A stretch of 37,136 nt of DNA from a virus: the IMG/VR virus record IMGVR_UViG_3300025133_000317, positions 1 to 37,136 of that record. The stretch is one strand, 5' to 3'. Under the pieces are notes generated by a model that was not told the DNA's origin, searched no databases, and saw only the letters and a list, made by a program, of their open reading frames with translations. Every line of letters starts with the position of its first letter. The stretch's first letter is position 1. The position numbers were made by a program, and so were the translations under genes. Below, piece after piece: positions 1 through 37,136 of this stretch.

Positions 1-2
1 AT

Positions 3-323
3 TTAGATTGTAAAGGAAGATTTACACGAAACGATTTTATCAACGGAGTTTATACATACTCATGGGATAAAAACAGATGGGAGAGATTAAAACGAGAAGG
101 TTGGATCGAAACCTGGAGACACAGGAATAGAACTACAATTAAGTACTCAGTATTTAAAACTTCATGGAAATGCTCTCAAATGATAAGTAGGATATATAGA
201 ATCCTATTAGGTGAGGAAGACTTACCCACTTCAGAAAGAAGTGTGTTTTATAAGAATAAATCATATACTGACAAGGTTTACAACAAAGCTATAGATGATA
301 TGATTAAAGATAAAGACAGGTAA
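3..323 (+). CDS. C-terminal part of a winged-helix-like phage protein (5' truncated)
   Basis: The reading frame is open from the left edge to TAA at 321-323, leaving 106 residues. The start lies outside the window. The visible part has the feel of a small DNA-binding domain: an RxxF helix, then WxRLKREGWIETWRH followed by a beta-like RTTIKYSVF stretch, which resembles the recognition helix and wing of MarR-like proteins. The rest is basic, ending in KAIDDMIKDKDR. Similar short proteins upstream of late genes in uncultured marine phages are usually annotated as putative regulators; this is recollection. The stop lies two bases before the next ATG, so it is probably co-transcribed with the structural genes. 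The coding call is firm; the DNA-binding role is an inference from the local pattern. Confidence 0.6.
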   Translation, partial: LDCKGRFTRNDFINGVYTYSWDKNRWERLKREGWIETWRHRNRTTIKYSVFKTSWKCSQMISRIYRILLGEEDLPTSERSVFYKNKSYTDKVYNKAIDDMIKDKDR

Positions 324-325
324 CT

Positions 326-1189
326 ATGGCATTTAAAATGAAAGGCCCTTCAACACACAAGGGAACATTAAGACATAAATTAGAAACAGATAATCATCAA
401 GAGCAAATAAGATTAAATAGATCTATGGATCAAACTAGTCTTCCAGATGGTAGAGCTGGATCATCTGCACTTCAATTGAAAGATTCATCGCCTGCAAAAG
501 GTGTGTTTGGTATAAAAATTAACGCTCCTGAAAAATCAGATGAAATGAAAGCTTTTGAACAAAAGCAGAGAATTGAAAAGACAAAGAAAGAATTGGCTAA
601 AAAACCTCAAACAAAAGCACAGAAGAAAAAACTAGCTAAAGATATTAAGAGCGATAAAAATTTTATTAAAAAAGCTGAAAAAAGAGCTAGTAAGGGCAAA
701 ACAACAAAACCCGATAAACCAGGAACTGTTGTATCTAGAGCGGCTAAAAAAGTAGGTAAAAAAATAAAACAAGGCGTTAGACAGAAAGTTGCTGATGTTA
801 AACAAGGTATACGTGATAAAAAGATTTTAAAACAAAAAGCAAGAAAAGCTGCTGATACTCCTGAAAAAAGATTAGCTTTAAGAAAAGAAAGAAGCACCAA
901 AATAGCCGATCAGTTAGAGTACATATTTTTAGATGGTAAGCGCCCGGACAGATTAGAAGCTAAAAGACGAAGAAAAGCAGAAAAAAAAAGTAAAGATACG
1001 GAGATAAAAAAAGAAAAACCTTTTCAAACCGACACAATACCAGAACCGTATGACACGAGTAAGTTATGGGATCCAAAAAATCCAGATACTAACATGAAAG
1101 ACTTTGGGTTAAACACTCAAGAAAGGCATGATGAATATAATAGAAGAAATTGGAAACATGATAAAACTAGTAAAGTAAAAAAGAAATAA
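326..1189 (+). CDS. Lys-rich basic protein with FKMKG and SPAK motifs, function unknown
   Basis: This is a 287-residue protein, extremely rich in Lys and Arg, especially residues 85-225, where KK and KxxK stretches alternate with Ala and Gln. It looks like long basic helices and could bind nucleic acid. The N-terminus reads MAFKMKG, and SSPAKG follows at residues 54-59; the same two short motifs recur in the 1577-1897 gene. The C-terminal 60 residues are more ordinary in composition (KLWDPKNPDT, then ERHDEYNRRNW). There is no signal peptide or membrane segment. It starts two bases after the previous stop and ends one base before the next ATG, so it belongs to a tight operon. A virion-internal, DNA-associated protein is one possibility. 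I do not recognise a named family. Confidence 0.75.
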   Translation: MAFKMKGPSTHKGTLRHKLETDNHQEQIRLNRSMDQTSLPDGRAGSSALQLKDSSPAKGVFGIKINAPEKSDEMKAFEQKQRIEKTKKELAKKPQTKAQKKKLAKDIKSDKNFIKKAEKRASKGKTTKPDKPGTVVSRAAKKVGKKIKQGVRQKVADVKQGIRDKKILKQKARKAADTPEKRLALRKERSTKIADQLEYIFLDGKRPDRLEAKRRRKAEKKSKDTEIKKEKPFQTDTIPEPYDTSKLWDPKNPDTNMKDFGLNTQERHDEYNRRNWKHDKTSKVKKK

Positions 1190-1190
1190 T

Positions 1191-1565
1191 ATGGCGTTTA
1201 AACTAGGAAGTGAAAATAGAAGTATTAAGTATGGTGCTAAGAAAAACCATTTTGATAAACATGACGCGTCAGTACCTGGAACGCCCGTTATTAGAAAAAA
1301 GCTAGAAGGAGGTATTAAAGCGGAGGCTAATATCGATGGTAGTATATTTTTAGATGTATCAGTTGTTCCTGGAAGTGAAGACGAAAGAGCAATACTAATG
1401 CACGAGATGGGACATATCAATGACATGAAAGTAGGCAAACTATCTTACACTGATGATGATATATCTTGGATGGGACAAACCTACGAAAGAAAAGACGGAA
1501 TGATAAATTATGAAGGTAAGTGGCACCAAGAAGGTGATTACACGTTGCCTTGGGAAAAACACTAA
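1191..1565 (+). CDS. Small putative zinc metallopeptidase (HEMGH motif)
   Basis: This is a 124-residue protein. Residues 71-75 are HEMGH, within an alpha-helical AILMHEMGHINDMK context, the canonical HExxH zinc signature of zincins. Glu122 in the terminal PWEKH is a good candidate for a third zinc ligand, as in gluzincin-type proteins; this assignment is an inference. The region before the helix (NIDGSIFLDVSVVPGSEDE) looks like a beta-strand lining an active site. Similar short HExxH proteins occur in uncultured marine phages, but I know of no characterised one. It begins MAFK like its upstream neighbour and lies two genes before the holin, so processing of a virion protein or attack on the host envelope at lysis are both possible. 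No signal peptide is visible. Its length is small for a complete peptidase. Confidence 0.7.
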   Translation: MAFKLGSENRSIKYGAKKNHFDKHDASVPGTPVIRKKLEGGIKAEANIDGSIFLDVSVVPGSEDERAILMHEMGHINDMKVGKLSYTDDDISWMGQTYERKDGMINYEGKWHQEGDYTLPWEKH

Positions 1566-1576
1566 AAAATAAAACT

Positions 1577-1897
1577 ATGAGTGAATATACACCATTTAAA
1601 ATGAAAGGGCATACCCTTCCAGGAATAAAACAATCACCAGCTAAACAAAAAGCACAACAAGGTCCAATAAACAAACCTACAAATAAGAAATTGCATAAAG
1701 GAGAAATGGAAGGTACTCACATTTACAAAGGTAAAAGTAAGAGCGAGAATATTATTGATTTTGAAGATAGAGCTGAATTTGCTGGTGAAGATGCTAATAT
1801 TTCTCCTGGTCCTAAAAGACAAGCTGCTTTAAAAAGACAAAAAAATCTACAACGTGAAGCTGATATCATTAGAGATAGAAAACCAAATAAAAAATAA
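1577..1897 (+). CDS. Small basic protein with FKMKG and SPAK motifs
   Basis: This is 106 residues from ATG 1577. An in-frame ATG at 1550 also exists, but it lies inside the end of the previous gene. ATG 1577 follows an A-rich leader like those of other genes here and puts FKMKG at residues 7-11, near the N-terminus as in the 326-1189 protein. SPAK follows at residues 20-23. The rest is hydrophilic and Lys/Gln-rich, with an acidic patch (IIDFEDRAEFAGEDAN), and ends NKK. It looks disordered and has no membrane segment. Its stop overlaps the holin start by one base (TAATG), suggesting translational coupling. The function is unknown; the shared motifs suggest a common targeting or assembly tag. 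Confidence 0.7.
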   Translation: MSEYTPFKMKGHTLPGIKQSPAKQKAQQGPINKPTNKKLHKGEMEGTHIYKGKSKSENIIDFEDRAEFAGEDANISPGPKRQAALKRQKNLQREADIIRDRKPNKK

Positions 1898-2289
1898 TGA
1901 GCATTTTAACTAACTTATTTTCCGGTGGAGCTGCTGATCTTGTAAAAGGTATAGGTGGAGTTGTAGATAATCTACATACATCTAAAGAAGAGAAGTTAGA
2001 AGCAGAAAGAAAAATAAAAGAAATTATAGCTAACCACGAGATTGAGATGGAGAAAAACATCACATCACGTTGGGAGGCAGATCTAAAATCAGATTCATGG
2101 CTTAGCAAAAATGTTAGACCATTAGTATTGGTATTCTTAATAGTATGCACCATGCTATTGATATTTATAGACGCGGGTGCATTAAATTTCGAAGTAAAAT
2201 CATCTTGGGTGGATTTACTTCAATTAGTATTAATAACCGTGATCGGTGCTTATTTTGGCGGACGATCACTAGAAAAAGTAAAAAAATAA
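1897..2289 (+). CDS. Putative holin, GTA/3-TM holin type
   Basis: This is a 130-residue protein. Residues 1-75 are a soluble part with an amphipathic, charged helix (KEEKLEAERKIKEIIANHEIEMEK). It is followed by WLSKNVRPLVLVFLIVC, with two strong hydrophobic segments at about residues 82-98 and 106-122 and an FGGRSLEKVKK tail. The order 'SWLSKNVRPLVL...GAYFGGRSLEK' matches my recollection of the holin family described as 'Holin of 3TMs, for gene-transfer release'. A holin would make lesions in the inner membrane to trigger lysis. The weakly hydrophobic N-terminal FSGGAADLVKGIGGVVDNL could act as a third, shorter segment. The start overlaps the upstream stop. No recognisable endolysin lies beside it; the nearby HExxH protein is the only enzyme-like neighbour. 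Confidence 0.75.
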   Translation: MSILTNLFSGGAADLVKGIGGVVDNLHTSKEEKLEAERKIKEIIANHEIEMEKNITSRWEADLKSDSWLSKNVRPLVLVFLIVCTMLLIFIDAGALNFEVKSSWVDLLQLVLITVIGAYFGGRSLEKVKK

Positions 2290-2293
2290 AATT

Positions 2294-3079
2294 ATGCAAG
2301 GAAAATATTATACAACAACCGTTAAGCCAAATTTTGATATACTAGGTAATGTTGAAGTAGATATAGGCGATGTTCTATTTGATTGGACGGCATTTGAAAT
2401 ACCAAAAGGAACTGCCGCGCTCCAATCAGTATCCGCAATAGTAGCTGGATTAAACGGGGCAGACGTTGCGGGAGCTCGTGATATGGAATTATATTTTGCA
2501 AAAAGTGTAAATGGAGCAGCACCACCAACATTAGGAGATACTGGTTCTGCAGTTACAGGAATAATCGCAAATAACTCTAGACCATATATTATAGATAAAG
2601 TGGTAATAGACGGTAGTGCTCAAAGAAGTAGTGTTCACTTTATATCTTATAACGTTTGGAGTTTAAGTGGAAAAATAGGTAACGACTCTGATAATGTTAA
2701 CTCCCTACTTAGTAACGACGATGATTATCCTGGAACAACACCTGGTTACCAAACTTTATGGGTGGCTGGATTATGTGAAACAGCTGTGTTTGACTTTGGT
2801 ACAGCTGTAGCGCTTAACCAAGCTGGTCACCAAGCTATAGACACATCAGCGGTGGATTTAGTTACAAGTGGTACAGATCCACGGTTAGTATTTGCAGCTG
2901 GAGATGAAGTAGTAGCTTTTGTTGCGTCTGATGGAAGTGATCCAAAACAAATAGGCACGGTTGTAAGTATGGCAGATAATGTATCGCTTAAGGTTGACGC
3001 GGTTGCGGAAGCGTTTGTCCACACAGCTGAGATATGTAACAGAAATCCAATAAAATTCAGATTCAATTTCTCATACTAA
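2294..3079 (+). CDS. Putative virion structural protein, beta-rich, unknown
   Basis: This is a 261-residue protein rich in Val, Ala, Gly, Asp and Ser, with few Lys. It is typical of a beta-sandwich decoration or fibre-type virion protein. It opens MQGKYYTTTVKPNFDILGNVEVDIGD and ends with an NPIKFRFNFSY strand; terminal aromatic-rich strands are common in oligomeric capsid or tail decorations. It has no signal peptide, membrane helix or enzyme motif. Short A/T spacers flank it: 4 bases before, 36 bases after. Proteins of this general look occur in marine phages as hypothetical structural proteins. I cannot assign it to head or tail. The coding assignment is strong from length, composition and start context. 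Confidence 0.65.
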   Translation: MQGKYYTTTVKPNFDILGNVEVDIGDVLFDWTAFEIPKGTAALQSVSAIVAGLNGADVAGARDMELYFAKSVNGAAPPTLGDTGSAVTGIIANNSRPYIIDKVVIDGSAQRSSVHFISYNVWSLSGKIGNDSDNVNSLLSNDDDYPGTTPGYQTLWVAGLCETAVFDFGTAVALNQAGHQAIDTSAVDLVTSGTDPRLVFAAGDEVVAFVASDGSDPKQIGTVVSMADNVSLKVDAVAEAFVHTAEICNRNPIKFRFNFSY

Positions 3080-3115
3080 ATAAAAACAAATTAAATTAAC
3101 TTAAATTAAATAAAA
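3080..3115 (+). promoter_or_regulatory. A/T-only leader with repeated TTAAATTAA units
   Basis: This 36-base spacer is almost pure A/T, with repeated AAATTAA-like units directly before ATG 3116. There is no Shine-Dalgarno sequence. It resembles the leaders of the capsid and scaffold genes. I see no convincing Bacteroidota promoter (TTG with TAnnTTTG), so I read it as an unstructured translation leader. Confidence 0.35.
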
Positions 3116-3424
3116 ATGGCAACAACAAAAACAAAGGGAACAAATTCCAAGATCAAAGAACTTAAAGGTGTTAGACCTGAAAAGGTAACTGAAGAGCAGT
3201 TAAAAAAAATACAAGATATTGTAGATAAAGTAAATCAAACCCAAATGAATATTGGGCAATTAGAGGCTCGTAAGCATCAAGCACTACATTTTTTATCTGG
3301 TGCAAATGATGAGTTAGGAAGAATCCAAACTGAAATGGTAAACGATTACGGTACTAACGATATTAATATCCAAGATGGAACGATAAACTATCCAGCAGAT
3401 GTCGAAGCTAATAAGGAAGATTAG
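3116..3424 (+). CDS. Small coiled-coil protein, unknown
   Basis: This is a 102-residue protein. After a Lys/Thr-rich start, residues 25-80 form a probable coiled coil (EEQLKKIQDIVDKVNQTQMNIGQLEARKHQAL). A short acidic region reading YGTNDINIQDGTI then follows, with EANKED at the very end. Such proteins are frequent in marine phage genomes near the terminase genes, with no known role. A head-assembly or chaperone-like helper is possible but unsupported. Its last 26 bases overlap the next gene in another frame, so the two are probably co-translated. Confidence 0.65.
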   Translation: MATTKTKGTNSKIKELKGVRPEKVTEEQLKKIQDIVDKVNQTQMNIGQLEARKHQALHFLSGANDELGRIQTEMVNDYGTNDINIQDGTINYPADVEANKED

Positions 3425-3620
3425 TATCGGTAAAGATTATAAGAATGACGCTATGCACTATGCCGTGGGGCAAGAAGTGTATGGTGGTCATACTATCTGC
3501 GATATTATAGAAGAGGACGATAAGTTTTCTGTTTATATTAAAAAGAAAAAAGACGTATTACCTTGGAAAGATTTTAACAAGAATATGGCTGTATCTGTAG
3601 AATATAATCTCGAATACTAA
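3399..3620 (+). CDS. Small unknown protein (73 aa)
   Basis: This 73-residue protein starts inside the preceding gene at ATG 3399. No later ATG in this frame would leave a reasonable protein: the next Met, at residue 19, would cost the first strand. It has alternating beta-like segments: HYAVGQEVYGGHTICDIIEED, then KFSVYIKKKKDVLPWKDFN, then a terminal VSVEYNLEY strand. It looks like a small beta-barrel or SH3-like fold (inference). The stop TAA overlaps the next ATG (TAATG). I do not recognise a named family. Confidence 0.6.
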   Translation: MSKLIRKISIGKDYKNDAMHYAVGQEVYGGHTICDIIEEDDKFSVYIKKKKDVLPWKDFNKNMAVSVEYNLEY

Positions 3621-4210
3621 TGAAAAGCGTTTACAACTTTGTTGTAAAGCCAAAAGGAGAAAGATATAACAATATAAAGGAATTAGACGGTAACGAACTA
3701 ATTTTAAATACTGAGATATTTAATCATCAGTATGTAAATAGAGAAGCTACAGTTATATCAACTCCTATAATTGGTGATACAGATATAAAACCAGGAGATA
3801 CAGTTATAGTACATCACAATGTTTTTAGGAGATGGAACAATCAATATGGTGTAGAAAAAAATAGTAGGAGTTATTTTAATGAAGACACCTACTTTATAAG
3901 TGACGATCAAATCTTCTTATACAAAAGAAATGATAAGTGGATAGCTCCAAAAGGATATTGTTTTGTAATGCCCTTAAAAGCACAAAACCCATTTAACATA
4001 GACATGGAAAAACCTTTACAAGGTATTGTTAAATATTCAGACGGTACGGTTGAGGTTAATGATTTAGTTGGTTTTAGACCAAGTAGTCAATACGAGTTTG
4101 TCGTCGACGGCGAGAGACTATACAGAGTTTTATCTAATTTTATTACAATCAAATATGAATATCAAGGAGACGAAGAAGAATATAATCCAAGCTGGGCACA
4201 GAGCAGTTGA
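3620..4210 (+). CDS. GroES-like (chaperonin-10 fold) phage protein, putative
   Basis: This is a 196-residue protein. The order of elements recalls GroES: an initial strand YNFVVKPKGERY, then a loop region, NREATVISTP, DIKPGDTVIVHHNVF (the GroES 'vkvGD.Vif' position), and YFISDDQIFLYKR (the closing 'ese.dILai' position). A second barrel-like half begins GYCFVMPLK. Phage co-chaperonins such as T4 Gp31 help host GroEL fold the capsid protein, and the gene lies a few kilobases upstream of the capsid gene. Identity to GroES is low by eye and the mobile-loop hydrophobic triad is not obvious, so this could be another small beta-barrel protein. Its 3' end overlaps the next gene by 56 bases. Confidence 0.5.
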   Translation: MKSVYNFVVKPKGERYNNIKELDGNELILNTEIFNHQYVNREATVISTPIIGDTDIKPGDTVIVHHNVFRRWNNQYGVEKNSRSYFNEDTYFISDDQIFLYKRNDKWIAPKGYCFVMPLKAQNPFNIDMEKPLQGIVKYSDGTVEVNDLVGFRPSSQYEFVVDGERLYRVLSNFITIKYEYQGDEEEYNPSWAQSS

Positions 4211-4430
4211 AGAGCTGATTAAAGTAGCGAAGGAAGCAATCGTTGATTCAGACGATGATATATCAGCAGATAGACTTAAGAATGCAGCGGCTACTAAAAA
4301 ACTAGCTATATTTGACGCATTTGAGATACTTAACAGAATTGAAGAAGAAGAAAACTTGCTTGAGGGTAAAGCACCTGAAGAGACAAAGGAAAAAACTTTT
4401 AAAGGATTCGCAGAAAGTAGATCTAAATAA
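4155..4430 (+). CDS. Candidate small terminase subunit
   Basis: This is 91 residues from ATG 4155. An upstream in-frame ATG at 4068 would add 29 residues that simply read through the previous gene and look non-protein-like. The protein is almost all helical: NIIQAGHRAVEELIKVAKEAI, then DISADRLKNAAATKKLAIFDAFEILNRIEEEE, then a charged tail. The location directly upstream of TerL with a TAATG overlap is the usual position of the small terminase subunit, which recognises the DNA and oligomerises into a ring. No classic helix-turn-helix is obvious, so the assignment rests on position, size and helical character. Confidence 0.5.
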   Translation: MNIKETKKNIIQAGHRAVEELIKVAKEAIVDSDDDISADRLKNAAATKKLAIFDAFEILNRIEEEENLLEGKAPEETKEKTFKGFAESRSK

Positions 4431-6646
4431 TGTACGAGCAAAGTTTAGTTAAGACAGTTGAACCAGTTAAGAAAACAACGATCAGTCGTCTTAACAAGGG
4501 TAAGAAGTGGAAACACGGTTACGATAAAGAACATGATATTATAGTGTTATCTCATAACGGGCAAATAGGTGAGATAGTAGAAATACAAGGACTAGTTATT
4601 GCGCTACCAAAAGCTCCTAAAGAAGTATACAAAGATCCAAAGAACAAATGGGTGAAATTCGAGTATCCCAAGGAGTTGCAGAGAATTAAAAATATATTCG
4701 ATTGGAGAAGCTATCCGGAAAGCAGTAAAGAAAAATGGTACGATTATATAGACAAAGAATTCACGAGAAGAGAAGAGGGGTTCTGGTTTATGAACAATGG
4801 TAAACCAACCTGGATAACAGGTACGCATTATATGTACTTACAATGGAGTAAAATTGACGTAGGTGCTCCAGATTTTAGAGAGGCAAATAGATTATTTTAT
4901 ATCTTTTGGGAAGCTTGTAAGGCAGATAAAAGATGTTATGGGATGTGCTACCTTAAAAACAGACGTTCTGGATTTTCTTTCATGTCGAGTGCAGAAACAG
5001 TTAATTTAGCCACTCTCGCAAGTGATAGTAGATATGGTATACTATCTAAAACAGGTGCGGATGCAAAGAAGATGTTTACCGATAAAGTTGTTCCAATTAG
5101 CATAAACTATCCATTCTTCTTTAAACCAATTCAAGATGGTATGGATCGTCCAAAAACAGAGTTAGCGTATAGAGTGCCATCAACTAGATTTACTAGAAAA
5201 AAAATAACAGCTAATGAGCAGTTAGAAGATTTAGAGGGATTAGACACAACGATTGATTGGAAGAATACTGGAGACAATAGTTATGATGGTGAAAAACTAG
5301 CGTTATTAGTACATGATGAGGCTGGTAAGTGGGAGAGACCTGAGAACATATTAAATAACTGGAGAGTTACAAAAACTTGCTTGAGATTAGGTAGTAGGAT
5401 TATTGGCAAGTGCATGATGGGCTCAACTTCAAACGCTTTAGATAAAGGTGGAGAAAACTTTAAAAAATTATACAATGCCTCGGATGTCACAAAGAGAAAT
5501 AGAAATGGTCAAACAAAATCTGGATTATACTCTCTTTTTATCCCAATGGAATGGAACTACGAAGGATTTATTGACGAGTATGGAATTCCAGTCTTTACTA
5601 CTCCTGATATCGACAGACTTGCGCCAGACGGTGAATTAATAGACATAGGTGTAATAGATAATTGGCAAAATGAAGTAGATGGTCTAAAATCTGATCATGA
5701 TGGTTTAAATGAATTTTACCGTCAATTTCCAAGAACTACAGAACACGCTTTTAGAGATGAGACTAAAAACAGCATATTTAACCTAGTTAAAATATATGAA
5801 CAGATAGATTATAATGAAGAGATGGTTAGAACCCTAGGTGTTACTCAAGGTAACTTTCAGTGGGTGAATGGAATCAAAGATTCTCAAGTTATATTTTATC
5901 CAGATCCAAAAGGAAGATTTAAAGTCAGTTGGGTTCCACCGGTACATTTACAAAATAAGATAGTACTAAAAAATGGTATAAAACACCCCGGCAACGAACA
6001 TATGGGTGCTTTTGGCTGTGACAGTTATGATATATCAGGAACAGTTGATGGAAAAGGATCCAAAGGAGCTTTACACGGATTAACTAAGTTTAGTATGGAA
6101 GACGCTCCGGCAAATAGTTTCTTTTTAGAGTATCTATCTAGACCACCAACAGCTGAAATGTTTTTTGAAGATATGTTAATGGCTATAGTATTTTACGGGA
6201 TGCCAATACTTGCAGAGAACAACAAACCTAGATTATTATACTATTTAAGGCGGAGAGGATATAGAGGATTTAGTATGAATAGACCTGATAAAGTTTGGAA
6301 CAAGTTATCGGTGGCAGAAAAAGAAGTTGGTGGAATACCTAATTCAAGTGAAGACATTAAACAAGCTCATGCGGCTGCTATTGAGATGTACATACAGTCT
6401 CATGTTGGTATAAAGCAAGATGGAACATTTGGAGATTTATATTTTAACGCTTTGTTAAATGATTGGAGTAAATTCGATATAAATAAAAGAACTAAATTTG
6501 ATGCGTCAATTAGTTCTGGTTTAGCTATAATGGCAAATAATAGACATTTATACGCTCCAAACGCTAAAATTGAAAAAAAATCAATAGATATAAATTTTGC
6601 TAAGTATAATCAAGGAGGAAATATGAGTAAAATAATTAAAAATTAA
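4430..6646 (+). CDS. terL: Terminase large subunit (DNA-packaging ATPase/nuclease)
   Basis: This is a 738-residue protein. The ATPase half has KNRRSGFSFM (RRSGFS at residues 178-183) in the Walker A position and LLVHDEAG with Asp296-Glu297 as Walker B and catalytic Glu. The Walker A is atypical: it has Phe where the canonical loop Lys would be, though upstream Arg or Lys may serve. The RNase H-like nuclease half has GCDSYD with Asp531, a candidate Glu596 in LAENNKPR, and Asp691 in KFDASISSGLA, the usual acidic cluster. It powers packaging of DNA into the procapsid through the portal, encoded next. The start overlaps the upstream stop by one base. The length is at the upper end for TerL, as in crAss-like and related Bacteroidota phages (recollection). 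Confidence 0.95.
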   Translation: MYEQSLVKTVEPVKKTTISRLNKGKKWKHGYDKEHDIIVLSHNGQIGEIVEIQGLVIALPKAPKEVYKDPKNKWVKFEYPKELQRIKNIFDWRSYPESSKEKWYDYIDKEFTRREEGFWFMNNGKPTWITGTHYMYLQWSKIDVGAPDFREANRLFYIFWEACKADKRCYGMCYLKNRRSGFSFMSSAETVNLATLASDSRYGILSKTGADAKKMFTDKVVPISINYPFFFKPIQDGMDRPKTELAYRVPSTRFTRKKITANEQLEDLEGLDTTIDWKNTGDNSYDGEKLALLVHDEAGKWERPENILNNWRVTKTCLRLGSRIIGKCMMGSTSNALDKGGENFKKLYNASDVTKRNRNGQTKSGLYSLFIPMEWNYEGFIDEYGIPVFTTPDIDRLAPDGELIDIGVIDNWQNEVDGLKSDHDGLNEFYRQFPRTTEHAFRDETKNSIFNLVKIYEQIDYNEEMVRTLGVTQGNFQWVNGIKDSQVIFYPDPKGRFKVSWVPPVHLQNKIVLKNGIKHPGNEHMGAFGCDSYDISGTVDGKGSKGALHGLTKFSMEDAPANSFFLEYLSRPPTAEMFFEDMLMAIVFYGMPILAENNKPRLLYYLRRRGYRGFSMNRPDKVWNKLSVAEKEVGGIPNSSEDIKQAHAAAIEMYIQSHVGIKQDGTFGDLYFNALLNDWSKFDINKRTKFDASISSGLAIMANNRHLYAPNAKIEKKSIDINFAKYNQGGNMSKIIKN

Positions 6647-6648
6647 GT

Positions 6649-9051
6649 ATGGCAGAATCAGTTATAAGTAGACATTTTCCTAGCCAAGTAGTTAGTGACT
6701 TAGAAAAAATGAGTCACGACTATGGACTAAAAGTTGCAAAAGCAATACAGCACGAGTGGTTCTCTAAATCATACGGTGCTAGCGGTAGATTACATAATAA
6801 TATATCTAAATTTCACACATTACGTCTTTACGCTAGAGGCGAACAATCAATACAAAAATATAAAGACGAGTTATCTATAAATGGTGATTTATCATATCTA
6901 AATTTAGATTGGACGCCTGTTCCAATTATATCTAAATTTGTAGATATCGTAGTTAACGGTATAGCCGAAAGACTATATAAAGTAAAAGCATATTCTCAAG
7001 ATCCCCACGGTGTTGTTAAAAGAACACAGTACATGAAGGATATTGAAAAAGATATGAAGTTAAAAGATTTTTATGAATTTTGTGAAGAGTCATTTGGTAT
7101 AGCTGTAAACTCAAGAGAAGAAGGTACACTACCAACAACAGACGAAGAGTTCAAACTACACATGCAGCTTTCATACAAGCAAGAAGTTGAAATAGCCGAA
7201 GAGCAAGCTATAGAAACTTTAATGAAGGGTAACAGATATGACTTAATAAAAAGAAGATTTTATCAAGATTTAACCGTGCTAGGTATTGGAGCTGTTAAAA
7301 CGGGTTTTAATACTGCGGAAGGTGTTACTATAGATTATGTTGATCCAGCAAATCTAGTGTACTCTCACACTGATTCTCCTTATTTTGAAGACTTATACTA
7401 TGTTGGTGAGGTAAAATCAATACCTATAAATGAGCTTAAAAAACAATTTCCTTACTTAAACCAAGAAGAACTAGAGAAAATAGCTAAAACTGGAAAAGCG
7501 AGACCACACAGTCTTGGTGGTAGGATTTCGGATAACGATTCTGATAATAACAAAGTTGATATACTGTATTTTAACTATAAAACCTATATGAACGAGGTTT
7601 ATAAAATAAAAGAAAATAGTATGGGTGGTAAAAGAGTTGTGAAAAAAGATGATAGCTTTAACCCACCAAAAAGCCTAGAAGGAAAATACGAAAAATTATC
7701 TAAATCTGTTGAATGTTTATATGAAGGCGCTTATATCTTGGGCGCAAATAAACTTATCAAATGGGAGAAAGCTAATAATATGATGAGGTTAAAAAGTGAT
7801 TATACTAAAGTTAAAATGAACTATTCTATTGTAGCGCCAAGAATGTATGAGGGTCGCATAGAATCACTTGTAGGACGTATTACTGGTTTTGCTGACATGA
7901 TACAACTAACTCATTTAAAAATCCAACAAGTGTTATCTAGAATGACCCCTGATGGTGTGTTCTTAGATATAGATGGTTTAGCTGAAGTAGATCTAGGTAA
8001 TGGAACAAACTATAATGCTCAAGAAGCTTTAAACATGTTCTTCCAAACAGGTAGTGTTGTTGGTAGATCACAAACAATGGATGGTGAGGGTAATCCAGGT
8101 AAAATACCTATTCAAGAAATACAATCAGGCGCTGGTAGTGGTAAGATGCAACAGTTAATAGGTACATACAATTATTACCTACAAATGATAAGAGATGTGA
8201 CCGGGTTGAACGAAGCAAGTGACGGTTCTACACCAGCAGAAAGATCTTTAGTTGGCGTGCAAAAAATGGCTGCAGCAAACTCAAACACCGCTACTAGACA
8301 TATACTACAGTCAGGTATGTTTCTAACAGCAGACGTTGCTGAGCAACTATCACTTAGAATATCTGACATTATAGAATACTCACCAACTAAAAACGCTTTT
8401 ATTGAAGCTATTGGTGCTCACAATATAGCTACGCTAGAAGAAATGAAAAACCTTCACCTATATGACTTTGGTATATTTTTAGAGTTAGAACCCGACGAAG
8501 AGGAAAAGCAATTGTTAGAAAATAACATTCAGTCCGCGTTAGGTCAACAAGGTATCAACTTAGAAGATGCTATTGATCTAAGACAAATAAAAAATATTAA
8601 ATTAGCTAATCAACTACTTAAACTTAGAAGAAAACAAAAAGAAGAAACAGATCAAGCAAACCAACTTCAACAAACACAAGCCCAAGGTCAAGCGCAAGAA
8701 AAAGCAGCTGCTGCTACCGCTAAAGCTGAAATTGATAAAGGTAAGGCACAGATTGAAAATCAAATAAAACTAGAAAGTATTAAAGTTGATGGTAAATCAA
8801 AAATAATACAGCAAGAAGGTGATATTAAAGAAAAGTTAATGCAATTAGAATTTCAATATAACATGCAATTGAAACAACTAGAAGCTAAAACTAAAAACGC
8901 AGGACAACTGTTAACAGAAAGCAGAAAAGATCAAAGAACAAAAATGCAAGCAACTCAACAATCAGCAATGATTGACCAAAAAGAAAATCAAAAACCAGCT
9001 CAAAATTTTGAGTCTTCAGGTAACGATACTTTAGGTGGATTTGGCTTGTAA
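6649..9051 (+). CDS. Portal protein
   Basis: This is an 800-residue protein lying two bases after TerL, the standard portal position. The N-terminal half has WTPVPIISKFVDIVVNGIAERLY, a portal-clip/wing type segment, then an alpha/beta core and MTPDGVFLDIDGLAEVDL. Residues about 505-560 (TGLNEASDGSTPAERSLVGVQ) match the region after the tunnel loop in large Bacteroidota phage portals, as I recall them. The C-terminal 140 residues are a long Gln/Lys/Glu/Ala-rich coiled coil (QLQQTQAQGQAQEKAAAATAK), as expected for a barrel or crown extension into the capsid. It forms the dodecameric DNA channel at one capsid vertex. No frameshift or truncation is visible. Confidence 0.9.
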   Translation: MAESVISRHFPSQVVSDLEKMSHDYGLKVAKAIQHEWFSKSYGASGRLHNNISKFHTLRLYARGEQSIQKYKDELSINGDLSYLNLDWTPVPIISKFVDIVVNGIAERLYKVKAYSQDPHGVVKRTQYMKDIEKDMKLKDFYEFCEESFGIAVNSREEGTLPTTDEEFKLHMQLSYKQEVEIAEEQAIETLMKGNRYDLIKRRFYQDLTVLGIGAVKTGFNTAEGVTIDYVDPANLVYSHTDSPYFEDLYYVGEVKSIPINELKKQFPYLNQEELEKIAKTGKARPHSLGGRISDNDSDNNKVDILYFNYKTYMNEVYKIKENSMGGKRVVKKDDSFNPPKSLEGKYEKLSKSVECLYEGAYILGANKLIKWEKANNMMRLKSDYTKVKMNYSIVAPRMYEGRIESLVGRITGFADMIQLTHLKIQQVLSRMTPDGVFLDIDGLAEVDLGNGTNYNAQEALNMFFQTGSVVGRSQTMDGEGNPGKIPIQEIQSGAGSGKMQQLIGTYNYYLQMIRDVTGLNEASDGSTPAERSLVGVQKMAAANSNTATRHILQSGMFLTADVAEQLSLRISDIIEYSPTKNAFIEAIGAHNIATLEEMKNLHLYDFGIFLELEPDEEEKQLLENNIQSALGQQGINLEDAIDLRQIKNIKLANQLLKLRRKQKEETDQANQLQQTQAQGQAQEKAAAATAKAEIDKGKAQIENQIKLESIKVDGKSKIIQQEGDIKEKLMQLEFQYNMQLKQLEAKTKNAGQLLTESRKDQRTKMQATQQSAMIDQKENQKPAQNFESSGNDTLGGFGL

Positions 9052-9059
9052 AATTATTA

Positions 9060-9078
9060 ATTTATATTATATTATATT
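9060..9078 (+). promoter_or_regulatory. A/T leader with TATTA repeats before the scaffold gene
   Basis: Tandem TATTA units run directly into ATG 9079. The last ten bases of leader and the first eleven of the gene (ATATTATATT then ATGGCAAAAAA) are identical to those at the 11929 gene. There is no Shine-Dalgarno sequence. It probably keeps the start site unstructured. Confidence 0.35.
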
Positions 9079-10311
9079 ATGGCAAAAAAGAAAAAAGAAG
9101 AACCAGTTGTAGACAACGAAACTGGTTCATTGAAAGTAAAAGAAAAAGTAGAAAAACAACCAGATGGTAACGAGACTAAAGGTGACGTTACCAAGGTTAA
9201 AGAAAAAATGACAATGAAACCTGAGGTTATAGGTGAAACTATAACTAAGGTTGATTTAGATAAACCATCAAAACCAAAAGAAAACGAAGCTAAAGAAGAT
9301 AACGCTAACGATAAGGGAGTGGTTGAAGAGTCTAAAGACACCAACACCCCACAAGAACAAGAAAAAGTACAACCGGAAACTAAAGCACAAGAAACCCCAG
9401 TGTTAGAAGAAGTTACTGCGGAAACGGAAACTGAAGAGATTGCTGTGGTAGCTGAAGAAGCTATTAAGGAATCCATGGAAACTGGCAAACCTTTACCCGA
9501 AGGCGTACAAAAGCTAGTTGACTTCATAGAAGAAACTGGCGGAGATTTAAATGACTATGTTAAGCTTAATCAAGATTATAGCGAGATGGATAATCAAGAC
9601 TTATTACAAGAGTATTACAAGCAAACTAAACCCCATTTAAATGCAGAAGAAATTAACTTCCTTATGGAAGATCAATTCTCTTACGACGAGGATGTAGATG
9701 AGGATAGAGATATAAAAAGAAAAAAATTAGCGCTTAAAGAGCAAGTTGCCAGCGCTAGAAGCCACTTAGACGGGCAAAAGTCTAAATACTACGAAGAAAT
9801 TAAAAGTGGATCAAAGCTCACTGGTGAGCAACAAGAAGCTATTAATTTCTACAATAAAGCACAGCAGGAAGGACAGTATAACGAGGATGTTACTAACAGG
9901 TTTCTAAACAAAACTAGTAGGTTTTTTGGCGATAAATTCAAAGGTTTTGAATATGAGGTAGGAGACAAGAAGTTTAGAGTTAACGTAAGTGACGCAAAAA
10001 AAGTTGAAAAATCTCAACGTGACATAAATAACTTTATAGGAAAGTTTCTTGATAAAGATATGAATATGATAGACCCATCGGGTTATCACAAAGGATTATA
10101 TACAGCTATGAATCCAGATACAATTGCTAACCACTTTTACGAGCAAGGCAAGGCCGACGCGTTAAAAACAAGCGTTGAAGAAGCTAAAAACGTAAACATG
10201 GCACCTAGACAAACTATGGATCCTAATTTAAATATTGGGGGAATCACAGTTAGAGCTTTAGATGCTGATTCTGCTAATGACTTTAAATTTAAAATTAAAA
10301 ACAAAAAATAA
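9079..10311 (+). CDS. Putative scaffolding / capsid assembly protein
   Basis: This is a 410-residue protein between portal and major capsid, the usual place for a scaffold. Residues 1-140 are low complexity, rich in Lys, Glu, Thr and Val, and very probably disordered. Residues 140-410 are mostly helical and strongly charged, including an acidic DEDVDEDRDIKRKKLALKEQV stretch. The end has GYHKGLYTAMNPDTIANHFYEQGKADAL, then NIGGITVRALDAD and a basic KFKIKNKK tail; a basic C-terminus that contacts capsid subunits is a known scaffold trait. No separate prohead protease is visible, so removal of the scaffold may not need a phage protease, or the protease lies elsewhere. The role is inferred from position and composition. 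Confidence 0.7.
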   Translation: MAKKKKEEPVVDNETGSLKVKEKVEKQPDGNETKGDVTKVKEKMTMKPEVIGETITKVDLDKPSKPKENEAKEDNANDKGVVEESKDTNTPQEQEKVQPETKAQETPVLEEVTAETETEEIAVVAEEAIKESMETGKPLPEGVQKLVDFIEETGGDLNDYVKLNQDYSEMDNQDLLQEYYKQTKPHLNAEEINFLMEDQFSYDEDVDEDRDIKRKKLALKEQVASARSHLDGQKSKYYEEIKSGSKLTGEQQEAINFYNKAQQEGQYNEDVTNRFLNKTSRFFGDKFKGFEYEVGDKKFRVNVSDAKKVEKSQRDINNFIGKFLDKDMNMIDPSGYHKGLYTAMNPDTIANHFYEQGKADALKTSVEEAKNVNMAPRQTMDPNLNIGGITVRALDADSANDFKFKIKNKK

Positions 10312-10331
10312 CAAATTAAAAATTAAAAATT
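10312..10331 (+). promoter_or_regulatory. A/T leader with AATTAAA repeats before the capsid gene
   Basis: The 20 bases before the capsid ATG consist of overlapping AATTAAA units with no Shine-Dalgarno sequence. This fits the Bacteroidota habit of A-rich, unstructured leaders on highly translated genes. Confidence 0.4.
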
Positions 10332-11852
10332 ATGGCAATTACTGCAGGAGATAATTTGAATAGTGTACCTGCTCCAAGGCAACAAACACTATCTACAAAT
10401 TACTTAGACCTTAACAGCACGTCTGGATGGGGTCAACAATATGTTCCAGATCTAATGGAGAAAGAAGCTGAGGTATTTGGTCCTAGGACTATATCTGGTT
10501 TCCTTTCACAAGTTGGAGCTGAAGAATCTATGAGTGCTGATCAAGTTATTTGGTCAGAGCAAGGTAGATTACACTTATCTTATTTATGTGACATTGATGG
10601 AGGTGGTTCTAGTTCACCAGTAGTTACAATTCAATCTGATATTGATGGACTTAATTATGCTGAAGCTGGTATTTCAGTAGCACACGGTGTTAGATTAAAT
10701 GACACTGTTATTCTATCGAACGCTAATGGAGTTTACAAAGGTTTAGTAACAGGTTTTGCTGGTACTAACGATTGTGACGTTACTGTCGCTATATACGATG
10801 GTAGTACAGTCGCTACGCTCGCTACTAATAAAGGGACGACTATGTTAGTTTACGGTTCTGAATTCGCAAAAGGTATGGCTTATTATACTGCCGCTGGTAC
10901 AGCTGCTGCTGATTCAAGAGGTGCTAACGAACCAAAATTCAAAACTTTCTCTAATAAACCAATTATAATCAGAGATTACTACGAAGTATCAGGTTCTGAT
11001 GTTTCTAAAATTGGATGGGTTGAAGTTACGGCTGAAGGTGGTGCTAGTGGATACTTATGGTATTTAAAAGCTGAAGCTGACACAAGAGCTCGTTTTACTG
11101 ATTACTTAGAAATGGCAATGCTTGAAGGTGAGCTTGGTGATGATAATGCTCACAACTTCGGTGCTGGTGGTTCTGGTGCTGCTCAAGGAGTTGATGCATG
11201 GCTTGGAAACGCAACTGGTTCTACAGTTGGAACTGAAGGTTTGTTTGCAGCTATCGAAGATAGAGGTAACTTAACTTCAGGTGTTACTGGTGTTAATGCA
11301 GCTACTGATTTAGCTGAATTTGACGCTATCTTAGCTGAATTTGATAAGCAAGGTGCTATTGAAGAAAACATGATGTTTGTAAACAGAGCTACTTCGTTAG
11401 CGATGGATGACATGTTAGCTTCTATGAATTCTTACGGAGCTGGTGGTACTTCTTACGGAGTATTCAACAACTCAGAAGACATGGCGCTTAATTTAGGTTT
11501 CTCTGGTTTCAGAAGAGGTTCTTATGACTTCTACAAATCTGACTTTAGATACTTAAACGACAAAGCTACTAGAGGAGGTATTAATGATACCGCTGGCGCT
11601 AACGCGATCAGAGGGGTGATTGTTCCTGCTGGAACTTCTACTGTTTATGACCAACAATTAGGAAAGAATCTTAAGAGACCTTTCTTGCATGTTCGTTATA
11701 GAGCTTCTCAAACTGATGACAGAAAAATGAAAACTTGGACTACTGGTTCGGTTGGTGCTGCTACATCTGCTTTAGATGCAATGCAAATCCACATGCTTTC
11801 TGAGAGATGTTTAGTTACTCAAGGTGCTAACAATTTCATGTTAATGAAATAG
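10332..11852 (+). CDS. Major capsid protein
   Basis: This is a 506-residue protein. It opens MAITAGDNLNSVPAPRQQTL, then GWGQQYVPDLMEKEAEVFGPRTISGFLSQVGAEE, matching my recollection of HK97-fold capsid proteins from large Bacteroidota and marine phages. Residues about 85-200 form a beta-rich insertion (DGGGSSSPVVTIQSD through GTTMLVYG). The P-domain-like spine helix region begins at DTRARFTDYLEMAMLEGE. Near the end, GKNLKRPFLHVRYRA and SALDAMQIHMLSERCLVTQGANNFMLMK look like the A-domain. Codon use is more biased here than in neighbours (GCT, GGT and TTC are frequent), consistent with high expression, and a strong terminator follows. The scaffold gene lies just upstream. Confidence 0.9.
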   Translation: MAITAGDNLNSVPAPRQQTLSTNYLDLNSTSGWGQQYVPDLMEKEAEVFGPRTISGFLSQVGAEESMSADQVIWSEQGRLHLSYLCDIDGGGSSSPVVTIQSDIDGLNYAEAGISVAHGVRLNDTVILSNANGVYKGLVTGFAGTNDCDVTVAIYDGSTVATLATNKGTTMLVYGSEFAKGMAYYTAAGTAAADSRGANEPKFKTFSNKPIIIRDYYEVSGSDVSKIGWVEVTAEGGASGYLWYLKAEADTRARFTDYLEMAMLEGELGDDNAHNFGAGGSGAAQGVDAWLGNATGSTVGTEGLFAAIEDRGNLTSGVTGVNAATDLAEFDAILAEFDKQGAIEENMMFVNRATSLAMDDMLASMNSYGAGGTSYGVFNNSEDMALNLGFSGFRRGSYDFYKSDFRYLNDKATRGGINDTAGANAIRGVIVPAGTSTVYDQQLGKNLKRPFLHVRYRASQTDDRKMKTWTTGSVGAATSALDAMQIHMLSERCLVTQGANNFMLMK

Positions 11853-11866
11853 GCACACAATTATTT

Positions 11867-11898
11867 AAAAGAACCGAGGTTTCGGCCTCGGTCCTTTT
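11867..11898 (+). terminator. Rho-independent terminator after the capsid gene
   Basis: ACCGAGG pairs with CCTCGGT around a six-base TTTCGG loop. After one A-C mismatch the stem continues as AAAAG with CTTTT. A T-rich run (TTTTATTTTTATT) follows at once. This is a textbook intrinsic terminator 15 bases after the capsid stop and should close the head-gene transcript or sharply lower read-through. Confidence 0.85.
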
Positions 11899-11909
11899 AT
11901 TTTTATTAA

Positions 11910-11928
11910 TTTTATTATATATTATATT
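11910..11928 (+). promoter_or_regulatory. A/T leader before the 11929 gene, near-copy of the scaffold leader
   Basis: This is an A/T-only stretch ending ATATTATATT before ATG, matching the leader of the 9079 gene, including the next GGCAAAAAA. Since a terminator lies just upstream, a promoter might be expected here, but no TAnnTTTG box is visible. Confidence 0.35.
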
Positions 11929-12780
11929 ATGGCAAAAAAAACAAAAAAAGTTGAGGTAGAAACTCAAATAGAAACAATGGAAGAAACAGTTACAGAATTT
12001 TTTGAAGAAACTGTAGTTGAAGAACCAAAAGCAAGAGAAAGAATTAAACCCACTAATGAATGGGAAATAAAAGATAGAATTTACTATCTAAAAGGAAGAG
12101 ACAAACCATTATCAAGATCAATTAAATCTGCTAATATTTATTATTTTGATGAAGAAAAAGGTTATGAAAGAGAACTTAAGTATTGTCAAAATCAAAAAAC
12201 TTCGTTTGTTGATGAAATGAAAGGAGATCAAAGATTAGAGCATATTGTATTTAGAGGTGGAAGTTTGTTTGTTCCAAGAGAACAAACGGTTTTACAGAAA
12301 TTATTATCTTTATATCATCCTAATAGAGATCAAGTATATTACGAATTTCAACCTTCCGCTATAGCTGCTGATGAAATCGATGTATTAAATATTCAAGTTG
12401 ATGCGTTAGTAGCTGCTAGAAATATTGATATAGATATGGCTGAAGCTATTATGCGTGTAGAGAGAGGATCTGAGGTATCTAGTTTGAGTTCTAAGGAACT
12501 TAAAAGAGATTTATTAGTATTTGCTCGTAACAACCCTAAACTCTTCTTAGAGTTAGCGGATGACGAGAATGTAATGTTAAGAAACTTTGGTATTAAAGCT
12601 GTTGAAGCTGGAATACTAAGATTATCTTCTGATCAAAGAAACTTCTTATGGGGTAGTAACGGAAGAAAATTAATGGTTATACCATTTGACGAGCATCCTT
12701 ACACTGCGTTAGCACATTGGTTTAAAACTGATGAAGGTATGGAAATCTACTCTAATATAGAGAAAAGATTAAATCAATAA
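11929..12780 (+). CDS. Conserved phage protein of unknown function, between two terminators
   Basis: This is a 283-residue protein. Residues 1-45 are a disordered acidic lead (VEVETQIETMEETVTEFFEETVVEEP). The folded part has DRIYYLKGRDKPLSRSI, YYFDEEKGYERELKYCQNQ, IVFRGGSLFVPREQTVLQKLLSLYHPNRDQVYYEF, then helices with SSLSSKELKRDLLVFARNNPKLFLEL. The end is WGSNGRKLMVIPFDEHPYTALAHWFKTDEGMEIY. I recall similar proteins just downstream of the capsid gene in marine phages, always unnamed. The first folded part, with its basic strand and YYF, resembles a capsid- or DNA-contact domain only loosely. No catalytic motif is seen. Its isolation by terminators on both sides suggests its own expression level, perhaps as an abundant head component. 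Confidence 0.7.
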   Translation: MAKKTKKVEVETQIETMEETVTEFFEETVVEEPKARERIKPTNEWEIKDRIYYLKGRDKPLSRSIKSANIYYFDEEKGYERELKYCQNQKTSFVDEMKGDQRLEHIVFRGGSLFVPREQTVLQKLLSLYHPNRDQVYYEFQPSAIAADEIDVLNIQVDALVAARNIDIDMAEAIMRVERGSEVSSLSSKELKRDLLVFARNNPKLFLELADDENVMLRNFGIKAVEAGILRLSSDQRNFLWGSNGRKLMVIPFDEHPYTALAHWFKTDEGMEIYSNIEKRLNQ

Positions 12781-12789
12781 CAAAATAAT

Positions 12790-12813
12790 ATGGTTGCCCT
12801 TCGGGGCGACCAT
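12790..12813 (+). terminator. Hairpin with UUCG tetraloop, probable terminator
   Basis: ATGGTTGCCC and GGGCGACCAT form a 10-bp stem with one G-T wobble, closed by a TTCG tetraloop, an exceptionally stable loop in RNA. TTTATTAAAATTT follows. It lies 10 bases after the stop of the 11929 gene. The T-run is short, so it may be a partial terminator or an mRNA 3'-end stabiliser rather than a complete stop. The ATG at its 5' edge is part of the stem and is unlikely to be a start. Confidence 0.75.
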
Positions 12814-12831
12814 TTATTAAAATTTAATTTT

Positions 12832-12996
12832 ATGAAAGAAAAATCAAAGGGTTTAGGAGACTCAATAGAAAAATTTACAAAAGCAACTGGTATAAAAAGT
12901 CTAGTTCAATTTGGAAATAAAATGGCTGGTAAAAAAGGTTGTGGATGTAACAAAAGAAGGCAGGCATTAAATAAAGCAGTTCCTTATAAAAAATAA
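12832..12996 (+). CDS. Tiny conserved protein with GCGC-KRR motif
   Basis: This is 54 residues from ATG 12832. The in-frame ATG at 12790 lies in a hairpin, and its 14 extra residues are encoded by the stem-loop. An amphipathic helix (LGDSIEKFTKATGIKSLV) is followed by KKGCGCNKRRQALNKAVPY. The Cys-Gly-Cys followed by Lys-Arg-Arg and LN recurs in small phage proteins and at the ends of some larger ones, in my recollection; two cysteines alone could form half of a metal site in a dimer. The function is unknown. It sits between the capsid-side genes and the ring proteins and may be a small neck or head component. Confidence 0.6.
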   Translation: MKEKSKGLGDSIEKFTKATGIKSLVQFGNKMAGKKGCGCNKRRQALNKAVPYKK

Positions 12997-12999
12997 AAA

Positions 13000-13722
13000 A
13001 TGGTAAATATAGATACAGTATATCAAACAGTACAAGCCTTAGCTAACAAAGAGCAAAGAGGATACATAACGCCTCAAGAGTTTAATTTGTTCGCCAACCA
13101 AGCTCAACAAGATATTTTTGAGCAATACTTTTATGATATAAATGCTTTTAGAGAAAAAAGACCTAAGTCTTTTGAGATTGGAGATTCTGTATCACATATA
13201 ATGACCAAGGTGAGGGATTGGTATTCTATAGAAAGTTTAGGTGTTGGTGGTATTATACCAGGTGGTACTGGCGGCGCTGGGAATAATGGAAAACTAATAT
13301 ATAACAAGGGTGGAATAAATAGGGAGATGAGAGAGGTTAGCGGTCCAGAGGAACTGAGAAACTTAGCCGCGTCCCATTGGCACAATCAGAATCAAGGTGA
13401 GGTGTTTTTTTTCAGGGAAAACGCTTTTAAGATTCAAGTGTGGAAGTTTGGCGCACCAATACCTGATGCTGATTATGCTACTGACGTTAGCATTGAAGTT
13501 ATAGATGGAAGACCCGATTTGGTTTATTGGGGTTACGTTGTTGTTAACGAAGAAGCGATTTACAACGGTGGAACTAGTAAACACTTTCAGTTACACCACT
13601 CTGAACAACCTGATTTAGTTATAAAAATATTAAAACTAGCTGGTATTGCAATAGAAGACCCGTCTTTATTCCAAGCATCATCTAGCGAAGATCAAACGAA
13701 CTTACAACAAGAAAATAAATAG
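13000..13722 (+). CDS. Putative ring / head-tail connector protein 1
   Basis: This is a 240-residue protein. The N-terminal NIDTVYQTVQALANKEQRGYITPQEFNLFANQAQQDIFEQYFYD is a highly typical start for a protein found downstream of the capsid gene in marine Bacteroidota phages, as I recall. It is a helical bundle like connector proteins that stack below the portal. The second half is beta-rich (NAFKIQVWKFG, then VSIEVIDGRPDLVYWGYVV), and near the end HFQLHHSEQPDLVIKILKLAGIAIEDP resembles a closing helical hairpin. A Gly-rich loop (GVGGIIPGGTGGAGNNG) sits in the middle. It has no enzyme motif. The position before the 440-residue protein and the tail protein supports a neck role. Confidence 0.65.
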   Translation: MVNIDTVYQTVQALANKEQRGYITPQEFNLFANQAQQDIFEQYFYDINAFREKRPKSFEIGDSVSHIMTKVRDWYSIESLGVGGIIPGGTGGAGNNGKLIYNKGGINREMREVSGPEELRNLAASHWHNQNQGEVFFFRENAFKIQVWKFGAPIPDADYATDVSIEVIDGRPDLVYWGYVVVNEEAIYNGGTSKHFQLHHSEQPDLVIKILKLAGIAIEDPSLFQASSSEDQTNLQQENK

Positions 13723-13724
13723 AT

Positions 13725-15047
13725 ATGGCAACAGACAGAGCAAGAGGCGGGAAAGGTAGCGATAAGCATTCTGATTATTACAATGAAGATCAAGATCTTT
13801 TAGGTAACTACCAATATATAGATATAAAAGAAATTATAGCTAATTTTACCGCTGTCTATGTTGGTGAGAATAAGATTCTAGCTAATGTTTTGGATGGTGA
13901 TATTAATTATCACGCACATCGTGCGTTACAAGAACTGTCTTATGATACATTAAAATCTTGCAAAACACAAGAAATAATATTACCACCATCATTACAAATG
14001 CGTTTGCCTCATGATTATGTTAACTATACAAAAATAACTTGGAGTGATGGCAAAGGAATTGAGCACATTATATACCCAACAAGTAAGACGGGTAATCATA
14101 ACACTATCCAGCAGGACAGCGATGGAAACTACAAGCTAGCAAAATCCCTTGAGTCCCAACAACAAGGGCCAGCTATGTTAATTCAAGATAAAGTAAGTGG
14201 AAAATATACGCACTCTAATAGGTTCGAGTTGGAAGATGGTTATGGAACTAAGTTTATCTCAGGCGCGTACGTTTTGCAAGCGGATTATTCTGGCCCGTTT
14301 AGATTAAACTCAAATTACTTGCATTATAACGGACCTGGAGTTACTCAAAATAGCGAGCAAATTACCGAACCCTTTTTAAAGGATGGTATGGAAATTTTTC
14401 ATATAGGAATGCAACCAGGAACAACAATAACAGATGTTGCTATTGTAGGAAAACCACCAATCGTAGGTAACTTTACAACTGAATTTTACCTATCTAAACC
14501 AACCAAAAAAATACAAGAATCTTATACAAATTCAAAAATTGCTAAATATGTTTCTTTTGATGATATATCAGGTTCAACTACTTGGGGTAAATATAAGTCA
14601 GCATCAGGTCAATCTACTAGCATAAACGCAAACCAAACTGCGTCTCAAGGTGTTGATCACGATAATTACTTTAATAATTCTGGCCAACGTAGAGGGCTAG
14701 ATCCACAGTATGCTCAATCAAATGGAAGTTTCTTTATAAACCACTCTAATGGTAAAATACATTTTAGCTCTGATTTAGCTGGTAAAAATATAATACTACA
14801 CTACCTAAGCGATCATCATGGAGAATATGGAGAGGCTATAGTTCATAAATTCGCAGAAGAAGCAATGTATAAACATATAGCTTATGGGTGCGCACAAGCA
14901 AGAACAGATGTTCCACCACCAATAGTACAAAGATTAAAACAAGAGAGGTCGGTTGAAACTAGAAAAGCAAAAATAAGATTGTCAAATATTAAAATTGAGG
15001 AAATTTCTCAAATAATGAGAGGAAAATCTAAATTTTTAGATCACTAA
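13725..15047 (+). CDS. Putative ring / tail-adaptor protein 2
   Basis: This is a 440-residue protein. After a polar start, DIKEIIANFTAVYVGENKILANV and INYHAHRALQELSYDTLKSC form a helical region, followed by EIILPPSLQMRLPHDYVNYTKITW (residues about 83-106), the signature-like core that recurs in homologues I recall, then IEHIIYPTSKTGN. A variable beta-rich middle follows. The C-terminal third (HSNGKIHFSSDLAGKNIILHYLSD, then AIVHKFAEEAMYKHIAYGCAQARTDVP) looks like a paired strand and helix closing onto the ring. It resembles tail-tube-A or connector proteins of short-tailed phages by position and architecture. It starts two bases after the preceding stop and ends three bases before the tail gene. 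The exact ring is not assignable. Confidence 0.6.
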   Translation: MATDRARGGKGSDKHSDYYNEDQDLLGNYQYIDIKEIIANFTAVYVGENKILANVLDGDINYHAHRALQELSYDTLKSCKTQEIILPPSLQMRLPHDYVNYTKITWSDGKGIEHIIYPTSKTGNHNTIQQDSDGNYKLAKSLESQQQGPAMLIQDKVSGKYTHSNRFELEDGYGTKFISGAYVLQADYSGPFRLNSNYLHYNGPGVTQNSEQITEPFLKDGMEIFHIGMQPGTTITDVAIVGKPPIVGNFTTEFYLSKPTKKIQESYTNSKIAKYVSFDDISGSTTWGKYKSASGQSTSINANQTASQGVDHDNYFNNSGQRRGLDPQYAQSNGSFFINHSNGKIHFSSDLAGKNIILHYLSDHHGEYGEAIVHKFAEEAMYKHIAYGCAQARTDVPPPIVQRLKQERSVETRKAKIRLSNIKIEEISQIMRGKSKFLDH

Positions 15048-15050
15048 AAT

Positions 15051-17342
15051 ATGCCAGAATTAAAACGTACCTTTACCGGTGGTAGGATGGAGAAAGATAT
15101 TGATGAAAGAATCTTACCAAACGGTCAATATAGAGAAGCATTAAATATAGGTGTTGCAACTTCAGAAGATTCTGACGTAGGTGCGGCTCAAAACATATTA
15201 GGTAACGTTAAAGTTACATCAGCAGCATCTTCAACTACATATAGTAAAGGAGGGGGATTTGGTGATGAACACGTTGGTTATAATTACCATATAGCTGAGA
15301 TTATAGACGCTCAAACAGATATGCTTTATAGGTTTGTGCACACACCAAATTCAAGTTTTGGTTTGTGGGTGGATAGAATAATTGAATACGATACTAGTAA
15401 GGACTTAAAAACCTCTTGGGAAGACAAAGAGCATGCTATTATGGTTGATGTGTTTAAAGTAACAGATACAATAGTAGCCCACAGTTGTATTTGTCTTGGT
15501 TCAAACAAATCTGAAATAACAGTTTCTTTAAATAAAGTTAATTACCTAAGATGGGGTATGTTAGTCACGGTTAAACCACAACTAGGCCACCCTGGTATAT
15601 TAGCAAGCGAGGGTGTTACTATTGAAAATATAGATTATCAAACCGGAGTATTATCGTTATCCAAACCTGTGTTTGTACCAAACCCGCCAGATTGTTATGA
15701 CAATACCGGCGTTGGAGATGAGATAACTTTTACAGGCGATAGAAATTTAAACTTTTCTCCTGATAATGCGATTACCGGTATTAATATTATAGATGGAATG
15801 ATATTTTGGACTGATAACTTTTCAGAACCTAAAAAAGTAAATATTAAAAGAGGAAAAATAGGTTCTATATCTAATTCCGAAAGAGGGTTTGATGATGGCA
15901 CGGGTATCGTGCATGGATTCGATATAGGTAGAACAAGTCAAGATAAAATAGATGATTTTAACCAACCCACATTGTTAATTGTAGACGATGGTTTAAAAGA
16001 AGATTGTTTAAAAGATGAGGCTTTTTGCCCTATAGTAGGATGTACAAATCCTTTAGCTATAAATTATGATCCACTAGCATTATACGATGATAATAGTTGT
16101 TGTCTACTTGTTGGTTGCACGGATGCCACACTTATAACAGATGAAAATGACAGGAAACCGGGTGAAGACGGATATATAGACACACATTATTGTACCTACA
16201 ACCCAGATAATTGTTATGATGATGGTAGTTGTTTCGAAGACGCTTGTGGTTGTACTGATTCAACTGCAATAAACTTTAACGCGGTGTCTGTTGTTGATGA
16301 TGGCTCGTGTATTTATACTGAGTTAGGTTGTACGGATGATATGGCATATAATTATGATCCACTTGCAAATACAGATGATGGCAGTTGTCAATACGGGTAC
16401 ACTTGTTATCCGCCGGGTTATGCTCCAGCTGCTGGTGATCAATGTGATGATCCTAATAACCTTATAGCCCCAAATAATTACGCTGGTAGCACAGATATTT
16501 TTGACTCAAATAACTGGTGGAGTGGAACGAGTGGGTCGGAAGAAGTAGGCTTGATGAATTGGTTTAGTGGAATTAATAATAATACTAAAGAATATAGTGA
16601 TTATCATTATGTTTGGCAATATAGTATAGGAGCACCACAAGCCCAATATGTAGATACGTGGTGTAATTATCCCATAGATGCAAGTTCGCATATTGAGAAA
16701 AGGTTTATTAAAGGTATACACTTTAAAAACAACCAATTTGATGGGGTATTTGCTCGCGTCACAAATTATCAAAATATCCACACTCAGGCTTGGCTGCAAA
16801 CGGCGACCGGTAATAATGAAAATACTGAACAGAATTTCCTGGGGAATCCTTCTACCGTTTCTAAAGAATATGCTCCTCAAAAAACGCTTCAATATTACAA
16901 TGGAGCGGTTGGTGTTCCACCAAGTCCTGATCCATATGATGGATTATTAACCTCTCCGGGAGCTGATATTGTATTTGCCAATCACACCGAACTTGTCGAC
17001 GGTCTTAGAAAAACGGTGTTTGATGGGAATTATTTTTGTTGGGCGAATGGATCTGATTACGTGACTGATTGGAACAATCAAAACGGTGCTAACAAAATCC
17101 CAGTCCCTGAAGTAACCTACTCAATGACCTTTGATCAAATTGTGGCCATTGTTTCCCCAGCAACACCTTATTTCTTCGGCCCTACTGCTGGTTACCTTTC
17201 GATGGTCCTTACAATGCATACCGGTGGGTGTAGATGTTATGGTAATTATAACCCGAGTGCCACCAGTTCGTGTGAGGTGGATCCACTCAGTAACACTACC
17301 CTAGCAAATTGCGATGCTAATTGTGGTTTTATACCCGCTTAA
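15051..17342 (+). CDS. N-terminal part of a split tail (muzzle/stabilisation-like) protein with Cys-rich repeats
   Basis: This is a 763-residue protein. Residues 1-50 (LKRTFTGGRMEKDIDERILP, then GQYREALNI and SDVGAAQNILGN) and residues 243-267 (INIIDGMIFWTDNFSEPKKVNI) form the conserved head of a large tail protein known from marine Bacteroidota phages. In homologues as I recall them, the text then continues directly to a segment like the start of the next gene. Here residues about 330-446 instead hold four GCTx...DDGSC-type Cys-rich units. A further 300-residue unique domain follows, ending in a degenerate GGCRCYGNYNPSATSSC unit. DNA from about 16.9 to 17.3 kb has clearly higher G+C than the rest. 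The protein probably sits on the tail or muzzle. The added region may be surface exposed and host-facing. Confidence 0.75.
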   Translation: MPELKRTFTGGRMEKDIDERILPNGQYREALNIGVATSEDSDVGAAQNILGNVKVTSAASSTTYSKGGGFGDEHVGYNYHIAEIIDAQTDMLYRFVHTPNSSFGLWVDRIIEYDTSKDLKTSWEDKEHAIMVDVFKVTDTIVAHSCICLGSNKSEITVSLNKVNYLRWGMLVTVKPQLGHPGILASEGVTIENIDYQTGVLSLSKPVFVPNPPDCYDNTGVGDEITFTGDRNLNFSPDNAITGINIIDGMIFWTDNFSEPKKVNIKRGKIGSISNSERGFDDGTGIVHGFDIGRTSQDKIDDFNQPTLLIVDDGLKEDCLKDEAFCPIVGCTNPLAINYDPLALYDDNSCCLLVGCTDATLITDENDRKPGEDGYIDTHYCTYNPDNCYDDGSCFEDACGCTDSTAINFNAVSVVDDGSCIYTELGCTDDMAYNYDPLANTDDGSCQYGYTCYPPGYAPAAGDQCDDPNNLIAPNNYAGSTDIFDSNNWWSGTSGSEEVGLMNWFSGINNNTKEYSDYHYVWQYSIGAPQAQYVDTWCNYPIDASSHIEKRFIKGIHFKNNQFDGVFARVTNYQNIHTQAWLQTATGNNENTEQNFLGNPSTVSKEYAPQKTLQYYNGAVGVPPSPDPYDGLLTSPGADIVFANHTELVDGLRKTVFDGNYFCWANGSDYVTDWNNQNGANKIPVPEVTYSMTFDQIVAIVSPATPYFFGPTAGYLSMVLTMHTGGCRCYGNYNPSATSSCEVDPLSNTTLANCDANCGFIPA
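16038..16389 (+). repeat. Four Cys-rich GCTD...DDGSC protein repeats
   Basis: The pattern is G-C-T-[DN]-x(2)-A-x-N-[YF]-[DN]-x(8)-D-D-[GN]-S-C, with a spacing of roughly 20 residues in regular units. Unit 2 is longer and irregular. Each unit has a Cys at both ends and an acidic DD before the last Cys, which would suit disulphide or calcium-stabilised surface loops. The same pattern is common in marine Bacteroidota exported proteins. Confidence 0.8.
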
Positions 17343-17353
17343 TAATTCAAAAT

Positions 17354-20300
17354 ATGAATAAATTGATTAAAAATTCACCTTTAAAAAGAGCAGGCGTAGA
17401 AGCGCCAATTGTAGATTGTCCGGAGTTTGACGAAATATGTAGACCAGCGTTTGTTCTTGAAAAGCACTTATCAGTTATAAGAAAAGGACCTACAGCTCCT
17501 CCAAGACTTGAGATGTATAAGTTTGAAGAAGAAGTGATGACCGTAAGTGATCCAGCAGGGGATGGCTATGGATCTGCAGGGTCTGGTGATTACGGTACTA
17601 TAGAGGGAGTTTTTACCGGTGCAGATATGTGGCAATCTAAGAACTTCCGTGATTGGGATGGTGGTGGCGAGGCAGTAACCCCAGCTGGCGCTATAGCTTG
17701 GGCCAACTCAAAGAAAGATAAGTATGGTACTGGTAATGATGGTGCTGATATAAGTACCTTTTTCCACCCTAATAAAGAACAAAAAAAATCAGGAGACAAA
17801 GTTGTTATACCTATAGATATATCTGTTAATAGTGAGGACTGGGAGATTAATGACCATGTAATTGTAGAACACATATTTCAAAATCAATGGGGAGACTCTA
17901 AAAAAGCTGTTTGTAGATTATCTATAGATAGAGTTTTTCACGATTCTAGTTCCCCAGATTTTCCGATGCTTCTTGCTACAGATTACGCTAACGTGGGTAC
18001 AACAACAATTTATGGACTAGGTACTGAGCCTGGGGTTAACTCGTCTTGGGGTTGGGTTGGGGATCAACAAGCGCAGTACATAACGGGTACAATAATAAGT
18101 ATAACTGGTAATTTTCCTATAGATGGTATACATGGGAATGATGTATACGAAGTTAGGTTAGTTCAAAATCCAGCCATATTTAAGCACAAATTCCCTAAGT
18201 TTGCTTATAGATATAAGTATGAAGATGGTGAGTATTCTGTGTTTAGCCCTTGGTCTGAAGTTGCTTTCTTACCAGAAACATACGACTATCTTCCTAAAAA
18301 AGGATATAACCTAGGTATGGAGAATGCGTTAAGATCTTTAAGAATAAAGGATTTTGTTCCTAAAGATATACCTAAAGATGTTATTCAAGTTGACTTATTG
18401 TACAAAGAATCTAACTCGCCAAGCGTATATACTGTAGCGTCATTCAAAGAAGACGATCCCCCTGGTGCTAGCGCTCTTTTGAATTACTGGCAAACACCTG
18501 GTACTGGTGGAAACAAGGGGAATTATAAAATAAGTTCTGAGTTAATACACAAAGTAGTACCGTCTAATCAAATGTTAAGACCTTGGGATAACGTACCTAG
18601 ATATGCTTTAGCACAAGAAATAACTGCTAACAGATTAATATTTGCAAATTACATTCAAAATTATAACCTATTATCTTCAAACAATGAAGAAGTAATACCT
18701 GAGTTTAGCACGAGTATTAAAAGTTCGGACCGTTCTTGGAATAGTGCAAATCCTAAACCAGGAGAACCTGCTAAATCTTTAAAATCCATGCGTACCTATC
18801 AGCTTGGTATTGTTTATAGGGATAAGTATGGTAGAGAAACACCCGTGTTAACGGCTAAAAGCGGTTCTATTAAACTTGATAAAAGTTTTGCTAAATTCAT
18901 AAATAGAATTAGAGTTCAAATGGAGTCTCCAGCGCCTCATTGGGCTGAGTCATATACTTTTTATATAAAAGAAACATCTAACGAATACTACAATCTAGCA
19001 ATGGATCGTTGGTATGACGCTGAGGATGGTGGGGTATGGTTGTCTTTTCCTTCTGTAGAAAGAAACAAAATATCAGACAGAACAACTTTGATATTAAAGA
19101 AACAGCATGATTCAAATGTATTTACAGCTGATACAACTAAATATAAAGTTTTATCTATAAAAGATAATGCCCCAACGTTTATTAAAACAGATCTTAAATA
19201 CTGGGGTAATTTACCTATGACGCTGCCTCCTCCTGGGTGGGGTGATTTAGGAACTTGGGATTGCGGTATGTTTTATCCAACTGGTTTACCGTTGCCAGCT
19301 AGAATGTATCTTGATGTTTATGCCGAGTATTGGGATCAATCTGTGTTTAAAAAACTATCTAGCAAGGATGGTGCTCAAATTCGTATAGTACAAAGCGAGG
19401 GACAAGCGTCCGCATATCAAGCTGGAGTACAAGATAACACAAACAAAACACGTTGGTATGATATAGCTAATGTAGAATACATAGGCGCGCCAGCTCAAAC
19501 ATATACTGAAACAGTTACAGATGCTGATGGTAACGAAGTATCAACAGAGGTTGAAGTTGCAGGACAATTAGAGCAGTTAGTTAGAGTTAGTTTAGAAAAA
19601 GCGCTTGGTGATGACGCTGGTTTTTGCAAACCGGACGCTTACACTGGTTTATCGACAGGCGGCACTCCCTTCACCCAAGCAGCGGACAACGAGCTTGATA
19701 GAGGTTTATCTTTAGAGGTTAGAACAAAAGAGGTTAAAGATAAGGCTCAATTTGAAGGAAGATTTTTTGTTAAAGTGTTAAGAGACTATAATATACAACA
19801 AAACATAATAAATCCTCAACAAGATTTTTCTCAAAAATATCAAGTTTTACAAACTAAAAATATATCATATTTATGCGTTGGTCACCCCGGGGTGCAAGAC
19901 TGGAATAACGATTCTAAATATTACATTCCACCAGCTATTGCGGGTGCTGGAGAGGTAGCGAACCACCCATCCGGCTCCCCTTGGATTAGTGTATCTAGTC
20001 AACCTACTGGAAATTTATTTAGGTGGAGATCCGGACCGCTGCAAATAAGTAGTCTCTCTGAGCATCACGCTAATAAAAGCGCTACATATGATAGTGGTAA
20101 TTTTGCAGGTGGTCATGGTATAATAGGATCACCTATAGATAATCCTCAGCAGTTTAAGGATGATATTGGTAGACCTGGCGCTGCTTCTTGGCCTATTGGA
20201 CCTGGAGATGTTACTGATGGGGCTTATCGCGATAAAGATGAGGGGAGGAGCTATTGGCGTAATACATATATTGATTGGCTTAATGGATCGGGTGATAAAT

Positions 20301-23300
20301 ACTTTAAAGACACTCCACTTAAATGTAATGATACTACTGACCCAGACGAAGATTATAGGGGCCGTACGCACGATTGGCCAAGTCAAATGCCTGATATGTG
20401 GAATCCATACATGCTATTTGATGCTGCGCTTCCGAATTATGCTACGCTTATTGGAGCACTTGTTGTTAATGATACTCCTTATCAAAATACTAGTGGTAAT
20501 AGTGGTTATTCTTTTAACGGGTTTGGTAGTAATCATATTTTAGATATAACAGCTTGTGATCCTTTTAATCAAAACCAATCAAACCCCTATGACCCAGGTA
20601 CAACCTGGGCTGACAACTCTTATTTAGCAGGCGCAAACCCATTTGCCGTGCCAGCTATATGGGGTGATCAATCAGACTTTATTCAAACGTTAAACACTAC
20701 ACTCGCACATTCTGGAGGTGGGGCAAATAACTTCCAACCAACATGGACAACTTCAACTATTGATAAGTTAAAAAGTGATTGGTATAACTTATGGAGAGGT
20801 AGAGATGATATTTTACCTGAATGGCCTTTAGGTAGATTCCATCCTAATAGATGGTTTATTGATAAAGCTGGTGCCGCAAAAGGATATTCTGGAAATGGTA
20901 TATGGGATGATGGTAATGTTAGTTACATGGATTTATCTTATTGGGGTATTGGTAGTGAGCGTGAGTATAATAGAAAAAACTCTCATCTTGAGTTAATGAA
21001 AATGCACCAAGGAAGTGAAGTTGGTTTTGCAGACGCAATGTCAACTATTGGTACACAATTTAGATTTCAACAAGATCCTGATCAAATTATTTACACCATA
21101 GTAGATGTTGGTGCTCAAACAGATATTTACAACTACGAAGCTCCACAAGGAATTTGGGGTATAGAAGATCCCGCTAATGCTGGTGTGTCTATTGGTGGAG
21201 CGGAGATGGGGTATCAAAGAACGCCACCTTGGGGAGGAAAAAAAGAAACATCTCCACTTGGTGGTGGGATAGCCTTTATATCAGATTTGTTCAGTAAAGA
21301 TAAAAAAGAAACAGGTGGAGCTCCTTATAATAAAAGAATAAGATTTACGTTGACACTAGACAAACTTATAGGTCAAGAAGGTCCATCATCATTTCACCCT
21401 ATAACAAACCACGTTGATAAGGACGGGGTGTGGAATGGAAAGAATGGTAGGCACAAATATAATCAGTCTATTGGTGGTGGTGTGTTTTCAGTTCATACTG
21501 GGGCAACACCAACAAGCGCAGCACCAGCGGGCGACATGGATCTCTATAATATTAATAGTTATTGGAATACTGATGCTGGTAATGGGAGTGGTGCCACCGC
21601 TGGAAGTGGCGCTTTGAGTGGTGCGACTTTAGATTATATTACTGGCGGTGGGTTTGTGGGGCAAGTGGAAACAAGTAACGTACCATCAGGCTCAGATGTG
21701 AGGTTAACTGATCAACCTAGAAGTTTAGATAACACTTTTTATACTGAGCATTATCCAGATGCGTATTTGGGTTTACATGAAAGAGGTTTAAACGAAACTA
21801 CAATAGAGATTATAACTCCATATAAAGGAGAGGACGAATCTGAGATGAGTACTAATCCAGCTGTTTGGGAAACAGAACCATTAGAAGACGTTGGTTTAGA
21901 TATATATTACGCGGCTAGCCCATCATATCCTATTACAATAGATAGGTACAGATATGATAATGATTTTGCAGCGGAACCAGATAAATCGGATCCCTTTAAC
22001 GCTAATTGGTATGACTACGGTTACAGAGGAGAAGAGGTTATCCCGGTGGGAGCACAACTATACCCTGTTGGTTTAGGTGGTGCAATAAACTCGTCTGAAG
22101 TTTGCGCTGTTCAAAACGATGTTATTTGGTTAAGGAGTCACGGATGGAGTGCGGGGGGATCTGCTTTTATTGAGGATGGTAATACCACACTCGGATATAA
22201 CGATACCAATTGTGGTGGTTGTGGTGCAGGTGATGACTATATACTACCATTAGGAACTGATGTTAGGTTTTCATTTAGGGGTGAAGGTACTTATTATGGG
22301 GCTGGTAAGGATCTAGAGGAATTAAACACAACTATAGTTGAGGCTTTAGGTAATCCAACGGGAGCAGCTGGGGTTACTGTTTATAGAGTTGACTCAAGTA
22401 CACATAATAAAAGAAGACAACTTAAATATTTTAATTGTTACAGTTATAGTACTGGAGTAGAAAGCAATAGAATTAAAGATGATTTTAATGCTGTTACTAT
22501 AGACAAAGGTGTCAAAGCATCAATGCCACTAGCTGAGCAGTATGAAGAGGAGAGAAAGGGTAGTGGTTTAATATTCTCTGGTATATACAATTCTACTAGT
22601 GGTGTAAATAGAACAAACCAATTTATACAAGCCGAACCGATAACAAAAGACTTAAACCCAGTTAACGGTAGTATACAAAAGCTTTTCACTAGAGACACTG
22701 ATTTAGTTACTTTTTGCGAGAATAAAGTATTTAGAATATTTGCGAACAAAGATGCTTTATTTAATGCTGATGGAAACACTAACGTTACATCAACAAATAA
22801 AGTTCTTGGACAAGCAAAACCTTTTACCGGGGAGTACGGTATATCAAGAAATCCAGAATCGTTTGCGTCAGAATCTTATAGAGTTTATTTTGCGGATAAA
22901 GCAAGGGGAGCTATTTTAAGACTATCTAGGGATGGTATCACAAACATATCTGATAAGGGCATGAAAAATTGGTTTAAAGATAACTTAAGGTTTGCAACCT
23001 CTATTATAGGTAGTTATGATGATAGAGAAAATCAATACAATATTACAGTTGAAACTGAAGACATCGATAAAAGAGATAAAGCATATACTTTAAGTTTTAC
23101 TGAAGCTAGAAAAGGTTGGGTGAGCTTTAAATCCTTTATAACTCAAGGAGGTATTAGTCATAAAAACATATACTACACTTTCCCATCTAATGAATATGGT
23201 AAAAAAGCAGCCTTAGATCCTTGGGGAGTATCATACCAATTAAAAGATCCATCAGGTATTGCTGAAACATGGCAACATAATTTAGATATACGAGTTTCCC

Positions 23301-24538
23301 GTCTAATATTACCCCCGTATCCCACTGTTAACTCCAACTCCTTTAGCGTTCAAGATAACTCTAGAGGGTCAATACTCGTTGGTATGAACGTTACGGGTAA
23401 TGGCGTGCCAATAGATACTGTTGTGACAAGTGTTCAATGTGGTGGTGGTAAGTGTGATGTTGTGGTTAGCAAAAACTGTTCTATCATGCAATCGAGTTTA
23501 GGTGTTACTGGTCACATAGTGTTTACAACACCTAGAAATAATTTTTATAGTATCGATGATAACTACTCAATGATTAAAGTGCTTTTTAATCAAGGTCAAG
23601 GAACTGTAAAAAGATTTAAAACTCTAGACTACGAAGGTAGTCAAGCTAAAACTATTTTTAGACCAGATAATGAAAATATAATAGAAGGCCAAAATGTTGG
23701 TCAGGTTTATTATGACAATATAGAGAAGTCAGGTTGGTATGCGTATCATTTAAACACGGATATGCAAGTAGGAAAAGTTCGTGAGTTTATGGATAAAGAA
23801 AACAAGTGGTATAACTTTATAAGAGGTTACGGTACTTGGAAGCACAATGATTCTTATGATTTACAACCGGCTGGCGACGGAATCATTAGTGGTAGTAATT
23901 TTGGAAGAGCCGCTACTCAAGATGATCAATTAGATACTGGGGCTTTTTCTTTACAGGGATTAGGTTTTGCGGAAACGTATTGGTTGGCTACACCTGAGTT
24001 CGATTGTATTAGCGGTACTTGTACAGAAGTTATTAGTGGAGATTATTCTACTGAAGACGAGTGTTTACAGAGTGGATGCGAGGATGTTTCTGGCTGTACA
24101 GATTCTACTGCGGGGAACTATAACCCCTTAGCTAATCAAGATGATGGTAGCTGTCTTTATGCTGGTTGCATGGATATACTTGCAGACAACTATGATGCTA
24201 ACGCTGATATGGATGATGGTAGTTGTACTTATCCCGCTACACTTATCGCTGATTGTAATGGTGCTTGTTATGATCCTGGAGATGGTACGGGTTACGATAC
24301 TGAGCCTGAGTGTAAATTAAATCTTCCACCTAATGGGTGTACAGATCCAACGGCGTGTAACTACGATCCAAATGCTGAGTGTGATGATGGAAGTTGTTGC
24401 TTTAGGTGTGGCTGTATGGATAATGGATACTTAGTATTTGCTAATGGTGATCCATATGATTCTCCTAATTGGGGGCAAGCGGCTACTAATTATGATGATG
24501 CGAATTGTTTTGATGACGGAACATATTGTACATATTAA
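17354..24538 (+). CDS. Giant tail protein, C-terminal part of the split muzzle/stabilisation-like protein
   Basis: This is 2394 residues from ATG 17354. An in-frame ATG at 17321 reads back through the previous gene and is disfavoured. Residues 3-12 carry KLIKNSPLKR (SPLK motif). Residues 38-50 (HLSVIRKGPTAPP) match the segment that follows the WTD...EPKKINI part in single-gene homologues (recollection). Beta-rich domains follow. The best conserved part is at about 1700-1940 (ESNRIKDDFNAVTIDKG, LIFSGIYNSTSGVN, GEYGISRNPESFASESYRVYF, IGSYDDRENQYNI), with NPAVWETEP near 1500. Residues about 2247-2394 are four Cys-rich units ending the protein. It is probably a major tail component reaching the host surface. 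No membrane or enzyme motif is visible. The gap from the previous stop is 11 bases, in another frame. Confidence 0.85.
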   Translation: MNKLIKNSPLKRAGVEAPIVDCPEFDEICRPAFVLEKHLSVIRKGPTAPPRLEMYKFEEEVMTVSDPAGDGYGSAGSGDYGTIEGVFTGADMWQSKNFRDWDGGGEAVTPAGAIAWANSKKDKYGTGNDGADISTFFHPNKEQKKSGDKVVIPIDISVNSEDWEINDHVIVEHIFQNQWGDSKKAVCRLSIDRVFHDSSSPDFPMLLATDYANVGTTTIYGLGTEPGVNSSWGWVGDQQAQYITGTIISITGNFPIDGIHGNDVYEVRLVQNPAIFKHKFPKFAYRYKYEDGEYSVFSPWSEVAFLPETYDYLPKKGYNLGMENALRSLRIKDFVPKDIPKDVIQVDLLYKESNSPSVYTVASFKEDDPPGASALLNYWQTPGTGGNKGNYKISSELIHKVVPSNQMLRPWDNVPRYALAQEITANRLIFANYIQNYNLLSSNNEEVIPEFSTSIKSSDRSWNSANPKPGEPAKSLKSMRTYQLGIVYRDKYGRETPVLTAKSGSIKLDKSFAKFINRIRVQMESPAPHWAESYTFYIKETSNEYYNLAMDRWYDAEDGGVWLSFPSVERNKISDRTTLILKKQHDSNVFTADTTKYKVLSIKDNAPTFIKTDLKYWGNLPMTLPPPGWGDLGTWDCGMFYPTGLPLPARMYLDVYAEYWDQSVFKKLSSKDGAQIRIVQSEGQASAYQAGVQDNTNKTRWYDIANVEYIGAPAQTYTETVTDADGNEVSTEVEVAGQLEQLVRVSLEKALGDDAGFCKPDAYTGLSTGGTPFTQAADNELDRGLSLEVRTKEVKDKAQFEGRFFVKVLRDYNIQQNIINPQQDFSQKYQVLQTKNISYLCVGHPGVQDWNNDSKYYIPPAIAGAGEVANHPSGSPWISVSSQPTGNLFRWRSGPLQISSLSEHHANKSATYDSGNFAGGHGIIGSPIDNPQQFKDDIGRPGAASWPIGPGDVTDGAYRDKDEGRSYWRNTYIDWLNGSGDKYFKDTPLKCNDTTDPDEDYRGRTHDWPSQMPDMWNPYMLFDAALPNYATLIGALVVNDTPYQNTSGNSGYSFNGFGSNHILDITACDPFNQNQSNPYDPGTTWADNSYLAGANPFAVPAIWGDQSDFIQTLNTTLAHSGGGANNFQPTWTTSTIDKLKSDWYNLWRGRDDILPEWPLGRFHPNRWFIDKAGAAKGYSGNGIWDDGNVSYMDLSYWGIGSEREYNRKNSHLELMKMHQGSEVGFADAMSTIGTQFRFQQDPDQIIYTIVDVGAQTDIYNYEAPQGIWGIEDPANAGVSIGGAEMGYQRTPPWGGKKETSPLGGGIAFISDLFSKDKKETGGAPYNKRIRFTLTLDKLIGQEGPSSFHPITNHVDKDGVWNGKNGRHKYNQSIGGGVFSVHTGATPTSAAPAGDMDLYNINSYWNTDAGNGSGATAGSGALSGATLDYITGGGFVGQVETSNVPSGSDVRLTDQPRSLDNTFYTEHYPDAYLGLHERGLNETTIEIITPYKGEDESEMSTNPAVWETEPLEDVGLDIYYAASPSYPITIDRYRYDNDFAAEPDKSDPFNANWYDYGYRGEEVIPVGAQLYPVGLGGAINSSEVCAVQNDVIWLRSHGWSAGGSAFIEDGNTTLGYNDTNCGGCGAGDDYILPLGTDVRFSFRGEGTYYGAGKDLEELNTTIVEALGNPTGAAGVTVYRVDSSTHNKRRQLKYFNCYSYSTGVESNRIKDDFNAVTIDKGVKASMPLAEQYEEERKGSGLIFSGIYNSTSGVNRTNQFIQAEPITKDLNPVNGSIQKLFTRDTDLVTFCENKVFRIFANKDALFNADGNTNVTSTNKVLGQAKPFTGEYGISRNPESFASESYRVYFADKARGAILRLSRDGITNISDKGMKNWFKDNLRFATSIIGSYDDRENQYNITVETEDIDKRDKAYTLSFTEARKGWVSFKSFITQGGISHKNIYYTFPSNEYGKKAALDPWGVSYQLKDPSGIAETWQHNLDIRVSRLILPPYPTVNSNSFSVQDNSRGSILVGMNVTGNGVPIDTVVTSVQCGGGKCDVVVSKNCSIMQSSLGVTGHIVFTTPRNNFYSIDDNYSMIKVLFNQGQGTVKRFKTLDYEGSQAKTIFRPDNENIIEGQNVGQVYYDNIEKSGWYAYHLNTDMQVGKVREFMDKENKWYNFIRGYGTWKHNDSYDLQPAGDGIISGSNFGRAATQDDQLDTGAFSLQGLGFAETYWLATPEFDCISGTCTEVISGDYSTEDECLQSGCEDVSGCTDSTAGNYNPLANQDDGSCLYAGCMDILADNYDANADMDDGSCTYPATLIADCNGACYDPGDGTGYDTEPECKLNLPPNGCTDPTACNYDPNAECDDGSCCFRCGCMDNGYLVFANGDPYDSPNWGQAATNYDDANCFDDGTYCTY
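24092..24538 (+). repeat. C-terminal Cys-rich repeats of the giant tail protein
   Basis: There are three close units of the form GC[TM]D-x(2)-A-x-NY[ND]-x(2)-A-x(2)-DDGSC, and a fourth, longer and divergent one (GCMDNGYLV ... NYDDANCFDDGTYC) at the very end. An unrelated short Cys-rich piece (FDCISGTCTEV) precedes them. They belong to the same repeat family as the one at 16038-16389. Confidence 0.8.
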
Positions 24539-24555
24539 CGAATAAAAATTAAATT

Positions 24556-26142
24556 ATGATTAAAAGCGTGATACTTAGAGCTAAATTAAAAAACCTTAAC
24601 GTTATAATAGACCAAGTTTCAAGCGCTGTAAGTAAACAAAGTAACGTTGTTGAGGTTTTAATTTTACCTAAAACAGGGTACAAAATACAACCTGAAGATT
24701 TTTCAGTAGGATATTTACCAAAAGGTGTTGCTCGTATAGATTTTGAAAAAGAAAAAGACTTCGTTATAGCTGTGGTGGTATTAAACGTTGACCAAATCAA
24801 CGACAATAACAATGTTATAGATTTACCGATTAGTGTTAAAGTTAGAGCAACTCATCATGAAGTAGAGATTAGCGAGCACATTGGGGGTAATAGTGATATT
24901 ATAACTACGCATATTACTAACTTTCCAATTAGTAAAATTGCGGGTAAAACCACCTATAAAGTTAAAAATCAATTAGGTAAAAAAACGTTAATATTTACTA
25001 GACGCTTTGTAGTGGTCAATGGAAGTGAGTTTGATAGAAAACCAAGTTTTATTATAAATAAAAACAAAGAAAGGTTTGATGTTGTAACTAAATCAACAAA
25101 AAGAACAGTTGAGTTTAAGGTGTATTATACTTCTCCTGTAGAGATTCTTGATTATGATGAGGTTGAAAGTATAACTTTCTCAACTAATAGTCGTAAAATT
25201 AAACGTAGTGAATCAGCTCCTGTAATGAGTGAAATACCACAAGGTTATAGTCAAGCAGCAACTACAATAACTTATGGGTCTAGTAATGAAAGTGTACAAG
25301 AAGAATCAAATTTTCAAATATACTCTTTTGATGCTGGGCGTAAAATTGGACCTAGTGGTGGTGTTAGAAAAATTAGAATCAAAGGAGTTCCTGGAACACC
25401 ATTTAAACTAATGCTTCAAGATTCAAATTTTAAAACATATAACTTTAAAACAGGTGCTTACGAGGAGGGTGGTGGTATGTTAGAAGCTGTAATACCACGA
25501 CCAAGAATGGGTGTCACATATGGTGAGTATTTGGCTAGTGTAAAAGTACCAAGATCAACCGGCGCGATCTCTTATTCTGATAGACTTATAAAGGACATAC
25601 CAATAGATCATACAAAAATACAATCAGTTGAGTTAGCAAACTTAGAAACAACAGGTAAAACTGATATATTGGAAGCGACTAAAGTTGCCAAGGCAGCTAC
25701 AATAACATTTGGGCTTGATACCACGGGTAGTTTCTCAACTACATTTGAAAACCTTGTGTTTGGTCCGGGTGATTTAGGAACGTCTACTACCGGAAAAGTC
25801 GTTACGTTTAAAGTTAGCGCTCCAGCTGGTTATAGTATAGCTATAGCTAGACAACCTCTCACGGCAACGCCTGGCACTGAGTTTACAGCTTGGACTAGTG
25901 GTGATAAAACAACGCTTCTTTCCGCTGGTAGTAGTGGTACGGTTATAGAAAACGATTGGAGTAATACCCGTGTTATAGCTGGAGATACTGAATCCTCTAC
26001 AATGACTGCAAAAATAAGTCTTGGACCTAGTGATGGTAGAAGCGTCAAGGGTACGATGAATATAGGTACAATGGTTTTTGGAGAAGCTAACAATACTTAT
26101 AATTTAAAATTACTTAATTTCTTAACTTTAACATCCTTATAA
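24556..26142 (+). CDS. Putative tail/virion structural protein, beta-rich, multidomain
   Basis: This is a 528-residue protein. The N-terminal half alternates short strands and charged loops (SNVVEVLILPKTGYKIQPEDFSVGYLPKGVARIDF) and has two Ig-like or fibronectin-like stretches: DFVIAVVVLNVD through HEVEISEH, and FTRRFVVVNGSEFDRKPSFIINKN through FKVYYTSPVEIL. The middle (GRKIGPSGGVRKIRIKGVPGTPFKLML) and the Ser/Thr/Gly-rich C-terminal third also look like beta domains, as in fibre or baseplate components. It has no signal peptide, transmembrane helix or enzyme motif. An A/T leader with AATTAAATT precedes ATG 24556, and the next gene starts one base after its stop. I do not recognise a named family; the structural role is from position. 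Confidence 0.65.
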   Translation: MIKSVILRAKLKNLNVIIDQVSSAVSKQSNVVEVLILPKTGYKIQPEDFSVGYLPKGVARIDFEKEKDFVIAVVVLNVDQINDNNNVIDLPISVKVRATHHEVEISEHIGGNSDIITTHITNFPISKIAGKTTYKVKNQLGKKTLIFTRRFVVVNGSEFDRKPSFIINKNKERFDVVTKSTKRTVEFKVYYTSPVEILDYDEVESITFSTNSRKIKRSESAPVMSEIPQGYSQAATTITYGSSNESVQEESNFQIYSFDAGRKIGPSGGVRKIRIKGVPGTPFKLMLQDSNFKTYNFKTGAYEEGGGMLEAVIPRPRMGVTYGEYLASVKVPRSTGAISYSDRLIKDIPIDHTKIQSVELANLETTGKTDILEATKVAKAATITFGLDTTGSFSTTFENLVFGPGDLGTSTTGKVVTFKVSAPAGYSIAIARQPLTATPGTEFTAWTSGDKTTLLSAGSSGTVIENDWSNTRVIAGDTESSTMTAKISLGPSDGRSVKGTMNIGTMVFGEANNTYNLKLLNFLTLTSL

Positions 26143-26143
26143 T

Positions 26144-26542
26144 ATGGCAATTTTAAATCTATCATTTAATTTTGATATAAACGTGTCGGTTCAGGTAACC
26201 GATCAAATGTATATTACTTTAATTGACAACGGGCAATCGGGTAGAAACCACGTAACAAATATAAATACAAGGCCATTTCCTTACGCGAACGTGTTAGCTG
26301 TTGATCATGATAATAATGTTATAACAATAGATACCTATTCTGGATATAATAATGGAACGCCCAATACACAACTTGGTTGGACTGGAAATATTTTAGACTA
26401 CTACATGTTTTTTACGAAAGACGATAGAGCAAACTCTTCTGGAATACTAGGTTATTATGCCCAAGTAGAATATAGAAACTATAGTACTTTACCAGCAGAA
26501 ATGTTTGCTACTGCAGCCAATTTTTCAGAAAGTAGTAAATAA
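26144..26542 (+). CDS. Small putative structural protein of the tail region
   Basis: This is a 132-residue protein. The N-terminal strand ILNLSFNFDINVSVQVTDQMYIT is followed by a polar variable middle, then DYYMFFTKDDRANSSGILGYYAQVEYRNYSTLPAEMFATAANFSESSK. I recall the N-terminal strand and the GYYA-V-[EF]-N-S...AE-F motif from unnamed structural proteins of diverse marine myo- and podoviruses, where it appears near tail genes. It is compact, probably one beta-sandwich; a tail-decoration or tail-completion role is possible. It is packed one base after the previous stop. Confidence 0.65.
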   Translation: MAILNLSFNFDINVSVQVTDQMYITLIDNGQSGRNHVTNINTRPFPYANVLAVDHDNNVITIDTYSGYNNGTPNTQLGWTGNILDYYMFFTKDDRANSSGILGYYAQVEYRNYSTLPAEMFATAANFSESSK

Positions 26543-26587
26543 AAGTTAAAAACTGTAATAATATGAACAACAAACACACAATATAAT

Positions 26588-29119
26588 ATGGGATTTTTTA
26601 AGAAAGTAGGGAATTTCTTGTTCGGAGATAATAGCGGAAGAAAGAAGGCTGGGAAAGATATGAAAAACTCTATGAAGGCTTTAGACAAGATGACTAAAAA
26701 CTTGGACAACATAGACACTTCAAATCCTTACGCTAACGCTCAAAACGCTTATGCTGGTTTAGAAAATAAAATGGCTGGCATGGATAATGTTTATGATAAA
26801 GCTGAAAACGTTTACGAGGGTAAAATGAAAAATGCTTTTGCTGGTCAGAAAAATGCTTATGAAGGCATGAAGAATGAGTTTGAAGACATGGAAAATGCTT
26901 TTGAAGATTTAACTGTTAATACTCAACAAGCTGAATTTGAAGCTCAACAAAACCAACAGAACCAAGCTAATATATTGTCGCAAATGTCTGGAGCTGCTGG
27001 TGGATCTGGTATTGCGGCTTTAGCTCAATCAATGGCTAACCAAGGTGCTTTACAAGCTCAAAAAGCATCGGCGTCTATTGGCGCTCAAGAGGCACAGAAT
27101 CAAAAAATGGCAGCGCAAGCCGAGGAAAAAATAAACATGGCTACAGCTGGTGAAGGTAGCAAAATACTCATGGCACAAGCTGGAGAGCAATCGAGGCTTG
27201 ATACTCAAAAGCGTTCTGCAGAAATGGATATGCAAAACAAAATACTTGGTGCCGACGAAGCTTTACAAGCGTCAAGACTTGGTGAGGCGTCTAAACTTCA
27301 AATGGCAGAAGCGCAAAATGCTACTAATCTGCAAATGGCTGAAGCGCAAGGTGAGATGGATGTTCAAAAACTAAAAGGTGAGGGCAGTATGTGGAGTACT
27401 GATAAAGAGATTGGTAAAGCAACTACACAAATGGATATGCAGATGAGGAAAGTACAAATGCAAAGCGCTGAAGCAAATGCGCCTAAAGATAAAGGATTCC
27501 TTGGTGGTTTGTTTAGTGATGAAAGATTAAAAGAAAACATAGTGAAAGTTAAACACTCTCACTCTGGAATACCAATATACCACTTTAATTACATAGGTGA
27601 TAAACAAACCTGGAGTGGTACTATGGCTCAAGATCTTTTAAGGTTAGGCAAACAAAACGCTGTTACTATAGCGGAAAATGGTTACTATAAAGTAGATTAT
27701 AATTTAATAGATGTAGACATGAAAAAAGTAAAACCATCACCACTTAAGCAAATAAGAGAAGAACAAGCACAAGCACATAAAGGTATGATGTCTGCTGGAA
27801 TGGACATACTATCTGAAGCCGCTAGACGTAAAAATTGGGAGGAAATACAACAAGAGGCTTTAGCTATTGAACCCGAGGTCATGCAGGCTAGAAAAGCTAC
27901 AGACCAACTACTAATGGATAGTCAAAAGGAAGAACTAGGTGACAACGCTGTTATTATGGAGGTTGGTATTGAGGGTGTTGGTAACGCTCAAAAATACACA
28001 GATTCTTTACATAAACAGCTAGTAGAATATCAAGAAACATTATATAAAGCTCTCACAGAGGAGGATAACAAAACACAAGGTATTGTTAAGCAAAAATTAG
28101 CCATGTGTAAAACTACGATGAATAGGTATAGAGAAGAGACTCAAATTTTTTATGAAAATCATTTTGGACCAGATAGTTTTGTTTCTAAATCTGGATCAAA
28201 ACAACAACTTAGTTTTGGTACTCAGTTATATTGTAAAAATCCAAGTTTAACAATAGTACATGCTACAGCGGAAGATGTTGCTAGCGGTAAGGTTGATGCT
28301 TATAACGATCCGGTTATAGAAGACATGTGTTACGGTATAGTGCAAAATTTCTCAGGTGAGCACGTGCTTGTGAGTGTTACTGCTGGTAATAAAAATGTTC
28401 ACTGGATCAATGCTAATAGAGCTATGGAGTATATTGGGTACGTTCAAGAATATTCTGAAAAAGCCGTTGAAGCTAGAGACGCGAAATCTGTAGTTAAAAT
28501 TGATTTAGGAGGCATAAACTACAAAATGGATATGTTTTTTGGTAGCAATGATGGTAGCGCAACTAAAACACAAGATAGATTAGTAGCTCAATTTTGTTGG
28601 GATACACACTTATTAAAAGATGGTAGTAGCTTTAGACGTCATTTATACGAACATCCTAATATTGAAAACTTAAACTACGGGGGTTTTGATTTTGAAACCA
28701 TGAAATTTAACACAGATCTTGGTCCTGAGGATAAAAATTATTGGTACGACGAAATTAGTCCAATGGATAAATTAAAACTTGTTGATGCTATTTGTAATGT
28801 TGATAGTCCATTTTTTGATATGAAACTTCTTAGAACTTTAGTTAAAGAATATTACACTTACAGAATAGAAAACGCATGGTGGAAGGGTATGGGTTACGAA
28901 GAGGGTAGATTGGAAATAATGAGGTTAAAACAAAAAGAACTTACTAAACAAAGGTTTGCTATGGATAAAGCTAAAGCAGCTGAAGACGGTTTAATGCACT
29001 TTACTTTTGATGGTTCTGTATATCCAACAGGTATGACAAAAGCTAAGCTTAAAAAAATGGAGGAAGAAAAAGCTAATATAGTTAAAAAAGACAACCCAAA
29101 GTCTAACTACGAAAACTAG
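26588..29119 (+). CDS. Virion protein with internal S74-type chaperone domain fused to a second module
   Basis: This is an 843-residue protein. Residues 52-108 are eight heptads. A long Gln/Ala-rich helical region follows (FEAQQNQQNQANILSQMSGA, then LQAQKASASIGAQEAQNQKM). Residues 310-378 are SDERLKENIVKVK through GTMAQDLL to YYKVDYNLIDVDM, a compact version of the peptidase S74 / endosialidase chaperone domain, which normally ends fibres and self-cleaves after its Ser/Asp site. Here it is internal: SPLKQ at about 385-389 opens a new 460-residue module with helices, then an alpha/beta part (TIVHATAEDVASGK ... VLVSVTAGNKNVHWINAN) and a charged C-terminus. In relatives I recall these as separate genes. 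If S74 cleavage occurs, the second module would be released. It is probably tail or ejected cargo. Confidence 0.7.
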   Translation: MGFFKKVGNFLFGDNSGRKKAGKDMKNSMKALDKMTKNLDNIDTSNPYANAQNAYAGLENKMAGMDNVYDKAENVYEGKMKNAFAGQKNAYEGMKNEFEDMENAFEDLTVNTQQAEFEAQQNQQNQANILSQMSGAAGGSGIAALAQSMANQGALQAQKASASIGAQEAQNQKMAAQAEEKINMATAGEGSKILMAQAGEQSRLDTQKRSAEMDMQNKILGADEALQASRLGEASKLQMAEAQNATNLQMAEAQGEMDVQKLKGEGSMWSTDKEIGKATTQMDMQMRKVQMQSAEANAPKDKGFLGGLFSDERLKENIVKVKHSHSGIPIYHFNYIGDKQTWSGTMAQDLLRLGKQNAVTIAENGYYKVDYNLIDVDMKKVKPSPLKQIREEQAQAHKGMMSAGMDILSEAARRKNWEEIQQEALAIEPEVMQARKATDQLLMDSQKEELGDNAVIMEVGIEGVGNAQKYTDSLHKQLVEYQETLYKALTEEDNKTQGIVKQKLAMCKTTMNRYREETQIFYENHFGPDSFVSKSGSKQQLSFGTQLYCKNPSLTIVHATAEDVASGKVDAYNDPVIEDMCYGIVQNFSGEHVLVSVTAGNKNVHWINANRAMEYIGYVQEYSEKAVEARDAKSVVKIDLGGINYKMDMFFGSNDGSATKTQDRLVAQFCWDTHLLKDGSSFRRHLYEHPNIENLNYGGFDFETMKFNTDLGPEDKNYWYDEISPMDKLKLVDAICNVDSPFFDMKLLRTLVKEYYTYRIENAWWKGMGYEEGRLEIMRLKQKELTKQRFAMDKAKAAEDGLMHFTFDGSVYPTGMTKAKLKKMEEEKANIVKKDNPKSNYEN
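26741..26911 (+). repeat. Eight heptad repeats (N-[AVKE]-[YFM]-x-[GDK])
   Basis: Residues 52-108 consist of eight 7-residue units with one skip residue (Met) after the fourth: QNAYAGL, ENKMAGM, DNVYDKA, ENVYEGK, then KNAFAGQ, KNAYEGM, KNEFEDM, ENAFEDL. An aromatic or Met at position 4 and Asn at position 2 are the most constant. This looks like a trimeric or parallel coiled coil. Codons differ between units, so it is an old protein-level repeat. Confidence 0.75.
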
Positions 29120-29122
29120 TAT

Positions 29123-32011
29123 ATGCCTAAAATAAAAATATATATAGACGCACAAGGAAACGAACATAGAGTCGGGCCTAATAGCGAGAAAAGATTTCTT
29201 GAAGAAAACGATGGTGCTAAATTTATTAAGGATGAATATATTTTTGGAGAAGATAAAGATGTAAACGAATTAACAAACTCTGAAAATTTTGAACTCAAAG
29301 GTTTGTTAAAAAAGAAAGAAGATGAAGAAGAACCACCACCAGAAGTTTCTTACCGATATGTTACAGCCGGGGAAGGTGACGATTTTAAATCAGGTTGGCA
29401 AAAAATAACGCTTGAAGGACCTACTGGTAAAGAAAGAGTTGAACCTGTTAAGCAGGAAGAGGTTCCAGATGAGTTTTACAACGACCACATCCAAACACAA
29501 AAACAACGGCATGAAGACGGAGAAGATCTTCACCAATCAGAGGTAATGGAAATTTACCGACCAACTAGAGATGAGGTTAAAGAAAATAATAAGTTAATTA
29601 AAGAAGGTATGGATACATACCTAGCTATAACTAAAAAAAGAATTCCTACACCTCCAAGAACACAAACAACTCTACCTCAAAATGCTATGATTGGAGACGG
29701 GGATGGTGGTGATTCTTATATTCAAGGTAATATTACGTCTAGTACCAAAGAAGCAAAAGAATATGAAAAAAGAGCTAATGCTCATAACTTAGAGCAAAGA
29801 AACAACAACGAGTCAAAGTACGCTGAGTATTACAAAAAAGCACAAAAACAACTAAAAAACCTGGGCAAAGGAACTTCGGAAGAAGAAATTATGGCTCAAG
29901 CAATGGAGTTGGCTGCTGGAGATTATAGAGCTGATTATATTGCAAGAAAATTACGAAAGCAAGCTGAGGAGCAAAGCGACACGTTTACTGATGGTATTTT
30001 AATATCAGACGATAAAGAAAAAACTGATCAAGATATACTAGACTATCAAAAACAAATTGCTATTGGTGTAGATGGGGGTGGCGAACCGGTTTATGGCCCT
30101 AAGTTAACTAAATCTATTAACGAAACGCGATTAGCAGAGACTACACTAGAAAAAAATGCTATAAAAATAAAAGAGCAAAAAGTTAAAATTGACGAAGCTA
30201 AGAAGTTTTGGAAAGATCAATATGATGAAGTGGAAGCTGAGATGAAAAATTATACTAACGTACCGTCTACCATAAGTACTTTAAATAATCTAAACAAACA
30301 ACTAGAGGCTTTCAACAAAAAAGCAGAAGACGGTGGGTTGCCCGAAAAAGAATACAATGAGTATAAAGCTTTAGTAGATAAGTATAATGACATATACTCT
30401 ACAAATAAGAGTGATATAGATTCTTATATAAAACTTCAAAAAAAATATCAAGACATAGATTTTGACTACAGATCACAGGAAACTAAAAATGGTAAAAGCA
30501 CTATAGATGATTTAATTGTAAATTATAATACCTCGCTTAGTGATCAAAACGATACGTACAAGGCATATCAAATGTTGATTAATGATCAAAATGGAATGAT
30601 TGAAGATTCCGGAGATATGGCGGCTTATATAGATATTGTTGGTAGAAATCACAATAACGTTGCTCAGCTTGGCGGTATTCTTACAAATGGTCTTATTGAA
30701 ATTGGTATGACTGTTGAAACTGTAAAACACCAATTAAACCCTAGAATTTTAATTGCTGATGGTTTAAAAGAATATTATAAAGGTGATCCTGAAGAAGCAC
30801 CAGAGATGGTTAAGGGTTTTTTGGCGGCTAGTGACTACGCAAATATTCCTAGAGATAAGATTCGTCGAGGTGTTGAAGGTGTTCAAGATTATTTAACAGG
30901 TGGTCTTCAAAAAAGAATAGAGTGGAAAGACTTGGGTGATGGAGTTGATGATACTTACGAATGGGGTGAATATGTGTTGGGCGCCGCTTCTGATTTTGTA
31001 CCACAATTAGCTTTAATGACAGTAGCTCCTCAAGCATCGCTTTATATTTTAGCCACATCAGCTGCTGGTGGTAAATACGAACAGCTAAAAGAAGAAAACA
31101 AACACGGCGCTGATTATTCAATGGCTGAAATGTACTTTGCTTCAGGACTCTCTGGGGTTGTAGAGTTTGGAACAGAAAGAGTCACACTTGGTTTACTAAA
31201 CAAAACAGGGGTGGGCTTAAAAAATATGCAGAACCTAGGGTTTAAGGAGGGTGTAAAAAGATTAGTAAACCCAATGTTTATAGGTAGAGGTTTGTATGGA
31301 GTAGGTAGCGAAGCAGGAAGTGAGGTGGCGGCAAAAATATTTGGTGATAACCTTGGTGATAAGTTGCTTGGCAAAAACGTTAGTATACTTGATGGTATAG
31401 ACGAGGCTGGTTTTAATGGGTTGATTATGGGTAAAATAGTAAAATCTCCAATAATTGCCAAGGCCGTTATATCGCCTTTTATGCGACCAAGTGATCAGGC
31501 TATTTTTGATAAAAACGATGCTAAGATTATAGAAATAGAAAAAGCATTGTCAAATCCTGATATATCAGATGGTACAAGATCTTTGTTAGAAGAGCAATTA
31601 AATGCGGTTATAGCTGAAAATAATAACGTATATTCTAGAATCATCGATAACACTGATGAGATGACTAAGGATGAGTATAAGATAATACAAGAGGCTGATA
31701 AAAGCTTAAATGATTCAAAAGAAGCTATTGAAGTTATAAAAGCGGATAATACTCTAAGTCTTACTGATCAAGCTAAGCTTATTAAAGAAGTAACAGATGC
31801 TTATTACAAAAAAAATAAACTAAAAAACGAAACTTTAAAAGAAATAAATCTTCGTAACGATATAAAGGCGGCCGAAAAAGGACTTAAAAAGCTAGATCCT
31901 AACGCGAGGCTTGAGGGAATAGATACTAGAAGAGAGTTTCAAAAAAGATATGAGGAAGTAACAGGCAAGAAAATGATGTTACAAACAAAGATGCTTTCTT
32001 TGATCCTATAA
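29123..32011 (+). CDS. Giant multidomain ejected-type protein, N-terminal part (frame interrupted)
   Basis: The frame is 962 residues long, with a natural end near residue 948. It opens MPKIKIYIDAQGNEHRVGPN, followed by an acidic, disordered region and long coiled coils (residues 200-450: KYAEYYKKAQKQLKNLGKG, EKNAIKIKEQKVKIDEAKKF). Residues about 615-695 are hydrophobic and small-residue rich: YVLGAASDFVPQLALMTVAP, then ILATSAAGGKYEQLKEENKHGADYSMAEMYFASGLSG. This is typical of phage internal or ejection proteins that enter the membrane (recollection). Helical segments follow, up to YEEVTGK. After that the frame gives KKMMLQTKMLSLIL and stops, while an adjacent frame continues in homologous-looking sequence to the window end. 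Read as one gene with the 31969-37136 part. Confidence 0.75.
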   Translation: MPKIKIYIDAQGNEHRVGPNSEKRFLEENDGAKFIKDEYIFGEDKDVNELTNSENFELKGLLKKKEDEEEPPPEVSYRYVTAGEGDDFKSGWQKITLEGPTGKERVEPVKQEEVPDEFYNDHIQTQKQRHEDGEDLHQSEVMEIYRPTRDEVKENNKLIKEGMDTYLAITKKRIPTPPRTQTTLPQNAMIGDGDGGDSYIQGNITSSTKEAKEYEKRANAHNLEQRNNNESKYAEYYKKAQKQLKNLGKGTSEEEIMAQAMELAAGDYRADYIARKLRKQAEEQSDTFTDGILISDDKEKTDQDILDYQKQIAIGVDGGGEPVYGPKLTKSINETRLAETTLEKNAIKIKEQKVKIDEAKKFWKDQYDEVEAEMKNYTNVPSTISTLNNLNKQLEAFNKKAEDGGLPEKEYNEYKALVDKYNDIYSTNKSDIDSYIKLQKKYQDIDFDYRSQETKNGKSTIDDLIVNYNTSLSDQNDTYKAYQMLINDQNGMIEDSGDMAAYIDIVGRNHNNVAQLGGILTNGLIEIGMTVETVKHQLNPRILIADGLKEYYKGDPEEAPEMVKGFLAASDYANIPRDKIRRGVEGVQDYLTGGLQKRIEWKDLGDGVDDTYEWGEYVLGAASDFVPQLALMTVAPQASLYILATSAAGGKYEQLKEENKHGADYSMAEMYFASGLSGVVEFGTERVTLGLLNKTGVGLKNMQNLGFKEGVKRLVNPMFIGRGLYGVGSEAGSEVAAKIFGDNLGDKLLGKNVSILDGIDEAGFNGLIMGKIVKSPIIAKAVISPFMRPSDQAIFDKNDAKIIEIEKALSNPDISDGTRSLLEEQLNAVIAENNNVYSRIIDNTDEMTKDEYKIIQEADKSLNDSKEAIEVIKADNTLSLTDQAKLIKEVTDAYYKKNKLKNETLKEINLRNDIKAAEKGLKKLDPNARLEGIDTRREFQKRYEEVTGKKMMLQTKMLSLIL
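31954..32011 (+). other. Apparent -1 frameshift joining the two halves of the giant gene
   Basis: Frame 1 is closed by TGA at 31951 and open afterwards to the edge; frame 2 closes at TAA 32009-32011. The join must fall between 31954 and 32008, most simply at AAGAAAA (31967-31973), giving ...EEVTGK-ENDVTNKDAFFDP. One missing A in that run restores a single frame. There is no canonical X-XXY-YYZ slippery heptamer, so an assembly or sequencing indel is likelier than programmed shifting. Confidence 0.75.
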
Positions 32012-35000
32012 GTGGCGATGCTTATGTAAACAAAACAAGAGCCAAACAAGTTGGAGCCGTGTCGGCTGGATCACACGAGTTGTTACACAAAATAATGAAA
32101 AATGTTTTGAATGGCGCTGATGGTAAATTAACCAATAAAGGCAAAACGTTGATTGATAATTTTTTAAATAGTATACCAGCTAAGCATAGGGTTATAATAC
32201 AAAAAAGAATAGAAGATAACTATAAATATGAGCGTGGTCCAAATAGAGAGATAATAAAAGAGAAAGACCCAATGGAGTACTATGAAGAGTATTTAAACTC
32301 CTACTCAGACGCTATTAGAAAAAAAGAAATTAATCCAAAAGACGGGGATTTATTGGGTGTTGGTAGAAAGATAAGAGACTTCTTTTCACAAACAGGTTAT
32401 GAAAACTTAAAGTTTAACAGTGGAAGAGATGTAAAAAACTTTTTAAAAGATTATGCAGCTGACATTAAATCAGGTGAAGTTAGAGAATCAATATTAGCTG
32501 TTGGACAAGGAGATGGTGCTAAAATTGGAGAAGCCAAGTTTTCTGAATCAGCATTTGAAGATGCTAGTGTTGTTGAGGATTTAGGTTTAAAAGATAGTAC
32601 CGCTAAGATTGTCGAAAAGAACAAAAAGATTAATGATGTTATATTAAGAGAGGGCATTAAAGATAAAGATGGCAATATAATGGCATCTCCTAATATGCAA
32701 AAAGCTTTAGCAGAAAACAATTTGCCTAGAGCGTTTGCTTTAGCTAAACAAGCTGCTGGAAAAGCTAACGATCTTACATTAGAAGAGGCTTTAAAAATGA
32801 ACGATGTTATGGAGTGGTATAGTGAGTATGCTTTAAAACTTACTGAACTAGCTAGAACATATAGAGCTGTAAAAGATGGCAAGCAAGTTCCTTTTGGAGC
32901 TTATATGAATACTTTATTACCAGTAAAATATTCTGGTATATTAACCAAACTAAAAAATAAAGTTGAAGCATCTAGTATGTCAGATGAGGCTACAGCTAAA
33001 ATAGTTGGGAAAATGGCTGTTCCAACTGAAACCTTGTCTAATAATGAGGTTGAAGGTAAAAAAGTAGCTTTAAATACTATAGGAGAACAAGAAACTCAAA
33101 AGCGACTTGTTAATATAGCCAAAGAAGATCCTTCTCTTTCTAAGTTACGTAAATATAAAGAGGTTAAAGGTGAGCTAGTTGCTCATAATAAACCAAAGAA
33201 AAAATCTAATAGAAAACCAACTGGAAAACTATATGGAGCTTTAGAAGCCGTGTCAGAAGGAATATTTGGAGTTGAAGCAGCGAGAATATTACAAGAAAAA
33301 GATTTGAATACTGAACAAAGAAAAGCGGCTCAAGATGTAATATTAGCTAAAACAAATGAGATAATAGCCATGATGCCATTTGGTACCACGGCTAGTGGAG
33401 ATGCTACTGGTGTTGCAAATACTAAATTAAGTGTATTTTATAAAAAAGGAGCTAGAACTAAAATGACAGCTACTGGCACTGGTAAAGGTTTGGCTACTCA
33501 AGTAAAACAAAATATTGATCCTACTAAGTTTAGAGAATTAGTTGGGCTCGTAAAAGGTGGTCGTATAAATAATACGTCTGTTGATGGTAGTATTAGAGCT
33601 ATAATAGTTCAAGTTGCAACTATAGCTTCTAATCAAGCCATAAGACAAGTTTATGGTCCAGAAACATTACCGCTTAAAGATGGTAAAGCTTCTACTATGT
33701 TCTCCGAAACATATCAACAACCATTTTTACAAGAAATGGGTGAGCTTAGTAGAGCTATGCAAAAAGAGCAAGGTAGTTGGACTTCTATATTAAAAAGATT
33801 TGGGCTCACACCGATAAACATGAAGACGGAAAATGGAAGGCATGAGATGGAGTTATGGGTGTTTGGCACTGCAAATCAATACCTACCGTTAATCTTTTTT
33901 CAACATAGCGGTAATTGGACAGGCACAACAGAAGGTGCTCTTGAGGGTGATGGTACAGAGATCAGGTTGCACAAGGGTAATTACTTATACAAAAACACAA
34001 AAGAACTAAACGAGGCTATAGACTACTATATACAAGATGGTAGAATGTGGCAGGGAGAAGCTATGTCGGAACAAGATAAGGCAGATATTGCTATGGCTTT
34101 AAAAAGAGAATCTTTAAGTGATAAAACTCTTAAAAATGAAGAAGCAAAAAGAAGTAAAGAAAGGGGCTTTGAGTTAATCTGGAAGCAGTTTAATAAAATG
34201 GTCGAAGATAACCCAAACAACCTTCCTTACATAGCGGCTTTATTAAGTTCTTCTAGTGCTTATCAAGGTCATTTCATGAGAACTGGGTCTACTTATGAGT
34301 TTAAAAATTTAGAAGACGGCGCAACAGTTGAGGAGCATCAACAACCAGCTACTGACTTAGCTAAGTTTTTATTTAATAGATTAGCTCAAAAGAATTTATT
34401 TGAAGGTGATACTTTTAAGAACGCAGTAGCGGGATACCAACAAGGAAAACTCTTAAAAATTGATGATAAAAAATTAATTAATAAAAAAGAAGGTTGGAGC
34501 TATCAGTCTAACGCTGGGGAATTTATGTACCCTATATTTGCTGGGAAAATGCCTATTTGGGTTAGATATTTTAACCCAAAGGTTAATGGTAATAATGGTG
34601 GTATAAATCCTAACTCTTATAAATTAGCTAATGGAAATACCATAGCACAAGAATATGGTGTTAATGTGGATGCTAAATTAACAAACCCTATAGTTATTGC
34701 TAAGCAGCAGGATTTATTATATCAAATATTCACAGGACAAATAACCCAAGCCCAAGCGGCTAAAACAATAGATAGTGTTGCTAACGCTAAGTTTAGTTCT
34801 ACTATTGAGTCTGATATGAACTTGGATAAAGCCGCAAAATTTTCTAGAACAGTTAATCCAGCTAAAGGTATATCTGTATTAGATTTTGACGACACGTTAG
34901 CTACAAGTAAGTCTTTAGTTGAGTCTACGTCACCTGATGGTACAGTTAGAAAACTAACAGCAGAACAGTTTGCTAAAGAAGGTGCTGATTTACTAGATCA

Positions 35001-37136
35001 AGGTTGGAAACATGATTTCTCAGAGTTTAGTAAAGTTGTAGATGGTAAGGTTGCTTCGTTGTTTAAGAAAGCAATGAAACTGCAAGGTAAGTTTGGTCCT
35101 GAGAACATGTTTGTATTAACAGCAAGACCCGCTGATTCTGCTCCAGCTATATTTGAATTTTTAAAAGCTAATGGTTTAAATATACCGTTAAAGAATATTA
35201 CTGGTTTAGCTAATTCTACGCCAGAAGCCAAAGCACTTTGGATGGCTGATAAGGTTGGTGAAGGTTATAATGACTTTTATTTTGCAGATGATGCTTTGCA
35301 AAACGTACAAGCTGTTAAAAATATGTTAGATCAATTCGACGTTAAGTCTAAAGTGCAGCAAGCTAAGGTTAAGTTTAGCGAATCGTTAAACCCTAAGTTT
35401 AATAATATATTAGAACAAACAACAGGTATTAAATCTGAAAAAGAATTTTCTAATGCACAAGCTAAATTAAGAGGTCAGAAAACCAAATACAAATCTATAA
35501 TACCAGCATCTGCTCAAGATTTCCAAGGGTTATTATATAACTTCTTAGGTAAAGGTAAAAAAGGAGAAGCTGATATGGCTTTCTTCAAAAAAGCTTTAAT
35601 AGATCCATTTGCTAGAGGTATTAACGAGTTAAACGCGTCGAGACAATCAGCTGCAAATGATTTTGAAAATCTAAATAAGAATTTCCCTGATGTTAAGAAA
35701 AAGCTTAACAAAAATATAGAAGGTTTAGATTATACTAATGACCAAGCAATGAGGGTTTATCTTTGGAACAAAGCTGGGTTTGAAGTTCCTGGTTTATCAA
35801 AAAGAGATTTAGCAGCTTTAACTAGCTTTATAGAAAACAACCCTGAAATGAAGGCTTACGCTGATGCTATAGGTTTGATTTCTAAAAAAGAAGATGGATA
35901 CTCTAAACCTAAAGATTATTGGTTAGCTGAAAATATTGCTTCTGACCTGTTGAGCGATGGAGCGATTGGAGATAAGAGATCTGATTTTCTAGCTGAATGG
36001 AAACAAAATAAAGATATGATATTCTCTCCTGAGAATCTAAATAAGATAGAGGCTATATATGGCTCTAAGTTTAGAGAAGCTTTGGAAGATATGTTATATC
36101 GTATGGAGACTGGTAGAAATAGACCAACGGGTAATAGTAGACTAGTAAACGGCTATATGAACTGGGTTAATAACTCTGTTGGAGCAATCATGTTCTTGAA
36201 CTTACGTTCTGCTACATTACAAACTATATCTGCAACAAATTATATTAATTGGTCAGATAATAATCCACTAAAAGCTGGTATGGCTTTTGCTAATCAAAAG
36301 CAATTCTGGAGCGATTTCTCTATGATATGGAATTCTCCTTATTTGAAACAAAGAAGAGCTGGTAATCAAAGAGGTATTAATGAGGCTGAACTTTCAGCTG
36401 CTGTTGCTAATAGTGATAATAAAGCTAAAGCAGCTATAGCTTGGTTGCTTAAGAAAGGATTTACACCTACACAAATAGCGGATAGTTTTGCAATATCTAT
36501 AGGTGGTTCTACTTTTTATAGAAATAGAATAAAGAAGTATGTTAAAGAAGGTATGTCGCAGAAGGATGCTGAGGCAAAAGCTTGGTTAGATTTTCAAGAA
36601 ACTACAGAGGTAAATCAGCAATCAGCTAGACCTGATATGATATCACAACAACAAGCATCTCCTCTTGGTAGATTAATATTAGCATTCCAAAATACTCCAA
36701 TGCAGTATGCTAGAATAATGAATAAAGCTACTAGAGATTTAGTAAACGGTAGAGGTGATTATAAAACTCATATATCTAAAATCGCTTATTATGGTGTTGT
36801 GCAGAGTATTATATTTGGAGCTTTACAATCTGCGTTATATGCTTCGCTAGGAGATGACGATGAGGAAGATTTTGATAAGAAGAAAGAGAGAATATTAAAT
36901 CAAATGGTAGATTCATGGTTAACTGGTATTGGAGTTGGTGGTAAAGCTATAGGTACGGTTAAGAATACTTTAATGGAATACTTTGAGCAAAGAGATAAAG
37001 GGTTTAATTCTGATCACGCATACACACTACTTACTATTCTTAGCTTTTCTCCACCAATAGGATCTAAACTACGTAAGATATATTCATCTATACAAACTGA
37101 AGAATTTAATAGAGGGGTGTTTGAAAAAAGAGGATT
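31969..37136 (+). CDS. Giant multidomain protein, C-terminal part: zincin, HAD phosphatase, membrane-like region (3' truncated)
   Basis: More than 1720 residues run in one open frame to the right edge, with no plausible start before the first domain. HELLH at 32074-32088 is a zinc HExxH motif; EEYLNSYSDAI at about 32284-32316 likely supplies the third ligand (Glu). A long unnamed region with ARTKMTATGTGKGLATQV and a catalytic-looking LIFFQHSGNWTGTTEG follows. A HAD-like phosphatase lies at 34882-35310: DFDDTLATSK (motif I), LTARP (motif II) and FADDALQN (motif IV). The last 1 kb has FLNLRSATLQTISATNYINW, PLGRLILAFQNTPMQYARIM and a hydrophobic helix (AYYGVVQSIIFGALQSALYA). This layout suits a 'polyvalent' protein delivered with the genome. 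Its own gene end lies beyond the window. Confidence 0.8.

Follow-up and report, generated by a model that had tools for sequence, protein, structure and literature searches.

A putative giant ejection protein with zincin-like and HAD-superfamily domains encoded beside the virion genes of a podovirus contig

RESULTS AND DISCUSSION

The giant gene at the end of a viral contig appears to encode an internal virion (ejection) protein comparable to T7 gp16 and at the same time a polyvalent protein, with a zincin that would cut its own chain and a HAD domain that would act in the host. We assign this reading a probability of about 0.7. The analysed DNA, here called the window, is a single IMG/VR record of 37,136 bases. 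The gene, its domain order, the conserved catalytic residues, the predicted folds, the synteny, and the relationship of the core to a protein recorded in virions by MS/MS are results of the analysis, and the coordinates of all features are collected in Table 1. The protein appears to belong to a widespread family of uncharacterised giant proteins.

Table 1. Features of the giant gene and its upstream neighbour in the window
Feature	Positions	Strand	Basis or remark
Upstream S74-containing gene, virion/ejection-related, syntenic neighbour of the giant gene	26588..29119	+	Family search, synteny
Giant gene part 1, 962 aa up to the frame break	29123..32011	+	ORF in frame 2
N-terminal charged coiled-coil/tape-like part, poorly conserved	29123..30559	+	
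Helical core with small-residue, mildly hydrophobic stretches	30560..31820 (approximate)	+	Common to giant proteins of cultured flavobacterial phages
Hydrophobicity peaks of the core	30659-30715, 30971-31063, 31418-31474	+	
Zincin-like metallopeptidase domain	31900..32360 (approximate)	+	Alignment, AF2 of homologue
Frame overlap holding the frame break of this record	31954..32011	+	Unbroken in 78 homologous ORFs
Giant gene part 2, -1 frame, runs beyond the window end	31954..37136	+	Frame 1 open from 31954 to past 37134
HELLH zinc-site motif	32074-32088	+	Codon 41 of second frame
Third ligand, Glu 112	32287-32289	+	Alignment
Variable region from zincin to HAD, no recognisable domain	32491..34815	+	
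HAD-superfamily domain	34849..35403	+	Alignment, AF2, Foldseek, Pfam
HAD motif I, DFDDT	34882-34896	+	
HAD cap hairpin, kinase insertion site in relatives	about 34921-34960	+	
HAD motif II, LTAR	35116-35127	+	
HAD motif III, Lys 1093/1100 (second-frame numbering)		+	
HAD motif IV, DD	35287-35292	+	
All-helical C-terminal part, most conserved region of the family	35401..37134	+	Alignment, AF2

A single giant gene broken in one record

The giant gene starts at position 29123, and the window stops before its 3′ end. A single scan of viral contigs returned 187 matching stretches, from which we drew a homologue set of 78 ORFs, all located on other IMG/VR contigs. An ORF was counted as running in a single frame through the region of the break if it contained HExxH plus several hundred upstream residues in the same frame, and this was the case for every one of the 78. 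Therefore, the break belongs to this record, either as a sequencing or assembly indel or as a real mutation, and the proposal of the first-pass annotation that one gene emerges once the frameshift is bridged is borne out. The record does contain two ORFs, with open frames that overlap by 58 bases, and could be read as encoding two separate proteins or the product of a programmed frameshift. Given the unbroken homologues and the position of the break inside the zincin domain, just upstream of HExxH, we regard this as highly improbable, and a programmed frameshift was ruled out because the break is absent from every homologue.

The homologues for which both ends are available (n = 72) are 2229-4137 aa long with a median of 2886, and homologue C-termini extend about 90-200 aa past the point matching the window end. 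In some members (L011, L004, L007, L032, L034 and others), the protein ends in one or two DUF5763-like Cys-Cys-Cys-His motifs, and the sequence pattern makes a small zinc-binding tail beyond the window end possible. Part 2 of the gene had no tblastn match in cultured phages, part 1 alone as query gave no confirmed match in the viral-contig scan, and near-identical contigs sought with a 15-base DNA pattern yielded chance matches only.

Genomic context and cultured relatives

PHROGs matches identify, in order, GroES, the terminase, the portal and a number of virion proteins. The gene order is the same as in Cellulophaga phage phi18:3, from GroES-TerL-portal through the last gene, gp123. The closest terminase is that of Podoviridae sp. 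ctfjg026 (MW202828; 63%), followed by those of Flavobacterium phage elemo, Cellulophaga phages and Tenacibaculum phage Gundel_1. The source of the giant protein is probably a marine phage, a flavobacterial podovirus related to the Pachyviridae. The order of tail/ring genes, g26144, the S74 protein and the giant gene is kept in nearly all relatives, and the giant gene lies beside late virion genes.

The core links the window protein to giant proteins of cultured flavobacterial phages. With default filters, the core profile finds phi18:3 gp123 (3e-22) and Gundel_1 gp074 (7e-27), and it also matches the giants elemo gp18 and phi38:1 gp101 with filters off and by BLAST. Some of these profile scores carry composition bias, as the core is rich in coiled coils, so we rely on the phi18:3 and Gundel_1 matches at default filters and on gene position. 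All four giants belong to the same virion module and have a homologous core. The GenBank record of phi18:3 gp123 describes it as 'virion structural protein, experimental MS/MS', and this statement rests on the record, as our literature searches on virion proteomics of Cellulophaga phages gave no open-access paper that covers gp123.

Outside the core, the four giants differ from the window family to varying degrees. Gundel_1 and elemo have an HExxH domain after the core, as in the window family, whereas the phi18:3 and phi38:1 giants are without HExxH, and HAD is absent from all four. The core is all that phi18:3 gp123 has in common with the window protein, and the C-terminal part has a clear match only in Gundel_1 (5.6e-10). 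Podoviridae sp. ctfjg026 encodes a 3859-aa giant at the same position that is matched by both the core and the zincin profiles and contains two HExxH motifs, but it lacks HAD, and its C-terminal part is not detectably similar to that of the window family. The annotation of this giant (MW202828, 741-12320) as 'reticulocyte binding/rhoptry protein' is misleading.

Two further observations concern the neighbouring genes. The product of the gene directly upstream (843 aa) carries a Peptidase_S74-like motif in mid-protein (aa 310-351) and also matches a 'DNA ejection protein' family, with the ORF being much shorter in most relatives. The tail/muzzle-like proteins encoded at 15051-17342 and 17321-24538 both contain GCTDxxAxNYxPxAxxDDGSC-type repeats, which we associate with secreted Bacteroidetes proteins.

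A conserved zincin-type site

HExxH is present in all 78 family ORFs, compared with 0.7% of composition-shuffled copies, and the downstream Glu of the zinc site is found in all but one (77/78). In an alignment of 54 homologues (A4; 740 residues, mean identity 14%), invariance is confined to the columns H, E, H and a single downstream Glu, which falls within the stretch EEYLNSYSDAI. This stretch, HELLH and DFDDT all lie where the first-pass annotation had placed them.

As the window copy is broken, the domain was modelled with AF2 on a homologue (L011), with most of it at pLDDT 80-94. The model has a strand at residues 412-416, a helix at 419-430, strands at 445-447 and 452-456, the HExxH helix at 468-482 and the Glu helix at 546-565. 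This zincin order of N-terminal helix, three-stranded sheet, HExxH helix and Glu helix is the one described for the metallopeptidases of polyvalent proteins (PMC5512222). The conserved catalytic residues and the predicted topology together support the suggested zincin-type site. Zinc peptidases recur among the weak matches of the domain in Pfam, PHROGs and PDB (M78, DUF5700, M91, phrog_87 and snapalysin), and Foldseek of the whole 740-aa model against PDB returned helical noise with no zincin match.

A HAD domain that accepts inserts

Asp977, Asp979, Thr1056, Lys1093, Lys1100, Asp1112 and Asp1113 (second-frame numbering) are invariant columns across 55 aligned sequences, and motif I occurs in every homologue (78/78) versus 4.7% of composition-shuffled copies. 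Since the window copy lacks its end, the HAD and C-terminal parts were modelled on another homologue (L003), for which AF2 predicts alternating strands and helices in the Rossmann-like order of a HAD core. Foldseek with this model points to Legionella Ceg4 (probability 0.98) and EYA2 (0.4-0.8), with E-values above 0.1 for a query that is a large multi-domain model. The Pfam model DUF2608 is found in 24 of 25 members, with the window protein at the cut-off. The effector Ceg4 and DUF2608 are the nearest solved fold and the nearest Pfam model, respectively, yet both are remote from the phage domain, which sits within a giant phage protein. A HAD domain with intact motifs, as initially described, agrees with the invariance of motifs I-IV and the predicted topology. 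Had most homologues lost their catalytic residues, the first-pass annotation would have been refuted, but the residues of both the zincin and the HAD domain proved to be kept. Being clade-specific and conserved, the HAD domain is predicted to be a likely active phosphatase delivered to the host.

In six of the 78 members (L012, L031, L043, L045, L047 and L067), the hairpin that follows motif I of the HAD domain holds an inserted zeta/AAA_33-type P-loop kinase. These carriers are spread over three branches of the C-terminal tree, which indicates more than one gain or exchange of the kinase, or repeated losses. Such a combination could be read as end repair, with the HAD domain (and the kinase in some members) serving as a polynucleotide 3′-phosphatase/5′-kinase that is delivered with the DNA and undoes host cleavage of tRNA or DNA. 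Besides the inserted kinase, weak matches to phage proteins annotated as polynucleotide kinase or RNA ligase are consistent with this idea. However, the best matches of the kinase are AAA_33/zeta rather than Pnkp, and the HAD profile reaches only E=2 against mammalian Pnkp. Identification of the inserted kinase as a polynucleotide kinase was set aside as weakly supported. For the zeta-like kinases of polyvalent proteins, the proposed targets are cell-wall precursors (PMC5512222), and the small share of members with a kinase also argues against end repair as the function of the family, which we consider improbable.

Other inserts occur at the same position. L080 has a different one (13100-13510) that matches ART-PolyVal weakly (E=0.14) and is only suggestive of an ADP-ribosyltransferase, and L070 and L082 have shorter, unidentified inserts.

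Self-processing zincin or injected effector

In the favoured reading, the gluzincin-type domain would most likely cut its own chain, as has often been proposed for zincins in long polyvalent chains (PMC5512222). The zincin is also present in the HAD-less relatives ctfjg026, Gundel_1 and elemo, and this wider distribution fits chain handling better than a role tied to HAD. On our analysis, processing of its own chain is at least as likely as a role as a takeover protease. The HAD domain, freed or still tethered, would then be a phosphatase in the host cytoplasm.

Both domains could instead be injected effectors for takeover or anti-defence, the zincin cutting a host protein and the HAD domain dephosphorylating a host protein or metabolite, with no self-processing. 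An effector role is on record as possible for polyvalent zincins (PMC5512222), the protein phosphatases Ceg4 and EYA2 have the fold closest to that of the HAD domain, and both domains keep their catalytic residues while the surrounding sequence diverges. Against this stand the chain-processing role often proposed for such zincins, the retention of the zincin where HAD is missing, and the fact that no target is known; we find the effector explanation unlikely, though less so than end repair. It is similarly speculative that a virion-delivered phosphatase, in some members with a cap kinase, is freed by the built-in zinc protease and, during the first minutes of infection, targets host signalling or nucleic-acid ends that host defence has cut.

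Mildly hydrophobic core and C-terminal part

The 'membrane-like' parts of the first-pass annotation were overstated. The highest 19-residue Kyte-Doolittle mean in the giant protein is 1.35, and 59 of the 78 homologues have no peak of at least 1.6. With hydrophobicity only this mild, we rejected a transmembrane reading of these parts. The C-terminal part, described earlier as hydrophobic, is predicted to be all-helical and is not clearly transmembrane; it may possibly serve in virion docking.

Comparison with polyvalent and ejection proteins

Polyvalent proteins are long chains that combine unrelated enzymatic domains including a zincin and are encoded beside virion genes (PMC5512222), as is the case here. 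The window protein has two biochemically unrelated domains in zincin and HAD, to which relatives add SLT or GH108 and a kinase, and these features support the earlier assignment to this kind of protein. The kinase and possibly ART inserts of relatives are a further likeness. In contrast, neither 'phosphatase' nor 'haloacid' occurs in the main text of PMC5512222, and a HAD phosphatase would be an addition to the reported polyvalent repertoire. No polyvalent-specific Pfam model reached the cut-off in the window protein, and LPD14 matched one relative at E=0.005.

T7 gp16 starts with a transglycosylase (PMC8954989) and resembles some relatives in having an N-terminal peptidoglycan hydrolase on a very long chain from the virion module, but gp16 is not reported to carry either a zincin or a HAD domain. 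The giant protein itself has no Pfam or PHROG match to ejection-protein families or T7 gp16. Profiles A3-A6 did not match N4 gp50 or the giants of crAss001 (first 50 kb) and phi14:2 (RNAP in part), and identity with an N4 or crAss-like virion RNA polymerase was dropped on the absence of a match in the parts searched.

Probable delivery and exchange of modules

Entry into the host with the DNA is likely, given the synteny, the MS/MS record for a virion protein that shares the core, and the muramidase N-termini of relatives; for the window protein itself, packaging and ejection are what we infer. The giant protein would be packed in the virion and precede the DNA through the tail, with its N-terminal tape (a muramidase in some relatives) and helical core helping to form a conduit across the envelope. 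In crAss-like phages, large cargo proteins are stored for which partial unfolding on ejection has been proposed (PMC10172136).

The ejection protein would in this way be a carrier with swappable enzymes, in which the N-terminal muramidase is exchanged between near-identical relatives and the HAD cap can take up a kinase and possibly an ADP-ribosyltransferase. Culturable flavobacterial phages thereby make it testable what is delivered along with phage DNA. The family search found no N-terminal peptidoglycan hydrolase in the window protein, while five members (L038, L039, L041, L048 and L049) have an N-terminal SLT or GH108 domain. L038 and L039 share about 72-100% identity across roughly 3100 residues, but no relationship is seen between their first 200 (17-19% identity). 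With GH108 in L038 and SLT in L039 and L041 on near-identical giants, this is a clean module swap.
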